DNA of 64,000 nucleotides, from NCBI GenBank assembly GCA_024742485.1, contig JANSYK010000003.1, positions 62,001 to 126,000 of the forward strand, given 5' to 3'. The DNA is from Alphaproteobacteria bacterium (GTDB lineage Bacteria > Pseudomonadota > Alphaproteobacteria > Rhizobiales > Rhizobiaceae). The position numbers were made by a program, and so were the translations under genes. The first letter of the stretch is position 1, and every line of letters starts with the position of its first letter. Shown piece by piece: positions 1 to 64,000 of this stretch. A model generated the notes under the pieces. That model saw only the letters and a list, made by a program, of their open reading frames with translations, made no database searches and was not told the DNA's origin.

Positions 1-272
1 AGTGTCATCAAGCCGGCGAGCGTGCGGGGCTGACCGACGAAGTGCTGCAATCGCTGGCACCATCCTTCCCTGGCATCGATTGGCCTGAACGCCTGGACTA
101 TGTTCTGCAGCGGGTTGAACAGCATGGACCGCGGCGTGCCGCCGAAATGGCTGAGGCCGTCAAATTTCTTGACGATTTGGGTGTGCCGCCACTGATGTCG
201 AGCGCCGCATCGAAACGGCTGTCATTGGGAACCGCAGCATCACAAAGTGCTGATGGTGGCGAGCCAGATTAA
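1..272 (+). CDS. C-terminal end of NAD(P)-dependent oxidoreductase, DUF1932 domain (partial)
   Basis: The frame is open from the window edge to the TGA at 270-272, so only about the last 90 residues are present. Seen: a helical segment with a conserved-looking FPGIDW stretch, HGPRRAAEMAEA and a LGVPPLMSSA tail. This pattern matches the C-terminal DUF1932 domain that follows a Rossmann domain in 6-phosphogluconate-dehydrogenase-like oxidoreductases (established family knowledge). The N-terminal NAD-binding domain lies outside the window, so substrate cannot be inferred. A GTG at 42 is an internal codon, not the start. It is convergent with the MFS gene, whose stop is 50 nt away. Confidence 0.75.
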   Translation, partial: CHQAGERAGLTDEVLQSLAPSFPGIDWPERLDYVLQRVEQHGPRRAAEMAEAVKFLDDLGVPPLMSSAASKRLSLGTAASQSADGGEPD

Positions 273-321
273 TACGAGCAAGCAACCGAACATTGGTTCG
301 TGGCGGCAGGGCCAATCGATC

Positions 322-1554
322 TTATGCTTGCGATTGTCGGGTCAAATTCTGAAACCGGACCATGGCGATCGTTCCAATGATCGGTCCGGGCACGACGGCC
401 ATGAAAACCCACCGCCAGCTTCCGAGCGCCTGTGCCAGCTGCGGCAAGAGCCAGATGGCAAGAATGGTCAGGGCAAAACCCAGCCCCAGTTGCAGTGACA
501 GGGCCGTGCCGACATATCCCGGATCGCTCACCTCGGTCGTTGCCGCAGAAAACTGCGCGGAATCACCGATGATCGAAATGCCCCAGACCAGAAGGACCGC
601 GACTAATATCCAAAGCGGGCCGGCAAAGGCAAAGCCGGCAAGAAAGGCACATGTTCCAGAGACGATCATCATTCCGGCTGCGGTTTTCGCCCGCCCGATG
701 CGATCCGACAGAACACCGCCGAGAATGCAGCCGATGGCGCCGATGGCGATCGCAGCAAAGGTAATGATCGACGCCAATGCCGGATCAGGTGAAGGATTGG
801 CAACGAGATAGGCCTGCGTAAACAAAAGCAGCCAGGCCCAGACGGCGTAGAGTTCCCACATGTGACCGAGATACCCGATTGTGACCAGAATAAAGGGCCG
901 TTGCCGTATCACCGCGCCGATCTGGCGGGGATTGAAACGCGCCTTTGAAAACGGATAGGGCCCTTCCACCGCGGCAAACAGAAAGATGACAGCGCCAGCC
1001 AAGGTGAGGCCGCTGGAAGCAGTGACCACATTCTGCCAATCAAGCGACGTCGTGAGCGAGCGCAGCAAGTGGGGAAGGGACGATCCGACCGTCAGGGCGG
1101 CAATAACGGCACCGAGTGCGATGCCGCGCCGTTTCGCAAACCAGGTCGCAATCAGCTTGAGCGCGGGCGGATAGACGCCGGCCAGAGCGATGCCCACCAG
1201 CACACGCGCCAGGATCAGCAGCGTCGTGCTGGGCTCGAACAGGAGCGCGATATTGGCCGCGGCGGCGAGAGCCGCGCTGGCGGCCATCAGCCGGTTCAGT
1301 GGGACGATATCGGGAAGATTGACGACACTGGCCGCAACCGCGCCGATGACGAAGCCGACCTGAACTCCATTTGTCAGCCAGGATGCAGCCGAGGGCGACA
1401 GGTTCCAATGGGCAATGAGTTCCGGAGCGATGGCCGTCGCCGAGAACCATGTCGTCATGGACAGGACGACGGCAAGGCAGACGAGCCCGAGAACCAGCCA
1501 TGGTGCGCCGGTTCGGTCCTGCAACAGCCGGTTTTCTTTAGCCATGGCCGGCAA
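322..1554 (-). CDS. MFS transporter
   Basis: A 410-residue, very hydrophobic protein with about 12 predicted membrane segments, the normal size for the major facilitator superfamily. The first helix contains TTWFSATAIAPEL and the loop after helix 4 has WFAKRRGIALG; the loop before helix 8 reads LSDRIGRAKTAAG, similar to the MFS motif A (D-R-x-G-R). It is the last gene of a five-gene minus-strand operon, 14 nt after the MaoC gene. Inference from context: uptake or export of an organic acid handled by the acyl-CoA enzymes upstream. The sequence alone does not define substrate or direction. Confidence 0.85.
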   Translation of the reverse strand: MPAMAKENRLLQDRTGAPWLVLGLVCLAVVLSMTTWFSATAIAPELIAHWNLSPSAASWLTNGVQVGFVIGAVAASVVNLPDIVPLNRLMAASAALAAAANIALLFEPSTTLLILARVLVGIALAGVYPPALKLIATWFAKRRGIALGAVIAALTVGSSLPHLLRSLTTSLDWQNVVTASSGLTLAGAVIFLFAAVEGPYPFSKARFNPRQIGAVIRQRPFILVTIGYLGHMWELYAVWAWLLLFTQAYLVANPSPDPALASIITFAAIAIGAIGCILGGVLSDRIGRAKTAAGMMIVSGTCAFLAGFAFAGPLWILVAVLLVWGISIIGDSAQFSAATTEVSDPGYVGTALSLQLGLGFALTILAIWLLPQLAQALGSWRWVFMAVVPGPIIGTIAMVRFQNLTRQSQA

Positions 1555-1568
1555 TCCCCGATCGATGC

Positions 1569-2021
1569 CTAGAGGTCTGCGAGGGCAACGGTGAAAACGG
1601 TCGCTGTTCCGGACAGGCAGGTTTCACCGGCTTCATTGCGAACAGATGTTTCGACCTTGCAGATGGGTTTGTCGGGGCGCACATCGGTTATTTCGACCCT
1701 TCCCGTGATCATCTCTCCCACGCCGACCGCCTTGACGAATTTCCATGACACTTCAAGAAAAACCGTGCCGGGACCGGGCAGGTCTTCCGCTACGATCGCA
1801 TTGAGGATCCCCGACGTTACGCCGCCCTGGACGATCAGCTTTCCAAAGACGGACTTTTCCGCCAGCGCCTTGTCGAAATGCAATGGGTTCATGTCGCCCG
1901 TCATTTTGGAAAAGGCAACAATGTCTTCTTCGGTCGTGCGTCGGCTCCGCTCCGCGAAGGCTCCGACCTCCGGTCTTCCCTTGATCACGCCGGCCCAGCC
2001 GTCTTTCACTGCATCGCTCAT
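1569..2021 (-). CDS. MaoC-like (R)-specific enoyl-CoA hydratase
   Basis: A single hot-dog-fold MaoC domain fills the 150 residues, the usual length for a stand-alone member. The hydratase motif is present as TGDMNPLHFD, with Asp43 and His48 as the expected catalytic pair. The family adds water across trans-2-enoyl-CoA double bonds. The start codon overlaps the DUF35 stop by 4 nt (ATGA), so translation is probably coupled. MaoC plus DUF35 plus a thiolase-like protein is the set found in steroid and branched side-chain degradation (hydratase and aldolase complexes), and this context suggests the same type of chemistry here; the substrate is not known. Confidence 0.85.
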   Translation of the reverse strand: MSDAVKDGWAGVIKGRPEVGAFAERSRRTTEEDIVAFSKMTGDMNPLHFDKALAEKSVFGKLIVQGGVTSGILNAIVAEDLPGPGTVFLEVSWKFVKAVGVGEMITGRVEITDVRPDKPICKVETSVRNEAGETCLSGTATVFTVALADL

Positions 2022-2464
2022 GGGGCATCCTCCAGGTTTTCCATATCAGGCGTTGTTTTGAAAACAGGCAGCATTCGTCCGCCAACATTGGTCGGATGCA
2101 TGCGCACCGCATCTCCCACATTCACTGCCTGGTCGCCGTGCGGCAGGATCAGGCTCAGCATCGTCGGCCCCTCGGTCAGAACCACAAGGCCGACAATATA
2201 TCCGGCAGCGGGAACCCATCCGGGATGCGCCGGTCTATGCACCTGCGAAAATGATTTCAGCGTTCCCGTGCCTGCCGCCTCCACCCAGGAAAGATCATTA
2301 CTCCAGCAGTGCGGACACAGCGCGCGCGGATAAAAAATGTGGTGTCCGCATCCGTTGCACTTTTGAACGGTCAGCCGCCCGGACTCAACGGCCTGCCAGA
2401 ATGGCTCCGTCAGTGCGATCATGGTAGGGCCGGGGACTGTCAGGTTCTTCAAGGCATCTGTCAT
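2018..2464 (-). CDS. Zn-ribbon OB-fold protein (DUF35 family)
   Basis: Residues 36-53 carry a four-Cys zinc ribbon (C36, C39, C50, C53; CNGCG and CPHC) followed by a beta-rich OB-fold region of about 85 residues. This is the DUF35 architecture, 148 residues, typical for the partner subunit of thiolase-like or hydratase enzymes acting on acyl-CoA. It overlaps both neighbours by 4 nt (thiolase-like upstream, MaoC downstream), which supports a stoichiometric complex. Family members stabilise the partner and may bind the CoA part; a catalytic role of its own is not expected. Confidence 0.85.
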   Translation of the reverse strand: MTDALKNLTVPGPTMIALTEPFWQAVESGRLTVQKCNGCGHHIFYPRALCPHCWSNDLSWVEAAGTGTLKSFSQVHRPAHPGWVPAAGYIVGLVVLTEGPTMLSLILPHGDQAVNVGDAVRMHPTNVGGRMLPVFKTTPDMENLEDAP

Positions 2465-3606
2465 TGTGCCGCCCCCAGAACCAGAGCCGTTGCTTCGCTC
2501 ATCGTCGCCCCATTGCCCGTCACCAGAGCCCGCTTGGCGTTCCTGATCTGGCGACCTTCTGTGTTGCTCCTGAGCTGGCGTACCGCCTCGACAAGGTGTG
2601 TCATGCCGCCGGCAAGGTCCGGCTGGCCAAAGCCAAGCTGACCACCATGGGTGTTGAGTGGCGTGTCGCCATCAAAGCCGAGATTGCGGCCCCTGAGCCA
2701 TTGACCGAATGCACCCGGAGGGCAAAGTCCGGCATCCTCGATCGTCGTGGCGACCATGATCGTGTAGCAGTCATAGAGCGACAGCAAATCCATCTCATCG
2801 GCCGTGGAGCCCGACTGATGAAAGGCGCGCGCCATGGCAGGTTTAAGCGGACCCGAGGTCAGGCTGGGCGCTTGCGATACGGCGCGGTGCGTGAGCTTTT
2901 CCCCAGCACCCAGCAGCATGACAGGTGTTTGCGGCAGCCTCTTTGCATGCGCCTCGGAGGTGACGATCACGGCGCAGCCTCCCGCAACCGGCATGACGAT
3001 TTCCAGCAGATGCAGCGGTGAGGCGATCATCGGTGATGCCATCACATCGTCGACGGTAGCGGGCTTGCCGTAAAATATCGCGTCCGGATTGTGCTGGGCG
3101 TTATGCTGTGCCCAGGCCGCAATGGATGCATAGTCTTCAGGTGGAATGTCAAATCGTGACATATGTGCCTGCATCAGCAGCGCGTAGGATATGTTTGCGC
3201 CCGATGCGCCAAACGGAACATCGAACTCGCGGATTGGATTGCGGTTGGGGGACCGCGGTGGCACCGCTTCACGGTTATTGGCGAGGACGCATAGCACCGT
3301 CTCGCACATGCCGGCATCGATCGCGACGGCTGCTCTCCACACCATGCCGGCCCCGGACGCGCCGCCAAGATCCACGACATTGCTCATGGACGGATGCAGT
3401 CCGAGATATTCACAAACCGTGGCCGGAACATGCTGGGGTGTCTCGCCAACCTGCGGACCGACGAGCAGCCCGTCAATCTGGCCCGGCTCCAGCCCGGCAT
3501 CGAAAACCGCGGCGCGGGAGACCTCGGCAATCATTTCAAGCGTGGCGCGTCCGGTTGTCCTGCGGACCGGCTTGAGCTCGCCTATTCCCACAATCGCTGC
3601 AGTCAC
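2461..3606 (-). CDS. Thiolase-superfamily protein, SCP-x/Ltp2-like (probable acyl-CoA aldolase or thiolase)
   Basis: A 381-residue thiolase-fold protein when started at the GTG at 3606, which has an AAAGGA site 7 nt upstream and overlaps the stop of the synthetase gene (GTGA). A longer TTG start at 3648 has no such support. The C-terminal NTHGGQLGFGQPD block matches the conserved His-Gly motif of the lipid-transfer-type thiolases. In the N-terminal half, where classical thiolases have the nucleophilic Cys in a C-A-S-G context, this protein reads GGASGAGMV with no Cys. Established knowledge: Ltp2-type members lacking this Cys are retro-aldolases that pair with DUF35 proteins. The DUF35 gene next door fits that; a thiolase role is less likely. 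Confidence 0.8.
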   Translation of the reverse strand: MTAAIVGIGELKPVRRTTGRATLEMIAEVSRAAVFDAGLEPGQIDGLLVGPQVGETPQHVPATVCEYLGLHPSMSNVVDLGGASGAGMVWRAAVAIDAGMCETVLCVLANNREAVPPRSPNRNPIREFDVPFGASGANISYALLMQAHMSRFDIPPEDYASIAAWAQHNAQHNPDAIFYGKPATVDDVMASPMIASPLHLLEIVMPVAGGCAVIVTSEAHAKRLPQTPVMLLGAGEKLTHRAVSQAPSLTSGPLKPAMARAFHQSGSTADEMDLLSLYDCYTIMVATTIEDAGLCPPGAFGQWLRGRNLGFDGDTPLNTHGGQLGFGQPDLAGGMTHLVEAVRQLRSNTEGRQIRNAKRALVTGNGATMSEATALVLGAAQ

Positions 3607-5561
3607 AATGCTGTCCTTTGAGGAAGAGCAGCATATTCCGCCAGACAATCCGGATTGGATATCGAACTGAAACGGCCAACGTCGTCGCCGGTTAGCGCCG
3701 CGCGTCCGGCAGCTTCGACACGCTTGGCATTGAGTGTGTAGGGAATGGCCGAAACGGCGTAGATCCTGTGCGGGACATGGCGGGGGGAGGCCTGCTGCCG
3801 GATTTTCATGCGAACCCGCTTTGCCAGTTCGTTATCCAGCGGCTGGCCCTGTGCCAGTTGCAGGCAAAGAACAACTTCCTCATCGCCATTGACCGGCGTG
3901 CCGAAAACCAGACAGTCCTCAATCTCGCTGAATCCTTCGCAACTGCTGTAAATCTCCGATGAACCAATGCGCACGCCTCCCGGTTTCAGTGTCGCGTCGG
4001 CACGTCCGTGGACAACAGCGGATCCGTGCACCGTCAGTTCCGCGATATCGCCATGGGTCCAGATTTCCCGGCGGTCGGAAAAATATGTGTCGTGATACCG
4101 CTTCTTTCCGTCGGCGCCCCAGAATGTCAGGGGCATGGACGGGAAGGGCTCCGTGCAAACAAGATCGCCGCGGCGTCCGACCACCGGTGCGCCGCGCTCA
4201 TCAACGACATTGACGGCCATGCCCAGTCCCTTGACCGTGAGTTCTCCGCGACGGACCGGATGGATCGGGGAACCGAGAAGAAAGCAGCCGATGATCTCGG
4301 TGCCGCCGGAAATGGACGCAAACATCATGTCCTGTTTGACATGATCGTAAACCCAGTCGAATTGATGTCCATATGTCGGCGCGCCGCAGGCCATCAGAGC
4401 ACGAAGGGCAGACAGATCGTGCTTTTTGCCCGGTGCATAGTTCTGATCCTCAAGCGTTGCCAGAAATTTTGGGCTGATTCCCAGATGCGATACAGCGCAC
4501 CGTTCGGCTGTGGACCATAGTGGGCTGCAGTCAAGCCCATCATCAGTGTTCAATATCGGTGCGCCATCGTAAAGTACGATAGCCGCGCCGCAGCTCATGG
4601 CCGAAATCATCCAGTGATACATCATCCAGGCCGTATTGGTGTACCAAAGAACGACGTCACCCGGCCCGACATCACCGTGGAGCATATGCTCCTTGACGTG
4701 CTGGAGAACCACACCGCCCGTGGAATGGACAATGGCCTTTGGCGCACCCGTCGTGCCGGATGTATACAGAACATAGAGCGGATCGGAAAAGGCGACCGGC
4801 TCGAATTCAATAGGCCGATCCGCGCCGAATTCACGCAAGTGAACGGATGGTGCGATTGTTCCGAGACCGGCATCGCAATCCTTGCCGCAGGAAACAACCA
4901 GCCGAAGACTGGGCATCGCGTTCGCAATCTCCACGATGCGCTCGGAAATGTCGTGGTGTCTGCCGCCGTAACCATAACGCGCGGTGACGAACAGGACCTT
5001 GGGTGCAATCTGACCAAGTCTGTCAATGATCGCCCTGGGTCCGAAATCCGGAGAGCAGGACGACCAGACAGCGCCAATGGATGCGGCAGCCAGCAGGGTC
5101 ACCAGGGCTTCCGTCCGGTTGGGTAGAACACATGCGACACAATCACCTTTGCCGATACCCGATTGCAGCAGCCCGTCGGCGCACCGCCCAACCCGGTCGA
5201 TGAGTGCGCCACGTGTCACCTGCGTGATCGCGCCGGTTTCGTCGGCTTCCATCACCACCACGTCATCCAATGCACCGCGCAACAGGTTCTCGGCCAGGTT
5301 GATTGTTCCATCCGGAAAAAACACCGCACCGGTCATCGGATGCTGCGGATCGGTTTCCAGCTTTGTCTCGCCCTTGTCTCCCGCCAGGTCGGCGAAATCC
5401 CAGACTTCGCTCCAAAAGTCACCCGGCCGGGCGACAGACCAACGATGGAGCGAATCATAATCGGCTGCATCAAATCCGCAAATCCTGGCGAACCGCGCCA
5501 TATTCGACTTTCTAAAAGCCTCCGGTTTCGGTCGCCAATTGATTTGTGGATCCATCTTCAT
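3603..5561 (-). CDS. Acetoacetyl-CoA synthetase / acyl-CoA synthetase (AMP-forming)
   Basis: A 652-residue ANL-superfamily adenylating enzyme. Seen: the AMP-binding P-loop YTSGTTGAPKAIVHS, an N-terminal WRPKPEAFRKSNMARF segment typical of acetoacetyl-CoA synthetases, a WYTNTAWMMYHW block, and a C-terminal domain ending near the usual acylatable Lys (LNAKRVE). It converts a short keto- or carboxylic acid plus ATP and CoA into the acyl-CoA. The start ATG at 5561 follows AAGGAGG at 5578-5584; an upstream TTG at 5873 would add a non-homologous segment. It is the first gene of the operon, preceded by a promoter with an embedded TetR-type operator. Acetoacetate is the most likely family substrate, but a related keto acid is possible given the aldolase-type neighbours. 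Confidence 0.85.
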   Translation of the reverse strand: MKMDPQINWRPKPEAFRKSNMARFARICGFDAADYDSLHRWSVARPGDFWSEVWDFADLAGDKGETKLETDPQHPMTGAVFFPDGTINLAENLLRGALDDVVVMEADETGAITQVTRGALIDRVGRCADGLLQSGIGKGDCVACVLPNRTEALVTLLAAASIGAVWSSCSPDFGPRAIIDRLGQIAPKVLFVTARYGYGGRHHDISERIVEIANAMPSLRLVVSCGKDCDAGLGTIAPSVHLREFGADRPIEFEPVAFSDPLYVLYTSGTTGAPKAIVHSTGGVVLQHVKEHMLHGDVGPGDVVLWYTNTAWMMYHWMISAMSCGAAIVLYDGAPILNTDDGLDCSPLWSTAERCAVSHLGISPKFLATLEDQNYAPGKKHDLSALRALMACGAPTYGHQFDWVYDHVKQDMMFASISGGTEIIGCFLLGSPIHPVRRGELTVKGLGMAVNVVDERGAPVVGRRGDLVCTEPFPSMPLTFWGADGKKRYHDTYFSDRREIWTHGDIAELTVHGSAVVHGRADATLKPGGVRIGSSEIYSSCEGFSEIEDCLVFGTPVNGDEEVVLCLQLAQGQPLDNELAKRVRMKIRQQASPRHVPHRIYAVSAIPYTLNAKRVEAAGRAALTGDDVGRFSSISNPDCLAEYAALPQRTAL

Positions 5562-5588
5562 ATCCCGAAACGTTTGACCTCCTTGTTT

Positions 5589-5618
5589 GGTATAGATCGA
5601 ACGATCGGTACAGTTCAA
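5589..5618 (-). promoter_or_regulatory. Promoter of the acyl-CoA operon with embedded TetR-type operator
   Basis: On the minus strand TTGAAC (5618-5613) and TATACC (5594-5589) form a sigma70-like -35/-10 pair with an 18-nt spacer. The spacer holds the dyad at 5595-5610, read on the plus strand as GATCGAACGATCGGTA. It matches 13 of 16 positions with the site inside the tetR promoter at 6496-6511. A regulator bound here would block polymerase. The predicted transcript would start close to 5582, almost on the ribosome site of the synthetase gene. Confidence 0.6.
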
Positions 5619-5788
5619 GCAACCATCAGGTTTTTCTTGTGAAGGGCACCGTGGGAAGATGCCTCCAACCGTTGGCGAGGCGTTCATCAATCTGCGTGCG
5701 GACCCGTCCTGAGCGTCATTGAGGAATATGGTGCGGATTGGTATCCAAGGGATCGGCAACGGGCCGGGCGCCGCAATCTTTTCGCCGG

Positions 5789-6364
5789 TTATCTGGCGAC
5801 GGCACGCAGAAAGAGATCCGCAAAAATCTCGCCAATCTCTGCGGGCTTGTATTTGCCCTCGGAGTTGAGCCAAAGGAAACTGTAGAAATACATTCCCAGC
5901 AATCCCTTGACGGCGACCTTCTCTCCGTCGATTTCCCGGAATGCACCACTCGCGACACCGGCCGACACTGCATCGATCCAGATTTGCTCATACTCCGCGT
6001 GAAACCGGGATATATTTGTATAATGCTCGCCGGAAAGTGCCTCAAACTCCCGAAAACAAACAGTCATTTCCGCCAGATGCTGACCAACCGTTTCCATCAG
6101 ATCAAAGCTCAGGCGGCGAATCCTGACTTCCGGATCGGGATGCTGTGCGACGGTTTTTCGCGCCGTCTCCACCAGGTTTTTGATGTAACGCGAAGAGATG
6201 TCATAGAGCAGGTCTTCCTTGCTCTCGATGTGATGATAAAGAGCGCCACGTCCCAGTCCTGTTGCCTCTCCAATCTCCGCGACGCCTACGCCCGCAAACC
6301 CCTTCTTGGCGAACAGGCCGGCTGCGACGCGTCGAATACGATCTGAGTGTTTTGTTTCTTTCAG
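5789..6364 (-). CDS. TetR/AcrR family transcriptional regulator (apparent CTG start)
   Basis: Reading from the CTG at 6364-6362 gives 191 residues, the normal TetR length. The helix-turn-helix region is intact (DRIRRVAAGLFAKKGF, then VAEIGEATGLGRGALYHHI, residues about 8-50) and is in frame with a ligand domain ending LFLRAVAR. No ATG, GTG or TTG occurs in this frame between the upstream stop near 6460 and the end of the HTH; the first canonical start, GTG at 6172, would delete the DNA-binding domain. The CTG has AGAGG 9 nt upstream. Alternatives are an ATT start or a sequencing error. It lies upstream of the acyl-CoA operon in the same direction, and matching operators in both promoters make it the likely repressor of that operon and of itself. 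Confidence 0.8.
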   Translation of the reverse strand: MKETKHSDRIRRVAAGLFAKKGFAGVGVAEIGEATGLGRGALYHHIESKEDLLYDISSRYIKNLVETARKTVAQHPDPEVRIRRLSFDLMETVGQHLAEMTVCFREFEALSGEHYTNISRFHAEYEQIWIDAVSAGVASGAFREIDGEKVAVKGLLGMYFYSFLWLNSEGKYKPAEIGEIFADLFLRAVAR

Positions 6365-6799
6365 CGGAAAAGACCTCTTTTTGGGCGCGCCGATGAATGG
6401 GTTGCGCGTGTGTGTCTGGCTGGTCTGTGTCAGTTTTTCGGATAGGACAGGTTCCGAAAAAACTCAAGTTTTTTATCCAGTCAAGACCAAAATTGTATCG
6501 ATCGGTCGGTATTTTTCAAACAACACGATGCCTTTCGAGAAACGCAGAACGTGGTGCGGATCCGACTGTGAATCATGCTTTTTGCAACACATTTTTGGAG
6601 AATCGGTATATGTCAGGAAGTGGGGGCGGGGAGTTTGCGATTTGGCGATTTCCGCTGAATACGCTGGATGCGTTCGCTTGGTATCAAGTCTCAGGGCGTC
6701 ATCTGGTAACGACTTGTGTTCTGTGCCCGCCGGGTGCCGGACGGTGTTGCACCTCAATAAGTTGCAAAGGTGTATCAACGAGCCGGGGCTGTTTGATCT
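6365..6799. other. Gene-free interval upstream of tetR and of the CDF-like gene
   Basis: This 435-nt stretch separates the divergent tetR and CDF-like genes. It contains the tetR promoter/operator at 6492-6519 and a leader of about 120 nt before the CTG start. No credible ORF, RNA gene or repeat was seen in the rest; the plus-strand promoter of the CDF-like gene could not be assigned. Confidence 0.5.
6492..6519 (-). promoter_or_regulatory. tetR promoter with operator in the spacer
   Basis: On the minus strand TTGAAA (6519-6514) and TACAAT (6497-6492) are separated by 16 nt, a good sigma70-type promoter. The spacer is occupied by the dyad at 6496-6511 (plus strand TATCGATCGGTCGGTA), whose halves agree at 12 of 16 positions with its own reverse complement. 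The same element lies in the acyl-CoA operon promoter, so autorepression by the TetR protein is likely. Confidence 0.65.
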
Positions 6800-7705
6800 G
6801 TGAGCCGCCATCCGAGCAAAGAGGAGCGGGCCGCAGAGCGGGCAGTTATTGCCCCGATCGTCGCTGATTTCGGAACCAGCGTCCTGTTACTCACCGTCGG
6901 CATAGCAGCCGGATCCCTCACGCTGATCGGCGAGGGCATCCGGAGCTTTCTTATGCTCGCGGCATCGATGTATGCTGCATTTGTTCTTTATGCCATTCAT
7001 CACGGCCGGATGAGCCGGTTCGAATTTGGGCCTGACAAGGTCGAACGGTTTGCCACACTGGTCGTTGGCCTCGGTTTGGTTGTGAGTGGAGTCTGGATCG
7101 CAACTGGGGCACTGGCAACCGTGACGGAACCCGGTCCGGCGGTATCATCACTTTGGCTGGTTTTTGCCGCCATAACCAACGCCATCAACGCTGCAGTCAA
7201 TATCGCTGGCTGGTTCGGGATGCGGGCGGCCATGCCCAGAATGCCATCAGATGTGTTTCTGGCGCAGATGCATGCGCGTTTGACAATGATGATTTCGTCA
7301 TTGTTCTTGCAGGTGACACTGACGATTGCGGCACTCGCGAAAGACCCTGCACTGGCGACCGGAATGGATGCGCTCGGGGCGGCATTTGTCGCCGTTCTGA
7401 TGATCCTTCGCGGTGCGACAATGCTGCATTCCACCTTGCCCCACATTCTCGACTACCATCCCGATCCAACCCTTTCCGATCGGATCGAATGTGCCGCGCG
7501 CAGGGTTCTGCCAAATGCCAGGGTCGTGCACCTGCGGACCCGGCCCTATGGGGGTGGCTCCCAGGCAGAGATCAGGCTGGCCGTTGAAAAGGATGCTCCG
7601 GCGGCACGTACCGCTGTCTGGAACAAGGAGATGACAGACCAGTTGGCCGCGGGAGGTGACAATGTACATCTTGCGCTTACCGTCATTGTGGAGCCGGCTC
7701 GATGA
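6800..7705 (+). CDS. CDF-family-like membrane protein, first paralogue
   Basis: A 301-residue protein starting at GTG 6800. About six membrane helices are followed by a cytosolic alpha/beta domain of about 80 residues (from HILDYHPD), the layout of cation diffusion facilitators. The loop EFGPDKVERFATLVVG corresponds to the conserved CDF segment after helix 2. The helix-2 position that normally carries the D-xx-HxxxD metal site reads GEGIRSFLML, with Glu and Arg instead, and the helix-5 Asp is also missing. It may therefore move something other than Zn/Co/Fe, or be a non-transporting partner. It is followed 96 nt later by an adaptor protein and then a second paralogue with the same substitutions. 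Confidence 0.75.
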   Translation: MSRHPSKEERAAERAVIAPIVADFGTSVLLLTVGIAAGSLTLIGEGIRSFLMLAASMYAAFVLYAIHHGRMSRFEFGPDKVERFATLVVGLGLVVSGVWIATGALATVTEPGPAVSSLWLVFAAITNAINAAVNIAGWFGMRAAMPRMPSDVFLAQMHARLTMMISSLFLQVTLTIAALAKDPALATGMDALGAAFVAVLMILRGATMLHSTLPHILDYHPDPTLSDRIECAARRVLPNARVVHLRTRPYGGGSQAEIRLAVEKDAPAARTAVWNKEMTDQLAAGGDNVHLALTVIVEPAR

Positions 7706-7801
7706 CGTTCCAATCACGACATGACAAAACCCCAGCCTGCCTGTTTTGCGTTTTGGAACGGATGTGTTCGTTCAAGACAATCACCGGCAATGGAGAAATT
7801 G

Positions 7802-9010
7802 ATGCGTAACCAATGGATCTACACACTCGTGGTGCTGGGTCTCTTCATCTATTGCGGCGTAATGATCGCGCCTTATGTCAGATCCACACTTGAGCGCGAC
7901 GCGTCGGTAACAGCATGGTCACGGACGGCCGTGGCACCGATCTCCGGCCGCATTGTCGATGCTCTGCCGACTCCCGGTGATGTTGTCGGCCCATTGGGGC
8001 ACATTACCACCATTGAAAACCATCTGCTCCTGGGTGAACAGCAATCGGTGGAAGAATTGCATCGCCGGATTGCGGCCGCAATGACGCGTGTCAGTGACAA
8101 CAATGAAAGACTTCAGGAGCTGTCCGAACTCGAGGCGGAGAGGGTCCAGACGCGCGATTCCTTCGCCAAGATATTCCATCGGACCCTGGAGGCGGAGATT
8201 GAAAACCTGCAGTCGGAACTCGTCGTCGTCACCGAAAGGGTCGGTGTGCTGGAGCGAATAGCAGGACGACAGCGCAGCCTTGAGGAGCGCGGTGTTGGTG
8301 CCGAGGCTATTCTTGACGAAGCCCTGTTGCGATTGGCCGAAGCCCGCGCCAGAAAAGCGCAATTGGAAGCCTCACTAAACATAGCGCGGCTGCGGGACCA
8401 GTCGGCCGAAGCGGATGTTTTTGTCACTGCAGCGGGTGATACCCCGGACTGGCTGCACTATGGCGAGTTCGAGTTGAAACTCGAAGAGCGAAGCATTCGT
8501 CACGACTTGCGCCGGGCAGAAGCGGATCTTTCGGAGGCGCTCGAAGGTCTTCAACTGGCGCAGGCAACTCTGGAGCAATTGTCGAAATCCGCCGTGAACG
8601 CGCCACCCGGGGCAATTGTGTTCAGCGTCACTGCGACGCCCGGTGCAACGGTGCAGGCCGGCGCCACGATCATCGAGTGGGTCGACTGCAGCGTGCTTCT
8701 CGTTGATGTGCCGGTGGCGGATGCTGAAGCATCATTGATAAAGACCGGTGACGAAGCTGAGGTCATACTGGAAGGCGAAAGCACGATACGAAAGGCGATG
8801 GTCGAACTGGTCCGTGGCTCTTCAGCAACCCTTGGCCGGGCTGACCTTGCCGCCATTGCCAAGGGTCGGACCGAGGGCGTGGCACAAGCCATTCTGTCTC
8901 TGGATGCCGGAGTCGGCGATTTCGATCGGTGTCCGGTTGGACGTGCGGCCTATGTACGGTTTCCAGGTGTTGGCCTTTTGAATGTGTTGAAAGCGCGATT
9001 GAGACTATGA
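7802..9010 (+). CDS. HlyD/EmrA-type membrane fusion (periplasmic adaptor) protein
   Basis: From ATG 7802 (GGAG 6 nt upstream) the product has 402 residues; an upstream ATG at 7721 lacks a ribosome site. One N-terminal membrane anchor (IYTLVVLGLFIYCGVMIAPY) is followed by a lipoyl/biotinyl-like half (TAWSRTAVAPISGRIV), a long charged coiled coil at about residues 80-210, a second lipoyl half (NAPPGAIVFSVTATPGATV) and a beta-barrel domain. This is the adaptor design of tripartite exporters. No TolC-type outer-membrane gene is nearby. Its stop overlaps the next gene by 4 nt, tying it to the CDF-like paralogues rather than to an ABC, MFS or RND pump. Confidence 0.8.
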   Translation: MRNQWIYTLVVLGLFIYCGVMIAPYVRSTLERDASVTAWSRTAVAPISGRIVDALPTPGDVVGPLGHITTIENHLLLGEQQSVEELHRRIAAAMTRVSDNNERLQELSELEAERVQTRDSFAKIFHRTLEAEIENLQSELVVVTERVGVLERIAGRQRSLEERGVGAEAILDEALLRLAEARARKAQLEASLNIARLRDQSAEADVFVTAAGDTPDWLHYGEFELKLEERSIRHDLRRAEADLSEALEGLQLAQATLEQLSKSAVNAPPGAIVFSVTATPGATVQAGATIIEWVDCSVLLVDVPVADAEASLIKTGDEAEVILEGESTIRKAMVELVRGSSATLGRADLAAIAKGRTEGVAQAILSLDAGVGDFDRCPVGRAAYVRFPGVGLLNVLKARLRL

Positions 9011-9921
9011 ACGGTCGAGAACCGACCGCTCAAGAACGGGCTGGCGAGAGGGCATTCGCCCTGACCAACGCTGCGGACGTCGCCATGTTGATACTGATGG
9101 TGCTCGCTGCAATCGCAAGTGGCTCGCTTACCATGTTCAGTGAATCAGCACGCGGCGTGCTCCTGCTCATCATGCAGATTTACACGCTCTGGCTCCTTCG
9201 GGCTTCACACCGTGGCCAGTTGACTCGTTTCGAATATGGTACCGGCAAGATGGAGCAGTTCGTGTTCGTCATCGTTGGTATCGGGCTGTTGGTCGGCACC
9301 ATCTGGGTGGTGCAATCGGTTTTGGATGCATTTGTCACGACCGAGCCCCCGGCGAGCCCGCTCGGCCTGTCCGTCGCCGCCATTGTCAATGCCATCAATC
9401 TGGGCATCAATCTGATCGGCTGGCACGCCATGTGGTCGGCGAGCCGTGGCCGGGATCCGGGATTGTTGGCCGGTGAACTCAGTGCTCGTTTCGGTTCGCT
9501 TGTGGGGTCGGCCATACTGCAGGTTTCCCTGACAGCTGCTGCCCTTGCGAAGGACCCGGTGCTGGTGCTCACCTTTGATGCCTTCGGCGCGACGCTGGTG
9601 GCACTCCTGATGGGAAAGCGTGGTTTGTCCATGATCATGAAGGGCCTCTCAACCTTGCTCGATCAGCCACCATCGGCGGCGCTGTCACAGGCCATTCGAT
9701 CCAAGGTTACGGCAATCATCCCGGAAACGGATATACTGGGACTCCGGATGCGCCGAGGCGGCAAACAGATTTTTGTGGAGGTCGCAATAGATGGGATGGC
9801 CGTTTCGACCGTGCAACACATCGCCGAGCGGTCAGACACCATTCGACAGGCGCTTCACACTTTGGACTCTCCGGTCGATCTGACACTGGTCGTCGGAACC
9901 ACCACCGGATGGCACCGCTGA
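9007..9921 (+). CDS. CDF-family-like membrane protein, second paralogue
   Basis: Started at ATG 9007 (overlapping the adaptor stop as ATGA) it has 304 residues, with the same six-helix plus cytosolic-domain layout as the gene at 6800. Shared blocks include GSLT, RFEYGTGKMEQF, VAAIVNAINLGIN and ALAKDP. Helix 2 reads FSESARGVLLL, again with Glu and Arg where CDF proteins carry their metal ligands. The two paralogues are clearly related but diverged, suggesting a heteromeric membrane unit. The C-terminal domain (IIPETDILGLRMRRGGKQIF) is the likely dimerisation domain. The function is inferred only from the family. Confidence 0.75.
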   Translation: MNGREPTAQERAGERAFALTNAADVAMLILMVLAAIASGSLTMFSESARGVLLLIMQIYTLWLLRASHRGQLTRFEYGTGKMEQFVFVIVGIGLLVGTIWVVQSVLDAFVTTEPPASPLGLSVAAIVNAINLGINLIGWHAMWSASRGRDPGLLAGELSARFGSLVGSAILQVSLTAAALAKDPVLVLTFDAFGATLVALLMGKRGLSMIMKGLSTLLDQPPSAALSQAIRSKVTAIIPETDILGLRMRRGGKQIFVEVAIDGMAVSTVQHIAERSDTIRQALHTLDSPVDLTLVVGTTTGWHR

Positions 9922-10042
9922 TCCTATCTTGCCGCATTGGTGATTTTTGAATTGGGAGCAAGGATTTCCAGCGACCGGCAGACCCGTGCGCGTCAAAATT
10001 CTCCCAATTCTACGAAAAGTGTAATAAATGGGGGCGGCCGGG

Positions 10043-10056
10043 ACCAACGTGTTGGT
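10043..10056. promoter_or_regulatory. Candidate LacI-type operator
   Basis: ACCAAC-GT-GTTGGT is a perfect 6-bp inverted repeat around two central bases, 45 nt upstream of the ATG of the LacI-family gene. Size and position fit autoregulation. No second copy was noticed near another promoter in the window. Confidence 0.45.
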
Positions 10057-10100
10057 TTTTCAATATCCGGCGAAACAGGTTGAAGAACACGGTCCTATCA

Positions 10101-11132
10101 ATGACGAAAATCCAGACCGGAAAATCCAATCCGACGGTTCAGGACGTGGCGCGCGCGGCCAATGTGTCGACGGCCACCGTCAGCCGGGCGCTGTCGGCGC
10201 CTGAACGGGTGTCGGAAAAGGCGCGAAAGCGGGTTTCGGAAGCCGTCAAGCAAACCGGTTACGTCATCAATCACACGGCGCGCAATCTGCGCCGCCGGCA
10301 GACCAGCACGATCGTCGCGCTGGTACCCAATATCGGCAATTCGCACTTTTCGAACATTCTGGAGGGCATTGAAAATGTCTGTGCCCAGAAGGGCATCAAT
10401 GTGTTGATTGCCGACACCCGCAAACCGTCGATGTCGCGGTCCAAACTGCAGACCTATTTCAGCAACAACAATGTTGACGGCATCGTCATCCTGGACGGCG
10501 ATATTTCGGTCGAGGAAATGCGGGCGTCGAACCTCAACCTGCCACCTCTGGTGACGGCCGGAGAATGGTGCGAGGATCCAGATGTCCCGGTTGCCCTGGT
10601 CGACAATCTGAAGGGCACGGACCTTGCTGTCACGCATCTGATCGAATGCGGGCATCGGTCCATTGGCCATGTCTCCGGCTTGCTGACGCACCAGCCGGGC
10701 AGAGACCGCCTGAACGGGTTTCTTGCAACATTGAGCCGGTTCGACATCGATCAATCGAAAGCCTGGGTCTGCGACGGGGACTATTCCCTGGAATCCGGAC
10801 AGCAGGCCGCCGAGGCGTGGCTGGCGCTGAGCGACAGGCCGACCGCCGTTTTCTGTGCGGCAGATCGTACGGCGTTTGCCTTCATTTCAACCTTGCACAA
10901 GGCCGGAGTTAGCGTGCCACGTGACGTTTCGGTCGTCGGGTTCGACGACATTGATGTTGCGCCTTATTACGTCCCGGCCCTCACCACCATCCATCAGCCA
11001 CGCCGAGCGATCGGATCATCCGCTGCCCATCATCTGCTTGCCCTGATGGAGGGGTCCAGGCCCGACGCCAGGATTTCTCAGTTGGATCCCTGGCTGGTCG
11101 TTCGCGACAGCACGGCTCCCCCGAGGACCTGA
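10101..11132 (+). CDS. LacI family transcriptional regulator
   Basis: A 343-residue regulator from ATG 10101; a TTG at 10080 is an alternative. The N-terminal HTH is typical (TVQDVARAANVSTATVSRAL, residues about 11-30, then the hinge helix region RNLRRRQT). A periplasmic-binding-protein-like effector domain follows (IVALVPNIGNSHFSNILEGI ... VVGFDDIDVAPYY ... TTIHQPRRAIG). Such proteins sense a sugar or metabolite. No transport or sugar genes adjoin it; the next gene downstream encodes an exported TPR-CHAT protein 210 nt away, so its target is not evident. The palindrome at 10043-10056 may be its own operator. Confidence 0.9.
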   Translation: MTKIQTGKSNPTVQDVARAANVSTATVSRALSAPERVSEKARKRVSEAVKQTGYVINHTARNLRRRQTSTIVALVPNIGNSHFSNILEGIENVCAQKGINVLIADTRKPSMSRSKLQTYFSNNNVDGIVILDGDISVEEMRASNLNLPPLVTAGEWCEDPDVPVALVDNLKGTDLAVTHLIECGHRSIGHVSGLLTHQPGRDRLNGFLATLSRFDIDQSKAWVCDGDYSLESGQQAAEAWLALSDRPTAVFCAADRTAFAFISTLHKAGVSVPRDVSVVGFDDIDVAPYYVPALTTIHQPRRAIGSSAAHHLLALMEGSRPDARISQLDPWLVVRDSTAPPRT

Positions 11133-11342
11133 TCCGGCGTACAATGATAGAGGCTGCGGTGCCTGCGGAACCTTTGTTGTGCGATGTAGCAAGGTCATCT
11201 CATAGCAAAAGCCACCCGCTTCAGAAACGGCATTCAATTGTTTTTGAACGGTGTCGGCGTCACATTCATGCAAGAAATGGGTGTATGATTTGCACAAGAA
11301 GGAATGATCCGCGCGTTGTTGGCGCATTGGCGCGGAAAGCCA

Positions 11343-14300
11343 ATGGATGGAAATTTGAAGGTCCTTAGCGCTCTGAGATGGATGGCGATTGCGTTGTTGT
11401 TGAGCCTGAGCCCGGTCAACGCCTTCGCTCAGCAGACCGATGTTACTGCCGGACAGTCCGATGCGGCGGTTCTGTGGGACCAGGCTGCAGCTGCCGGTGT
11501 GCAGTATTATCAACAGGGTGACCTCGAAAAGGCCATCGAAGAGACGCTCCGGTCAAAAACCATTGCCATCGATGCCTTTGGTCAACAAAGCACCTATGCG
11601 GCGACCAGTTTGAACAATCTAGGAGTCTTCTACGGCCAGCAGGGCCGTTATCCGGAGGCCGTTGACGCACTGACCATCTCTGCCGCGGTCAGGCGTGACA
11701 TTCTTGGCCCGAACGATTCCAACACCATATCCACCCAATTTGAATTGGCGGGCGCGCTGAGAGCCGCCGGGGATCCGGGGGCTTCCGCGCAGACCTTTAA
11801 GCAGATCCTGTCCGCCTACGAGGCGACCGGACAGAAGGACCTGATCCTTTTTCGGACCCTCTATTGGCTTGGCTATGATGCCTCTCAATCAGACGATGAC
11901 GTCGCCGCCAGCGGATATTATGCGCGCGCGTGGCAGACTGCCGAAGCGATTGGCGGTCACGACACCCTGGAAAAGGCCCACCTCGCCATGGTCTGGGCGG
12001 AATATCAAAGCGGTGAAGAGCAAACGGCACTCTATCGCGAGGCGCTGGCCATCCGTGAAAGGGAACTTGGTCCCGATCACCCGCAGGTCGCCGATACGTT
12101 GAATGCAATGGGTCTTTCGCTCTATGGGTCGGATGACCGTTCGGCAGCGGAGCTGATGCTCAAGAGGGCGCTTGCCATCCGCGAGGTGTCGCTGGAGCCA
12201 AATCACATCGATACGGGTGAGACGCTCCGCAATCTTGGATTGGTGGCCATGCAGGATGGTCGCTATGACCTGTCCGAGACCTATGCGCGTCGGGCGCTGA
12301 AAATGGCTGAAGATGGCGGCTATGTAGAGACGCAGCACACTTCGCGGATCATGAACAATCTCGCCCTGACCCTGCAAAGCCTTGGAAAAGGGCAGGAGAC
12401 CATTGCCATGTTTCGCCGGGCCCTGGCCCTGGATGAAAAACTGTTGGGGCCGAATCATTCCGACACCGGCATTGCCTTGAACAATCTGGCCAGGGCCATT
12501 GCCGAATATTCTCCGATTGCCGGATATGGCGAGGCGCGCCAACTCTATGACCGCGCCATCGAACTGCGCGAACGCGTATTGGGGCCTGACCATCCCGACG
12601 TCGCCATTGCACTCGACGAACTGGCCGTTCTGCAGACACGGGTCTTCGATTATGAGGGCGCGCAAGCCAATTTTGACCGGGCCGTGGAGATTTATCTCAA
12701 GAGCGACGATGCTGATCGTCTCGAGTCCCTCGATTATCTGTTCTTTGCGTCGGCTGCCAATCAATTGCGTCTCGGACCGGAACATCGTGCCTCCGCCTTT
12801 GAGACGATCCAGCGTGGCATGGGTGGCGCCGCCAACCGCGCGCTCAGCGCCAATGCGGCACGCCTGTCCGCCTCGGATCCTGAACTGTCGTCTCTGGTGC
12901 GTGAAAAGCAGGACATGGCTGCTGAACGCCGCAAAAAGATCAGCGGGTCCTATCTGGCTTTCGGCGAAGGCAATCGGGCATTGGGTGAAACGCTCTCGAG
13001 CCAGGCGCAGGATCTCCAGAAAGAGCTGACAAGGCTGGAAACCAGGCTTGAAGACGAGTTCCCGGCCTATGCACAGCTCACCGCCAACCCGCCTTTGGGA
13101 TGGCGGGAGGTCGTCGGCCTGCTGAAACCCGGCGAGGCGCTCGTTCTGATGGTTCCCGGCCAGATTCGCGACACTGCCGATGATGTGCCCGGCTCCATCT
13201 TCATGGTCGGCTGGGACGGGCGCAGTTATGTTGGTGATCTTGAAGCTGGGACCTATCTTCGTGGCGCCGCAGCACAATTTCGATGCGGCGTCTATCCGGT
13301 CGGGCCGACCTGTGACTATGTGAACAGCCTGACACAGGCGGCCGACGAAACGCGTGGCGCCATCAATATGAGCGGTGGCGGTGAACGGCAACCCGGAACC
13401 AGATTTGATTTTGAGCTGGCTTACGGCCTTTATGCGCGCACCTTGATGCCGGTGGAACCCTATCTTGAAGGGGTGGACCACCTGATCCTCGTCAACCAAA
13501 GTGCGGAACTCTCGTCCCTGCCGTTTCAGATGTTGTTGGCCAAACCCTACCAACCGCTCGGCCGAGATGAAACGGCTCTGCGAGAAGCGCCGTGGCTCAT
13601 CCGCGATTATGCCATCAGCACCCTGCCAACAGTCGGTGCGCTTCGATCCCTGCGCGGCAACAAGAGCTTGGTCCGCAACGCGACGAAGCCGTTCCTGGGC
13701 GTCGGCGACCCGATCATAGGATCGCGCGGCAAAATCGATTGCGGTCCGGCGCGAAACAACCTCGTTGCAGCATTGGACGACAACAACTCCCCGGATACGA
13801 TCGCGTTACGATCGGCAGGCGGCAGCACCGGCGATCTTTATCCCGAGGGCTTTGCCAACCCCATTGCCGACGTTGCGCAAATCCGAAGATTTTCCAGATT
13901 GCCGGAGACCCGTTGCGAGCTGGAAGCCGTGGCCGAAAGTCTTGGTGGCGGCGAACTCCTGCTCGACGAATCCGCCACCGAGAGGAGCCTGAAGGCACTT
14001 CAGGCGCGCAATGAACTGGGTCAATATCGGGTCATCTCATTTGCAACGCACGGTCTTGTCGCTGGAGAGGCCGGATCCAGTGAGCCGGCCCTTATCCTCA
14101 CGCCCCCCGAAACCGGCACACTGGAGGATGACGGATTGCTGACCGCCAGCGAGATCGCCACTTTTGAACTCAATGCGGACTGGGTCATTCTTTCGGCCTG
14201 CAATACGGCGGCCGGAAGCGGGCAGGATGGCGAAAGTCTGTCGGGTCTGGCGCGCGGGTTTTTCTATGCGGGCGCCAAAAGCGTGCTGGTTTCGAACTGG

Positions 14301-14507
14301 CCAGTGAACACCCATGCCGCAACCCGTCTCACAACAGCAACCTTCGCAGCGATGGAAAGTGATCCGGAATTGGGGCGCGCCAAGGCGCTTCAGCTCGCCA
14401 TGCTCGATGTACTGGAAGACCCTACAAGCACCTTGCGGCAGCTGGAACCTTTCTACTGGGCACCGTTCTCCATAGCGGGTGAGGGTGGACCGATCGCCGC
14501 GCAGTAG
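11343..14507 (+). CDS. Exported TPR-CHAT domain protein (caspase-like peptidase)
   Basis: About 1054 residues. ATG 11343 gives a good signal peptide (LKVLSALRWMAIALLL ... NAFA), so the protein is probably periplasmic; ATG 11304 is an alternative start. Residues about 40-480 are kinesin-light-chain-like TPR repeats (repeated LGPxHxDxxxxLNNLA blocks). The C-terminal about 300 residues form a CHAT domain with the His/Cys dyad in view: His903 in SFATHGL and Cys953 in LSACNTAAG. CHAT domains are caspase-fold peptidases, often death effectors. It is the first of several peptidase and effector genes (caspase, trypsin, TIR) in this cluster. Its substrate and trigger cannot be read from the sequence. 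Confidence 0.88.
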   Translation: MDGNLKVLSALRWMAIALLLSLSPVNAFAQQTDVTAGQSDAAVLWDQAAAAGVQYYQQGDLEKAIEETLRSKTIAIDAFGQQSTYAATSLNNLGVFYGQQGRYPEAVDALTISAAVRRDILGPNDSNTISTQFELAGALRAAGDPGASAQTFKQILSAYEATGQKDLILFRTLYWLGYDASQSDDDVAASGYYARAWQTAEAIGGHDTLEKAHLAMVWAEYQSGEEQTALYREALAIRERELGPDHPQVADTLNAMGLSLYGSDDRSAAELMLKRALAIREVSLEPNHIDTGETLRNLGLVAMQDGRYDLSETYARRALKMAEDGGYVETQHTSRIMNNLALTLQSLGKGQETIAMFRRALALDEKLLGPNHSDTGIALNNLARAIAEYSPIAGYGEARQLYDRAIELRERVLGPDHPDVAIALDELAVLQTRVFDYEGAQANFDRAVEIYLKSDDADRLESLDYLFFASAANQLRLGPEHRASAFETIQRGMGGAANRALSANAARLSASDPELSSLVREKQDMAAERRKKISGSYLAFGEGNRALGETLSSQAQDLQKELTRLETRLEDEFPAYAQLTANPPLGWREVVGLLKPGEALVLMVPGQIRDTADDVPGSIFMVGWDGRSYVGDLEAGTYLRGAAAQFRCGVYPVGPTCDYVNSLTQAADETRGAINMSGGGERQPGTRFDFELAYGLYARTLMPVEPYLEGVDHLILVNQSAELSSLPFQMLLAKPYQPLGRDETALREAPWLIRDYAISTLPTVGALRSLRGNKSLVRNATKPFLGVGDPIIGSRGKIDCGPARNNLVAALDDNNSPDTIALRSAGGSTGDLYPEGFANPIADVAQIRRFSRLPETRCELEAVAESLGGGELLLDESATERSLKALQARNELGQYRVISFATHGLVAGEAGSSEPALILTPPETGTLEDDGLLTASEIATFELNADWVILSACNTAAGSGQDGESLSGLARGFFYAGAKSVLVSNWPVNTHAATRLTTATFAAMESDPELGRAKALQLAMLDVLEDPTSTLRQLEPFYWAPFSIAGEGGPIAAQ

Positions 14508-14565
14508 CCGGCAGCCCTCTTCCTGTCAGTCCGGAGTTGGCCCGGTTTGCTACAGTGAATGCGGC

Positions 14566-15591
14566 TCAGTATCTTTCCTTCTTCTTCTTTTTCTCGTCCT
14601 CATCATCATCGTCGTCCTCCCCACGGATCATCTCGATGAATTCCTCGTGCTGCTTGTCTCGCAATTCCGATTGCCGCTTCATGCTTTCGTCATGCGCCTT
14701 TTGCCGTTCCCTCTGCACCTCCCGCCGCAGCTTGGTGACTTGACGCTGCCAATCCGGGACGGAGCGATAGGATTGTTTCATGGCGTTGAAGAGCGGCGTT
14801 GCGGCATCCAGCTTTCCGGCTGGGGCCCAAACCGAATTTGTCGGAAACACAGTGGCGAATTGCTGCACGGTACGCGATGCCATGGGTGGCGGGATGTCGA
14901 GTGTCATCACGTCCATCACCCAAACCAGATCGACATCCTCATCGACCATTCCGGTTTTGGAATTGTAGCGCAACCGGACCCGAACGGCGTCGAAATAAGT
15001 GTCTATGCCGAGGCCGGCCATTCCATTGTTCGCGACGGTCTGACGCAGGGTTGCCTTGAGGTCTGTGAGGACCTTGATGGACAGGATTTCTGCATCCTTG
15101 GGTCGATGGCGCAAGATCAGCCTGTCGGCAAGCTGCCGAGTGCCGGTGACTCTGCCCACATGGCAGTTTGATTTGCGAAACTGGGTTCTGGCTTTGTTGA
15201 GCGCGGCTTCGTTCTGCGCGATCGCCATGGAATCCATGGTGGGATCGCCCGTGTTGGAGTAAATCTCGGTCCAGATGATCTGATGACCTGGCCGAATGCG
15301 AAGCCCTTGTGTCCCGTCTGGAGAAACCGTGCGAAACAGCACGGCATAAAACTCGTCATCACTGCAGGGTTTGTTCCACAGCACCTGACCGCTGGACTGC
15401 CAGCCACCCGGTACCGAAATGGTAAAGGCCGGAACGGGACGGTCAAAGCCCTGTCGATCCATGATCCGGTAGGTCTCCAATCGGGTTTCCGACAGCGCAG
15501 GGAGTGAAAAGAGGCAGAGAAAGAGCAGCAGGAGTAACAGACGAAAACCAGTACGCCGGACCGTGGGAATTGTGCGCAGAACATCAATCAT
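14566..15591 (-). CDS. Exported protein of unknown function with acidic/basic tail
   Basis: ATG 15591 has an AGGAGG site 12 nt upstream and gives 341 residues; a longer start at 15663 lacks one. An N-terminal hydrophobic stretch rich in Leu followed by SLPALSE is a signal peptide. The body shows no family I recognise. The last about 60 residues are strongly charged and probably helical, ending in a run of Asp/Glu followed by Lys (GEDDDDDEDEKKKKKERY). It lies between the CHAT gene (convergent) and the caspase gene (divergent), so it may be a partner, substrate or inhibitor of those peptidases; this is inference from position only. Confidence 0.7.
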   Translation of the reverse strand: MIDVLRTIPTVRRTGFRLLLLLLFLCLFSLPALSETRLETYRIMDRQGFDRPVPAFTISVPGGWQSSGQVLWNKPCSDDEFYAVLFRTVSPDGTQGLRIRPGHQIIWTEIYSNTGDPTMDSMAIAQNEAALNKARTQFRKSNCHVGRVTGTRQLADRLILRHRPKDAEILSIKVLTDLKATLRQTVANNGMAGLGIDTYFDAVRVRLRYNSKTGMVDEDVDLVWVMDVMTLDIPPPMASRTVQQFATVFPTNSVWAPAGKLDAATPLFNAMKQSYRSVPDWQRQVTKLRREVQRERQKAHDESMKRQSELRDKQHEEFIEMIRGEDDDDDEDEKKKKKERY

Positions 15592-15958
15592 GGTGCCAGT
15601 TTGTCCTCCTTCAGGGTTGTTCCCTGTACCGCCGACCGGTGTATGCATACAGTCGCTCGGCAAGGCTCAATTCCAGGTGATCAACCGTCTCTTTCTTTGA
15701 CAACCTAAAGGCATAGGGCTAAAATTTGCAAATCGACAATTTTTCTAGCGGTATGACAAGTCGCAAGGGAAAACGGGTTGAGCCAGATGTTTTGTACTTT
15801 CAATCCCTGATAACGACCGTTGAACAGGAGCGGCAGATACAGATCAAAGACCAGCTCATTCGCCAGGCTCCACTGCAATTTGCACGGGTCGAAGCGACGA
15901 AAAATTCCATGACATGTCAGGCTGCTCCATTTTGACCAATCACGTCATCTATCATCAA
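15592..15958. other. Divergent intergenic region without a gene
   Basis: This 367-nt region lies between the charged-tail gene and the caspase gene, which point away from each other, so it must hold both promoters. An AT-rich stretch around 15715-15750 is the best place for them, but no clear -35/-10 pair or dyad was found. Confidence 0.4.
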
Positions 15959-18208
15959 ATGCGAATGCCATGCCGGGCAGCCTTTCGATCACGTGTGCAC
16001 GGTTACGGTGTGATCGTTGCGGTGGCTTGCATGGTCATGACCCTGTGTTTGACCGCGCCGGCGCACGCGAAATCGGTGGCATTGCTGGTGGGTGTGTCCG
16101 ACTATGATGAAACGATTGGCCTTGCCGATCTGCGGGGACCCGTCAACGATGTCGTTCTGATGCGGGACGCCTTGTCATCAAAGGGCATCACGGATATTCG
16201 GCTGCTGGCCGACGGCATTGAAGGTGCGGCACGGCCAACCAAGGCCGCCATCATGAGTGCGCTCGCGCAGCTTGCGAACGAAGCCGAAACTGGTGATTTT
16301 TTCATTGTTCACTTGAGCGGTCATGGCACCCGGCAACCGGACAATAATGGCGACGAGGGCGATGGTTATGACGAGGTGTTTCTGCCCGCCGATGTGACTC
16401 GGGCGGAGCCTGGAACGCTCGAGATACCCAATGGCATCGTCGATGAGGAGATCGGCGAGGCCATTCGTGCCATTCGAGCGAAGGGTGCGGATGTCTGGTT
16501 CATCATGGATGCCTGTCATTCCGGCACGGGTCTGCGTGCCGGTGCCTTGAACACGGCTGACCGTTTTGTCGACCCTGCCCGGTTGGGTCTGCCAGACATT
16601 GCCGTCGGGGCCACAGCAACGGGCGGCGAGACGATCGTCGCCGATCGCGGCGAGCAGGTTGATGTGCCCGGTCGATTGATCGCTTTCTACTCCGCCCAGT
16701 CCGATGAACTGGCGCGGGAGGTCGATTTCGGCAGCGCCGATTCCGATGGCTCTGAAAACAACTGGTTTGGCCTGTTCACCGCCAAACTGGCCAATCGTAT
16801 CCAGACGGCGGGTGCGATTTCCTATCGGCAGCTCTTTCAGGATGTCATGGCCGATATGAACAGTACCAGCGTGCCTGGCGCGGCGAGGATGCAGACACCG
16901 TTCTGGGAAGGCACGCTGATCGACGCAGCCGTGCTTGGCGGGAGCGAGACCGTCGGTGTTCGCCAATATGCGATCAGGGACGACCTGCTCTCTGCAGGCC
17001 TTGTTCACGGCCTGACTCTGGGTACGATTGTCGAACTCGTCGCCGACTCTGCAGCCGGTTCGGACGATGCGGTGGGGTTTGCGCAGATCGAGGAAGTAAC
17101 GCCCCTGTCGTCTTTCATCCGACCGGTTGAGGACGACTGTGTGCCTGACTCAACGGCGCTGTGCAAGGCGAGCGGTCAGCTTCCGCCGGAGGCTCGTTTC
17201 GCCCGCATTGCGGCTGTTCCGGTGGAAACGACGATCGTCCTGTCGCCGATATTGGACCGCCATGGCGAAGCGGATCGCAGTGAGCCGCTTTTTTTGGAAG
17301 ACGACCATCCCATGGCAATCGTGTTGAAGGAGGCAATCTCGTCCGTCAATGCCGTTGGCGGCATGCGCTTCGAGACCAATCCAGCAAGCTATGACATCGA
17401 GATCAGCCTGGTTGACGGGGCCCTTTGGTTTGGCCACAACACCATGCTCGAGGGAGAACCGCTGGGTTTGTCCTGGACACCGGACAACGCTCCAGCGATG
17501 GACCTCGTCGCCGTCTTGTCCCGCATCGCCTATGCGGAAAGGTTCGCAGCGACCTTTACCTCGATCGCCGACAGTGGGTCGCTGCTCAATATGAGTCCTG
17601 TGCGCGTTGCCGCAACCCTGCGAAGTTCGGATCCGGAGCAGCTGGAGAGACCGGGAACAGCGGTTGATCCATTTCGCGAATGTGGCCGGATCATCCGACG
17701 CAACGCCTACACGCCTGAAAGCGACCTGCCGCTCTCAGCGGAAGTGAAGCAATGCGACATTGTCAGCATCGCCGCACGCGGCGAAATCGGCGGGGCGCGG
17801 GATGTCAACCGGATCCATATCGACTCCAATTTTTGCGTCCATGCGGAATATGCCCGCGTTGAAGACAGCCGTTCCAATGTTGCCATTGGCAGTGACATGA
17901 CCCTGTGTTCCGATTGTCCCGATGGGTACTCGGCTGGGGATGAGCGGGTGTTCATAGTGATTTCGGAGTTTCGGGAAAATGCCGATCAATTGAATCTGGA
18001 AGGCGTGGTGGAAAACTGTGCGGCCGATGGTGCAACCCGCAGCGCCGGTGCCCGTTCACTCAACGATCTCCTCAGCTCGGTCAGGAAACCGCCTGGAACG
18101 CGTGGCTCCATGGGCGGTTTCGCGACGGAGAAGGTCTGGGTTGAAAAACTGAATTGGCGCGTTGTCCCGCGCCGCGTGGCTTTGCAGGGGCTCGGCGAAA
18201 ACCCCTAG
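15959..18208 (+). CDS. Exported caspase family (C14) peptidase
   Basis: About 749 residues from ATG 15959, a start chosen for the signal peptide (GVIVAVACMVMTLCL ... APAHAK); ATG 15914 is also possible and neither has a strong ribosome site. The peptidase C14 domain spans about residues 35-300: ALLVGVSDYDE, then His122 in HLSGHGT and Cys186 in MDACHSGT, the catalytic dyad of metacaspase-type enzymes. The following 450 residues are of unknown fold and contain several Cys pairs (for example LCSDCPDG) consistent with disulfides outside the cytoplasm. A trypsin gene follows 48 nt downstream, suggesting one transcription unit and possibly a proteolytic cascade. Confidence 0.88.
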   Translation: MRMPCRAAFRSRVHGYGVIVAVACMVMTLCLTAPAHAKSVALLVGVSDYDETIGLADLRGPVNDVVLMRDALSSKGITDIRLLADGIEGAARPTKAAIMSALAQLANEAETGDFFIVHLSGHGTRQPDNNGDEGDGYDEVFLPADVTRAEPGTLEIPNGIVDEEIGEAIRAIRAKGADVWFIMDACHSGTGLRAGALNTADRFVDPARLGLPDIAVGATATGGETIVADRGEQVDVPGRLIAFYSAQSDELAREVDFGSADSDGSENNWFGLFTAKLANRIQTAGAISYRQLFQDVMADMNSTSVPGAARMQTPFWEGTLIDAAVLGGSETVGVRQYAIRDDLLSAGLVHGLTLGTIVELVADSAAGSDDAVGFAQIEEVTPLSSFIRPVEDDCVPDSTALCKASGQLPPEARFARIAAVPVETTIVLSPILDRHGEADRSEPLFLEDDHPMAIVLKEAISSVNAVGGMRFETNPASYDIEISLVDGALWFGHNTMLEGEPLGLSWTPDNAPAMDLVAVLSRIAYAERFAATFTSIADSGSLLNMSPVRVAATLRSSDPEQLERPGTAVDPFRECGRIIRRNAYTPESDLPLSAEVKQCDIVSIAARGEIGGARDVNRIHIDSNFCVHAEYARVEDSRSNVAIGSDMTLCSDCPDGYSAGDERVFIVISEFRENADQLNLEGVVENCAADGATRSAGARSLNDLLSSVRKPPGTRGSMGGFATEKVWVEKLNWRVVPRRVALQGLGENP

Positions 18209-18255
18209 CAACAATGTCTGAACCGATAACACAATCCGACACAGGGAACACGACC

Positions 18256-19326
18256 ATGAAATATTCGACCACAATATGCGCCGCCGCACTTTTGATCCTG
18301 TCCTCCTCGGCCTTTGCGCAAACGTCCAGTGTCAGCGGCGCACCGGTGCCAGCCGCACCGTCCCCCGGTGGCATGAGCATGATGGATTTTGTGACCGGTC
18401 AGATGCAGAAGGCCACATTGGTCGAGGCCGACGCCGCATCGTCCACCCGTATCTATGGTGGTCGGCCGGCAAAGCCAGGAGCCTGGCCGGCGCAGGTGGG
18501 GCTGCACGCGGCAAAACATGTTACCGACGAGTTGGAAAGTCTTTACCTGTCGCATTTTTGCGGCGGTTCCATCATCGCACGGCAGTGGATTTTGACTGCA
18601 GCCCATTGCGTCGTGGATCCGACCGGCAAGACTTTGGAGCCGGAAGAAATTCTGGTCCGCACCGGTTCGACGCGCATTGTCGAAGGCGATCTGAGGAAGG
18701 TCGTTCGCATCATTCCGCACGAAAACTACGATCCGATCCTGACCGACAATGACATCGCGCTTCTGCAGCTCGCAGAACCAATTCGGAACTCTTCCGGACC
18801 CGTTGGCGCCATTCCGGTGGCGCCGCAGGGGCAGGAGCCCCCGAAAGGCCCGTCCGTCGTGATTGGCTGGGGCAAGGATGACAACAACCGGATCGCGGTG
18901 GACCTGCTCGAAACCGATATTGACATCGTGGCGAATGAAACCTGCAATGAAGGTGTCAAAACCCATATGGTCCGCGCCCTTGCCGGACAGTTGATCTCAT
19001 TTGGTCTAAGAACCCAGGTTCCCGAACCGAAACTGGACGAGGCCTTTACGATCATCGTCAATTCCATGGGCAACATGATTACCGACAACATGATGTGCGC
19101 CGGTGTGCCGTCGGGCAAGAAGACATCTTGCCAAGGCGACAGCGGCGGACCGCTCATGGTCAAGCGACAGGACGGAAAGTGGATGCAGGTCGGCGTGGTG
19201 AGCTGGGGAGCAACGTCGGTCAACAATGCCGGCGAGGTCACCTGCGGGGTCGAGCAGACCTATGCGATCTACACACGGCTGTCCAACTACTTTGATTGGA
19301 TTTCCGGCCATATTCGCGGTCGATAG
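18256..19326 (+). CDS. Exported trypsin-like serine protease (S1)
   Basis: ATG 18256, preceded by GGGA, encodes 356 residues with a signal peptide (ALLILSSSAFAQ). The chymotrypsin-fold domain starts at IYGGRPAKPGAWPAQVGL, a mature-type I-x-G-G start that suggests zymogen activation after a pro-region of about 60 residues. The triad is complete: His117 in LTAAHC, Asp166 in DNDIALLQL and Ser296 in CQGDSGGPL. Cys pairs (HFCGGS/AAHC) are present. Zymogen activation next to an exported caspase makes a proteolytic relay plausible. The rhodanese gene follows 51 nt downstream on the same strand. Confidence 0.93.
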   Translation: MKYSTTICAAALLILSSSAFAQTSSVSGAPVPAAPSPGGMSMMDFVTGQMQKATLVEADAASSTRIYGGRPAKPGAWPAQVGLHAAKHVTDELESLYLSHFCGGSIIARQWILTAAHCVVDPTGKTLEPEEILVRTGSTRIVEGDLRKVVRIIPHENYDPILTDNDIALLQLAEPIRNSSGPVGAIPVAPQGQEPPKGPSVVIGWGKDDNNRIAVDLLETDIDIVANETCNEGVKTHMVRALAGQLISFGLRTQVPEPKLDEAFTIIVNSMGNMITDNMMCAGVPSGKKTSCQGDSGGPLMVKRQDGKWMQVGVVSWGATSVNNAGEVTCGVEQTYAIYTRLSNYFDWISGHIRGR

Positions 19327-19377
19327 AGCGCCTCTGTCGCCTGACATCCGATTGACCCCGTTTGCCTTGGAGGGATT

Positions 19378-20496
19378 ATGACGCCCGTACTGCAAAACCC
19401 GATGGAGAAGTCCGCGATCGACCGGAGAGTCGATAGTCCTCTGAAACAATCTGGCGTCGGGATTTTCCCGGCTCTGGTTCTGAGCTGCTTTCTTGCGACC
19501 GCCGCTTTTGCCAGCGACGGCTTTGATGATGGTTCCTTCGATGGCGCCGACCAGACGCCGGAGCAGGGGATGTCGCCCGAACCCGCGTCGGGCGGCGGGG
19601 GCGGTTTTGACGATGGTTCTTTCGATGATGGCGGAGCGCAAGACGGCACCACGCAGCCGCCGGCGCGCGATGACAGACAGGCCGGTGGTGATGGCTTTGA
19701 CGACGGTTCTTTCGACGATGGGGGGTCTTTTGATGACACAACCGAGCCGCCGAAGCGTGAGGAACGCCAGGCCGAAAGTGACGGGCTGGATGACGGATCA
19801 TTTGACGATGATGAGGTGGATGACAGACGCCAACCGGAGCGTCGCGAAGCATCGGGCGGAGAGGGTGAAGCCGGCGGTGGCGATGATTTTGTCGATGGCG
19901 GCGACTTCGATGACCCTGAAAAAGCCGATGATGGCGGCAGGGCCAGTCAGGATGATCAGGAGATAACCGAACTCGAACCGGACAGAAGAAAGTCCGGCGA
20001 CGATAAAATAGTGGACGATGTCACACCGGTGGACAAGGGTGTCCTTGCCTTTGAAACCCGCGATTTCGGCGTTCCGCCAACCAACCGGTTGCGTTCCTCG
20101 AACTTCCATGCGCCGACACCGACAAGTATTCCGGGCGGACGGGTGGTCACAACGGGTCAACTGGCCGGTGCCATGCAGCAAAATCAGCGCATGTTGGTGA
20201 TTGACGTTCTGGGCGGGCAATATGCATTACCGAACGCCTACAGCGCGCCGCCGATGGCAGAAGCAGGAAACTATCGCGACAGGGTCCAACAACAGACCAA
20301 TCAATGGCTCAATCAGATCACCGGCGGCAATCGTCAGGCGACCCTGGTGATCTATTGCAGCGATCCCCATTGCTGGTTGAGCTACAATGCCAGCTTGCGG
20401 GCGATCGCTGCCGGTTATTCCAATGTCTACTGGTATCGGGGCGGTTTGCAGGCCTGGAACATGGCCGGCCTGCCCCTGGCTTCCAGCGGATTTTGA
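19378..20496 (+). CDS. Exported rhodanese-domain protein with acidic repeats (CxxxxCW type)
   Basis: The 372-residue product starts at ATG 19378 behind GGAGGG. A signal or anchor (FPALVLSCFLATAAFA) is followed by a low-complexity acidic region (about residues 47-200) with four GFDDGSFDD-like units, then a rhodanese-like domain (about 240-370). The active loop holds Cys327 and Cys332 in YCSDPHCWLS, followed by RAIAAGYSNVYWYRGGLQAW. This resembles the PQQ-catabolism-associated CXXCW rhodanese family, here with four rather than two residues between the Cys. It is the last gene of the caspase-trypsin run and ends at a convergent terminator. Sulfur transfer or redox handling in the periplasm is possible; function is unproven. 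Confidence 0.8.
   Translation: MTPVLQNPMEKSAIDRRVDSPLKQSGVGIFPALVLSCFLATAAFASDGFDDGSFDGADQTPEQGMSPEPASGGGGGFDDGSFDDGGAQDGTTQPPARDDRQAGGDGFDDGSFDDGGSFDDTTEPPKREERQAESDGLDDGSFDDDEVDDRRQPERREASGGEGEAGGGDDFVDGGDFDDPEKADDGGRASQDDQEITELEPDRRKSGDDKIVDDVTPVDKGVLAFETRDFGVPPTNRLRSSNFHAPTPTSIPGGRVVTTGQLAGAMQQNQRMLVIDVLGGQYALPNAYSAPPMAEAGNYRDRVQQQTNQWLNQITGGNRQATLVIYCSDPHCWLSYNASLRAIAAGYSNVYWYRGGLQAWNMAGLPLASSGF
19603..19809 (+). repeat. Coding tandem repeat, about 90 bp units
   Basis: Within the rhodanese gene, residues 76-105, 106-135 and 136-144 repeat with a 30-residue period: each begins G-F/L-DDGSFDD and the first two continue to a P-P-x-R/K-x-D/E-x-R-Q-A block. A fourth, shorter copy lies at residues 48-55. 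The copies are imperfect, so the array is old or under selection for acidic composition. Confidence 0.7.
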
Positions 20497-20507
20497 GTCT
20501 ATGTCGA

Positions 20508-20538
20508 CAAACGCGCCTGCCATGATTTGGCGCGTTTG
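20508..20538. terminator. Bidirectional terminator between convergent genes
   Basis: CAAACGCGCC (20508-20517) and GGCGCGTTTG (20529-20538) form a perfect 10-bp stem with an 11-nt loop. The arm ends in T residues in both directions and it sits between two converging stop codons, the classic position for a shared terminator. Confidence 0.7.
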
Positions 20539-20564
20539 CGATCCGCATTGACTGCGAAGATGCG

Positions 20565-22442
20565 CTAAAGGGCGCTGATAAGCCTGACCTGAATGCGGTC
20601 GAACTCCTTGATCGCGTCCGACAACTGGTCATAGGGTTTGATGTCCGGATGGAGCCGCCGGACATTGTCACGGGTCTCCCCATATCGCCAGCCATCCAGT
20701 TCCCGGTCGATGCGCCAGGTCATGTGCTCCAGCTCTGACAGTTTCTCAAGCAGGTCGCCTTGCGAGAGCCGTTCCGCCGGAAGACTGGGAAGATTGCCAA
20801 GATCCTTCACCTGGAGGCCCGCGCTGAGCAGTTTGACCGGCACGTGATCGGCCGCCCTGCGACTGGCGATGCGATAGGTCTCCGACAATTCAGCCCATGG
20901 AAGCAATGTGGCATCTGTTGTCGATCGTCCTGGCTCATCGCCGGCCTGGATTTTCCGCTCCGTCCGGTAAGCCTCATGAACCTTCATGGCGATCTTTTCC
21001 CGTTCGCCGTCCAGATTGTCGATATGGCAGACCGATTCAATCCGCCCGAAGGGTTCAAAGGCGTCCGTCACGTCCCTGGTTGATGGCAGGTGATCGAGAT
21101 AGCCACCGTACCGCCGTGCCGTCCCACCCTCGAATTTTGCCATCATGATGTCGAGCGCCGACGGATCCTGAGACCAGGCATAGACCGGAGCGGACCAGAC
21201 CGCATGGCGCTTGCACCGGTCACGCAATGCCATGCCGCGCTGGATATTGTCATTGTGATGGCTGCCCGCGACGATGATTGCGGTCACCTGTCCATCGCAA
21301 GCATGATCGATCTGTTGAAGCAGGTCGGAGCCGGGAATATGGGCACCGATCGGAAGCCCATGCATGGCAATATCAAGTGCCCAGGCGAGCGGTTGGTCTG
21401 CTGGCGCATCGCGTCCATCGAGTCCGGCTTCAACCAGAGCGCCAAGTGCCTCGTTGCGTTCTTTCAAAACGCCGAGCATCTCCTCGACATCCTCGACGAT
21501 CCAGTCAATGCGTGGTTTATCCAGTCCGATCGCCGGTGAAATCCGCAGGAATTGCAGGACACACTCGACCGCCGTGTCGGAATGCCCGAGAACCACCAGA
21601 TGAACCCGTCGTTGTGACCGCATCATCGCCAGGTCGACAAAGGGAGTCCGCTCGATCAGCGCAATCGCGGTTTGGCGGGCGAAATTGAAGAAACGAATTT
21701 GCGTCGACGCGCCGCCCAGTTCAAGCAGGGTGTCATTGCGCTGCAGCTGATCAACCAGCCTGGCATTCTCGATGGTGACAAAAACGCTGAGGTCTTCATT
21801 GGCCTTCAGGCCGCGACTCTCCACAATGTCTTCGAGGATGGTCAGATTCCTCTCATCATCGCCGGAATTCACGACGATGCTTCGCGCATCCAGAATGCGG
21901 GCCGCGGACAGGGATGGGTTCAGCGTACCGAGCGAGGCGGCCATATAGAGCAAGCCACTGGCCCGGCACTGAAGCTTGGCCTCGGCGTCTGCTTTGATAT
22001 CGACAAGAACAATGTCCTTGTGATCCGCGTCGAGAAGCGACGTGGCGAATTTTTCCGAGGACGGATCATAGCCGACGATGATCGAATGTCCTTTCAGGAA
22101 CCGGATTTTGAACTTTTCGACTTCGTCCCTGAACAGCGCAAGCAGCACCGCCATGGTCGCCGCGAAGGAGGCAAGGCCGCCGCATAGGCGTGCAATCGTC
22201 AACAGCCAGCTATCGGTGCCCGCCGCAACTTTGAGCGTCGGAAAGAAGATACGAACAGTGATGGCCAGGCTGTCGAAGACCAGCTTGACCAGATAGGAAG
22301 CATAGGAGCCCTGGCTCTCGCTATAGGCTGAGACGTTGAGATTATGCTCGAGATTTCCGGCAAAACCGGTGACGATCGCAGCCAGGGCGACCCAGATGAA
22401 AACCCGGCTTAAGGTGGAGCCACTGGTCAGGTAGGAAAGCAT
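20565..22442 (-). CDS. Membrane protein with TrkA-N/RCK domains and C-terminal RyR domain
   Basis: 625 residues. Two or three N-terminal membrane segments (RVFIWVALAAIVTGFAG; ARLCGGLASFAATMAVLLAL) precede a Rossmann-like TrkA-N domain from about residue 115 (HSIIVGYDPSSEKFATSLLD) and a second one from about 283 (VHLVVLGHSDTAVECVLQFL). Residues about 569-615 match a ryanodine-receptor-type RyR domain (HMTWRIDRELDGWRYG ... LHPDIKPYDQL). The layout resembles ligand-gated K+ channels, but no TVGYG selectivity filter is present between the helices and the nucleotide-binding glycines are degenerate. It is divergent from the TIR-TPR gene 128 nt away. RyR domains occur in nucleotide-signal and conflict systems, so a ligand-gated membrane effector is a reasonable hypothesis. 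Confidence 0.8.
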   Translation of the reverse strand: MLSYLTSGSTLSRVFIWVALAAIVTGFAGNLEHNLNVSAYSESQGSYASYLVKLVFDSLAITVRIFFPTLKVAAGTDSWLLTIARLCGGLASFAATMAVLLALFRDEVEKFKIRFLKGHSIIVGYDPSSEKFATSLLDADHKDIVLVDIKADAEAKLQCRASGLLYMAASLGTLNPSLSAARILDARSIVVNSGDDERNLTILEDIVESRGLKANEDLSVFVTIENARLVDQLQRNDTLLELGGASTQIRFFNFARQTAIALIERTPFVDLAMMRSQRRVHLVVLGHSDTAVECVLQFLRISPAIGLDKPRIDWIVEDVEEMLGVLKERNEALGALVEAGLDGRDAPADQPLAWALDIAMHGLPIGAHIPGSDLLQQIDHACDGQVTAIIVAGSHHNDNIQRGMALRDRCKRHAVWSAPVYAWSQDPSALDIMMAKFEGGTARRYGGYLDHLPSTRDVTDAFEPFGRIESVCHIDNLDGEREKIAMKVHEAYRTERKIQAGDEPGRSTTDATLLPWAELSETYRIASRRAADHVPVKLLSAGLQVKDLGNLPSLPAERLSQGDLLEKLSELEHMTWRIDRELDGWRYGETRDNVRRLHPDIKPYDQLSDAIKEFDRIQVRLISAL

Positions 22443-22570
22443 AGGTTTTCCAGATCATGAAATGGGGCCTTTTTGCAAGGGCCATCTGCCCGTCTCATTT
22501 CAATATTGTGCCACCAACAGCACCTCACCGACCTTTCGATCCTATTGAAATCTGGCAACCATCCGGGTTT

Positions 22571-24808
22571 ATGGAAGGGATGAACAACGATACCAAAGAC
22601 GCGTCACCGGCACCGCTATCGGTATTCATATCCTACGCGCGCAAGGACATGCAGAAGGCCGACGCCATCGTCGCGGGTCTGGAGCAAAACGGATTCACGG
22701 TAACGATCGACCGGCGGGACCTGTCATTCGGCGAAGAATGGCAGGCGGAACTGGCCGATTTCATCCGTGAATCCGATACGGTGGTCTGGCTGGTCAGCCC
22801 GACATCAGTTGCGTCAAAGTGGTGCCGATGGGAACTTGGTGAAGTTCAGCGGCTGAGCAAGCGCCTCATACCGGTTGCCATAAGCCAGGTCGCTCCCGAC
22901 GAATTGCCGGAAGCACTCGGGCGTATTCATATCCTTCCAGTGGGCGAAGACTTCGCTATCGAACGCCACCTGAATGTGCTTGTCGAGACTCTCAACATGG
23001 ACCGGTCGTGGTTGAAACAGCACACAAGACTGGCTGACCGGGCACGGCAATGGTTGGACAAGAAAAAGTCCAGGGACCTGCTGCTGGTCCGCTCGGATCT
23101 TGCCGACGCCGAACAGTGGCGAGATCGTCAACCGAGAACGGCACCCGCACCGTCGGAAGAAATTCTCGATTTGATTTTGCAGAGCCGAAGGGCCCATGGG
23201 CGCCGGCTGAAAGTGCTGACGAGCATCTCCCTGACCATTGCCGTATGTGCCCTGGCCATATCAGCAGTGGCTGTATGGCAAAATCGCGTTGCCCAGACGG
23301 AGCGTGCCAGAGCGGAATCAACATTGCGCGCAGCGACCGGGGCGGCCAACAATCTCGTCTCCGATCTTGCTGTCAAATTCAAACAGACCAGCGTCCCGGG
23401 TCCGGTTGTGCGGTCGGTACTGGAGGAGGCGACCCAGCTTCAGGATCTGCTCAGCGAGAGTTTTCCCGGTGATGTCGCGCTTCAACGCAGTCGCGCGGCT
23501 GCGCTGACGGAACTTGGCGAAATTCATCTGGAACATGAGAACCTTTCAAAGGCAGCCGAGACACACCAGGAAGCATTGGATATCAGGCGGCGTTTGCAGT
23601 CGGATGAGGCCAATTCACAGACCCGCCGTGAAGTGCCGGTCAGCCTGAACCGGCTCGGCGACATCCGCTTGCGGCAGGGATCTGAACAGGGAGCCCTCGA
23701 TCTGTATGCCGAGGGGCTGGCACTATTGCGGTCGTTGTTGAATGAAGCCCCCGAGGATCCGCAATTGTGGCGGGATGTGTCCGTGAGCCTGGAAAAGATC
23801 GGAACCGTGAAATTGCGCAATGGCAACCTCACCGAGGCGCAGAGCGCCTTTGATGAAATGCTGGCCATCCGCACCCAGTTGATGGCGGATAACCCGACCG
23901 ATCAGGATGCCCGGGCGGATTTGTCAAACGCTTTGGAAAACATCGGTGACCTGGACCTGCAGCGAGGGCAACCCGTCAATGCGTTGAAATCGTTTCAGGA
24001 GGCCCTGGAATTGGCCCGCATGCTTGCCGAACAGGATGATGCCAATAGCAATTGGCAGCATTTGGTCGCGACAAAACTCAACAAGATCGGTGATGTCCGC
24101 CTGCGGCAAAATGAGGATTCCCTGGTGGCGTATGAAGAAAGCATCGTCATCATGCAAAATCTGGCATTGCAGGATCCCGGCAATGCACGGTGGCAACGCG
24201 ATCTTTTCGTCGGTCACAGCAAGACCGGTGATGCAAAACTGGCATCGGGAGATCGGTCCGGGGCGAGATCGAGCTATCAGGCCGGGTTAGAGGTCATGCA
24301 GGCGCTTGTCGACAGGGACAGTGCAAACACCCAGTGGCAACGAGACCTTTCCGTTGCTTTCGAACGGCTTGGCAATGTCCACTTTCAAACCAGGAACATG
24401 GATGATGCGCTGATTGCCTATCAGCAAAGCCTGGACATCAGGCGTCAATTGACGGCCATCGATGCGAACAATCTGAACTGGCAACGTGATCTGGCTGTCA
24501 GCCTCGGCAAGATGGGCGATGCGCGATATGGCGCCGGGAACGCTGAAGGCGCGATCGAGGCCTATCAGGAGGGTTTGCGGATCGAGCGTGCGTTGGCTGA
24601 AAGGATTGAAGCCAATGTGCAATGGAGGATCGACATCGCCATAAGCCTGGTCAAGCTGGCGGAACTGGGTGTCGAGCGCCAACAATACCGTGCCGAAGCG
24701 CTCGGCATCCTGAAGGAATTGCAATCCGCCGGAGCCCTGACGGCGCAACAGGAAAACCTCGTTCCGATGTTGGAAAACGCGCTGGCTAATGGCGCATCAG
24801 ATCGCTGA
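22571..24808 (+). CDS. TIR domain-TPR membrane protein
   Basis: About 745 residues from ATG 22571; ATG 22580 or an upstream start at 22457 are alternatives. The N-terminal TIR domain (about residues 15-140) begins LSVFISYARKD and carries the WCRWEL motif with Glu88 at the expected NAD-hydrolase position. A single membrane helix (LTSISLTIAVCALAISAVAVW) follows at about 215-235, then about 450 residues of TPR-like repeats with a recurring W-Q-R-D-L and L-x-K-x-GD pattern. The TIR part should face the cytoplasm. It is divergent from the RCK-RyR gene, suggesting co-regulation. TIR proteins with sensor repeats act as NAD-depleting effectors in bacterial immunity; catalysis here is inferred. Confidence 0.87.
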   Translation: MEGMNNDTKDASPAPLSVFISYARKDMQKADAIVAGLEQNGFTVTIDRRDLSFGEEWQAELADFIRESDTVVWLVSPTSVASKWCRWELGEVQRLSKRLIPVAISQVAPDELPEALGRIHILPVGEDFAIERHLNVLVETLNMDRSWLKQHTRLADRARQWLDKKKSRDLLLVRSDLADAEQWRDRQPRTAPAPSEEILDLILQSRRAHGRRLKVLTSISLTIAVCALAISAVAVWQNRVAQTERARAESTLRAATGAANNLVSDLAVKFKQTSVPGPVVRSVLEEATQLQDLLSESFPGDVALQRSRAAALTELGEIHLEHENLSKAAETHQEALDIRRRLQSDEANSQTRREVPVSLNRLGDIRLRQGSEQGALDLYAEGLALLRSLLNEAPEDPQLWRDVSVSLEKIGTVKLRNGNLTEAQSAFDEMLAIRTQLMADNPTDQDARADLSNALENIGDLDLQRGQPVNALKSFQEALELARMLAEQDDANSNWQHLVATKLNKIGDVRLRQNEDSLVAYEESIVIMQNLALQDPGNARWQRDLFVGHSKTGDAKLASGDRSGARSSYQAGLEVMQALVDRDSANTQWQRDLSVAFERLGNVHFQTRNMDDALIAYQQSLDIRRQLTAIDANNLNWQRDLAVSLGKMGDARYGAGNAEGAIEAYQEGLRIERALAERIEANVQWRIDIAISLVKLAELGVERQQYRAEALGILKELQSAGALTAQQENLVPMLENALANGASDR

Positions 24809-24820
24809 TCCGCTTCAGCT

Positions 24821-24837
24821 GGCGTTGTTTTAACGCC
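24821..24837 (+). terminator. Weak stem-loop after the TIR-TPR gene
   Basis: GGCGTT-GTTTT-AACGCC forms a 6-bp stem 12 nt after the stop codon. There is no long T-run after it, so termination strength is uncertain, but it separates the TIR-TPR gene from the next operon promoter. Confidence 0.35.
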
Positions 24838-24848
24838 GAATATCAGGC

Positions 24849-24887
24849 TTGACTCTGAAAGTGTTATTAATCAAATTGTAGATACTA
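24849..24887 (+). promoter_or_regulatory. Promoter and GntR-type operator of the pentose operon
   Basis: TTGACT (24849-24854) and TCAAAT (24871-24876), 16 nt apart, are a possible -35/-10 pair. Directly after it, TTGTAGATACTA (24876-24887) matches at 11 of 12 positions the reverse complement of the palindrome TTGTATCTACAA at 38031-38042, upstream of the gntR gene. It has the GT-N-TA-N-AC core typical of HutC-type GntR regulators. Binding here would overlap the -10 and start site and repress the operon. Confidence 0.55.
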
Positions 24888-25069
24888 ATTTGAGATGAGG
24901 AATCTCCGAGAGGTTTTCGGGGAACGCGTCAGTGGATGGCCATGCTCGATAAACCAGGTGACAGGTGGAGCAAGACTTGCGGAACATTCGTGTGTGACGC
25001 GCCGGTCGCCGTGTCCGATGTCTGCGGATTGTCTGAAGATCAGATCGTCCTCAGCCGGGAAGCCCGCCG

Positions 25070-26518
25070 ATGAAAATCAAGCGCCGGCTGACCATCGGAT
25101 ATGTTGGTGTTTCGATCGCGCCCTATTACGCCGAAAAATACAAGGTGCGGGAAAAGGCGGTCGCGGCCCTCAAACAATATGGCGATGACCTGGGATTTGA
25201 TGTGGTTGCCATCGAGCGGCCCATCCTGACAGACGCCGACGCAGCAACTGCGGCAAACGAGCTGCAGGATAGCAATATCGACTTGCTGATGATCCAGAAT
25301 GCCGCCTGCAGCATGGGCGAGCAGCTCTACCCTTTGCTTGACGTCGCTCCGCGTATCGGTTTGTGGTCGGTTCCCGATCCGAGCCTCGAAGGTGAGGTGC
25401 AGCTTTCCTCCTTCGTGTCGATGAATCACTATGCGAGCGTCATAAAACGCTATTTTCGCGACCGCGACATGCCGTTTAAGTGGTTTTACGGTGATGCCGA
25501 TTCCGAGCAGTTTCGCGCGCGGTTCACGGTCACCGCGCGTGCCCTGAAAGCGGCAATCAATCTTGAGCACACGCGTATCGGCTGGATCGGCGGCATCTCC
25601 CCGGGTTTTGTGGGCATGCTGTTTGACGAGGTCAAACTGCGCGAACGGCTTGGTGTCCATGTGGAGTCTCTCGACCTCGCTGCCGTGGTCAAGCGTGCCG
25701 AGGCAGTCGATCCGGCAAGGGTTGCGACATCGGTGGCTGAAATCAAGGGCGCTGCGGCCGGTATAGCGGTGAGTGACGATTCCGCATTTGATCGCGTGAC
25801 ACGGTTTTACCTGGCCTTGCATGATGTTGCGCAGGAGATGGAATTCGACGGCCTTGCCGTGCAATGCTGGTCGACTATTCAGCAATTGTACAATATCGCG
25901 CCCTGCATGGCCTATAGCTGGCTTGGCAGCGAGCACGACATGCCGGTGTCCTGCGAAGGGGATGTGCCAGGTGCGATCAGCATGCATGTGCTCAACCTGC
26001 TGTCTGACCGCAAGGGATCCTCCACTCTGCTTGACCTCGCCGCGCTCGACCCGGAACGGCAGGCCATTCAGATGTGGCATTGCGGCGTGACACCGCGCCA
26101 TTTTGCCAATGAGGATGGCATCCGATGGGTCGATCATGTCACGCTCGGTCGCAATGGATCCGACGGGCCCTATGGTGTTGCCGGTGATCAGGTTTTTGCA
26201 AAGCAACCGGTGACCCTGACCTATGTCAGCGAGGATGCCGAACATATTCTCGTGGTCAAATCGGAAGTCGTCGATCACCCGTCAAAGGGGTTTGATGGTA
26301 CCCGAGGCTGGCTGTCGAAGACCTATCTCAATGGCGAGCCGATCGACATCTGGGATCTGGTCAACACGTTCACGGTAAGAGGATTGCAGCATCACTTTGC
26401 CATGGGGCAGGGCGATGTCACGCGAGAATTGTTGGAACTGGCAGCATGGAAGAAGATGCAGCTCGTCGAGCCGGTGCCCTATGCGGACTATCTTCAATGG
26501 GACGGTGTTAATGTATAA
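25070..26518 (+). CDS. L-fucose/L-arabinose isomerase-family protein
   Basis: 482 residues, with the N-terminal Rossmann-like domains and C-terminal metal-site domain of the fucose/arabinose isomerase superfamily. Seen: CWSTIQQLYNIAPCMAYSWL followed by VSCEGDVPGAISMHVL, which supplies an acidic metal ligand, and the C-terminal GLQHHFAMGQGD segment with the expected His. Members interconvert aldoses and ketoses with Mn2+. It is first in the operon, 240 nt after the promoter, and is followed by the ABC importer and the 3-epimerase, kinase and aldolase genes. With a cytosolic GH51 arabinofuranosidase in the same operon, L-arabinose to L-ribulose is the simplest reaction; other pentoses are possible. 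Confidence 0.82.
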   Translation: MKIKRRLTIGYVGVSIAPYYAEKYKVREKAVAALKQYGDDLGFDVVAIERPILTDADAATAANELQDSNIDLLMIQNAACSMGEQLYPLLDVAPRIGLWSVPDPSLEGEVQLSSFVSMNHYASVIKRYFRDRDMPFKWFYGDADSEQFRARFTVTARALKAAINLEHTRIGWIGGISPGFVGMLFDEVKLRERLGVHVESLDLAAVVKRAEAVDPARVATSVAEIKGAAAGIAVSDDSAFDRVTRFYLALHDVAQEMEFDGLAVQCWSTIQQLYNIAPCMAYSWLGSEHDMPVSCEGDVPGAISMHVLNLLSDRKGSSTLLDLAALDPERQAIQMWHCGVTPRHFANEDGIRWVDHVTLGRNGSDGPYGVAGDQVFAKQPVTLTYVSEDAEHILVVKSEVVDHPSKGFDGTRGWLSKTYLNGEPIDIWDLVNTFTVRGLQHHFAMGQGDVTRELLELAAWKKMQLVEPVPYADYLQWDGVNV

Positions 26519-26548
26519 TCTGGTTTAAACAAGGGAGGTTGATAACAG

Positions 26549-27820
26549 ATGATGAAATTGAAACGAACTTTGGGCGCGGTGCTGGTCGCGGCCGCAACGG
26601 CAGTGGGTTCAGGCGCCTGGGCGCAAGACCTGCCCGGCTTCAGCAGCTGGGACGAAGTGGTCGAAAAGGCCAAGGGCCAGACGGTCTACTGGTACATGTG
26701 GGGCGGCTCGGATGCCATCAACGGATTTGTCGATGAGTTCTACGGCAAGCCGCTGAAAGAGCAGTATGACATTACCCTCAACCGCGTGCCATTGGCCGAC
26801 ACCGTCGATGCCGTCAATCAGGTGATCAGCGAAAAGGAAGCTGGTGCCACTGGCGACAAGGGCACGATCGACATGATCTGGATCAATGGTGAGAACTTCT
26901 TCACCCTGCGTCAGGCCGACCTGCTGTATGGCCCCTGGGCAGAAGGCACGCCGAACTCAGCGCTGGTCGACTGGAGCAATCCGGCAGTCAATCTGGACTT
27001 CGGGCGCCCGGTCGATGGCTATGAAAGCCCCTGGTCAAGCGCACAGTTCCACTTTGTCTACGACTCGGCCCGCTTGAAGGAAGAGGACCTGCCGCGATCC
27101 TATGCGGCACTCGGAAGCTGGATCGAGGCCAATCCCGGCCGGTTCACTTACATGGCGCCTGGTCCGGGTGCATTCGTCGGTACACGATTCGTCAAACAGC
27201 TGTTTTTCGAACTGAGCGGCGGCCATGATCAATGGGTAGGCCCGTTCAATCAGGAACTCTACGACAAATGGGCTCCCGAGGTTTGGAAGACACTGCTGGC
27301 CTGGAAGCCGAATTTGTGGCGTGAGGGCGAGACCTATCCAGCCGGCAATGCCGAATTGCGCGAACTTTTCGCCAATGGTGAAGTCGAATTCGATTTCACG
27401 CAGTCGCCGTCGGGCGCAGCGCCGAACATCAATGCCGGCCTGATCCCGCCGACGTCACGGGCATTTGCCTTTGATGCCAACTTGATCGGTGATTTCAACT
27501 ATCTTGCAATCCCGTTCAATGCACCGAACAAGGCAGCGGCGCTTGTGACGGCCAATCTGGTCCTGCGTCCTGACCGTCAGGCTGCGCAAGTTCAGCCCGC
27601 CAACGGTTTCTGCTGTGGTTGGGGCATCGATGTAAACAAGGTAACGGATCCTGCCGGCAAGGAAGCGATTGCTGTCGCCATGCAAAACCTTGGCGATGCA
27701 GCAGCCGATCCAAACCGGCTGGCCGCAGCATTGGTCTCCGATATTGCTGCCGAATATCAGTCGAAGATCGAAGCGGACTGGCAGAAATACGTTCTGCGCG
27801 GCGAGCCGCTTCCGAACTGA
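26549..27820 (+). CDS. ABC transporter substrate-binding protein, YnjB-type
   Basis: 423 residues with a signal peptide (TLGAVLVAAATAVGSGAWA) and a GGAGG site 9 nt upstream of ATG 26549. The mature part begins with VYWYMWGGSDAINGFVDEF and contains GTIDMIWINGENFFTLRQ, a signature of the YnjB-like solute-binding family. A strong hairpin follows the stop, before the first permease gene, a usual way to give binding protein in excess. Context (GH51 enzyme, sugar isomerase) implies a sugar or short arabinoside as ligand; the family ligand is not established. Confidence 0.85.
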   Translation: MMKLKRTLGAVLVAAATAVGSGAWAQDLPGFSSWDEVVEKAKGQTVYWYMWGGSDAINGFVDEFYGKPLKEQYDITLNRVPLADTVDAVNQVISEKEAGATGDKGTIDMIWINGENFFTLRQADLLYGPWAEGTPNSALVDWSNPAVNLDFGRPVDGYESPWSSAQFHFVYDSARLKEEDLPRSYAALGSWIEANPGRFTYMAPGPGAFVGTRFVKQLFFELSGGHDQWVGPFNQELYDKWAPEVWKTLLAWKPNLWREGETYPAGNAELRELFANGEVEFDFTQSPSGAAPNINAGLIPPTSRAFAFDANLIGDFNYLAIPFNAPNKAAALVTANLVLRPDRQAAQVQPANGFCCGWGIDVNKVTDPAGKEAIAVAMQNLGDAAADPNRLAAALVSDIAAEYQSKIEADWQKYVLRGEPLPN

Positions 27821-27835
27821 TCCTGCCGTCAATAC

Positions 27836-27861
27836 GTTGGCCGGGCCTCCGTCCGGCCAAC
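27836..27861 (+). other. Intergenic hairpin between binding protein and permease genes
   Basis: GTTGGCCGG (27836-27844) and CCGGCCAAC (27853-27861) form a perfect 9-bp GC-rich stem with an 8-nt loop, 16 nt after the stop. No T-run follows, so it is more likely an mRNA-stabilising or partial attenuation element that keeps the binding protein more abundant than the permeases. Confidence 0.6.
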
Positions 27862-27888
27862 ACTTGAATCATTGAGAAGGGGCGCCCT

Positions 27889-28764
27889 ATGAAATGGGAG
27901 CGTGTTCGGATCCCGCTTATGCTGGGCCCGACAATGGCGATTATTACCATTTTGTTCTTCGGTAGCCTGGGTTTTGGTTTTCTCCAGAGCCTTGGATATC
28001 AGCCGCAAATCGGCAACACCGGGTTCAGTCTGGATGCCTATTATGCCGTGATGTTTTCGGAGCGCAGCGCCAGCCAGTTCTGGCCGGGCCTTGCGCTGAC
28101 CCTGTGGGTTGCCTCTGCCAGTACCTTCATTTCCGCGGCGCTGGCCGTCGGCCTGTCGCTGTTGTTGCGCCGGACCTTTTTCGGCAAGAAGCTGGCTGTC
28201 TTCCTGTTCCAGTTGAACCTGCCGATCCCGCATCTGGTCATTGCGGTGGGCATGCTGCTCCTATTCGCGCAGAGTGGTCTCGTGGCCCGATTTGCCGGCG
28301 AACTGGGCATTATCGATGCACCGCGGGACTTTCCCGTTCTGACCAGAGACCCCTATGGGCTGGGCATTATCCTGGCCTATATCTGGAAGGAGGTCGCGTT
28401 TTTCGGCATCATCGTCATGGCGGTTCTTCAGTCGCTGGGTGAGGACTACGAGGCAGTGGCGCAAAGCCTCGGCGCCAATCGATGGCAGCGCTTTCGTACG
28501 GTGACCCTGCCGCTGATCATGCCGGGACTGATGTCGGCCTCGATCATCGTCTTCGCCTTCACGTTCGGCACCTATGAGGTGCCCCGAATTCTCGGAGTTC
28601 AGCATCCCAAGATGCTGCCGGTTCTGGCGCTTGAATATTTCCTCAATCCGGACCTCAACGCCCGCGCCGAAGGCATGGCCCTGAGCATCATAATTGCAGT
28701 GATCGTGTTCGCTCTGGTGTTCCTTTACATGTATGTCAGCGCCCGCACAGTGCGAAAGAGTTAA
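27889..28764 (+). CDS. ABC transporter permease (YnjC-like, first subunit)
   Basis: 291 residues, about six membrane helices. The cytoplasmic EAA loop is recognisable as EDYEAVAQSLGANRWQRFRT, which docks on the ATPase. Start ATG 27889 has AAGGGG 6 nt upstream. The next gene encodes the second permease 4 nt later. In E. coli the related YnjC is one fused protein, while here the two halves are separate genes. It forms the inner-membrane channel for the substrate bound by the preceding protein. Confidence 0.9.
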   Translation: MKWERVRIPLMLGPTMAIITILFFGSLGFGFLQSLGYQPQIGNTGFSLDAYYAVMFSERSASQFWPGLALTLWVASASTFISAALAVGLSLLLRRTFFGKKLAVFLFQLNLPIPHLVIAVGMLLLFAQSGLVARFAGELGIIDAPRDFPVLTRDPYGLGIILAYIWKEVAFFGIIVMAVLQSLGEDYEAVAQSLGANRWQRFRTVTLPLIMPGLMSASIIVFAFTFGTYEVPRILGVQHPKMLPVLALEYFLNPDLNARAEGMALSIIIAVIVFALVFLYMYVSARTVRKS

Positions 28765-28768
28765 AGCG

Positions 28769-29716
28769 ATGTCGGATCTTACACTCTCCAGCACCACAAG
28801 TTCTTCGAATGTCAGGGCGCGACGCGGTTTCGGCCGCGTGGTGTTCTATCTGACCATCTTCGTCATGTGCCTGATGCTGATATTGCCGGTGATTGCGTTT
28901 TTCATCAACGCGTTTGCCTTTCGCTGGTTCTATCCCCAATTTGTCCCGAATGAGTGGAGCCTGCAGGCCTGGGAGCGGTTGCGGCTCATTCCGCGCGCCG
29001 GCGACCGCAGCCTGGAGGGTTTCATCTCCCTTTGGGCGAGTGTTCCCGATGTGGTCAGCGCGCTGGGGCTCAGCCTTTTCATCGGTGCCGTGGTCACGGG
29101 CTTTTCCATCATTATCGGCCTGCCCGCCGCGCGGGCGCTCGGTCTCTACCGGTTTCGCGGCAAGCGGATCATCGAGTTCATGGTGATAACGCCGACCATC
29201 GTTCCGCCGATTGCCTTCAGCCTTGGTCTGAACATCAACTTCATTCGTTGGGATTTGGCACTTGAAGCCGCAGGGTTCCCGCTGGATCTTTCAGGAAGCA
29301 TCATCGGCGTGAGCATCGTGCATCTGGTGCCGGTGATGCCCTATGTGGTTCTGACATTGAGCGGGGTTTTCGCCAATTACAATCCGGATTTCGAAGCGCA
29401 GGCGCGCAGCCTTGGCGCCGGTCCGGTCCGGATATTCTGGGATGTCACTCTGCCGGCGATCCTGCCCGGATTGTTTGTTGCCGCACTGTTCGCGTTTCTT
29501 GTGTCGTGGAGCCAGTACCTGCTGACCTTCCTGATAGGACAGGGCCGGGTGATCACGTTGCCGATGCTGCTGTTTGCAGCCGCCGGCAGCGGAAACAATG
29601 CGGTGATTGCCGCGCTGTCGCTGATCTTCATCGCACCGGCCATTCTGATCCTGCTTGTGGCATCCCGGTTTCTGTCAGGTGAATCGAGTGCAGTCGGAGG
29701 CTTTGGACGCGTATGA
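28769..29716 (+). CDS. ABC transporter permease (YnjC-like, second subunit)
   Basis: ATG 28769, 4 nt after the previous stop, gives 315 residues; an upstream GTG at 28733 would overlap the first permease. About six helices and the EAA loop NPDFEAQARSLGAGPVRIFW are visible. An N-terminal cytosolic extension of about 25 residues rich in Ser and Arg precedes helix 1. The stop overlaps the GH51 gene start by 4 nt. It pairs with the 27889 permease in the heterodimeric channel. Confidence 0.9.
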   Translation: MSDLTLSSTTSSSNVRARRGFGRVVFYLTIFVMCLMLILPVIAFFINAFAFRWFYPQFVPNEWSLQAWERLRLIPRAGDRSLEGFISLWASVPDVVSALGLSLFIGAVVTGFSIIIGLPAARALGLYRFRGKRIIEFMVITPTIVPPIAFSLGLNINFIRWDLALEAAGFPLDLSGSIIGVSIVHLVPVMPYVVLTLSGVFANYNPDFEAQARSLGAGPVRIFWDVTLPAILPGLFVAALFAFLVSWSQYLLTFLIGQGRVITLPMLLFAAAGSGNNAVIAALSLIFIAPAILILLVASRFLSGESSAVGGFGRV

Positions 29717-31677
29717 CCCATTCCGCAGCAGCGCATTTTGACGCGCGGATCAAGCTGGATCCGAAAAGTCAGATCGGTAATGTTCACGATCATCTCTATG
29801 GCGCCAATCTGGAGCATATCGGGCGGTCCATCTATCAGGGCCACTGGTCGGAATTGCTGCGGAACCGAAAGTTTCTGGGCCATGACAAGATGTTTGTCGG
29901 GCTTTCAGAGGGGCTGTCCCACCAGAATCCAAGCTATGGCGTTGTGCTGCCCTGGGAGGCCCTCGAACCGCATTTCGACAATGTGCTGTATGTTCATGAC
30001 AACACGACTTTTTACACCGGCACGCAGTCGCAGCGCATTACAATCCGTCACGCCGACGGCAAGGCACACGGCGTCCAACAGAACGGCCTGACTGTACAGA
30101 TGGGACAAACCTACATTGTCCGCGCGGTGTTGAAGGGCATTGGCCAGGATGTCGAAGTCAGGCTGGGGGATCAGCTCTGGACGGTTACCGGCGTCGGTGA
30201 AGGCTGGCAGGAATACGAGACTGAATTGACCCTCGGCCGTGATGACGACAATGCCGTCTTTTCCATAGCCCACAGTGCGCAGGGCGATCTGTGGATCGGT
30301 TGTGCTTCGGTCATGCCATGCGAACAGCTTGATGGCCATCGCCCCGACGTTGTGGCTGCGCTGCGCGAATGGGGGCCGACCTTCCTGCGTTGGCCGGGCG
30401 GCAATTTCGCATCGGCCTATCACTGGGAGCGGGGCATTGGAGACCGGAACCGCCGGCCGGGATATCTGGATCCGGCCTGGTCATTGTGGGAGCCCAATGA
30501 TGTCGGCACCGATGAATTCATGGCGCTGTGTCGACATGTCGACACGGAACCGATCCTGACGATCAACATGGGAACCGGCACGCCGGATGAGGCGGCTCGC
30601 TGGGTCGAATATTGTAACGGTTCGGCGGATACACCGATGGGCAAGCTGCGCGCCGCCAATGGTCATGCCGAACCCTATGGCGTCAAGACGTGGTTTGTCG
30701 GCAATGAGCAATTCGGCAACTGGCAGGTGGGCACCTGTGATGCCGAGACCTATGCGCACCGCTATCTGGAATTCTACGACGCAATGATAGCTGTCGATGA
30801 CACACTTGACCTGATCGCCGTCGGGGCGCCGACCGACCTTTATGGGCACTGGAACGAACTGGTGCTGAAGGGCACTGGCGACCGGATGAAAAAGCTGAGT
30901 GTCCACTACTATTCGATCCGCACCGAAAAGTGGACGACCCCGCCACCGGCGGACGAGTTGTATTGGCCCAAGGTGGCATCTGCGCATGAGGTGGGTCTGA
31001 TGCTCGATCGCACCTGGGAGATCGTGCAGGCCCATGCAACACCGCCACCGCCGATCGCGTTTGACGAATGGAACACCTATGTCGCCGGCAAGCCGCCTGA
31101 TTTCTTCGAGGACTACGGTGTTGCCGACGGGCTTTATACGGGCGCATTGATGAATGCCTGCCTGCAACGCGCCGATTGGATCAAGATGTCGGCGAGTTTC
31201 AATCTGATCAATGTCATGGGCAACTACAGGGTCACGCCCACAGCCGTGTGGAAGACCCCGTCGACCCTGGTGCTGGAGCTGTTCACCCGGTTGCGTGGAC
31301 CGGTATCGGTCGGATGTCGTGCTGAAGGACCGACTGTCGCGACACCCGCTGCCGGTACGTTGCCGGCCTATGACGACATGCCCATCGTTGATGCGGCCGC
31401 AACATACGACCCCGAGCGGGCGATGCTGTATCTGTCGATCGTCAATCGCGATCCCGAAAAGCCGGCGCGGGTCGAGCTTGCGGGCGTGACACGTAACGGC
31501 GCCGGCCGGATTCATCGGGTCACCGGAAACGAGCCGCAGGCGCTCAATACCGAATTGGATCCCGAAGCTGTTGTGATTGAAGAAGAGGAGTGGCCGGCCG
31601 ATGCGTCGCTGCTCGAATTGCCACCGCATACGGTGGCCATGGTGGAGTTTCAAATCGATGTTTCAAATGACGGGTGA
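29713..31677 (+). CDS. Alpha-L-arabinofuranosidase, GH51-like
   Basis: 654 residues with a (beta/alpha)8 catalytic part and a C-terminal beta domain, as in GH51 enzymes. Motifs: NLEHIGRSIYQG near the N-terminus, FLRWPGGNFASAYHW, the acid/base Glu332 in TWFVGNEQFGNW and the nucleophile Glu452 in AFDEWNTY. No signal peptide is present, so it acts in the cytoplasm on imported arabinosides or short oligosaccharides and releases L-arabinose. Translation is coupled to the permease gene by an ATGA overlap. An inserted segment (about residues 110-190, carbohydrate-binding-like beta strands) precedes the barrel core. Confidence 0.9.
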   Translation: MTHSAAAHFDARIKLDPKSQIGNVHDHLYGANLEHIGRSIYQGHWSELLRNRKFLGHDKMFVGLSEGLSHQNPSYGVVLPWEALEPHFDNVLYVHDNTTFYTGTQSQRITIRHADGKAHGVQQNGLTVQMGQTYIVRAVLKGIGQDVEVRLGDQLWTVTGVGEGWQEYETELTLGRDDDNAVFSIAHSAQGDLWIGCASVMPCEQLDGHRPDVVAALREWGPTFLRWPGGNFASAYHWERGIGDRNRRPGYLDPAWSLWEPNDVGTDEFMALCRHVDTEPILTINMGTGTPDEAARWVEYCNGSADTPMGKLRAANGHAEPYGVKTWFVGNEQFGNWQVGTCDAETYAHRYLEFYDAMIAVDDTLDLIAVGAPTDLYGHWNELVLKGTGDRMKKLSVHYYSIRTEKWTTPPPADELYWPKVASAHEVGLMLDRTWEIVQAHATPPPPIAFDEWNTYVAGKPPDFFEDYGVADGLYTGALMNACLQRADWIKMSASFNLINVMGNYRVTPTAVWKTPSTLVLELFTRLRGPVSVGCRAEGPTVATPAAGTLPAYDDMPIVDAAATYDPERAMLYLSIVNRDPEKPARVELAGVTRNGAGRIHRVTGNEPQALNTELDPEAVVIEEEEWPADASLLELPPHTVAMVEFQIDVSNDG

Positions 31678-31734
31678 GCCTTCCATCGCCACCACGTGCC
31701 AATTTTGGACCAATGCTGGCAGGCGAGGGCGATC

Positions 31735-32778
31735 ATGACGCATCTGGCGATCAGGGGATTGACCAAGCGCTTTTCCGGTCAGACCGAAGCTGCCGTCGCA
31801 GATCTCAATCTGGAGATTGAATCCGGCAGTCTTGTTGCGCTGCTTGGACCGTCCGGCTGTGGCAAGACGACGACCATGAAAATGGTTGCTGGTCTTCTCG
31901 AGCCGACGGCCGGTGACATTCTTTTCGATGAAAAGTCCATCATCAACATTGCGCCGGAGCGGCGTGGCGCGGTCATGGTGTTTCAGAATTATCTGCTGTT
32001 TCCCTATATGACCATTGCCCAGAATGTCGGCTATGGCCTCAAGATCCGCAAGGTCGACCGCGCTATCATTGACCAGCGCGTCTCAGAAATTCTCGAAATG
32101 GTCCGCTTACCCGGAATAGAAAGCCGCCGTCCGTCCGAACTGTCTGGCGGTCAGCAACAACGGGTCGCTCTGGCGCGCGCACTGGTTGTGGAACCGAGAT
32201 TGCTGCTGCTGGACGAACCCCTCAGCAACCTGGATGCGCATTTGCGATTTGAACTGCGTGATCTCATCCGCGATATCCAGCAAAAGATGGGCATCACCAC
32301 CGTCTTTGTTACGCACGATCAGGAAGAGGCGGTTGTCCTGGCTGACAAGGTCGCGCTCATCCTCGACGGCAGATTGCGGCAATATGCCGATGCCGACGTT
32401 TTCTACAAGCGACCGGCGGATGAGGCGACCGCGCGTTTCTTCGGTGGGCAGAACTTTATCTCCGGCACATCGGCCAATGGCACGTTCGAGGCCGCGCTTG
32501 GTTCTCTGAAGTTGCCATCGGATGCACCCGAGGGCACTGGAATTCTGACATTTCGTCCAGAGAACGTCCGGATTGGGGCGGCTGCAGATGGTGAGAACAC
32601 GTTGCAGGCGAAATTGACCGACAAGATATTTCTAGGAACCCAGACCCGGCTCAAACTAGCGGTCGGCGACGACATCATAACGGCGATAGCCAATCCTAAT
32701 GATGTCGAGGGATATCTCGTCGACCAGGAGGTGCCGTTGTCTCTTCCGCCGGCAACATTATGGGTTTTGACAAAGTAG
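31735..32778 (+). CDS. ABC transporter ATP-binding protein (sugar/spermidine type)
   Basis: ATG 31735 with GAGGG upstream gives 347 residues; a GTG at 31696 is less likely. All ATPase motifs are intact: Walker A GPSGCGKTT, signature LSGGQQQRVALARAL, Walker B LLLLDEPLSNLD and the H-loop FVTHDQEEA. The last about 110 residues form the MOBE/TOBE-like regulatory domain (ILTFRPENVRIG). It completes the importer although the GH51 gene sits between it and the permeases. Confidence 0.93.
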   Translation: MTHLAIRGLTKRFSGQTEAAVADLNLEIESGSLVALLGPSGCGKTTTMKMVAGLLEPTAGDILFDEKSIINIAPERRGAVMVFQNYLLFPYMTIAQNVGYGLKIRKVDRAIIDQRVSEILEMVRLPGIESRRPSELSGGQQQRVALARALVVEPRLLLLDEPLSNLDAHLRFELRDLIRDIQQKMGITTVFVTHDQEEAVVLADKVALILDGRLRQYADADVFYKRPADEATARFFGGQNFISGTSANGTFEAALGSLKLPSDAPEGTGILTFRPENVRIGAAADGENTLQAKLTDKIFLGTQTRLKLAVGDDIITAIANPNDVEGYLVDQEVPLSLPPATLWVLTK

Positions 32779-32787
32779 GAATTCGCG

Positions 32788-33624
32788 ATGAAATTCGGTG
32801 TACATGCAGGGCTTTGGATGGCGCGTTGGACCGATGAACTGGCGCCCATCGTCAAAACCGTCGCCGATCTCGGATTTGATGGTGTCGAGGTTTCGCTGCT
32901 GGGCATGAGCGACGAGAAGGCCGAGGCGCTCGGGCAACTGATCACGGATCATTCGATTGAGGTGACCTGCTCCGATGGTCTGTCGGCAGATGCCGACATC
33001 ACATCCGATGATGAGTCTGTCCGCGCCGCCGGTATCGACCATCTGCGCTGGGCCATTCGGACGACCGCCAAGATCGGTTCAAGGGGGCTTGCCGGCGTCG
33101 TCTTCGCACCCTGGGGTGTTTATGACCCGGCCAACATTCCCGCACGGGCTGCGCGATCGGCAGAAGCATTTGCAGCGATCGACGGCGATTTGGCCCATCA
33201 TGATGTGACCCTTGGCATCGAGGCGATCAACCGGTTCGAGACCGATCTGGTCAACACGGCAGCCGATGCCGTTGCGATGGCGGAGGCATCGGGCTCCTCC
33301 CGGGTCGGCGTGCTGCTGGATACGTTCCACCTCAACATCGAGGAAAAGGACATCAAGTCCGCGATTGTCGAGACCGGCGAGCGGCTGGTTCACTTTCATG
33401 TGTCGGACAATGACCGAGGGGTGCCTGGGTCCGGCCATGTGCCATGGGACGAGGTGAAGTCTGGGCTAGAAACGCTTGGTTACAACGGCTGGATTGTCTC
33501 GGAAATGTTCGTCATTCCCGGTAATCCGGCCAGCGCCGACCTCAACATCTGGCGCAACATCGAACCCGATGCCACTGATGCCGCAGCGCGTGCATTGGCC
33601 TTCATGAAAAAGACGTTCGGATGA
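32788..33624 (+). CDS. Sugar 3-epimerase (D-tagatose/D-psicose 3-epimerase-like TIM barrel)
   Basis: 278 residues, an AP-endonuclease-2-type TIM barrel. The four metal and catalytic residues of ketose 3-epimerases are at the expected spacing: Glu145 (LGIEAINRFETD), Asp178 (LLDTFHLNIEE), His204 (HFHVSDNDRG) and Glu239 (IVSEMF). These enzymes invert C3 of free ketoses with Mn2+. Following an arabinose-type isomerase, conversion of L-ribulose to L-xylulose is the simplest inference. The stop overlaps the DhaL-like gene by 4 nt. Confidence 0.87.
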   Translation: MKFGVHAGLWMARWTDELAPIVKTVADLGFDGVEVSLLGMSDEKAEALGQLITDHSIEVTCSDGLSADADITSDDESVRAAGIDHLRWAIRTTAKIGSRGLAGVVFAPWGVYDPANIPARAARSAEAFAAIDGDLAHHDVTLGIEAINRFETDLVNTAADAVAMAEASGSSRVGVLLDTFHLNIEEKDIKSAIVETGERLVHFHVSDNDRGVPGSGHVPWDEVKSGLETLGYNGWIVSEMFVIPGNPASADLNIWRNIEPDATDAAARALAFMKKTFG

Positions 33625-34160
33625 GCAATGTGTTTTTCAAATCGTTGGTGACTCATTTCGAGGGGTTGGAAGAACACCTCAACACCCTTGATGCGGCCAC
33701 CGGTGACGGCGATCACGGTACGACCATTCTCAAGGGATTGCGGGCAGCGGCAGACGATGCCGACGGCAATGCCGGAAAGGCCTTCAGAAAGGCCGCCGGT
33801 GGTGCATCAGGGTCTCTGTTTGGGCTTGTGGTTGGCGCGCTGGAATCAACGATTGCGGGACAGGCGCCACTTGATGAGGCGCTTTCCCATGCGGCTGGAC
33901 GCATCAGCCAAATGGGACAGGCCAAGGCAGGGGACAAGACCATGCTGGATGCCCTGCTTCCCGCTGCTGCTGCCGGCGCTGATCCACAGTCCGTCGCAAT
34001 CGCCGCGCGGCAAGGTGCCGAGGCCACGCGCGACATGTCGGCAATGCGCGGCCGCGCGAAATATGTCGAAGGGGCAGGGGTGGGACATCTTGATGCCGGC
34101 GCAATATCCGTCGCCGAAATGCTCGAAACATTTGCCAAAGCCGCCGGGAGAACGCCATGA
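33621..34160 (+). CDS. DhaL-like kinase subunit (ATP-binding domain of dihydroxyacetone-type kinase)
   Basis: 179 residues, an all-helical barrel as in DhaL. The Mg-ATP binding Asp set is present near the N-terminus (LDAATGDGDHGTTI: Asp24, Asp29, Asp31), and the glycine-rich GGASGSLFGLVVGAL loop follows. It overlaps the epimerase upstream and DhaK downstream by 4 nt each. No DhaM phosphotransfer protein is nearby, so ATP rather than PEP is probably the donor. In this context the kinase likely phosphorylates the terminal hydroxyl of a ketopentose rather than dihydroxyacetone. Confidence 0.85.
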   Translation: MSNVFFKSLVTHFEGLEEHLNTLDAATGDGDHGTTILKGLRAAADDADGNAGKAFRKAAGGASGSLFGLVVGALESTIAGQAPLDEALSHAAGRISQMGQAKAGDKTMLDALLPAAAAGADPQSVAIAARQGAEATRDMSAMRGRAKYVEGAGVGHLDAGAISVAEMLETFAKAAGRTP

Positions 34161-35185
34161 AGAAACTGTTCAATGACAAGGACCGCATTGTCGAAGACAT
34201 GATCGATGGGTTTGTCTCCGCCTTTCCCCGCATCGTGACCCGGGGCGCCAATCCGCGTGTCGTTCGGCGGACGGAACCCAAACCACGCGACAGCAAGGTC
34301 GCGCTTTTGATCGGAAATGGCAGTGGACACGAGCCGATTGCCATGGGTTATGTCGGCGAGGGCCTGTTGGATGCGAATGTTGTTGGCGACGTGTTTGCCG
34401 CCCCGTCACCCGATCTTATCCTCGAGGGTATCGAGGAAGTCACTGGCGAAGCCGGTGCCGTTCTGCTGATCTCACGCCACGAAGGGGACGTGATCAATGG
34501 CAATGCAGCGGCGATGATGGCAGAGGATGACGGACTGAAAGTGCGCCCGCTGCTGATGTATGACGATATTTCCTCGGCGCCCAAGGAGCAGGAAGACGAA
34601 CGCCGCGGCGCTGCGGGCACCCTGTTCATCTACAAGGTTCTGGGTGATGCAGCCGAAAAAGGCATGGCATTGGACGATTTGGTGAGCCTTGGCGAAGACG
34701 TGCGCGCGCGAATCCGGACCTTGGGCGCAGCACTGTCACCTGGTGTGTCTCCGATAACCGGTGAGCTGATGTTCACCCTGCCCGATGACGAGGTGTATAT
34801 CGGCATGGGCGTCCACGGGGAGCCTGGTGTCAGCCGTCGCAAGGTGGAGCCGGTCAGCGAGCTGGTGTCTTTCATGGTTGAAGAACTTTTGAACGACCGG
34901 CCGATCGAGCCGGGAACGCCCACGGTCGTGCTGGTAAACGGTTCCGGCGGCACGACAATGATGGAGCTTTTGACCGTCTATGGTGAGGTTGCAAGGAATC
35001 TGTCGGAGCGGACCATACCGGCAATCTCGCCGATGATCGGATCCTATTCGACAACCCAGGAAATGGGCGGCTTCTCGATTTCACTCTTCACGCCGACGCC
35101 TGACATGCTGGCGCATTGGCAGGCACCGCATCGAAGTCCCTATTTCGCCCATATCCAGGACGGCGACGGAGCGGGCAATGGGTGA
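34157..35185 (+). CDS. DhaK-like kinase subunit (ketose-binding)
   Basis: 342 residues with the DhaK fold. The GNGSGHEP loop (His58) and the covalent-substrate His220 in IGMGVHGEPG are intact, so the substrate carbonyl can be held as a hemiaminal. Homologues have been shown to act on erythrulose isomers as well as dihydroxyacetone (established knowledge). It overlaps DhaL by 4 nt and the aldolase by 8 nt. Together with the epimerase and LacD-type aldolase, a ketopentose-1-phosphate product is the simplest reading. Confidence 0.87.
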   Translation: MKKLFNDKDRIVEDMIDGFVSAFPRIVTRGANPRVVRRTEPKPRDSKVALLIGNGSGHEPIAMGYVGEGLLDANVVGDVFAAPSPDLILEGIEEVTGEAGAVLLISRHEGDVINGNAAAMMAEDDGLKVRPLLMYDDISSAPKEQEDERRGAAGTLFIYKVLGDAAEKGMALDDLVSLGEDVRARIRTLGAALSPGVSPITGELMFTLPDDEVYIGMGVHGEPGVSRRKVEPVSELVSFMVEELLNDRPIEPGTPTVVLVNGSGGTTMMELLTVYGEVARNLSERTIPAISPMIGSYSTTQEMGGFSISLFTPTPDMLAHWQAPHRSPYFAHIQDGDGAGNG

Positions 35186-36086
35186 TCTGTCCAGCCAGCC
35201 GATCCATGGGGTCGCGGTGGATGCGGGCAGCGGGCTCGAGGCAGCCATTCGTGAAGCGCGTGGCGAACGCGCAATGCCCGATGATCTGCTGATGTTCAAG
35301 CGTAGCGTTCTGACGATCCTGGGGCCGCAGGCCACCACGGTTCTGGTCGATGCAACCTGTGGGCCGGACTTGCTGTCGGATTATCCGGGCGGCTGCGAGC
35401 CGATGATGGCCTATGAGGCGGACGTCTATCACATATCCGACGACGATCGCGTCACCGTTCTACCAGAAGGCTTGGCCGTATCCGATTACCCCGGGCTCGG
35501 TGTCAAACAGCTCAAATTCTTTATGTATTATGCGCCCGATGACCAGCCGGAGCTCAACGCCAGGAAGCTGGATATCCTTGCCCGTGTGGGGCAGGAATGC
35601 TCCGCGAACGATCTGCGTTATCTGGTTGAGCCACTTGTCTATCATCCGCTGATCAAACCCGGGACAAAAGAATTTGCACGGTTGAAACCGGAACTGGTTC
35701 GCCGGGCGACCGAGGCCTTTGCCGAACCGCGGCTTGCGGCCGATGTTTTGAAAGTCGAGGTGCCGGTCGACCTCAATTTCGTGGACGGCTTCGGTACGCC
35801 GGACATGTCCCGGCAACAGGCCCTGGATGCCTTCCGCCGAGCCGCTGAACCGGCCGCGGGACGGGATCTTGTGTATCTGAGCGCGGGCGTCGCATTTGAG
35901 GCGTTCGAAGCGTCTTTGGTGATGGCCAGGGAGGCAGGGGTGCCATTCGCCGGGTTCATGTGCGGGCGTGCCATCTGGTCGGACGCCGTTGGCGTGTTCG
36001 GGCGGGAAGGTGAAACCGCCCTGGCCGATTGGCTGGCCGATACGGGCAGGACCCGGCTTCGGCGTCTGATAGAAGCGCTTCAATAG
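35178..36086 (+). CDS. Tagatose-1,6-bisphosphate aldolase-like class I aldolase (LacD family)
   Basis: 302 residues. The Schiff-base lysine is Lys192 in DVLKVEVPVD, and Glu151 in LVEPLVYH matches the acid residue of LacD. C-terminal phosphate-binding segments YLSAGVAFEAFEASL and FMCGRAIW are also LacD-like. LacD enzymes cleave ketose phosphates to dihydroxyacetone phosphate plus an aldehyde. Here no phosphofructokinase-type gene is present and the kinase is DhaKL-type, so the substrate may be a ketopentose 1-phosphate, giving DHAP and glycolaldehyde (inference). It is the last gene of the operon, 10 nt from the convergent nucleoside hydrolase stop. Confidence 0.85.
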   Translation: MGDLSSQPIHGVAVDAGSGLEAAIREARGERAMPDDLLMFKRSVLTILGPQATTVLVDATCGPDLLSDYPGGCEPMMAYEADVYHISDDDRVTVLPEGLAVSDYPGLGVKQLKFFMYYAPDDQPELNARKLDILARVGQECSANDLRYLVEPLVYHPLIKPGTKEFARLKPELVRRATEAFAEPRLAADVLKVEVPVDLNFVDGFGTPDMSRQQALDAFRRAAEPAAGRDLVYLSAGVAFEAFEASLVMAREAGVPFAGFMCGRAIWSDAVGVFGREGETALADWLADTGRTRLRRLIEALQ

Positions 36087-36096
36087 CGGATCATGT

Positions 36097-37182
36097 CTAT
36101 TGGGCTGCTGCGGCCAACTTGTCATAGAAGTCGAGGTAGATTTCGTCGCGCTGGACGTCATGACCCTCGCGCATCAGATGGCGCCCGTCATCCTTCTTCC
36201 AGAACAGGTCCTCATCGAGAACCGGTGATGTCGTCAGATGGGTCGGTACCCAGTCCGGATTGATCAACCAGGCAATGACGATAATATCCCAGATCACCCA
36301 GGTACGCCGATCCGTGTCGGTCAGGGCGAACATCTTGTGCAGTGGGTTGTTGGTGTAGAGGTGGTGAAGGTAGTCGCCGATGGCACCCCGGCCACGCACA
36401 AAGGCTTCCATTTCCGGAAGTGATATCTTCAACTGGGCGCCGACATGATAGCCCGGCAAGTAGATATGCGGCACACCGCTGTCGAAGATCAGCCGCGATG
36501 CCGCCAGATCCTGCACGAGATTGAGGGAAGGGCGGTTTCCATGCGGCGCGGTGGAGGGATAGGCGGACGTCCAGATGACCACGATGTCGCGGACAATTTC
36601 CGGCGCAAGCCAGAGGGCCGACGCGATGTTCGTCACACAGCCCATGGCACCGATGTAAAGCGGTTCGCTGCCAGATTTCGCCAGATCGATGATGGCCTCG
36701 ACGGCCTCGGATTTGACCGGTTGATCGGCCGCCTCCATGTAGCGATCCGCACCGCGATACACATTGCTGCCGGGATCGATGCCGAGCTTGTCGTAAACTC
36801 TCAGAATTTCCTGGTAGCTGAGTTCCATCCCCTCTGCCGGGCCGACAAATTCCAGGTCCGCAGCACGGCGGCCCTGCGCATGCAGACGCTTGATCCAGCC
36901 CTGGAACCCGCCGACCAGCTGTTCGCTGTGCGCATCGCCCGATTCCAGGGCGCGTTCGGCGGCCACGAGTTCCTTGCGGTGATGGGCGAAAGAAAAAGGC
37001 TCGGCTGTGACGGCTTCAACGGTCATATGCTCGGGAGAGAGCAGTGCCCATGCCAGCGCATATTGATCATCGATTTCATTGGCGGCATCCGTGTCGATCA
37101 GCAAGCGGACCGGGCCGGATGGCGGCGCCAGCCGCTCGCGCATCAGGTCTGGTGTGATCGTCGGAAACTTACCTGCAGACAT
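36097..37182 (-). CDS. Nucleoside hydrolase (inosine-uridine preferring family)
   Basis: 361 residues. The N-terminal calcium-site motif appears as IDTDAANEIDD, and a second conserved block reads IGAMGCVTNIASAL. The family cleaves N-glycosidic bonds of nucleosides to base and pentose, but many members have other glycoside substrates. It is transcribed with the GntR gene, 12 nt downstream of it, and converges on the pentose operon. The protein is longer than usual at the C-terminus, with a Trp-rich WVIWDIIVIAWLINPDW stretch. A role in releasing a pentose for the adjacent operon is plausible. Confidence 0.88.
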   Translation of the reverse strand: MSAGKFPTITPDLMRERLAPPSGPVRLLIDTDAANEIDDQYALAWALLSPEHMTVEAVTAEPFSFAHHRKELVAAERALESGDAHSEQLVGGFQGWIKRLHAQGRRAADLEFVGPAEGMELSYQEILRVYDKLGIDPGSNVYRGADRYMEAADQPVKSEAVEAIIDLAKSGSEPLYIGAMGCVTNIASALWLAPEIVRDIVVIWTSAYPSTAPHGNRPSLNLVQDLAASRLIFDSGVPHIYLPGYHVGAQLKISLPEMEAFVRGRGAIGDYLHHLYTNNPLHKMFALTDTDRRTWVIWDIIVIAWLINPDWVPTHLTTSPVLDEDLFWKKDDGRHLMREGHDVQRDEIYLDFYDKLAAAAQ

Positions 37183-37194
37183 GGGGATAACTTT

Positions 37195-37944
37195 CTAATT
37201 ATAGGTCGGCGTGCGGGATTGCTGGGAAAGATTGAAGCTGACAGAGCCCGTGCGAAACACATCCTCATGGAAAACAATGCGACCCTTGTCGTCGAAAGCC
37301 GAACAGGCCTGCTTCAACAGCGGGCAGCCCGGTTCGACATTGAAGGTTTCAGCCATTTTCTGATCGGCGGCTACGGGACTGATATCCTCGCAGGCGGCGG
37401 ACCAGTCCAGATTGAAACGCTCGCTCAATATCCGCAATATGGACTGGCCGGGACCGCTTTCCGGAAAGTCTTCGGGCTTGGCATCCTGCAGAAGGCGGGT
37501 GGGCGCGTAAGTCATGACCAGCATGCGCGGGGTACCATCCACCAACCGCAATCGACGCACGCAGGTAATTGGCTCCTGCAGCAAATCATCCGGGATATTC
37601 GCGATACTGCCGGCGGAAGGGTCCAGATGCTCGATGGACAGGAACCGTGTTGTCGGCTCCCGACCGGCCCGAAGCATGGCGTCGGTAAAGGACGTCAGGC
37701 ATGTGTCGGAGGAGGGCGATTGGGTCAGGACGGTGTAACCGCTTCCCTGCTTGCTCTCCACATAACCCTCGCGCACCAGAATATCGAGCGCGCGTCGGAT
37801 CGTCACCCGGCTGACATTGAACTGGGACGACAATTCCACCTCGGTCGGGATCCGCGCGCCGACAGGGTAGCGCCCGGACTTGACACGCTCCAGGATAGCC
37901 CGGTGGGCGCGTTCATATTTTGGTATGTCGTCCTCTGGCAACAT
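37195..37944 (-). CDS. GntR family regulator, HutC type (UTRA domain)
   Basis: ATG 37944 has GGGAG 8 nt upstream and gives 249 residues; ATG 37983 is an alternative. The winged HTH is typical (GARIPTEVELSSQFNVSRVT, then RRALDILVREGYVESKQGSG). The remaining about 165 residues form a UTRA ligand domain (ITCVRRLRLVDGTPRMLVMT). HutC-type proteins bind GT-N-TA-N-AC dyads; such a palindrome lies 87 nt upstream at 38031-38042 and a close copy lies at the pentose operon promoter. It is the probable repressor of both units, with a sugar or nucleoside-derived effector. Confidence 0.9.
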   Translation of the reverse strand: MLPEDDIPKYERAHRAILERVKSGRYPVGARIPTEVELSSQFNVSRVTIRRALDILVREGYVESKQGSGYTVLTQSPSSDTCLTSFTDAMLRAGREPTTRFLSIEHLDPSAGSIANIPDDLLQEPITCVRRLRLVDGTPRMLVMTYAPTRLLQDAKPEDFPESGPGQSILRILSERFNLDWSAACEDISPVAADQKMAETFNVEPGCPLLKQACSAFDDKGRIVFHEDVFRTGSVSFNLSQQSRTPTYN

Positions 37945-38030
37945 GGCACGCACTCCCATTCGAATTGTCGTCCGAACACTCATGATCCGCCGTCAAGCCA
38001 TGATCGTATTCCGGTCGGTAACTAGCAGAT

Positions 38031-38042
38031 TTGTATCTACAA
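38031..38042. promoter_or_regulatory. GntR (HutC-type) operator upstream of gntR
   Basis: TTGTATCTACAA is a perfect 5-bp inverted repeat with a two-base centre. Read on the minus strand (TTGTAGATACAA) it differs at one position from 24876-24887 in front of the pentose operon. The position upstream of gntR fits autoregulation. Confidence 0.6.
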
Positions 38043-38230
38043 GTTAATCACAATCTTTCGGTCTTTGCCAGCCGGTCACAGCGGAATGAGCAATGGAGAC
38101 CATCCGCTGTAACAGTGCTCACCTGAAAAGTCTGGAACGTCTGGATGCCAGCTTGATTCACATTGTAAACAAATTGAATCTGGACGTCAGGTTTTCTGTT
38201 CAAGCATTTGAATTTGCAGAAGAACGAATT

Positions 38231-38271
38231 GATACCGGCCGCCAGCGGCGTGATGCTGGCGGCACGGTATC
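38231..38271 (-). terminator. Long stem-loop downstream of hsp20
   Basis: The arms at 38231-38246 and 38255-38271 pair over 16 bp with a single bulged A (GATACCG/CGGTATC outer, GCCGCCAGC/GCTGGCGGC inner) and an 8-nt loop. On the minus strand it lies 36 nt after the hsp20 stop and is followed by a moderately T-rich stretch, so termination of hsp20 is the likely role. Confidence 0.6.
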
Positions 38272-38306
38272 AAGAATATCTGAAGGCGTGTTGGATGATG
38301 CGGTAA

Positions 38307-38723
38307 TCAACTCCGCGTAATCGAAATCTTCTTTTCCTCGGGCCTGGCCGACTGCTTTTTGGCAATTTTCAGATTCAATATCCCGTCGCTGTAGTCAGCC
38401 AGGATATTGTCCTTGTCGGCCTCGGGTGGCAGGCGGAAGGTTCGCTGAAACGCGCCATATTCGCGCTCCGAAAAGAAATAGGAGCGTCCGCTTTCCTCCC
38501 GTTCAGAGCGCTTCTCGCCGCGTATGGTAAGATTGTCGCCATCCAGGGTTACGTCGACATCATCGGCTTTGACCCCAGGAAGTTCGACATTGATTTCGTA
38601 GCCCTCATCCCAGGCGGACGCGTCCGACCTTGGTGCAAACCAATCAGCCACCCTGTGGCCGAAATTGCGCAGGGGATCATAGATGTTCGGCAGCCAGCCG
38701 GCCGTGTGAGATGTTTCAACCAT
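38307..38723 (-). CDS. Hsp20/alpha-crystallin small heat-shock protein
   Basis: ATG 38723 follows AGGA by 8 nt and gives 138 residues; ATG 38732 and 38759 are alternatives. The alpha-crystallin domain runs from about residue 35 (YEINVELPGVKADDVDVTL) to the AFQRTFRLPPEADKDNI segment and the GILNLKIAKK strand, with a short ISITR tail. It is a holdase chaperone of the cytoplasm. A FixK/FnrL-type box lies 63 nt upstream of the start, pointing to low-oxygen induction, and the divergent operon ends in an Acg-like nitroreductase. Confidence 0.92.
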   Translation of the reverse strand: MVETSHTAGWLPNIYDPLRNFGHRVADWFAPRSDASAWDEGYEINVELPGVKADDVDVTLDGDNLTIRGEKRSEREESGRSYFFSEREYGAFQRTFRLPPEADKDNILADYSDGILNLKIAKKQSARPEEKKISITRS

Positions 38724-38785
38724 TTGCTTCATCCTGATAGTGGAGTCTGATGGGTACATCCTCGCCGCAATCGCTGTTGTGAATC

Positions 38786-38799
38786 TTGATTTGTGTCAA
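38786..38799. promoter_or_regulatory. FixK/FnrL-type box
   Basis: TTGAT-TTGT-GTCAA fits the consensus TTGA(C/T)-N4-(A/G)TCAA of alphaproteobacterial FNR/FixK proteins at all fixed positions. Its centre is about 69 nt before the hsp20 ATG, which allows a class II arrangement with a short leader. It is also 213 nt upstream of the divergent operon. No FixK gene is in the window. Confidence 0.55.
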
Positions 38800-39011
38800 A
38801 AACACATCCATCCGCGGAACAGTTGCAGTCCGTACCGTGATACAGCATTTTTATGTTTGACGGTTGGTCAGCGAATGAAGACGATGGCGCATCGAACACC
38901 GCAAATGCGTCCGTGAGCGATTCTTTGCTCAGCGGAATACTGGTGGTGCTGCCGGCCATGGAGATCTGAGATTTGCTTTCCGCAATCGTGAAATCCCTTT
39001 TCAGGAAACAC

Positions 39012-39929
39012 ATGGATTTGGAGATTGCGACCGGTAAGGGATATCGAACGCGTATTCTGGAAAGACCGGGCCTGTGGATGAAGCCCGACGAATTGTCAAA
39101 ACTGTCGTCTGATCTTGCCGAGATTGCATCGCACACGCTGAAAGCGGGGTCACTGGATTACGGCGTATTTTCCGGCGATCCGCAACGGCTCGCCAGCACG
39201 GTTATCACGTTGGTGCGGCGCGAGTCGGATGGCCGGCCCATCGCATTCAATGCTCTTGCGCTGATGGATATCGATCTTTCGGGCAGCCGCGAGCGGGTGC
39301 TGCACCTGGGGCTGGTGATGGTGGATCCGGGCGAACAGTCACGCGGTCTGTCATGGGTGCTTTACGGTCTTACCTGCATGATGCTGTTTTTCAGAAACCA
39401 GATGCGTCCCATCTGGATTTCCAATGTAACGCAGGTGCCGGCCATCATCGGCATGGTCACCGAGACCTTCTCCGAAGTGTTTCCGGCGCCGGGCATCGAC
39501 CGCAAGAGAAGCCTGAAACATCTGCTGGTTGCCCGCGCAATCATGCGCGGACACCGGCACGTTTTTGGCGTGGGTGAAGACGCGGATTTTGATGAAGCCC
39601 GTTTTGTCATCACGAACGCCTATACCGGTGGATCGGACGAATTGAAGAAGACGTTCGACGAGGCACCCAAACATCGCACATCCCTCTACAATGAATTCTG
39701 CGAACAGCAGCTCGACTACCAACGCGGTGACGATGTGCTGCAACTTGGCAGGATCGACCTGCCGGCCATCCGCAGATATCTTCTCGAAACTGTACCGCGC
39801 CGATCCGTGCTGGCCCTGGTCCTCACGACCGCTTTTGTGACGCTTCAGCGCCTTCTTTTGCCATTGCTCTACTGGACCGATTCGTCCAGGCCGTGGGGTA
39901 TATTAAGGGCCAGAACCAATGACCGGTAG
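39012..39929 (+). CDS. Unknown protein, acyltransferase-like, with C-terminal membrane segment
   Basis: 305 residues from ATG 39012 (GGAA 4 nt upstream); a TTG at 38973 is an alternative. The central part (TVITLVRRESDGRPIAFNAL, then LHLGLVMVDPGEQSRGLSWVLYGL) looks like the beta-strand and acyl-CoA loop of a GNAT-fold protein, but the motif is not canonical. A hydrophobic helix near the end (SVLALVLTTAFVTLQRLLLPLL) suggests membrane attachment. It is the first gene of a five-gene operon and overlaps the E1-like gene by 11 nt. No established function is recognised. Confidence 0.7.
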   Translation: MDLEIATGKGYRTRILERPGLWMKPDELSKLSSDLAEIASHTLKAGSLDYGVFSGDPQRLASTVITLVRRESDGRPIAFNALALMDIDLSGSRERVLHLGLVMVDPGEQSRGLSWVLYGLTCMMLFFRNQMRPIWISNVTQVPAIIGMVTETFSEVFPAPGIDRKRSLKHLLVARAIMRGHRHVFGVGEDADFDEARFVITNAYTGGSDELKKTFDEAPKHRTSLYNEFCEQQLDYQRGDDVLQLGRIDLPAIRRYLLETVPRRSVLALVLTTAFVTLQRLLLPLLYWTDSSRPWGILRARTNDR

Positions 39930-40794
39930 TTTTGACTACGCCGAATTCTCAACCCGGAACATCGGATTTGTCACCACCGATGAGCAGGCCAGGTTGCGCA
40001 ACAGCACGATCTTCGTATGCGGCACCGGCGGCATGGGTGGTGCTTGCGTCATGGCGCTGGCACGCGCCGGTGTGGGTGGGCTGATCCTGTCCGATATTGA
40101 CGCATTCGAGATTTCGAACCTCAATCGTCAGGCATTTGCCTTCCTCGATACGATGAACAGACACAAGGCCGAAGCGACGCGCGATGTGTGTCTGACGATC
40201 AACCCGGAAATGCGGATCACCGTTCACAATGCAGAGTGGGTTGATCATGTTGAAGAGGCCGTCCAGGAAAGTGCGATTGTTGTCAATGGAACCGACGATC
40301 TTGGCGCATCTCTGCTTCTGTACCGAACGGCACGCAAATTCGGCAAATCAGTGATTGACGCCTATGCGTCCCCGCTTCCCTCCATTTATGTAACGAAGGC
40401 CGGCGATCCGATGCCCGAAGAGCGTCTGGGATATCCGACCCAGGGCACGGATTGGCGCAACCTCACTGACGACCAACGGCATCAGGCTTTTCTGCGCGAG
40501 GCGGAATATGTCATTCTCAACTCCTCATCGCGCCATCATATCGATCTCGATCTGGCGGGTGAGGTTGCCGCCGGCAAACGCAGTCGCATGTCCTTTGCAC
40601 CCATGGTTCTGACGACGGGAAACCTGATGGCCTATGAGGCCTTGGCCGGCGCACTCGGCCGTCCGCAGGGGGCGGACTGTCGTGGCTGGTTTTTCAATCC
40701 CTATGACGGACGGGTGGAACGGCCTCGCAACAAGCTGGTCGCTTCCCTCCTCAGACCTGTCATCCGCAGGTTTCTGAACAAGATGATGGCATAG
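39919..40794 (+). CDS. ThiF/MoeB/E1-like adenylating protein
   Basis: 291 residues, the size of a minimal E1-like enzyme. The nucleotide-binding loop is FVCGTGGMGGACVMAL (residues 33-47), followed by LSDIDAFEISNLNRQ, the classic Asp and Arg ATP contacts, and VVNGTDDLGASLL. No CxxC zinc pairs are visible and no obvious catalytic Cys follows the adenylation core, so it may adenylate a carboxylate without forming a thioester. No ThiS, MoaD or ubiquitin-like gene is nearby. It lies between an acyltransferase-like gene and a membrane protein; the target is unknown. Confidence 0.87.
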   Translation: MTGSFDYAEFSTRNIGFVTTDEQARLRNSTIFVCGTGGMGGACVMALARAGVGGLILSDIDAFEISNLNRQAFAFLDTMNRHKAEATRDVCLTINPEMRITVHNAEWVDHVEEAVQESAIVVNGTDDLGASLLLYRTARKFGKSVIDAYASPLPSIYVTKAGDPMPEERLGYPTQGTDWRNLTDDQRHQAFLREAEYVILNSSSRHHIDLDLAGEVAAGKRSRMSFAPMVLTTGNLMAYEALAGALGRPQGADCRGWFFNPYDGRVERPRNKLVASLLRPVIRRFLNKMMA

Positions 40795-40801
40795 GCAGGT
40801 C

Positions 40802-41995
40802 ATGTCCGCATTCGTCATCTCCGACAGCTTCGTATCGCTGGCCGCCATTCTGGGCCTGTTGATCCTGCGCGGCAGCCTCGCCAGGGAACGAAGCCCGCTG
40901 AACCAGAGATTTCTGTTCGGGATCGATGTGCTGATTGCCATGTTGCTCTCGCGCATTCTTGCGTGGACCACCCCTATTGGGTTCTTTGATCAACTGACCG
41001 TCGTGGCGGCTGGTTTCGTCCCACTGGCAGCACTGATTCTGGCCGAAGGGTTGTTGCGTCGCCACGCACCGGCGCCCTTGAAGTGGCTTGCTGCCGCCGG
41101 CGCGGCCATCATCGCGTTCCTCTCCCTTGTCAACCTGCAGTGGATGCATCCGGGTCTGCTCTATCTGTTGATGGGATTGCAACTGACGGTCTTCGTCAGT
41201 CTCGGTTATCTTGTGGTGACTCGCGACCGGGCCACCTTGACGGCGTCCGAAAACCTGATGGTCGACCGGCTGGGTCTTTCACTCCTGTTGATCGTGCCCT
41301 TCGCCATTACGGATTTCCGGGATGCCTTTTTTCTGTGGCCGGTCCGGATGTCGGGAATTGCAATCCTTTTTCTGTGTTGGCTGGCTCTCAGTTTCAGTCG
41401 CAACAATCTCACACACTGGGAGATTGCCCGTTCATTTGTGCTCGTTCTTGCAGCCGGGATCGCGGCCGGACTGGCAATATCCTCGCTGGCCGGCCTGGAT
41501 GGTTCGATGACTGTCCAGATCACCGCCATAATCGTCAGCGCTGCGCTGGTTGCCCAGATCTACAATGAGAGGCGAACACTGCATCGCGACGAGGAACGCG
41601 AAAGCATCTTGAGATCGATTGCACAGGCGGGCGGAGGCGACCCGGATAATTTCCTGATGACACTGCAGAAACATCCGATGGTATCGGGTGCCCTGACCTT
41701 GAAGGACGCGGACCTGAAGGATTTCGACACGTCCCTCATGCGCGCATTCGACCACTCGCCGATTCAACGCAAATCGGAGCTTTCCCCTGCGGAGCAGGCG
41801 GCCGAGACGACTGAGCAGCTACACTGGTTTTTTGAGAAATACGATGCCACCCACGCCATGCTGGTGTCCCGGGAGCCGCGAGTCCTGGTGGCCCTGAACA
41901 TGCCGACCCTTGCCGCTTCTCCGGGCGCGGAACTGGAACTGGCGGCCGTCCAGCGTTTCGCTGCGATGATGTACAGGGACGAGGCGACGCGATGA
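40802..41995 (+). CDS. Polytopic membrane protein of unknown function
   Basis: 397 residues. The first about 245 contain seven or eight hydrophobic helices (for example LAAILGLLILRG, FVPLAALILAEGLL, LGLSLLLIVPFAI, FVLVLAAGIAAGLAI). The remaining about 150 form a soluble cytosolic domain that contains EQLHWFFEKYDATHAMLVSR and ends in a helical AVQRFAAMMY segment. I recognise no family. It starts 8 nt after the E1-like gene and overlaps the GNAT gene by 4 nt, so it belongs to the same unit, possibly as scaffold or transporter. Confidence 0.7.
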   Translation: MSAFVISDSFVSLAAILGLLILRGSLARERSPLNQRFLFGIDVLIAMLLSRILAWTTPIGFFDQLTVVAAGFVPLAALILAEGLLRRHAPAPLKWLAAAGAAIIAFLSLVNLQWMHPGLLYLLMGLQLTVFVSLGYLVVTRDRATLTASENLMVDRLGLSLLLIVPFAITDFRDAFFLWPVRMSGIAILFLCWLALSFSRNNLTHWEIARSFVLVLAAGIAAGLAISSLAGLDGSMTVQITAIIVSAALVAQIYNERRTLHRDEERESILRSIAQAGGGDPDNFLMTLQKHPMVSGALTLKDADLKDFDTSLMRAFDHSPIQRKSELSPAEQAAETTEQLHWFFEKYDATHAMLVSREPRVLVALNMPTLAASPGAELELAAVQRFAAMMYRDEATR

Positions 41996-43083
41996 CGGAG
42001 ATCCTGGAGCGCGATTTCGGCGCATTCTTCGAGGTGCCGTTCGGTGTTTATGAGCCCGGCTCGCCCTATGTTTCGCCAATGAAAGCCGATCTTCGTCGGT
42101 TCTTGTCGTCGAAGGAAAATCCGCTCTTCGACAGTGAAGACGATTTTACCTTCTTCGCTGCTCGCAGGGACGATCGACCTGTCGGCAGAATTGTCGTCCA
42201 TCATCATCGCGCATCCAACCGGTTGCACCTGACCAACCGAGCCAGTTTCGGCTTCTTCGACTGTGCCGATGACCGGGAGGTTGCGGGGTGCCTGCTGGAC
42301 GCGGCCACCACTTGGGCAAGATCCAGGGGATTTGCCGAACTGGTGGGCAATTTCAATCTCACCGCGATGCAGCAATGCGGTGTGCAGACCGGTGGTTTTG
42401 AACATACGGCCTACACAGACATGATCGTGAATCCACCCCATATTCCCGAATTGCTGGATACACACGGTTTCGAAGCCTTCTTTCCCATGCGCACATTCGA
42501 ACTGGATTTGACGACGGCCGCGATGCCAGCGGTTCACAATCCGGCAAATGAGGGTGAGACCTATGCTCCGGTTCGCCGCCGGGATTTCGGACAACGCATG
42601 GAGGAGGCTCGACGGGTTCTCAACGACGGCTTCGCCGCAAATCCGATGTTCGTGCCGCTCAGTGCGGAAGAGTTCAAATTCCAGGCCGGTGAGATGATGG
42701 CGATTATCGATCCGCGGCTGTCTTCCGTCCTCAAGAAGGACGGCCAGCCTGTGGGTGTGGTCATCTGCATACCTGACCTGACCGGGTTCATGCGGGCAAC
42801 CCGGTCCCGTTTGAACATCACGACTCCGTGGCACTACCTTCGCCATCGTTTCGACCGAAAACGTGCGGTCATCATTTTCTACTCCGTAAGCCGCGATCAG
42901 CATGGGCAGGGCATTATGGGCCGTATGCTCGGCCGCACGCTCCAGGCTCTGCGTGAGGGCGGTTATGACAAGCTGGGGATCACCTGGATTGCCGACGAAA
43001 ATCCCGCCAGTCTGCGGCAGATGGAAAAACTGGGCGCGAAACCACTGCATACGCTTCACCTGTTCCGGAAACCGCTGGCATGA
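41992..43083 (+). CDS. GNAT-like N-acyltransferase, two-domain
   Basis: 363 residues. The N-terminal half contains FFAARRDDRPVGRIVVHHH and a tract ending LLDAATTWARSRGFAELVGNF, and the C-terminal half contains IIFYSVSRDQHGQGIMGRML, the acyl-CoA pyrophosphate loop (Q-x-x-G-x-M/G), followed by ITWIADENPASLRQMEKLGA, a normal GNAT ending. It may therefore be a tandem GNAT, with the first half degenerate. It overlaps both neighbours by 4 nt. Substrate unknown; acyl transfer to an amine in the same pathway as the E1-like protein is inferred. Confidence 0.78.
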   Translation: MTEILERDFGAFFEVPFGVYEPGSPYVSPMKADLRRFLSSKENPLFDSEDDFTFFAARRDDRPVGRIVVHHHRASNRLHLTNRASFGFFDCADDREVAGCLLDAATTWARSRGFAELVGNFNLTAMQQCGVQTGGFEHTAYTDMIVNPPHIPELLDTHGFEAFFPMRTFELDLTTAAMPAVHNPANEGETYAPVRRRDFGQRMEEARRVLNDGFAANPMFVPLSAEEFKFQAGEMMAIIDPRLSSVLKKDGQPVGVVICIPDLTGFMRATRSRLNITTPWHYLRHRFDRKRAVIIFYSVSRDQHGQGIMGRMLGRTLQALREGGYDKLGITWIADENPASLRQMEKLGAKPLHTLHLFRKPLA

Positions 43084-44060
43084 GCACCGGTCTTTGGCAT
43101 GAATTGATTGCTGAAGCAGCGCTGGCGCCCAGTGTTCACAATGTTCAGCCGTCCCGTTGGCGTATCGAGAATGAGGTGGTGACATTGTTCGAAGACCTCG
43201 ATGTTCGGCTGGCAGCCGCCGACCCGCGAGGACATGATGCGGCAATCAGCCTGGGAGCAAGCATCGAAGGTCTTTCGCTTGCGGCCGCCAGGCGCGGTCA
43301 TCGGCTGAAAGTGGAACTGTCGGACGACGCGCAGGTCGGGAAACTGCGCCCCGTTCTGACGGCAGAAATCGATGGCGCAGTGGATCCGGACCCACTGGCC
43401 GACATGGTGGAGCTGCGGGCATCCTGGCGCGGTGAATTTGCTCCGTGCACGGATCGTGACAGCCAGTGGGCCGGCGCTCTGTGTCGCCAGGATTGCCACG
43501 TCTTCACCCAGACCAGCGACAAGAAGGAAATCGCGGGGCTGGCGGACACCGCCAGCCTTTGTTTCATGCGCGATGCTGCGTTTCGCCGAGAGCTGATGCA
43601 TTGGATGCGATTGCGGCAGAGCCATCCGCGATGGGCGCGCGATGGCCTGAACGCAGACGCAATGCGCATGAGCCGCCTGGAGGCGATGGGGGTTCCACTG
43701 GTCATGGGACCAGCCTTTCCGCTGTTGGATCGGATTTCACTCGCAGAGACGCTGCTGTCGGAAGGGTCCAAGACCAGCAATGCGGCCGGATTAGCGATAT
43801 TCCATCGGCCCGCCGATGAGGATCCCCTTGAGAGCGGTCGGCATTTCTATCGTCTTTGGCTGCGATTTGAAGAAGCCGGGTTCGGTGCCGCGGTATTGGC
43901 GGCGCTTGCAGACCACCCACCAACGGCGGACCGAATTCGTCAGATGGCCGGTCTTGCCACCAACCGGCGGGTGGTGTCCGCATTTCGCGTCGGGCGACGA
44001 CCGAAGAATGTTAAATTCGCCCGCGCCCGGCGAAGCCTCGACGAAATTCTGCTCTCCTGA
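43080..44060 (+). CDS. Acg-type nitroreductase-family flavoprotein
   Basis: 326 residues, with two nitroreductase-like halves. The N-terminal AALAPSVHNVQPSRWRI segment and the repeated R-H-D-like motif DPRGHDAAISLGASI are typical for the Acg family (named for Mycobacterium tuberculosis Acg); LMHWMRLRQSHPRWARDGL follows in the second half. Such proteins bind FMN, some without reductase activity. In M. tuberculosis acg is a hypoxia-induced neighbour of the hspX small heat-shock gene; here the operon is divergent from hsp20 with a FixK-like box in between. It is last in the operon, with no gene for 258 nt after it. Confidence 0.85.
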   Translation: MSTGLWHELIAEAALAPSVHNVQPSRWRIENEVVTLFEDLDVRLAAADPRGHDAAISLGASIEGLSLAAARRGHRLKVELSDDAQVGKLRPVLTAEIDGAVDPDPLADMVELRASWRGEFAPCTDRDSQWAGALCRQDCHVFTQTSDKKEIAGLADTASLCFMRDAAFRRELMHWMRLRQSHPRWARDGLNADAMRMSRLEAMGVPLVMGPAFPLLDRISLAETLLSEGSKTSNAAGLAIFHRPADEDPLESGRHFYRLWLRFEEAGFGAAVLAALADHPPTADRIRQMAGLATNRRVVSAFRVGRRPKNVKFARARRSLDEILLS

Positions 44061-44318
44061 GCGGTCCTTCTTCGCCTGGCGGATCGTTTTAACGCGCTTG
44101 CCGATTACCCGAATTACTGCGCTTACGTTGAAAGGGCCACATCAAGACCAGCCTTTGAAAAGGCCTACCAAGGTCAACTCGCCCATTTCGCTGCGGCAGA
44201 CTAACTCCGCCTCAAGTAATCCGGCTGGTTGGCAGGTGCGGACTCCTCCCGACCTTTACCGCACGACGGTTGAAATCGGCGTCAACGACCGGACAGACGG
44301 CGATAGAACGCCAGCCCA

Positions 44319-45017
44319 TCAGCGACCGCGTACCGCGACCTTGATTTTCTCTGGCAACGTTTTCGCGGCAGCGGTGACTGTCGAGCGCGGAAGCCGATGT
44401 GAGTTTCTGCTGAGAAATTCAACCAAAGCCGCTTCATTTCGCTTCCCGGCTTCCCTGACCCAGGAGCCGATGGCCCTTTGGACATAAGCGTCCTCATCTT
44501 CCGCCAGAATCTCGGCCACGCGGAACGTGTCGAACACCTCGCCACGTTTGATGAAAGCGTGCGTGCTGACCAAAGCGGTGCGCCGTTCATGTGGATCATC
44601 TGAACGCGCCAGTTGGTCCAGAATCGAGCGATCCTTGTCGAAAAGGTATGCACCAATGACATGCGGAGCGGCCCGGTCCACAAGGTCCCAGTTGTTGATC
44701 CTGTCGTGGCGGCGCAGATAGAGACCGAACAGCGCCTTGCGGTGTGCCGGATCCGATTTTCCTTGTCGGGCCTGAAAGTCCATGACCGAGACCGCTGCCA
44801 TACGAACTTCATATCTGGTGTCTTCAAGCAGGGACTCGATCTCTTCCAACGACAGCGCTGCGAATTGCTTCGCCAATGGAAAGACCTTGGGCATCGGCAC
44901 GCCCATCACCTGCGTCTCGTGATCGCCACCTTTATAGAACCGGGCGACATAAGCGACTGTCGATGGATCGGCTGCGCTTTCCAAAGCGGTCACCAGGTCT
45001 GTCGCTGCTACTTTCAT
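44319..45017 (-). CDS. DNA alkylation repair protein, AlkD-like
   Basis: 232 residues made of HEAT-like helical repeats. The glycosylase residues of AlkD are at matching positions: Trp110 and Asp114 in NNWDLVD, and Arg145/146 in DPHERRTAL. The enzyme excises N3- and N7-alkylpurines without base flipping. It is the last gene of an arsR-SRPBCC-alkD unit and overlaps the preceding frameshifted gene by 4 nt (ATGA). It should still be translated even though the upstream frame is broken. Confidence 0.88.
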   Translation of the reverse strand: MKVAATDLVTALESAADPSTVAYVARFYKGGDHETQVMGVPMPKVFPLAKQFAALSLEEIESLLEDTRYEVRMAAVSVMDFQARQGKSDPAHRKALFGLYLRRHDRINNWDLVDRAAPHVIGAYLFDKDRSILDQLARSDDPHERRTALVSTHAFIKRGEVFDTFRVAEILAEDEDAYVQRAIGSWVREAGKRNEAALVEFLSRNSHRLPRSTVTAAAKTLPEKIKVAVRGR

Positions 45018-45483
45018 ACGATTTCGAAGATCAGTGTATCAAGGGTGCAATAACAGGCCTCCAGCCCTTCATCCATTGGGCTTTGCAGCACACCGTCGCG
45101 TGTAGCCTGGCTATCGTAGTGCAGGTGCATTGTGACGTTCGTCTTGCCGTCATTTTCGGAGAACACGTGTTCAACAAGCGTTTCGTTATCCGGAAAGATA
45201 TCGAAGACTTCGGTGCACAATATACGGTGTTCGGGTGCAATCTCTCGATAAACCACCGTGGCGGTCATGCGCCCGTCGACCCATTCCCAAACGCAGCGAT
45301 AGGCACCGCCGACACGCAGGTCGATCTCGCACTCGGGCATTGGTGGCCGGACGGATCGGTCAACCAACGTTTGACCAGATCTGGTTCAGTATGGGCCCGC
45401 CAGACAAGTGACCTGGGTGCGTCAAAGCTGCGCACGATCATAATCGTGGTCTCTGTTGGAGTGGTCATTTTGAGGGGTTTCAT
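45014..45483 (-). pseudogene. SRPBCC (AHSA1-like) protein, single-base frameshift
   Basis: Two frames together make one SRPBCC protein. The N-terminal part from ATG 45483 reads IMIVRSFDAPRSLVWRAHTE ... LVKRWLTDPSGH and then loses homology, while the next frame continues MPECEIDLRVGGAYRCVWEW to the stop at 45014. The join is near 45341, where one base is missing between GGC-CAC and ATG. The combined product would be about 156 residues, the normal AHSA1 length. The upstream arsR stop and downstream alkD start overlap its ends exactly, so the gene was intact recently; a sequencing error is equally possible. Confidence 0.8.
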
Positions 45484-45812
45484 AACGGGTCATCCTCCTG
45501 TTTGAGGTCATCCAATACGCTGTCGAGGCGCGCGTAGTTTGCCTGCCAGACCGTGCGATACCTTTCCAACCAGTCCTCGATGGCCGTAAACGCAGCTGGT
45601 TCGATCCGGCGCGGCCGAGAGGTGCCGTCAATGCGGGTCGATATCAGTCCGGCTTGCTCCAGCACCTTGAGATGGCGCGAAATGGAAGGCTGCGACATCG
45701 TAAAGGGTACTGTGATTTGATCGACAGTTGCCTCTCCATCGACAAGTCGCGCGAGGATGGCCCGGCGTGTCGGGTCAGAAAGGGCGTGGAAAACGGAATC
45801 AAGGGAGTGCAT
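45480..45812 (-). CDS. ArsR family transcriptional regulator (upstream of frameshifted SRPBCC)
   Basis: From ATG 45812 the product has 110 residues, a standard ArsR winged helix (VFHALSDPTRRAILARLVDG, then TMSQPSISRHLKVLEQAGLI). No Cys cluster for metal sensing is present, so it belongs to the non-metal branch usually paired with SRPBCC proteins. It overlaps that gene by 4 nt. A palindromic operator sits just upstream at 45823-45846, indicating autoregulation. Confidence 0.9.
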   Translation of the reverse strand: MHSLDSVFHALSDPTRRAILARLVDGEATVDQITVPFTMSQPSISRHLKVLEQAGLISTRIDGTSRPRRIEPAAFTAIEDWLERYRTVWQANYARLDSVLDDLKQEDDPL

Positions 45813-45822
45813 AATTCCATTG

Positions 45823-45846
45823 TATAGCACATTTGCTATATAGCAA
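45823..45846. promoter_or_regulatory. ArsR operator, 45.8 kb
   Basis: TTGCTATATAGCAA (45833-45846) is a perfect 14-bp palindrome, and TATAGC at 45823-45828 adds a second half-site facing GCTATA at 45835-45840. The element ends 11 nt before the arsR ATG at 45812 and differs in sequence from the operators of the second arsR. Confidence 0.6.
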
Positions 45847-45865
45847 TATTAGAATGCAGTGGATC

Positions 45866-46450
45866 TCATGAGTTGGACTGCCAGAGCTGCGGATAAAGCC
45901 GGATCAATCCAAAGTCGTCGACAATGAGATCGGCATGATAGTCGTGCGATGGAGATGAATATGTGTAGACCGTCTCCGAGCGGCGCCGATAAGCCTGCTT
46001 CAGTGGCTTCAAGCGCCAGTCCTCGGTGTCAAGCCAGAGGGCGGTGGTTTCCACCGAAGCGCCGATTTCCAGCCCCAGTCTCCTGATGGCATTCGTATTG
46101 GTCGCTGGCGTGAAGCCCAGATCAATGTCCAGCAGCCCACCCATACCGCTCAGTTTCTCGCCTTGAAGGGTCCAATGTCCCGCAGCGGAACGCTTCAGCG
46201 CCAGGGACTTCTCTGCGGCGCCAATTCGTCCGACGACCTCAGCCGAGAGGCTGTTCCAATTGGAGTCGCATATGACACAATAGTCGAGCTGCGCAGGCTC
46301 ATTCTCTGCCTTGTAGACGGCCGTCCCGGAAATCATGAAGCCATCGGCAGACCGATAGACAAAGCAGGCGTCCATACCCGGCACATCGAGGCGGCTCCAC
46401 AAAGAGGTGCGAAGCAGTTCCCTTGCTCTATTCGAAGCGTTTCCAGCCAC
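45866..46450 (-). CDS. Putative glycolipid-binding family protein
   Basis: 194 residues from a GTG start 2 nt after the SRPBCC stop. The pattern is that of the glycolipid-binding family (PF06475 type): an early WSRLDVPGMDACFVYRSADG segment, DYCVICDSNWNSLSAEV, the signature DIDLGFTPATNTNAIRRLGL, and a C-terminal DDFGLIRLYPQLW. The biochemical role of the family is poorly defined. It is third in the arsR-SRPBCC unit. The gene appears intact. Confidence 0.82.
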   Translation of the reverse strand: MAGNASNRARELLRTSLWSRLDVPGMDACFVYRSADGFMISGTAVYKAENEPAQLDYCVICDSNWNSLSAEVVGRIGAAEKSLALKRSAAGHWTLQGEKLSGMGGLLDIDLGFTPATNTNAIRRLGLEIGASVETTALWLDTEDWRLKPLKQAYRRRSETVYTYSSPSHDYHADLIVDDFGLIRLYPQLWQSNS

Positions 46451-46452
46451 TG

Positions 46453-46920
46453 CTAGCTCAACGATTTGGCGTAGTCTTCAAGTTGGGTGGCCACCGTTCC
46501 CCATCCATCAAAAAAACCCATATCCTCATGCGATTGTCGGGCTTCGGGCGAGCGGTGTCGCGCAGTCGCGGTGTACCTGGTCCCGCCATTTCCATCGTCT
46601 TCAAACTCGATGATCGCGGTCATGAACGGATCGGCGGCAGGTTTCCAACCCTCGCTGTAGGTATCAGTAAAAACCAAACGCTGGCCTTCCACGACTTCGA
46701 GATAGACCCCTTCGTTCTCCATCACGTTGCCGTCGACATTCATCGTCGTGTTGAATTTTCCGCCGACACGCAAATCAATCGCGCAAGCGTCGATGGTGTA
46801 GGGCTTCGGGATGAAAAAGTTTTTGATGTGTTCAGGTTTGGTCCAGCATTCCCACAGGAGAGAGCGCGGTGCATCGAGCACGCGTGTGAATGTGAGATCG
46901 GTTTTCGGGTCAAGGTTCAT
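46453..46920 (-). CDS. SRPBCC domain protein (AHSA1/polyketide cyclase-like)
   Basis: 155 residues, an intact START-like SRPBCC fold. Seen: DLTFTRVLDAPRSLLWECWT, the IDLRVGGKFNTTM strand pair, RLVFTDTYSEGW and a C-terminal GWGTVATQLEDYAKSL helix. These are hydrophobic-ligand binding proteins of unknown substrate, very often behind an ArsR gene as here (4-nt overlap). It is a paralogue of the frameshifted gene at 45014-45483. Confidence 0.9.
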   Translation of the reverse strand: MNLDPKTDLTFTRVLDAPRSLLWECWTKPEHIKNFFIPKPYTIDACAIDLRVGGKFNTTMNVDGNVMENEGVYLEVVEGQRLVFTDTYSEGWKPAADPFMTAIIEFEDDGNGGTRYTATARHRSPEARQSHEDMGFFDGWGTVATQLEDYAKSLS

Positions 46921-47258
46921 TTGCGGTGCTCCTTCATGAGGTCGCTGACATAGTCATCAAAGCGGTCGAGCCGTCCTTCCCAGATTTCGCTTTGCTCGCT
47001 CAACCAGTCCCTGGCCGGGGTGAGAGCGTCTGGGTTCAGCTCGCAAATCCTTGTTCGGCCGTGCTTCTGCGATGTGATCAGACGAGCCGCTTCGAGCTTC
47101 TTCAGATGCTCCATGAACGAGGGCAGGGCCATGTCATGAGGCTCTGCCAACTCGGTGACCGACGCCTCGCCTTGCGCAAGTCGTTGAAGGATCGTGCGCC
47201 GTGTTGGATCACCGAGAGCGGCAAAGCACAGGTCGAGGTTGGAAAAAAGCTTAGACAT
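46917..47258 (-). CDS. ArsR family transcriptional regulator (second module)
   Basis: ATG 47258 gives 113 residues; an upstream ATG-like start at 47288 would run through the operator. The winged helix is clear (CFAALGDPTRRTILQRLAQG, then MALPSFMEHLKKLEAARLI). No metal-binding Cys are present. The start codon lies inside a near-perfect dyad (47250-47267), and a second perfect dyad lies at 47299-47314. It is first in the arsR-SRPBCC-glycolipid-binding unit. Confidence 0.9.
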   Translation of the reverse strand: MSKLFSNLDLCFAALGDPTRRTILQRLAQGEASVTELAEPHDMALPSFMEHLKKLEAARLITSQKHGRTRICELNPDALTPARDWLSEQSEIWEGRLDRFDDYVSDLMKEHRK

Positions 47259-47267
47259 ATGCCTAAG
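47250..47267. promoter_or_regulatory. ArsR operator overlapping the arsR start codon
   Basis: CTTAG-ACATATGC-CTAAG is an 18-bp dyad with one mismatched pair; the ATG of arsR (47258-47256 on the minus strand) is at its centre. It shares the TTAG/CTAA core with the dyad at 47299-47314, so both are probable binding sites of the same regulator. Confidence 0.5.
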
Positions 47268-47298
47268 TAACATACAGATTGTCGCCAATCAAGAATAC

Positions 47299-47314
47299 TT
47301 AGGATTATTCCTAA
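47299..47314. promoter_or_regulatory. ArsR operator upstream of arsR
   Basis: TTAGGA-TTAT-TCCTAA is a perfect 6-bp inverted repeat with a 4-nt spacer, 41 nt upstream of the arsR start, in the expected promoter position. Confidence 0.6.
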
Positions 47315-47466
47315 CCAAAGCCTGGTAAACCCTGAAAGCGCCGTTTGTTGCACCCGATCAACAAAGACCGCCCTGGAAGCCCCGGAAGCCCTAGAAGATT
47401 ATGAGAGTTTGCTCGCTTCGCAAGAGGGTACTGTCGGTACGATGCCAATCTCCTTGGACCGCCTAC

Positions 47467-48438
47467 TTACCGCTTTTGGCAAGCACCTCGCCGGATAAGA
47501 CCGCCCTTGTTTGTGTCGCGCTGATACGCTCTCAGGACACGCAAAGCCATCAGCGTGTTCCACCGGCTGGGTCGCCGTGCCTCTTCCATCTTGAAATGGA
47601 CTTTCCCGGCGCGTGCAGCTTGAACGGGCCAGCGGCCGTCATCTCGCCGTTTCGAAATCAGAACGCGCAATGCGTCTGCCATCCGATCATCCCAAGGCGC
47701 GCGTGCAGCACGGAAATGGTCCAGGCAACGCAAAATGTTGTAGAACCATCTCGGCGGAAATGAGAGCTGCAGAAAATCCTTGCGGATGATTTCGCCAGTC
47801 CTGTCTGACTTGTAAAGGCGGTGAAGCAAAATGAACTCCCGTGCCGCCGCGGCAGCTTTCTGGAGTTCATCAAGTCTGTGGCAATAGCCCTTGTCAGCGT
47901 ATTCTTGGATGCCTTCAAGCACCGACAGCGTTGAATGCAAGGAGCTGTGCCGCGCACCCGAGCGATTGCTACGGCAATTGAATCCGCCGTCCGCCATGTG
48001 TTCGTTCAATAGAAAGTCCACAATCGACCGCAGCTGTTCCTCCGGCGTCCCGAAGTAGCTCGCGTAGTTCAGCACCATGCCGTTGACACAGACATCGCTT
48101 GCATCACCGGCGTGGGAACAGAGTATTCCGCCATCCGGTCCCTTGAGATCACCGAAAACGTCACGAAGACTCTTGCGGATTAACGGATGATCCGGGGCTA
48201 TACAGAGGGTTTTCAAATCGAGCAGCGTATAGTGGGTGCTCGTCCATTTCGGCTGATAAAAACGCTCTCCCCAGGAACCGTCCTGGTTTCGGTATTCAAG
48301 GAATTGACTTCCCCATCCTTCCGCCGCAATCCGCGCTTGAATATCGGGACGATGATCATCGAGAAGATCCCGGTATGTCTGGTATTGGATTGCCGGATCA
48401 CCCTGGAGTAGCCAGTCAATGATTTCCGGGTTTCTCAT
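47467..48438 (-). CDS. Terpenoid-cyclase-fold (squalene cyclase/prenyltransferase-like) protein
   Basis: 323 residues of helical repeats. QW-like motifs are visible: NQDGSWGERFYQPKW near residue 52 and ADGGFNCR near 150, with RRDDGRWPVQ near 270. These mark the alpha/alpha-barrel shared by squalene cyclases and prenyltransferase beta subunits. The protein is about half the length of true squalene cyclases and no DXDD motif is seen, so catalysis is doubtful. It stands alone on the minus strand. Function is unknown. Confidence 0.75.
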   Translation of the reverse strand: MRNPEIIDWLLQGDPAIQYQTYRDLLDDHRPDIQARIAAEGWGSQFLEYRNQDGSWGERFYQPKWTSTHYTLLDLKTLCIAPDHPLIRKSLRDVFGDLKGPDGGILCSHAGDASDVCVNGMVLNYASYFGTPEEQLRSIVDFLLNEHMADGGFNCRSNRSGARHSSLHSTLSVLEGIQEYADKGYCHRLDELQKAAAAAREFILLHRLYKSDRTGEIIRKDFLQLSFPPRWFYNILRCLDHFRAARAPWDDRMADALRVLISKRRDDGRWPVQAARAGKVHFKMEEARRPSRWNTLMALRVLRAYQRDTNKGGLIRRGACQKR

Positions 48439-48807
48439 CCCACGAAACTAACACTGCGGATTCATCACCACTTGATTCAGATCAGTGGCCAACACATACC
48501 CTATGTCTGCCTTGCGATGCCGATGAGTCAATCAAATACCGTGCAGCATTCGTCAACATCCGGTTCAAAGCAGACATTCGCTGCGATCGTGCCAAGGTCG
48601 GTTTGTGAGAGAGATGTTCAACAAACGGATGCCTTCGGTGTGGTTTTTGTCAATGTGTGAGTGGCTGCTGCAGCCCCATGGCCGCTATAGGCCCAAATGG
48701 TCGATCATGTATCGTTTCGTGTATGAACCGTTGAGCCGAATCGCGTTGGCCTGTCATGATGCAATGATCTCGTTGCATGACCAAACGTCCAGAAAGGAAC
48801 ACGCAGC
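48439..48807. other. Gene-free interval with a dispersed short repeat
   Basis: This 369-nt interval lies between the divergent terpenoid-cyclase-fold and VOC genes. It contains the 17-nt repeat at 48567-48583 and a near-miss to a FixK box at 48473-48486 (TTGAT-TCAG-ATCAG). Short frames at 48472-48811 have no recognisable homology. Confidence 0.45.
48567..48583 (+). repeat. Short dispersed repeat, copy 1
   Basis: AAAGCAGACATTCGCTG here is identical over 17 nt, in reverse orientation, to 56626-56642. Both copies are in non-coding intervals of the accessory stretch. Confidence 0.4.
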
Positions 48808-49224
48808 ATGATTGCATACGTCACCGTCGGTGCTGATGACATGGCTCTCGCGAAGCGGTTTTACTCTGCATTCCTGCCAGCCCTTGATTACGGGCTGGAG
48901 GAGGGGCCTGAGGGCCTGAGCTACGTGCTGCCCGTCCAACCGGGCCAATCTGCTGCTCCGCCGGATTTCTATGTCAAACCGCCCTTTGATGGACGTCCGG
49001 CGTCGGCTGGGAACGGTGCCATGGTCGCCTTTGAAGCCCGCAGTCAAAAGCAGGTTCGGGATCTTCACGCCGCCGCGCTTGCCGCAGGCGGCTTTGACGA
49101 GGGCCAGCCGGGCTTCCGTGACTCCTATGGACCTCATTTTTATGTTGGCTACCTTCGCGACCCTCAAGGCAACAAGATCGCACTGTTCTCCAGCAATCCG
49201 GACGAACCCGGCCGAGACGGATAA
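48808..49224 (+). CDS. VOC (glyoxalase/bleomycin-resistance-like) family protein
   Basis: 138 residues, ATG 48808 with AGGA 9 nt upstream. It has the paired beta-alpha-beta-beta-beta units of VOC proteins: IAYVTVGADDMALAKRFYSA at the start and HFYVGYLRDPQGNKIALF at the end, where the G-N-K-I block is typical. Metal ligands are not obvious. The family includes dioxygenases, isomerases and binding proteins, so no reaction is assigned. It is isolated, with gaps on both sides. Confidence 0.88.
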   Translation: MIAYVTVGADDMALAKRFYSAFLPALDYGLEEGPEGLSYVLPVQPGQSAAPPDFYVKPPFDGRPASAGNGAMVAFEARSQKQVRDLHAAALAAGGFDEGQPGFRDSYGPHFYVGYLRDPQGNKIALFSSNPDEPGRDG

Positions 49225-49702
49225 CACCGGTTACACGGGCGACGAAAGCGCATTTGATGTGATCCCTGAAAATGCCGTTGGCTTTGGGCTGTGGGCCATC
49301 CTCCATGTCACGATTTAGCCCTTCCAAATGGGGTGCCTTCCCGTTCAGATATTCCGCGATGCCACTTTGGTTTCTCGCTCAGGGCGGAGCTTTGGTCCCT
49401 GATGGGCATCTCGATGTGTCGGGCTTTTGCGCAAATGATCGCGCTTCTTCAACATTCTGAGGTTGTGCGAGTGCCCTGTATTGCAGAAATGCGACTTGGG
49501 GTTCGAATACCGTCAAAATCTGTTTGGCGAACGGCTGGTTTCATCCCCAGAACCGAGACTGCTGTGATCATACATCTCGTCTTCACGAACAGACCCGGTG
49601 ATGCGGATTGAGCCAAATCAACCGGCCAGGGTCGCTCACGATGTAGGGAGGATCAGGATTTCAAGATTCGATCTGGTAAGGGCCCTATAGGAAGTCGTCC
49701 AA
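49225..49702. other. Gene-free interval
   Basis: This 478-nt interval between the VOC and FAD-oxidoreductase genes has several short frames (for example 49291-49611) with no recognisable product. No stem-loop or promoter could be assigned. It may be eroded coding sequence. Confidence 0.4.
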
Positions 49703-51184
49703 ATGTCGCAGCAGAAGATTGTCATTATTGGCGGCGGAGTCGCCGGACTGTCAGCAGGCATCTATGCACAATTGAACGGCTTCGATGCAACCATCATCGA
49801 AATGAGCGATCGCCCCGGTGGCCAGCTTACGTCCTGGAAACGCGGCGACTACACTTTCGACTATTGCCTGCATTGGCTCATCGGGACCGATCATGGCGCT
49901 TACCATGACATGTGGTTGGAGACCAATGTCATAGCGGACGACGTGAAGGTCGTTAACCACCGGATTTTCAACAGATATGTGGATGAGACACACGGCGATT
50001 TCCTGGTGCACACGAGCCTTGATGAATGGGAACCCTATCTGATCGAGTTCGCCCCCGAAGATCGCGCCCCAATTCGAAGGATGTGCAACCTGATACGCAG
50101 GGGTTTGAGTTTCGAAACATTTGAAAACCCACCTGGCCTGCGTTCGACACTGGAATACGCCGACTGGTTCGTCCATGCAGCACGTTTCCTTCCCGCATTG
50201 ATCAGGTATCGAGGGCAGACATGCCAGCAGTTCTTCGATGGCCTCGGCTTCAAGAACCAGAGACTCGCCTTCTTCCTCAATAGAGTTTTGGGAAGCGACT
50301 ATGCGGCTCTTGCTTTCATCTTGATGATGGGCTGGATGCACGCGAAGAATGCCGGCTATCTGTTGGGAGGATCGTCCGCCATGTCAGGCCGCATGGCCGA
50401 CAGGTTCCAGAACCTCGGCGGGCAGTTCAGGTTCGGCGACAAAGTCACGGACATCCTGGTCGAGAACGATACCGCGACAGGGATCACTCTCGAGTCCGGT
50501 GAGACGATCGACGCGGATCATGTGATTGCAGCCTGCGACGGTCATTCCGTGTTGTTCGACATGTTGCAAGGCAAATACGTAGACGCCACATTCCGAGAGG
50601 CCTTCGATACGTGGCCACTTTTTGCGCCAATCGTCATGGTGTCATTTGGCATTGACGATGTCGTCGCGTCCGAGGTTCAGCACACGGACTATCTTGTGAA
50701 TGGCACGCATATCGGCAGCACGGTTCCCGCGCGCTACCGCGTTCTGAACCGCTCGTCCTACGACCCCGGCTTCGCTCCGGATGGAAAGACCGTCCTGTTG
50801 ATGTTGTTCGAATCGCCCTGGGAGATTTGGGATGGCCTTGCAACGGAGGCATATGCCGAGGAGAAGGCCGCCATACTTGAGGATGCCACAAGGCTCCTCG
50901 ACACGCATTACCCGGGCATATCCCAGAAGATCGAAACCACCGATGTCGCCACACCGTTGACCACGGTACGAAACACCGGCGTTTGGAGAGGCGCATTTGA
51001 GGGGTTTTCACTTTCGACCGATATGATGAAGACGCTGCCAATGCGGCTCCAGGGTCTGAAAAATTTCACGTTGGCGGGGCAATGGCTCTTCCCGGGTGGC
51101 GGACAACCAGCCTCGGCGCAGTCAGGCAAATGGGCCATTAAGATGCTCTGCGACGAAGCGCGCCAAGAGTTCAATACCGAGTAG
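49703..51184 (+). CDS. FAD-dependent oxidoreductase, phytoene desaturase/CrtI-like
   Basis: 493 residues. The N-terminal dinucleotide-binding motif is IVIIGGGVAGLSAGIYAQLN (residues 6-25) followed by the FAD-ribose Glu in IIEMSDRPGGQL, and a C-terminal FTLAGQWLFPGGGQPASAQSG block closes the FAD site as in CrtI-type amine/carotenoid oxidases. A GGAA ribosome site is 9 nt upstream. No carotenoid genes are nearby, so the substrate may be another polyene or retinoid-like compound. The gene is intact. Confidence 0.86.
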   Translation: MSQQKIVIIGGGVAGLSAGIYAQLNGFDATIIEMSDRPGGQLTSWKRGDYTFDYCLHWLIGTDHGAYHDMWLETNVIADDVKVVNHRIFNRYVDETHGDFLVHTSLDEWEPYLIEFAPEDRAPIRRMCNLIRRGLSFETFENPPGLRSTLEYADWFVHAARFLPALIRYRGQTCQQFFDGLGFKNQRLAFFLNRVLGSDYAALAFILMMGWMHAKNAGYLLGGSSAMSGRMADRFQNLGGQFRFGDKVTDILVENDTATGITLESGETIDADHVIAACDGHSVLFDMLQGKYVDATFREAFDTWPLFAPIVMVSFGIDDVVASEVQHTDYLVNGTHIGSTVPARYRVLNRSSYDPGFAPDGKTVLLMLFESPWEIWDGLATEAYAEEKAAILEDATRLLDTHYPGISQKIETTDVATPLTTVRNTGVWRGAFEGFSLSTDMMKTLPMRLQGLKNFTLAGQWLFPGGGQPASAQSGKWAIKMLCDEARQEFNTE

Positions 51185-51474
51185 GGACAGTCGACGATCA
51201 CTGCCTATGGGACAGGGGAGCCAATCTCAACACTTGAACCTCAGCAACAGCGAAATCTCGACCAATCCTGCCAGCTTCATGACCCGAAGCGGACAATCAC
51301 CGCAACGCAGTCTGTTAAGCCTAGAAAATCGAGTGGTAAAGGTCGGCTTGGATGACCAATCGCGTATTCGGATTGGTTGCTCGAATTTCAGCGTTCGCGA
51401 TGGTGGGGTCCCGCCCATGCCGGAGCCGATCACGGTGGCCTGTCATTTTGTTTTCTCAGATATGGTCATCGTAG

Positions 51475-52407
51475 TCACTGTGGCCGGTCCTGCAGTGATT
51501 TCCCGGAACCCTGGAGAAAGCCAAGCGTGTTGTGAACCACCCAATCCGGGTTCACCAACAAGATGTAATGGTCGGTACTCGGGGCGATCTTGGCTTTGAC
51601 CGCAGGCGCGACCTGTCGCAAACGACGAACGGCACGTTGCGCAGAGTATGTCCTGTCATTTTCTCCGACGAGAAACAGCGTCGGCACCTGCAGCGCTCTC
51701 CAGTTCGCATCGGTCAGCCGGGTTGGAAACACAAACTTCCTTTTCTTGAAACACCGTCGCGCCAGCAAGTCCTCTTCGACCATCTTGTCGACGCGCTTGC
51801 GGGTCCGATCGTTTTTCACGGCATCCGGTCCGTACCAATGGAAATAGTTCCTGGCGACGAACCGATAGGGCAGGAAATGGTAGAGGATGGCTCTCGCGAG
51901 CATGACCGGACCTGGAGAAAGCACCGTGGAGGATGGCGCCAGCAAGACCAGTTTCTCGACCCGGCCGGGATGGGCCAACGCGTATAGGGCGCTCTGCCAA
52001 GCGCCGTATGAGTATCCGACGAGATTCAGTCGCACCAGACCCAGCAAATCGAAGACCTCGTCAAGCCAGTCAATGAAATCCCTCGGGCGTGTCATCTCTC
52101 TTTTGTAGATACTGCGCCCATTGTCGTAGACGTGGTCGATCGCATAGGTTCTGTAGCTCTGCGAAAATGCTTCGATCACCGGCAGCCACGACAGCGAAGT
52201 CTCCGTATCGCCGGGCAAGAGCACCAAGGCCGCGCCGTCGGCTGGTCCCTGAATGCGGATGAAGGTCTCACCGAATGTGGTGTCTATGACCCGCGCTTCG
52301 GACGGCGTTGGCCATTGTTCGGCCAGGTCGTCGTAGAAACGGAGATACGCTTGTTTCGCCTCTGGGGATCGAAAGGGATGGTGGGCCGCGCTCGCCAACA
52401 ATCGCAC
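51475..52407 (-). CDS. Alpha/beta hydrolase
   Basis: 310 residues counted from GTG 52407; TTG codons at 52401 and 52398 are better placed relative to GGGAG and may be the real start. The nucleophile elbow is GYSYGAW (Ser133), with Asp251 in VGENDRTY and His280 in PSTDHYILL completing the triad. The oxyanion-hole region is LVLLPGDTETSLSW. The substrate cannot be read. It is isolated and oriented towards the FAD oxidoreductase gene. Confidence 0.87.
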   Translation of the reverse strand: MRLLASAAHHPFRSPEAKQAYLRFYDDLAEQWPTPSEARVIDTTFGETFIRIQGPADGAALVLLPGDTETSLSWLPVIEAFSQSYRTYAIDHVYDNGRSIYKREMTRPRDFIDWLDEVFDLLGLVRLNLVGYSYGAWQSALYALAHPGRVEKLVLLAPSSTVLSPGPVMLARAILYHFLPYRFVARNYFHWYGPDAVKNDRTRKRVDKMVEEDLLARRCFKKRKFVFPTRLTDANWRALQVPTLFLVGENDRTYSAQRAVRRLRQVAPAVKAKIAPSTDHYILLVNPDWVVHNTLGFLQGSGKSLQDRPQ

Positions 52408-52831
52408 TCCCGCTGTGTTCGTGTCTGCAACACAAGATCACATGGCCGGGAAACACATCTTGATCGGGGTCAATCGCATGATGCAACAACGATGTCTTTT
52501 CCCTCGAGCGGGAACGACACTGCTGCGCGGACACGATCCTGCCTGTGTCAAAGTCTCGATTGAATACAGCAGTTCATTGTCGTGAAACCAAAAGCCAATA
52601 TCCATGCTCCCGGCAGGATTGGTCAAGATGGGCTCAAGGCCGTAGTTCGCCCACCGCATTCCTGAGATGCAAAAACCCTTGGCCCGAACGTTGAAAAGCG
52701 GGACTTTGCAGATATCCACCCAGCACAAAACCAACGGCCGCCAGAGCTTAACGGAAGCACGAAAAGGTTCTACCATTATACACGAACTGCTGAGATCGGA
52801 ATTTGAGAAGCGAAGACAGGGGAGGACACCT
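52408..52831. other. Gene-free interval upstream of frameshifted GNAT gene
   Basis: This 424-nt interval holds the GGAGG ribosome site of the GNAT gene at 52821-52825. A 191-codon frame on the minus strand (52438-53013) overlaps the GNAT gene and shows no family, so it is not called. Confidence 0.4.
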
Positions 52832-53415
52832 GTGCCAGCCACAGTTCGCAGAGCAACGACTGACGATGTGCCCTTTTGATCCGTATTGTCGACATGGCAA
52901 GCGAGGGGCTCATACCTGCGCTTTGGGACCGTATGGCACCTGAAGGCATGGATGGGTCTGCGGTTGGCCAAGCACTCGTATCTGAGGAAGATGGCGTTTT
53001 CAGCTATCAGCACGGGTTTGTACTCGAGCAGGACGGCTCACCGATTGGTGGGATGATTGGCTATCCACTTCCAGCAACGGCCGAGCCGGCCGGACCTGAG
53101 GTTCCGGACGCCTTTGTGGCTGTCGAGGAGCTTGCAAACCTCGTTCCAGGTTATTGGTATATCAACGTGGTGGCCATGTTGCCGGAAGCACGCGGCAAAG
53201 GTTTGGGTGCAGCACTGCTGAACGAGGCGGAGGCGCAGGCTCGACATAGTGGTTGCCCAGGCCTTGCGCTGGTCGTTGCCGCCACCAATGACGGCGCAAT
53301 TCACGCCTACGCGCGAGCAGGATATCGGGAAGTTGCACGGCGGCCATTCGAGCTACGGGAGTTCGGTTTTAAGTCAACCGAGGCGCTCCTGATGACAAAG
53401 GAAGCAATCCAATAA
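52832..53415 (+). pseudogene. GNAT N-acetyltransferase, single-base frameshift near the N-terminus
   Basis: GTG 52832 has a perfect GGAGG site 6 nt upstream and begins a normal GNAT N-terminus (PATVRRATTDDVPF) that hits TGA at 52877. The following frame continues LIRIVDMASEGLIPALWDRM and runs to 53415 through the acetyl-CoA loop (VVAMLPEARGKGLGAALLNE, i.e. R-G-K-G-L-G) and AIHAYARAGYREV. One missing base near 52873, in a C/T run, explains both. The repaired product would be about 194 residues. A TTG restart at 52876 could give a shortened protein without strand beta-1. Confidence 0.8.
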
Positions 53416-53800
53416 ATCCCACGAAATCGTGTTTCCCGCAGGATCGGTCTGACCATTTCGAATGTCCACTCAGGGACCGGTTTGGTCATTTGTGGCACCG
53501 CACACTTCCAAAAAGCAATATTCATAGCCTGAAAGTCCGTTGTGCGGACATTCCGGTCCACTGGCTTTCTTGAGCGAGGGCCCGGCTTCTTCGCAGTGCA
53601 GCCGTTCTCAAATGAAAAATTACTTGAAATCGGCGTGGCAGCCAGGGTTCCCATGCGGCTACGAAACTAGCCTTTGAAACTGTGCCCACGTTCGGCCTTG
53701 AACCAAAATTCCGCTGAGAATGACGGCGGCGAAGTAGAGGTTTACTTTCCGGGAGAATTTGACAGTCTTCGAGCATAACCCAGCAGCCTCAGGACCAAGT
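53416..53800. other. Gene-free interval before the phospholipid operon
   Basis: This 385-nt interval contains no recognisable gene. Around 53535-53560 there is a stretch (AAAGTCCGTTGTGCGGACATT) loosely similar to the short dispersed repeat found at 48567 and 56626. The promoter of the plsC-like operon should lie near its right end but was not resolved. Confidence 0.4.
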
Positions 53801-54445
53801 ATGATTGCCAATTCTGTTCTTGCGCACGTGACGGCCAACGCAATTGTACTGTTTGCACGGCTGTTGACGGCTGTTCGAGCGATCTGGGATGGCGTAGAGC
53901 CCATCCCATCCAAAAGAGTGTATTTCGCAAATCATACAAGCAATGGCGATTTCGTTTTAATCTGGGCAGTCTTGCCGCCCTACATGCGGAGGCGAACCCG
54001 GCCAGTGGCGGGAAGTGACTATTGGCTGACATCAAAACTGAAAACCTTTATCGGTTGCGAGGTCTTCAACGCAGTTCTGATCGATCGCAACCCCGAGACG
54101 CGAACGGACGATCCGGTCACCCAAATGGCAGAAGCGTTGGACAGCGGGAGTTCATTGATTCTTTTCCCGGAGGGCACGCGAAACATGAGCGATGCATCGC
54201 TATTGCCCTTTAAGTCCGGCCTGTATCACTTGGCACAGCAACGGACCGATGTTGATTTGATTCCGGTGTGGATTGAAAACCTCAATCGGGTCATGCCCAA
54301 GGGTGAAATCCTGCCAATTCCCTTGATCTGCACCGTACGCTTTGGCGAAGCTCTTCGCCTGGAGACAAATGAAAACAAGGACGCTTTTCTTGACAGAACT
54401 CATGCAGCACTTCTTGCCCTGAAAGAAAGTGGAGACGCCCCATGA
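53801..54445 (+). CDS. 1-acylglycerol-phosphate acyltransferase (PlsC-like)
   Basis: ATG 53801 (AGGA 6 nt upstream) gives 214 residues; a TTG at 53759 is an alternative. The acyltransferase motif I is NHTSNGD (His45, Asp50) and motif III is FPEGTR (about 122-127), both intact. The enzyme acylates a lysophosphatidic-acid-like acceptor at the inner membrane. It starts a four-gene run with a CDP-diglyceride synthase and a CDP-alcohol phosphotransferase, an arrangement reminiscent of the E. coli ynbAB cluster. The stop overlaps the next gene by 4 nt. Confidence 0.87.
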   Translation: MIANSVLAHVTANAIVLFARLLTAVRAIWDGVEPIPSKRVYFANHTSNGDFVLIWAVLPPYMRRRTRPVAGSDYWLTSKLKTFIGCEVFNAVLIDRNPETRTDDPVTQMAEALDSGSSLILFPEGTRNMSDASLLPFKSGLYHLAQQRTDVDLIPVWIENLNRVMPKGEILPIPLICTVRFGEALRLETNENKDAFLDRTHAALLALKESGDAP

Positions 54446-55389
54446 GCGCGCCAGACGAGTTCATATATCTATTGGGCGGTGTTCTTTGTGTATTGGTCCT
54501 TGCAACAATCGTTGCATCCTTTTTGAAGAAGCGCGTGGGCCCGGATGACGCTGACCCCGTGATTGAAAACCTTGTGGCACGCATAAACGCCTGGTGGGCG
54601 ATGGCGGCGCTCCTGGCCATCGCCATGCTTTTTGGACGTGCCGGAGCAGTGATACTGTTTGGGTTGCTGTCATTCGCGGCCATGCGCGAATTTCTCACAC
54701 TGACGGCAAAATCCCGCGCCGACCATTATGCTCTGGCCACAGCGTTCTTTATTGTTTTGCCCTTCCAATACTATTTGGTCTGGATCGACTGGTATGGTCT
54801 CTACTCGATCTTCATACCTGTTTATGCCTTTTTGATCCTGCCCATCATTTCGGCGTTGCGGGGGGAAATTGAGAATTTCCTGACACGTGTTTCAGAAACA
54901 CAATGGGGCCTGATGATCTGTGTGTTTGCGGCCAGTCATGTGCCGGCCCTCCTGACCCTGCAAATTCCGGGGTATGAGGGCAAATCAATCCTGCTGATTG
55001 CCTTCCTTGTCGTGGTCGTTCAGGGTTCGGATGTTCTGCAATACATCTTCGGCAAACTGTTCGGACGTCGCAAGATCGCGCCTGTTTTATCGCCTTCAAA
55101 GACCTGGGAGGGATTTCTGGGCGGCGCCGTGTCGGCAAGCATTCTGGGGGCCTTTCTGTGGTGGATGACGCCATTTGCCTTCTGGCAGGCCTTCCTTGTC
55201 TCGCTGCTGATCACCACAATGGGATTTTGCGGTGGATTGGTGATGTCGGCCATCAAGCGCGACAGGGGCGTCAAGGATTGGGGGCACCTCATCGCCGGTC
55301 ACGGCGGCTTCATAGACCGGCTCGACTCGGTTGTGTTTTCGGCTCCAATCTTCTTTCACACCGTGCGTTATTTCTGGTCGACCGTATGA
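54442..55389 (+). CDS. Phosphatidate cytidylyltransferase (CdsA/YnbB-like)
   Basis: 315 residues with about eight membrane helices. The C-terminal CDS signature is intact: SAIKRDRGVKDWGHLIAGHG followed by GFIDRLDSVVF, and PSKTWEGFLGG is also present. It makes CDP-diacylglycerol from phosphatidate and CTP. It overlaps PlsC and the next small membrane gene by 4 nt each. Since a separate housekeeping cdsA is expected elsewhere, this copy may serve a special lipid made by the downstream phosphotransferase. Confidence 0.92.
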   Translation: MSAPDEFIYLLGGVLCVLVLATIVASFLKKRVGPDDADPVIENLVARINAWWAMAALLAIAMLFGRAGAVILFGLLSFAAMREFLTLTAKSRADHYALATAFFIVLPFQYYLVWIDWYGLYSIFIPVYAFLILPIISALRGEIENFLTRVSETQWGLMICVFAASHVPALLTLQIPGYEGKSILLIAFLVVVVQGSDVLQYIFGKLFGRRKIAPVLSPSKTWEGFLGGAVSASILGAFLWWMTPFAFWQAFLVSLLITTMGFCGGLVMSAIKRDRGVKDWGHLIAGHGGFIDRLDSVVFSAPIFFHTVRYFWSTV

Positions 55390-55754
55390 GCCTTTTGCAA
55401 AGCAAAACTGTTCACGGAGTTGGGGGCTTCCTTTTGATGGGAGGATGGGCGGTTTTTGCCAATCGCGTACATCCAATGCCCGCCCCTTTGATCGCAGGTG
55501 TTGTCCAGGGCCTTTTGACCGCAACGATCACGCTCTTCCTAAAGCGTCTGATCGAAGGCATCTTTCAGCGATCGACCGGCCCCATGAGAATAGTCCTGCC
55601 ACCACTTGCAGCCTTTTTGACCTCACTTGTTCTGTTGACTGCAATCCATACTCTTGCCGGAACACCTGCATTGGGTGCGACGATTTCGGTTCCTCTTACC
55701 GTTTCGACACTCTATTCGTTCGTCTACACAATTGCTTTGAGCCGCCATGCCTGA
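55386..55754 (+). CDS. Small membrane protein in phospholipid operon
   Basis: ATG 55386 overlaps the CdsA stop and gives 122 residues with four likely membrane helices (GVGGFLLMGGWAVFANRV; PLIAGVVQGLLTATITLFL; VLPPLAAFLTSLVLLTAI; SVPLTVSTLYSFVYTIAL). I recognise no family with confidence. Its close linkage to lipid enzymes, with an 8-nt overlap into the CDP-alcohol phosphotransferase gene, suggests an accessory role in the same pathway. Confidence 0.7.
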   Translation: MSLLQSKTVHGVGGFLLMGGWAVFANRVHPMPAPLIAGVVQGLLTATITLFLKRLIEGIFQRSTGPMRIVLPPLAAFLTSLVLLTAIHTLAGTPALGATISVPLTVSTLYSFVYTIALSRHA

Positions 55755-56391
55755 ACGTCGCCCGATCGCCAGTCGAAATTCGAAACTCGCGGAACGCGCT
55801 GCCAAAATGTTGGCGGACCGCGGAATTATGCCCAACCGTATCTCGCAAGCATCCATGGTCTTTGCGGCGCTGGCCGGTTTGGCATTCTGGTTTTCAGGCA
55901 CAGCTGACGGCGCAACCCACGTGGTCTGCCTGGTGGTAGCCGCGCTCGGATGCCAAGTTAGGCTTCTTTGCAATCTCTTCGATGGAATGGTTGCTGTCGA
56001 AGGCGGATTTGGCGCGCCTGACGGCCCGTTTTGGAACGAAGTACCGGACCGCGTATCAGATGTCTTCATTCTGGTGGGGCTCGGGTTTGGTGCGGGGAAT
56101 CCAGGCCTGGGGTGGGCAGCCGCTGCATTTGCAATTGGAACGGCTTACATCCGTGAATTTGGTAGCGCGCAAGGCCTCGCTGCCGATTTTCGTGGGCCGA
56201 TGGCCAAGCCACAACGCATGGCAGTCGCGACGGCGGCAGCATTGATTGCGATTTTCTTTCCAGTTTTGCTGGGTTGGTCCGTTCTGCAGCTATCCCTTTG
56301 GATCATCACTGGTGGCTCGGCGGTCACTATCCTTCGCCGTAGCCTGTTCGTGATTGCTTCCCTCAAATCCGCATCCAGGGAAACCGAGTAG
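55747..56391 (+). CDS. CDP-alcohol phosphatidyltransferase, YnbA-like variant
   Basis: 214 residues with about six helices. The catalytic region reads CNLFDGMVAVEGG then GPFWNEVPDRVSDV. Compared with the canonical DxxDGxxAR-x8-GxxxDxxxD, the first Asp is Asn and the Arg is Val, while the DG and the final PDRVSD acids remain. This variant matches what I recall of the YnbA-like branch, so it is probably active on a different alcohol. It is last in the operon and its product would use CDP-diacylglycerol from the CdsA-like neighbour. Confidence 0.82.
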   Translation: MPERRPIASRNSKLAERAAKMLADRGIMPNRISQASMVFAALAGLAFWFSGTADGATHVVCLVVAALGCQVRLLCNLFDGMVAVEGGFGAPDGPFWNEVPDRVSDVFILVGLGFGAGNPGLGWAAAAFAIGTAYIREFGSAQGLAADFRGPMAKPQRMAVATAAALIAIFFPVLLGWSVLQLSLWIITGGSAVTILRRSLFVIASLKSASRETE

Positions 56392-56936
56392 AACTCAATG
56401 TGAACCATAGGCGATTTCAACCTTGGTGGCTCGTGCGGACCAGGTCAGCGTATCGGGTTACGCAGGATACATTGAACGTTGGCATAGCGACCTGTTTCGA
56501 AATCCGGGAAGGAGCCTTGAACGTGAGATACGCCCTCTCCGAGGCTGAACGGCAGCTATCGCCCGCGAGGCAATCCGAACCTGACGGTCTGCCTTCGACC
56601 CCAATCCAGGCGTTCGAGCGGAATACAGCGAATGTCTGCTTTTACCCCCATTCCAGTTGCTGTGTGCACCTAAATTAGTATCTCCGATGGGCCCAGAGGG
56701 GTCGTTCGGCGCAACCCGTCAAGTGTCAGCTTTCAGACAGGTGCAGGAGCGACTATTCCTCACTGTCCGGTACGGATTGGGCGTTCCCGGATCGTGGTCA
56801 TCTGACGGCTTTCTGCCGATGACATGTTCGCGGTGACGCCGACGGATTTTCGGCGAAGGTTTGAAAGAAGGGATCTCGAACCCGGCATGCCGTCGTCTAC
56901 GCGGCAGCGGTGTGCTCTTGGTTCGGAGCCCCGCTT
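56392..56936. other. Long gene-free interval
   Basis: This 545-nt interval lies between the convergent CDP-alcohol phosphotransferase and di-heme cytochrome genes. It contains copy 2 of a short repeat at 56626-56642 and otherwise no recognisable gene, stem-loop or promoter. It looks like non-coding or eroded DNA. Confidence 0.45.
56626..56642 (-). repeat. Short dispersed repeat, copy 2
   Basis: The reverse complement of these 17 nt equals 48567-48583. Both copies lie outside genes. Confidence 0.4.
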
Positions 56937-58586
56937 CTAAAGCAGCTTGAGATATTCAAGCAGCGACTGTTTGTCGGTCGGCGACAGATCCTCGCCCTGA
57001 TGGTGGCCATCATTGGTCTGCCCCGGCATCGATGTATCGTAGGGCACCGGCACGGAAAACGGTTTGTAGCTGTTTGGATAGGTCCCATCGGCCGTCAAGC
57101 GCAATCCGACCCTTTCGAAATCAAGGGCATGACCGCCGACCATGAACGTATCAGGGCGCAAGTCGGGATTGAGCAGGTGATGCAGGCTCGGAACCGATCC
57201 ATTGTGCAGATATGGCGCCGAGGCCCACAGGCCGGTGAGCGGCGGCGCTGCATATTCTCCGGTCGGCTGGATGATCATTTCAGAGGCGTAGACCGTGTCG
57301 TTGAACGTTTCGGCCAAGGCCTTTGTAAAGGTATCGGCGCGCAGGGGATCCGTGCCGACATCACCGCGCCAATTGGGATAGCCGACAAGCGTTGGACGCC
57401 CTTCTTTCCACTCATAGGTGCCGTGGCACGTTTCGCATTCACGCGCAAAAACGGCTTCTCCGGCCTCTGCCAGTTGCCTGTTGACCGGACCCGGGAAATC
57501 CATCGGCCGATAGGATTGCGCCAGGAAGCTGTAGATATCCGTCGCATCATCCAGATGTCGAATGGCCATATCCGGATGAACACCCATGCTCGGCACCGTG
57601 AAAAAGCTGGTGATCTTGGCAAGTCCGGTCAGGCGGTTCGCCGTCAGATCAGCGATCCGGGTGGGGCGGGACGGGTTCGCACCCGGCAGGGAATAGGAAC
57701 CATCAACCAGCAGACTGGTACGCCAGTGACGATAACCCAAGTCAGGAATGGAAACGATGCCGTTGTCGCCAGCATCGCCGGAATGGAGTGCAACGCCGGT
57801 CTTGAACTTCAGGGCCGCCACGCCGTTGGTGCTGCCCGGCAGACCGTTTGGAAAGGGCAGTGGGCGATCCGTGTCACCGAGATTCGAAAGCCGGTTCCTG
57901 ACCAGCGGAAGCACGAGATATCGGGTTGTTGCGCGCTGCCGCCAACCGAGGTCCGGGTACAGCCTGTCGATGGTTTCCAAAAGGGCGTCGGGGTTTTTGA
58001 TGCCGTTCCGCAGCGCGTCAAAGACGCCGCGTGTATAGGCCTCCAGATTGAGCGATGTGTTCGGCATTCCGAGCCAGGCGGCATCGGGTTTCGGCAGACC
58101 ATCCGCATCATAGGTGACGCCCGCATGGCAGGCGGCGCATCCCAGATTGGCGGCGCGGAATTTCAGCCCCCAAAGTGGAGCCAGATCACCATAGGTAAAA
58201 CCAAACGGCATGACGCGATCTGGTGCCTGTGCAACGTCCGGCCTGTTGACCGGTTCACCCCTCGCCAGAAAACCGAAGCGGGCCAGCTCATCCGAAAGCG
58301 TGTCGAGGTTGGTCGGGAGATCGGGGTTTCGCGATTGCGCAGAAAGGACAAGCGCCGCGGACACGAGACGCCAGGGCAGGGCGTGGCTTTCGAGTGCAGT
58401 CATGCTCACGCCGCCGAACCCGGCGCCTTCGAAGGCGGCGGCGCCGCGGATTGTGGCCGGTGAGCCGGCCGGAGTCTGCGGCCGTGCCTGTGAGGGTGAT
58501 TCGGGCGTCGAGAGCCACCAGGCTGCGACACCGGCAAGGGCGAGCAAGAAAACGACAGCGAGCAGAACGATGAGCGTTCTCTTCAT
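56937..58586 (-). CDS. Di-heme cytochrome c-type protein
   Basis: 549 residues with an N-terminal membrane anchor or signal (LIVLLAVVFLLALAGVAAWW), so it acts in the periplasm. Two heme-c sites are present: CAACH at residues 150-154 and CETCH at 384-388. The C-terminal PPLTGLWASAPYLHNGSVPS segment is typical of the di-heme peroxidase/MauG/RoxA-like superfamily. The long segment between hemes distinguishes it from classical cytochrome c peroxidases. No partner dehydrogenase is adjacent, so the substrate is unknown. Confidence 0.88.
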   Translation of the reverse strand: MKRTLIVLLAVVFLLALAGVAAWWLSTPESPSQARPQTPAGSPATIRGAAAFEGAGFGGVSMTALESHALPWRLVSAALVLSAQSRNPDLPTNLDTLSDELARFGFLARGEPVNRPDVAQAPDRVMPFGFTYGDLAPLWGLKFRAANLGCAACHAGVTYDADGLPKPDAAWLGMPNTSLNLEAYTRGVFDALRNGIKNPDALLETIDRLYPDLGWRQRATTRYLVLPLVRNRLSNLGDTDRPLPFPNGLPGSTNGVAALKFKTGVALHSGDAGDNGIVSIPDLGYRHWRTSLLVDGSYSLPGANPSRPTRIADLTANRLTGLAKITSFFTVPSMGVHPDMAIRHLDDATDIYSFLAQSYRPMDFPGPVNRQLAEAGEAVFARECETCHGTYEWKEGRPTLVGYPNWRGDVGTDPLRADTFTKALAETFNDTVYASEMIIQPTGEYAAPPLTGLWASAPYLHNGSVPSLHHLLNPDLRPDTFMVGGHALDFERVGLRLTADGTYPNSYKPFSVPVPYDTSMPGQTNDGHHQGEDLSPTDKQSLLEYLKLL

Positions 58587-58763
58587 GATTGGTCCGGTCC
58601 CTGCCTGGCAAGAAATCGCGGGGGAACCGCGTCCTCAGCATACTGTCAGTGAGTAACCGGATTGCATCCGTCTAGGCAAGCGTGTTTACGCAACGGCCGC
58701 CACCATTGCACCTGGCCGGGCCAAAAGGGCATGCGGGTGATTGCAGTCAATCCGATACGTGTT

Positions 58764-59531
58764 TCACTTGCGATGGAACACCGGTGGGCGCTTGTCACGA
58801 AAGGCTGCTCGCCCTTCCATCGCATCTTCCGTGGCAAAACAGATCGTTTGCAGATCACGCTCATATTCGATGGCTTTTTCAAGCGGCATGTTGAAGGTCG
58901 CCCTGAGATTGGCCTTTGCCGTCTCCGCGGCTATGGGCGCGCGTGATGCGATGGTCCGGGCAATATCCATGGCGCGCTGCATCAATTTGCTCCCGTCGCA
59001 GACGTCACTGACCAAACCCCAGGAAAGGGCCTGTTCGGCGCCGATCGGGTCGCCGGTCATAACCATCAATGCGGCATTTGACGGCCCCATCGCATGCGCC
59101 AGTTGAGCTGTCATTCCGCCGCCGCCAATCCAGCCCAGCTTGATTTCGGGCGCTGCGAATTTTGCCGATTGCGCGGCAAGTCGGATGTCACAGGACATCG
59201 CCATTTCCAGCCCGCCTCCGATGGCGTAGCCGTTGATGGCGGCAATGGTCGGTTTGGATATCCCGCGAATGCAGTCGCAGTAATCCGGACGATTGCGGAA
59301 TTGCCAAGGTGTCGAATAGGTGTCGAGTTCTGCAATGTCCGATCCTGCACAAAAGGACTTCGGACCACCGCCGGTCAGGATCACGGTGCGGATATCGCTG
59401 TCTTGCATGCACGCATCGGCAGCGCCCTGGAGCAATTCGGCCATCTCGGGCGTGATTGCGTTGAGCTTCTCCGGCCGATTCAATTCGATGACCGCGACAC
59501 CATCCTCTTTTGTCAGATTGACGAGTGCCAT
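58764..59531 (-). CDS. Enoyl-CoA hydratase/isomerase family protein
   Basis: 255 residues, crotonase fold. The oxyanion-hole segments are KSFCAGSDIAEL and NGYAIGGGLEMAMSCDIRLA, and the second active-site region reads AAPEIKLGWIGGGGMTAQLA. The start directly follows the upstream stop and has GAGGAGG 5 nt upstream. It is last in a catabolic operon with a class III CoA-transferase, so it probably hydrates or isomerises the CoA ester made by that enzyme. Confidence 0.92.
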   Translation of the reverse strand: MALVNLTKEDGVAVIELNRPEKLNAITPEMAELLQGAADACMQDSDIRTVILTGGGPKSFCAGSDIAELDTYSTPWQFRNRPDYCDCIRGISKPTIAAINGYAIGGGLEMAMSCDIRLAAQSAKFAAPEIKLGWIGGGGMTAQLAHAMGPSNAALMVMTGDPIGAEQALSWGLVSDVCDGSKLMQRAMDIARTIASRAPIAAETAKANLRATFNMPLEKAIEYERDLQTICFATEDAMEGRAAFRDKRPPVFHRK

Positions 59532-60674
59532 TCAGACCTCCTCTACAACAGATTTCGAATGAGCCAACATGTCCGACAAGGCGCGCGCCGCCCGGTCAGG
59601 TGGAACATCGGTAGAAACGGCATTCCTCAGATAGGTCGATGCCCTTGTCTGCAGGGTAATGTAGCCGTCGTGGCGGGGCCGAATGCGCGCCGCCTCGATG
59701 GTGGTCATTGTTGCAGAATAGAAATCGCCCCAGATGTCGTTGATACCGGGATCCCGCCAGGCGGTGCGATTGCTGGGCTGCCCGTCGTGATCGGGAATAA
59801 AACGGCGCTGGGTTGATGGTGACATCAGCCAGAGCAGATGGTCTTTCAGGTCATTCGTGACCGCGCATCGATTGGAAATACCGATGCCGGTGCCGCCCAG
59901 TATCGAGCCTGGCATGCCACCGGATCGCAACGATGGCGCATCACGATACCGGATGCGACCGTTGCCGGCGTAGTTGACATATCCATAGATCAACGGACAC
60001 AGCACCACGTCTTCTCCCGTTGTCATGGCTTCCAGGATTCCAATGGGGTTCAGTGAAAGCGTCTTTGCCGGTGACTTGATGGCGAGCCTCTTGAGCAGCC
60101 CATAGGCTTCGCAAATGCTGGCGTGGCCAAACCATTCATCGCCATTTCTCAGATCGGTTTCCGGTTCCAGTGCAGTAGCGATTGAAAGCAGGGTCAAAAA
60201 GGCGTGCGGTCCGGCGAGTGACAGCGCCACGCGGCCTGTTGAAGTGGAAAGCCGCTCAACCTCCTGCCAGCTTTTCGGCGGTTCACAAGTCAGCAGATCT
60301 TCCCGGTAGGCCATGACCTGTGTCGCCGCGTCGAGAGGCAACGCCCATTGCCGGCCGGACATGTTGTAGCTTGAGAAGCAGGGACCGATCGTGTCAGCCT
60401 GGAGCGTAGCCAGATCCAACGGATCAAAGATCTGATCCAGTGGTTGCAAACAGTTGTGCGAGATCGCTTCGCCGATATGGGGATGATCCAGAACGATCAG
60501 ATCGTTGTGAGCGCACAACTCTGAAATCGGATGAGATTCAAACCCCTCCAGCGGATGTGTTGACCATTCGATCAACGGTTGGTTTGACGCCCCCGGCCAT
60601 GCATCCACTGCTGCGATCAGGGTATTCGCACCCCGTGGGTGATCCCAGGTCAGCCCTTTATAGGGTGCGCTCAC
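59532..60674 (-). CDS. Solute-binding-protein-like protein without signal peptide
   Basis: 380 residues. The fold pattern is that of an ABC extracellular sugar-binding protein: WALPLDAATQVMAYREDLL, a PPKSWQEVERL segment and PGSILGGTGIGISNRC. The N-terminus (SAPYKGLTWDHPRGANTL) has no signal peptide or lipobox, and the overlap with the CoA-transferase gene fixes the start, so the protein should stay in the cytoplasm. Its place between two CoA enzymes suggests a cytosolic binding or sensing role, or an enzyme derived from the fold. This is unusual and its function is unknown. Confidence 0.75.
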   Translation of the reverse strand: MSAPYKGLTWDHPRGANTLIAAVDAWPGASNQPLIEWSTHPLEGFESHPISELCAHNDLIVLDHPHIGEAISHNCLQPLDQIFDPLDLATLQADTIGPCFSSYNMSGRQWALPLDAATQVMAYREDLLTCEPPKSWQEVERLSTSTGRVALSLAGPHAFLTLLSIATALEPETDLRNGDEWFGHASICEAYGLLKRLAIKSPAKTLSLNPIGILEAMTTGEDVVLCPLIYGYVNYAGNGRIRYRDAPSLRSGGMPGSILGGTGIGISNRCAVTNDLKDHLLWLMSPSTQRRFIPDHDGQPSNRTAWRDPGINDIWGDFYSATMTTIEAARIRPRHDGYITLQTRASTYLRNAVSTDVPPDRAARALSDMLAHSKSVVEEV

Positions 60675-61867
60675 TGGTCGTCACCACAACTGATCGCTCC
60701 GCTGTCGGCCAGCGCATCGATCTCCCCATCGGCCATGCCAAGCTCTTCGAGCACTTCCCGCGTATGCTCGCCCGTGAGCGGCGCACCGCGCGTGACAGAT
60801 GAAGGTGTCTTTGAGAATCGGATCGGGAATCCGGGCGTTTTGACGTGCCCCTCGGTCGGATGATCATATTCGACGAATGTGCCGTTATGGGCGATCTGCG
60901 GGTCGTCTACGAGATCCTTGTATCCATAAACGGGTCCGGCCCAAACGCCGGCGGCTTCAAATCGCGATAGCCAGTCTGCTGTTGTTCGGGTCGCAAGGTG
61001 TTCACCGACGAGTGAAAAGACTTCGTCCCGTTTGTCCCATCCGTCCGTTTCCGCATCCATATCCGCAAAGCGGGGTTCGTCCAGGGCTTCGGCCAGGCGA
61101 TGATAATCGGGGAAGGCGAGCGCAAGAAATCCGTCGGATGTGGCGAAGGTTCCGTAGGGAGACCGAATATAGACATGGGCATGGGGTTCGTTGCTGCGCG
61201 TTTGCGGTTTGCCGCCAACCGTGAAAACCGACAATTCCTGCATCTGCAGCGTGGTGATCGCATCGAGCATATTGACCTCCACCAATTGCCCTTCACCGGT
61301 GCGCTCGCGATGCAGCAAGGCTGCCAGAGCGCCTTCAAAGGCTGTATAGGCGGTCACGGCATCGACCAGGTATTGACCCGCGGGGGCCGGTGGCTCTCCA
61401 TGGCGTCCGGCCGACAGCATCGCGCCCGACATGGCCTGCAGCAACAAGTCCTGTCCAGGCCGCATGGCATGGGGTCCATCTTCGCCATATCCCGACATGG
61501 ACACATAGATCAGCCGCGGATTGACTCGCGAGAGCGTGTCATAGTCGACACCCAGCCGTTTCGGCACGCCCGGCCTGTAATTGTGGATGAACACATCCGC
61601 ATCGGCGACAAGGCGCAGGAACAGCTTTTTACCCTCTTCGTTTTTCAGATCGACGGCCAAGGAACGCTTGTTCCTGTTCATCGACAGAAACGAGACATTG
61701 ATCTTGTTGCCGGTCGCGCCGCCGGCGGCGACGTGACGCTGCCATTCGCCGGTGACCGGCTCGATCTTGACGACATCCGCTCCAAGATCACCCAACCGCT
61801 GGGCGGCAAATGGCCCGGCCATGGCGATCGAGCAGTCCAGAACGCGATAGCCTTTCAGAATTCCCAT
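60671..61867 (-). CDS. Class III CoA-transferase (CaiB/BaiF family)
   Basis: 398 residues with the interlocked family III features: GYRVLDCSIAMAGPFAAQRL at the N-terminus, LGADVVKIEPVTGEWQR, and the catalytic Asp140 in MRPGQDLLLQAMSG. It forms a mixed anhydride and enzyme-CoA thioester through this Asp and moves CoA between carboxylic acids. It sits 10 nt after the SDR gene and overlaps the binding-protein-like gene by 4 nt. The enoyl-CoA hydratase gene in the same operon likely acts next. Confidence 0.93.
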   Translation of the reverse strand: MGILKGYRVLDCSIAMAGPFAAQRLGDLGADVVKIEPVTGEWQRHVAAGGATGNKINVSFLSMNRNKRSLAVDLKNEEGKKLFLRLVADADVFIHNYRPGVPKRLGVDYDTLSRVNPRLIYVSMSGYGEDGPHAMRPGQDLLLQAMSGAMLSAGRHGEPPAPAGQYLVDAVTAYTAFEGALAALLHRERTGEGQLVEVNMLDAITTLQMQELSVFTVGGKPQTRSNEPHAHVYIRSPYGTFATSDGFLALAFPDYHRLAEALDEPRFADMDAETDGWDKRDEVFSLVGEHLATRTTADWLSRFEAAGVWAGPVYGYKDLVDDPQIAHNGTFVEYDHPTEGHVKTPGFPIRFSKTPSSVTRGAPLTGEHTREVLEELGMADGEIDALADSGAISCGDDQ

Positions 61868-61877
61868 GATCGTATTC

Positions 61878-62666
61878 TCACTTCATGACCCATCCACCAT
61901 CGACATTGATGGTCTGCCCGGTGACAAATCCGGCTTCATCCGACGCCAGAAAACAGATTGCCGATGCGATATCCGATGCAATGCCGCGGCGCTTGACCGC
62001 CTGATGCTCCAGAACGAAGCGCGCATACTCTTCCGGGTTTGGATGTATTTTTTCGGCATCCGTCGGAAACGCACCCGGGGAAATCGCATTGACGGTAATG
62101 CCCCATTTGCCAAATTCGCGGGCCCAGGCCCGGGTCAGTCCTGTCAGGGCGCCCTTGGATTGCACATAGGGGGACAGGTTCTCCCACCCGCCATAATATG
62201 TGATCGATGTGACATTGATGATCCGGCCCCATTTGCGTGCACGCATGGCGGGCAGTGCCATTGCTGTACAGATCAGTGCAGCATCCACATTGACAGCCTG
62301 AACCGCCCTGTGCTCCTCCAGTGTGTAGTCTTCAAACGGCTTGGACGGATAGATCGCCGCATTGTTGATGACGATGTCGAACGACCCTTCATCCAGCAAA
62401 GAGGCAAGTGTCTGTTTGAGACTGGCCTCGTCGGCGAGATCCTGACGAACAATGCGCAGGCGATCCCGATATTCGGAGCCACAATTCGCCTCAAGCGACC
62501 GGATGTTGTCGCGGCTGTTATCCAGAGCAATGACATAGGCTCCGTCACGCAGCATTTCCCGGGTTGTATCGTTTCCTAGTCCGCCAGCAGCGCCGGTATA
62601 GAGCACGCGACGGTCGCGCAATGAAAAGCGGTCGCTGGGTTGTGCGACAGTGCCGGTCATGGTCAT
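61878..62666 (-). CDS. Short-chain dehydrogenase/reductase (SDR)
   Basis: 262 residues, classical SDR. The cofactor motif is LYTGAAGGLGND (T-G-x3-G-x-G), NNAA is present in DIVINNAAIYPS, and the active-site Ser, Tyr and Lys are in VTSITYYGG and SPYVQSKGAL. The C-terminal GQTINVDGGWV is standard. An Asp after the second strand (ALDNS) favours NAD. The start overlaps the DUF4432 stop by 4 nt. It probably oxidises a hydroxyl on a sugar or sugar-derived intermediate. Confidence 0.93.
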   Translation of the reverse strand: MTMTGTVAQPSDRFSLRDRRVLYTGAAGGLGNDTTREMLRDGAYVIALDNSRDNIRSLEANCGSEYRDRLRIVRQDLADEASLKQTLASLLDEGSFDIVINNAAIYPSKPFEDYTLEEHRAVQAVNVDAALICTAMALPAMRARKWGRIINVTSITYYGGWENLSPYVQSKGALTGLTRAWAREFGKWGITVNAISPGAFPTDAEKIHPNPEEYARFVLEHQAVKRRGIASDIASAICFLASDEAGFVTGQTINVDGGWVMK

Positions 62667-63844
62667 GCCCGTCCCCCGATCGGTAGAAAGTGGGATGAGG
62701 GTGTTGGATAGTCATCGGCGGGCTGCTCGGCGATGCCACTGATGCGCTGTTCGGCTTCTGCGATTTGCGCGCTGTCCTCAAGCACGCGAAAGCGGGTCTC
62801 GTAATTGCGTTCATCGCCGTGTTCGAGCCAGATCAGCTCACCGCGTTCCCGGGCTGCACCCTGTCCGTCGACATGGTTGGTCGAGGGTTCGATACCAAGC
62901 GCATATTGCCCGGCCTGGAGGTTCTGCCATTCATACATGCAGGGGAACTGGTCTTTCCTCGTGGTGACCTGAAATCCGATTCCGGCATTGTCATTGACGA
63001 GGGCCACGGGAACGCAACCGTCTGTGTCCGCCTGCATTTCGTGTTGCCAGACCTGTTCATGAAAGCGTGTCTGGGGACCCGGCAATGTGCGGTAACCGAC
63101 ACCCTGCTTGCGATAATCGTCGCCCGCATGGGCAGCCCAGACCACATCGCCGATCGGTGCCAGATAGCGCGAATTCTCATCCAGGATCGGGTAGCACAGA
63201 TTGATGTGGTAGCAGAACATGTGCGGCGTTCTGTAGAAGCCGCGGTTGACGACCCGGTCACGCAGCACGATCTCGTTCGAACCGACCGTCACTTCGATAC
63301 GGCGATGCAGTTCCAGATGTTCGCCGAACACCGTTCCCTGGGTCACGATGCCTTCGCACCACAATGTGCATTCGTCATCGCTCCAGCTTTCGCCGTAGCC
63401 CGTCAACCGGGCAGGGATGGTGCCGACCCGCCCGTGAATTGATTGCTTGACCGTTTTGCGCGGCGCGTAGACATAATTGTCCGCCGGCGCGTCATACATG
63501 AAGAGAATATGATCCAGCCCACAGGTGACCAGCAGACCGGAAAACGAGCGCAGCCAGCCGAGACCGCCTTCGCCCTCATAGTCGTGCAGAGACGGATTGC
63601 GAAAACCTGATGGTGAATGCCAGCCAATGGCATTCCCCCGCCATTCGCAATCGGCAATGTCCAGCGCGCGGTCGATGAGGACCGTGAACCGCAGCCCAGC
63701 GCCGGACCGGAACTCGAGCATGCGAATACCGCGCTCCAGCCCGTCACCGAGCGTCATCAGCCTCACTCCGGCAAACTGGGACAGGGAACCTGTTCGGCTC
63801 TCAAGCTCTTTTCTGGACATGTTCTGCCCGTTGATTTTGACCAT
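62663..63844 (-). CDS. DUF4432 family (aldose-1-epimerase-like) protein
   Basis: ATG 63844 lies behind GGAGGGAGAG and gives 393 residues; an upstream GTG at 63883 is less likely. The galactose-mutarotase-like beta-sandwich of DUF4432 is evident: RFTVLIDRALDIADCEWRG, VTCGLDHILFM and YALGIEPSTNHVDG, where the C-terminal Glu is the likely catalytic base. The family probably mutarotates or binds sugars. It is second in the operon, after the end of a binding-protein gene, supporting a sugar or sugar-acid substrate. Confidence 0.87.
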   Translation of the reverse strand: MVKINGQNMSRKELESRTGSLSQFAGVRLMTLGDGLERGIRMLEFRSGAGLRFTVLIDRALDIADCEWRGNAIGWHSPSGFRNPSLHDYEGEGGLGWLRSFSGLLVTCGLDHILFMYDAPADNYVYAPRKTVKQSIHGRVGTIPARLTGYGESWSDDECTLWCEGIVTQGTVFGEHLELHRRIEVTVGSNEIVLRDRVVNRGFYRTPHMFCYHINLCYPILDENSRYLAPIGDVVWAAHAGDDYRKQGVGYRTLPGPQTRFHEQVWQHEMQADTDGCVPVALVNDNAGIGFQVTTRKDQFPCMYEWQNLQAGQYALGIEPSTNHVDGQGAARERGELIWLEHGDERNYETRFRVLEDSAQIAEAEQRISGIAEQPADDYPTPSSHFLPIGGRA

Positions 63845-63900
63845 GATCTCTCCCTCCCGGGTGATGCGGATCACCCGGACCAAACCATTTTTCGGGAAAT

Positions 63901-63922
63901 GCGCGGGCCGATGAGCCGGCCC
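63901..63922 (-). other. Hairpin downstream of binding-protein gene
   Basis: GCGGGCCG (63901-63908) and CGGCCCGC (63915-63922) form a perfect 8-bp stem with a 6-nt loop, 8 nt after the stop of the partial gene. No T-run follows. It resembles the hairpin after the binding-protein gene at 27836-27861 and may stabilise the upstream transcript. Confidence 0.55.
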
Positions 63923-63930
63923 GCAAGCCT

Positions 63931-64000
63931 TTTCAGACGCCGTTTTCTTTCAGTTTCCGGTCGACGAATTCCTTCGCTCTGGGTACATCGGCCTCTTCCA
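63931..64000 (-). CDS. C-terminal end of a probable ABC substrate-binding protein (partial)
   Basis: The frame enters from the right edge and ends with TGA at 63933-63931. The last 21 residues (ADVPRAKEFVDRKLKENGV at the end) resemble the C-terminal helix of extracellular solute-binding proteins. The following hairpin and the sugar-type operon support this, but the fragment is too short for certainty. Confidence 0.45.

Follow-up and report, generated by a model that had tools for sequence, protein, structure and literature searches.

The genes described here lie in a 64,000-nucleotide stretch (the window) of an alphaproteobacterial (Rhizobiaceae) genome. They represent one version of a conserved gene set that rather probably serves the catabolism of imported furanosides; its core would convert a beta-D-ribofuranoside to dihydroxyacetone phosphate (DHAP) and a two-carbon aldehyde. 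This riboside-to-DHAP pathway is probably complete and sharply bounded. Neither an earlier description of such a cassette (by title and abstract) nor a reported activity for any of its members was found in the open-access literature.

Ten open reading frames, all on the + strand and with intergenic gaps of -32 to +68 bases, lie at the coordinates and in the order given for the operon in the initial annotation. An aldose-ketose isomerase (ISO, 25070..26518), placed by profile scores and by identity to relatives in a FucI/SftI-like, GH51-associated subtype, precedes the solute-binding protein of an ABC importer (SBP_bac_8, PRK11622 subfamily, 404.9 bits against a cut-off of 203; 26549..27820) and its two permeases (both BPD_transp_1 by family match; 27889..28764 and 28733..29716). 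Next come a GH51 alpha-L-arabinofuranosidase-like glycosidase (Alpha-L-AF_C) with a CBM4_9-like insert (29713..31677) and, by family match, a PhnT/PotA-like transporter ATPase (31696..32778). The remaining genes encode a member of the D-tagatose/D-psicose 3-epimerase family (EPI, AP_endonuc_2; 32788..33624), a DhaL-type kinase subunit (Dak2, family match; 33621..34160), a DhaK-type subunit (Dak1; 34157..35185) and a LacD-family class I aldolase (ALD, DeoC/LacD; 35178..36086). The ten genes stand as annotated, but the extent of the set does not: a nucleoside hydrolase (NH, PF01156; 36097..37182) and the GntR/UTRA regulator of the cassette (37195..37983), both on the - strand, the hydrolase gene convergent with the operon, had been omitted.

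Cassette gene counts were made over 44 near-complete relative loci. Epimerase, DhaL, DhaK and aldolase genes co-occur in 43 of them (the epimerase in 43, each of the other three in 44); the solute-binding protein is present in 44/44. Because the nucleoside hydrolase is found in 43/44 and the GntR regulator in 44/44, against three for GH51, the core substrate is most likely an imported ribofuranoside. Hosts are mostly alphaproteobacteria, many of them marine; they include roseobacters, SAR116, Devosia, Hoeflea and relatives. The class-wide search count of 1/385 is a lower bound, as at most six candidates were scored per genome.

We infer the order of steps and every substrate and product; gene content, families, catalytic residues, clustering and the altered hydrolase and aldolase residues are observed. 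That is, the ABC importer would bring in the beta-D-ribofuranoside; the nucleoside hydrolase would split it, releasing the aglycone and a free aldose; the isomerase would turn the aldose into a 2-ketose; the epimerase would act at C3, converting the D-ribulose type to the D-xylulose type (3S,4R); the two-subunit DhaKL-type kinase would phosphorylate the ketose at C1; the class I aldolase would cleave the ketose 1-phosphate to DHAP and the two-carbon aldehyde; finally, in some relatives, an aldehyde dehydrogenase whose gene lies within or next to the cassette (20/44) probably oxidises the aldehyde. The closest proteins to this dehydrogenase in the window genome are only 44-45% identical.

The central enzymes carry the residues that the initial annotation had noticed. 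All four catalytic residues of the epimerase (E145, D178, H204, E239) are conserved in 47/47 sequences, and the covalent histidine of DhaK (H220) in 50/50, with the Asp cluster present in Dak2. The Schiff-base lysine of the aldolase (K192) is found in 49/50, the other sequence having a gap there; the same holds for S235 and R264 (each 49/50, the remaining one a gap), which we take to be part of the 1-phosphate site. Several operon enzymes nevertheless score under NCBIfam equivalog cut-offs: the epimerase against psicose epimerase (219.3 bits, cut-off 300), DhaK (318.2, cut-off 406.25), DhaL (89, cut-off 138.3) and the aldolase against lacD (153.6, cut-off 432.2). As these genes stay clustered, comparative genomics supports the proposed logic of isomerase, 3-epimerase, C1 kinase and aldolase yielding DHAP; the clustering extends over 44 loci, and in Devosia algicola (L029) DhaK and aldolase are fused in a single ORF of 640 aa. 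Where LacD enzymes carry Arg, the cassette aldolases have Gly17 in 50/50 sequences (Asp-x-Gly); by alignment, the Arg is kept in a paralogue of the window genome (cluster C44) and in 5hjl. The Arg of the LacD Asp-Gln-Arg motif presumably binds the terminal phosphate.

The initial annotation put arabinosides at the head of the route: these would be imported, GH51 would free L-arabinose, and L-ribulose, L-xylulose and L-xylulose 1-phosphate would follow on the way to DHAP and glycolaldehyde. Arabinosides as the main substrate we consider unlikely. The GH51 catalytic Glu motifs are intact, AraA was not found in the window genome, and GH51 shares exactly three of 44 loci with the window type of isomerase; yet GH51 is missing from 41/44 cassettes while the nucleoside hydrolase is present in 43/44. 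We reject arabinose as the core substrate on this gene distribution over the 44 relatives. L-arabinose, moreover, would seem to need no epimerase, since L-ribulose 1-phosphate is of the tagatose-type 3S,4S configuration as it stands. The epimerase gene is absent from one GH51 locus (L035), and the best other match in that genome is 34% identical, so that the enzyme may not be obligatory in the cassette; LacD enzymes are also described as non-stereoselective, which weakens the stereochemical case for an epimerase in the riboside route too. Within the operon, the reported lack of known arabinose-route genes is correct. Nor did the whole window genome yield a match to the AraA isomerase (PF02610 at E 0.001), but it does have eight FGGY kinase matches.

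What the arabinose part looks like is a local add-on to the conserved cassette. The acid/base and nucleophile Glu motifs of GH51 match 3ug3 by alignment and are present in 4/4 sequences; the insert, at about residues 48-203, scores 25.5 bits for CBM_4_9, marginally below the cut-off of 25.9. The window isomerase has no Pfam match and falls short of the sulfoquinovose isomerase (SftI) equivalog (149.8 bits, cut-off 700), and a profile of 40 relatives weakly matches L-fucose isomerase in the PDB (E 0.007); its assignment as an isomerase is accordingly putative, drawn from weak similarity. It is 76-86% identical to the isomerases of the three GH51-carrying relatives and 27-34% to the remaining cassette isomerases. 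As GH51 goes with its own isomerase subtype (3/3), the window organism plausibly has a second input, which may be L-arabinose: in the window genome and three relatives the pair may admit an additional O-furanoside, perhaps an alpha-L-arabinofuranoside, and L-arabinose is a possible side input in GH51 carriers. It is suggestive, but only that, to pair NH with the other (ISO_R) isomerase type and GH51 with the window type. ISO_R occurs elsewhere in the genome in 3/4 GH51 genomes, in one of which (G454) the copy lies away from the acyl-CoA ligase; none was found in the fourth (G453, from L025), where NH adjoins the acyl-CoA ligase on a contig of 10,952 bases.

In the nucleoside hydrolase the PF01156 fold is present, and the Ca-binding Asp cluster (D30, D32, D38, D39, D299) is conserved in 39/39 cassette hydrolases; relative to the three PDB chains listed, the Asp motif has two extra residues. 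According to a portion of a study of RihA (PMC2898832), Asn158 and Glu164 are the ligands of the ribose 5'-OH. The cassette proteins have Pro213 (38/39) and Ser219 (39/39) at these positions, whereas the Glu is retained in 4/4 non-cassette relatives. In sequence, then, the cassette hydrolase departs from characterised nucleoside hydrolases at the 5'-OH site.

One reading holds that the substrates nevertheless have a free 5'-OH, being ordinary or arabinosyl nucleosides: D-ribose or D-arabinose, left once the base is removed, would pass through D-ribulose, D-xylulose and D-xylulose 1-phosphate to DHAP and glycolaldehyde. The intact fold and Asp cluster agree with this, the Ser could still hydrogen-bond a 5'-OH, and FucI-type isomerases act on D-arabinose. 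But both 5'-OH ligand positions are changed, and D-ribose normally goes via ribokinase, a simpler route. The aldehyde dehydrogenase of one cassette (L019) scores higher for phenylacetaldehyde (509 bits) and betaine-aldehyde (495) dehydrogenase models than for PRK10090 (324), which we take to be AldA, all three below cut-off. We regard free-5'-OH substrates as rather unlikely. The main reading, for its part, does not account through a plain two-carbon aldehyde for the genes of an acyl-CoA ligase, a zf-ChsH2 protein and a thiolase-like protein, each present in 41/44 cassettes; that the thiolase-like protein is an ordinary thiolase is itself doubtful.

Hexofuranosides such as galactofuranosides, processed through galactose, tagatose, sorbose and its 1-phosphate to DHAP and glyceraldehyde, would suit an epimerase closest to D-tagatose/D-psicose 3-epimerases, an aldolase that passes the broader tagatose 1,6-diphosphate aldolase subfamily PRK12858 (230.1 against 184), and a GH51, a family that accepts 1,2-trans furanosides. 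We rate this tagatose/galactofuranose route very improbable even so: the constant glycosidase is the nucleoside hydrolase, not GH51, and, in the portion of a review concerned (PMC8910321), strict ribose specificity is common to all characterised NH isozymes.

A further perspective, to which we give tentative credence, supposes that a DHAP shunt evolved independently in the cassette and acts on ribosides with a non-hydroxyl group at C5, yielding DHAP and a substituted acetaldehyde to be oxidised to the substituted acetate. Such a 5-modified riboside fits because the 5'-OH Glu of the hydrolase is Ser and the aldolase Arg is Gly. Only a minor part of that credence goes to algal arsenosugars (5-deoxy-5-dimethylarsinoyl-ribosides) and their nucleoside precursor as natural substrates, which we hold to be very unlikely. 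These compounds occur as O- and N-ribosides, forms that match the two glycosidases, GH51 and NH. Hints in the same direction are the changed 5'-OH ligands, sulfatases adjoining some cassettes, a weak ArsK-like score of the MFS protein in three plasmid loci, and the nature of some hosts, for example Marinovum algicola and Devosia rhodophyticola. The ArsK-like scores (75-102 bits) are, however, far under the cut-off of 400, and for five other cassette MFS proteins the top score is a lactate transporter; no arsenic family was among the 25 listed of 106 flanking families (79 scanned of 117 flanking ORFs kept). The 5-modified reading accommodates sulfonium or methylthio ribosides equally well.

Known systems offer parts of this logic. 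The DHAP shunt for 5-deoxyribose disposal (drdK-drdI-drdA; methylthioadenosine, 5'-deoxyadenosine) likewise leads from a riboside through a ketose 1-phosphate to DHAP and an aldehyde whose identity depends on the group at C5; in the portions of the sources concerned (PMC6079011, PMC10986504), C1 phosphorylation precedes isomerisation, and the enzymes are methylthioribose kinase- or methylthioadenosine phosphorylase-like, methylthioribose 1-phosphate isomerase-like and a class II fuculose-1-phosphate-type aldolase. The cassette differs in its hydrolase, free-sugar isomerase, 3-epimerase, DhaKL kinase and class I LacD-type aldolase; drd/mtn-type families were not found in the operon, whose families are NH, FucI/SftI-like, DTE, Dak1/Dak2 and DeoC/LacD. 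The L-fucose, L-rhamnose and D-arabinose routes share a free-aldose isomerase (the cassette's being distantly FucI-like), C1 kinase and aldolase leading to DHAP, but use an FGGY kinase and a class II aldolase, without 3-epimerase or nucleoside hydrolase. The D-apiose/apulose pathway has a DhaK-type apulose kinase acting on a five-carbon ketose, giving DHAP and glycolaldehyde; it is set apart, on its description, by its branched sugar and its lack of 3-epimerase and nucleoside hydrolase. Engineered pentose routes to glycolaldehyde (isomerase, tagatose 3-epimerase, kinase, aldolase) equal the proposal in step logic but were designed from other enzymes, FucK/FucA and RhaB/RhaD. Sulfoquinovose (SftI/YihT-type) and tagatose (LacD) pathways have isomerase and aldolase superfamilies in common with the cassette; a sulfoquinovose pathway was rejected, as the isomerase fails the SftI and the aldolase the lacD equivalog cut-off. 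The separate C44 cluster of the window genome combines an SftI-like isomerase and a LacD-type aldolase with a ribokinase-like kinase, and so differs from the cassette in kinase family and in having Asp-Gln-Arg where the cassette has Asp-x-Gly.

The identity of the substrate would name a metabolite imported by these bacteria. If it is a 5-modified riboside, the DHAP shunt would have been invented a second time with unrelated enzymes, and the cassette may provide a genetic handle on the microbial breakdown of methylthioadenosine, sulfonium ribosides and arsenosugars.

The ten ORFs at 25070-36086 are all present in the window, and family searches confirmed the families that the initial annotation gave them, most weakly for the isomerase (25070-26518). 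They are tightly packed: intergenic gaps run from -32 to +68 bases, five of the nine junctions overlap, and one further junction is a 9-base gap. Solved relatives align to the GH51 arabinofuranosidase-like glycosidase, the epimerase, DhaK and the aldolase. The isomerase, judged by sequence, is the least secure assignment: it has no Pfam match; its NCBIfam match, to the sulfoquinovose isomerase SftI, is sub-threshold; searched alone against the PDB it gave nothing significant; and its profile gave a faint match to L-fucose isomerase. The gene set as first listed was incomplete. A nucleoside hydrolase (NH; PF01156; 36097-37182, minus strand), convergent with the operon and 10 bases from the aldolase stop, and a GntR/UTRA regulator directly beyond it (37195-37983, minus strand), downstream of the operon, belong to the cassette too, because they are retained in 43 and 44 of 44 loci, respectively.

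These 44 loci, each of at least 14 kb, comprise 41 of the 46 found by contig scan (five shorter ones were dropped) and three plasmids. DhaL, DhaK, aldolase and importer genes occur in all 44, as does an isomerase of some type; the epimerase occurs in 43, and GH51 in three (L024, L025 and L035). By record title, 41 of the 46 scan loci come from alphaproteobacteria, among them roseobacters, SAR116, Devosia, Hoeflea and Nitratireductor; the remaining five include two Granulosicoccus-type, one Flavobacteriales and one Chloroflexi. Many of the carrier genera are marine. The aldolase was found in eight of eight genomes of the window's genus and, at E 1e-60 across the class, in at least one of 385 genomes, the window's own (at most six candidates scored per genome). 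Genus and scan counts overlap, since the loci of Hoeflea poritis (L054) and Nitratireductor sp. XY-223 (L057) are identical over at least 16.5 kb to stretches of window-genus genomes. Among 79 flanking ORFs, no Pfam family was common to more than four. Upstream of the operon in the window lie divergent genes for a TrkA_N/RyR-domain protein (20565-22442, minus) and a TIR-TPR protein (22457-24805, plus); downstream of the cassette (region 38973-43083) lie a ThiF-family gene (39919-40794), flanked by two ORFs without Pfam matches, and beyond it a GNAT-domain gene (41992-43083).

One way to approach the substrate is through the epimerase. 3-Epimerisation converts D-ribulose (3R,4R) to D-xylulose (3S,4R), of fructose-type configuration, and L-ribulose (3S,4S) to L-xylulose (3R,4S). 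The enzyme makes more sense with riboside input than with L-arabinose, because L-ribulose is already tagatose-type, whereas D-ribulose gains the fructose-type configuration. Against this argument speaks L035, where NH is present and the cassette lacks the epimerase; the best matches elsewhere in that genome are at 34% or more distant.

The hydrolase offers a second perspective. It is predicted to have an ordinary NH fold (pLDDT 91.5), and its Asp cluster is invariant among cassette members. Passages of the published accounts state that Asn158 and Glu164 of E. coli RihA hold the ligand 5'-OH (PMC2898832), that C. fasciculata IU-NH turns over very slowly nucleosides lacking a 2', 3' or 5' hydroxyl, and that strict ribose specificity marks all characterised NH isozymes (PMC8910321). 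In profile alignments to three PDB chains, read by eye (RihA was not among the chains displayed), the Glu of the E-x-N motif aligns to Ser219 of the cassette NH, and the Asn six residues ahead to Pro213. Among 39 cassette members (the window and 38 scan loci, excluding the plasmid loci and L040, with its unresolved letters), Ser219 occurs in 39 and Pro213 in 38; the motif Glu is retained in four of four non-cassette relatives. Segments at roughly 69-112 and, shorter, near 278-286 are largely absent from those relatives, and within them W96, R99 and N279-H282 are invariant (39/39). With the 5'-OH ligand positions changed and cassette-specific segments conserved, the 5' pocket has probably been remodelled; the changes favour a 5-modified substrate without proving it, as hydroxyl binding by Ser is still conceivable. 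Eight of the 44 cassettes contain or adjoin a gene for a PNP_UDP_1-family protein of the nucleoside phosphorylase superfamily (L026:2748-3527, L027:6848-7618 and six others), a second hint towards N-ribosides.

The aldolase conserves D15, K113 and E151 in 50 of 50 sequences, and K192, S235 and R264 in 49 each, with one gap. Where LacD has Asp-Gln-Arg, a motif present in 5hjl and in the window genome's own paralogue on contig C44, all 50 have Asp-x-Gly. If the motif Arg holds the terminal phosphate, as we presume, the substrate would be a 1-phosphate with an uncharged tail, which agrees with a C1 kinase acting immediately before the aldolase. In Devosia algicola, DhaK and aldolase form a single 640-residue ORF (L029:8990-10912), as expected of consecutive steps, although sequencing error may also account for it. 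The C44 paralogue, a LacD-type aldolase, belongs to a cluster at about 189600-193700 (L023:9581-13666) that also encodes a ribokinase-like kinase and an SftI-like isomerase, which scores 271 bits against a cut-off of 700; a GntR regulator lies nearby, and the cluster is likely a separate isomerase-kinase-aldolase sugar route.

Acyl-CoA ligase, zf-ChsH2 and thiolase-like genes each accompany 41 of the 44 loci, an MFS transporter 30, and an aldehyde dehydrogenase (at least 52% identity) 20. In 43 thiolase-like sequences (L019:3169-4329 and relatives), EGGG, GAP and ExY stand where we take thiolases to have the nucleophilic Cys, GHP and the HD motif; with its zf-ChsH2 partner, the protein may be an Ltp2-kind retro-aldolase rather than a thiolase. 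If the module handles the aldehyde by way of an acid and its CoA ester, that aldehyde is not simply glycolaldehyde. The module is a second hint of a modified sugar, and could equally concern the aglycone. Sulfatase genes adjoin four SAR116-type cassettes (L037-L040), the acyl-CoA ligase gene in the L035 genome (L127:1791-3308) and, upstream, the MFS gene of Marinovum algicola (L020:463-1824).

The window-type isomerase occurs only alongside GH51 (three of three among the 44 loci), at 76-86% among its carriers and 27-34% to other cassette isomerases. The window genome also carries the other type (ISO_R; C120:1,073,055-1,074,455), adjoining acyl-CoA ligase (69% to L026), zf-ChsH2 and thiolase-like genes (C120:1069684-1074455, equal to L021:7685-12456), with a phage terminase gene and rpsB nearby; this may be what is left of a complete cassette of the kind seen in genus mates, its middle seemingly lost. 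G400 has the same arrangement. The L025 cassette lacks NH, which lies elsewhere in its genome; a search of that genome found no ISO_R-type isomerase. A plausible reading is that each glycosidase would have its own isomerase, with kinase and aldolase shared. The genome of L036 holds two isomerases of one subtype (C1:792063-793472, 52% to L054; C1:1683381-1684781, 62%).

A search of open-licence papers found no published description of the cassette. It resembles in operation the DHAP shunt (drdK-drdI-drdA) yet falls outside it, because the shunt's defining enzyme families, as given in passages of PMC6079011, were not found in the operon. The route first proposed, from arabinosides through isomerase, ketose 3-epimerase, DhaKL kinase and LacD aldolase to DHAP and glycolaldehyde, is probably right in the outline of its chemistry and probably wrong in its substrate for the cassette core.
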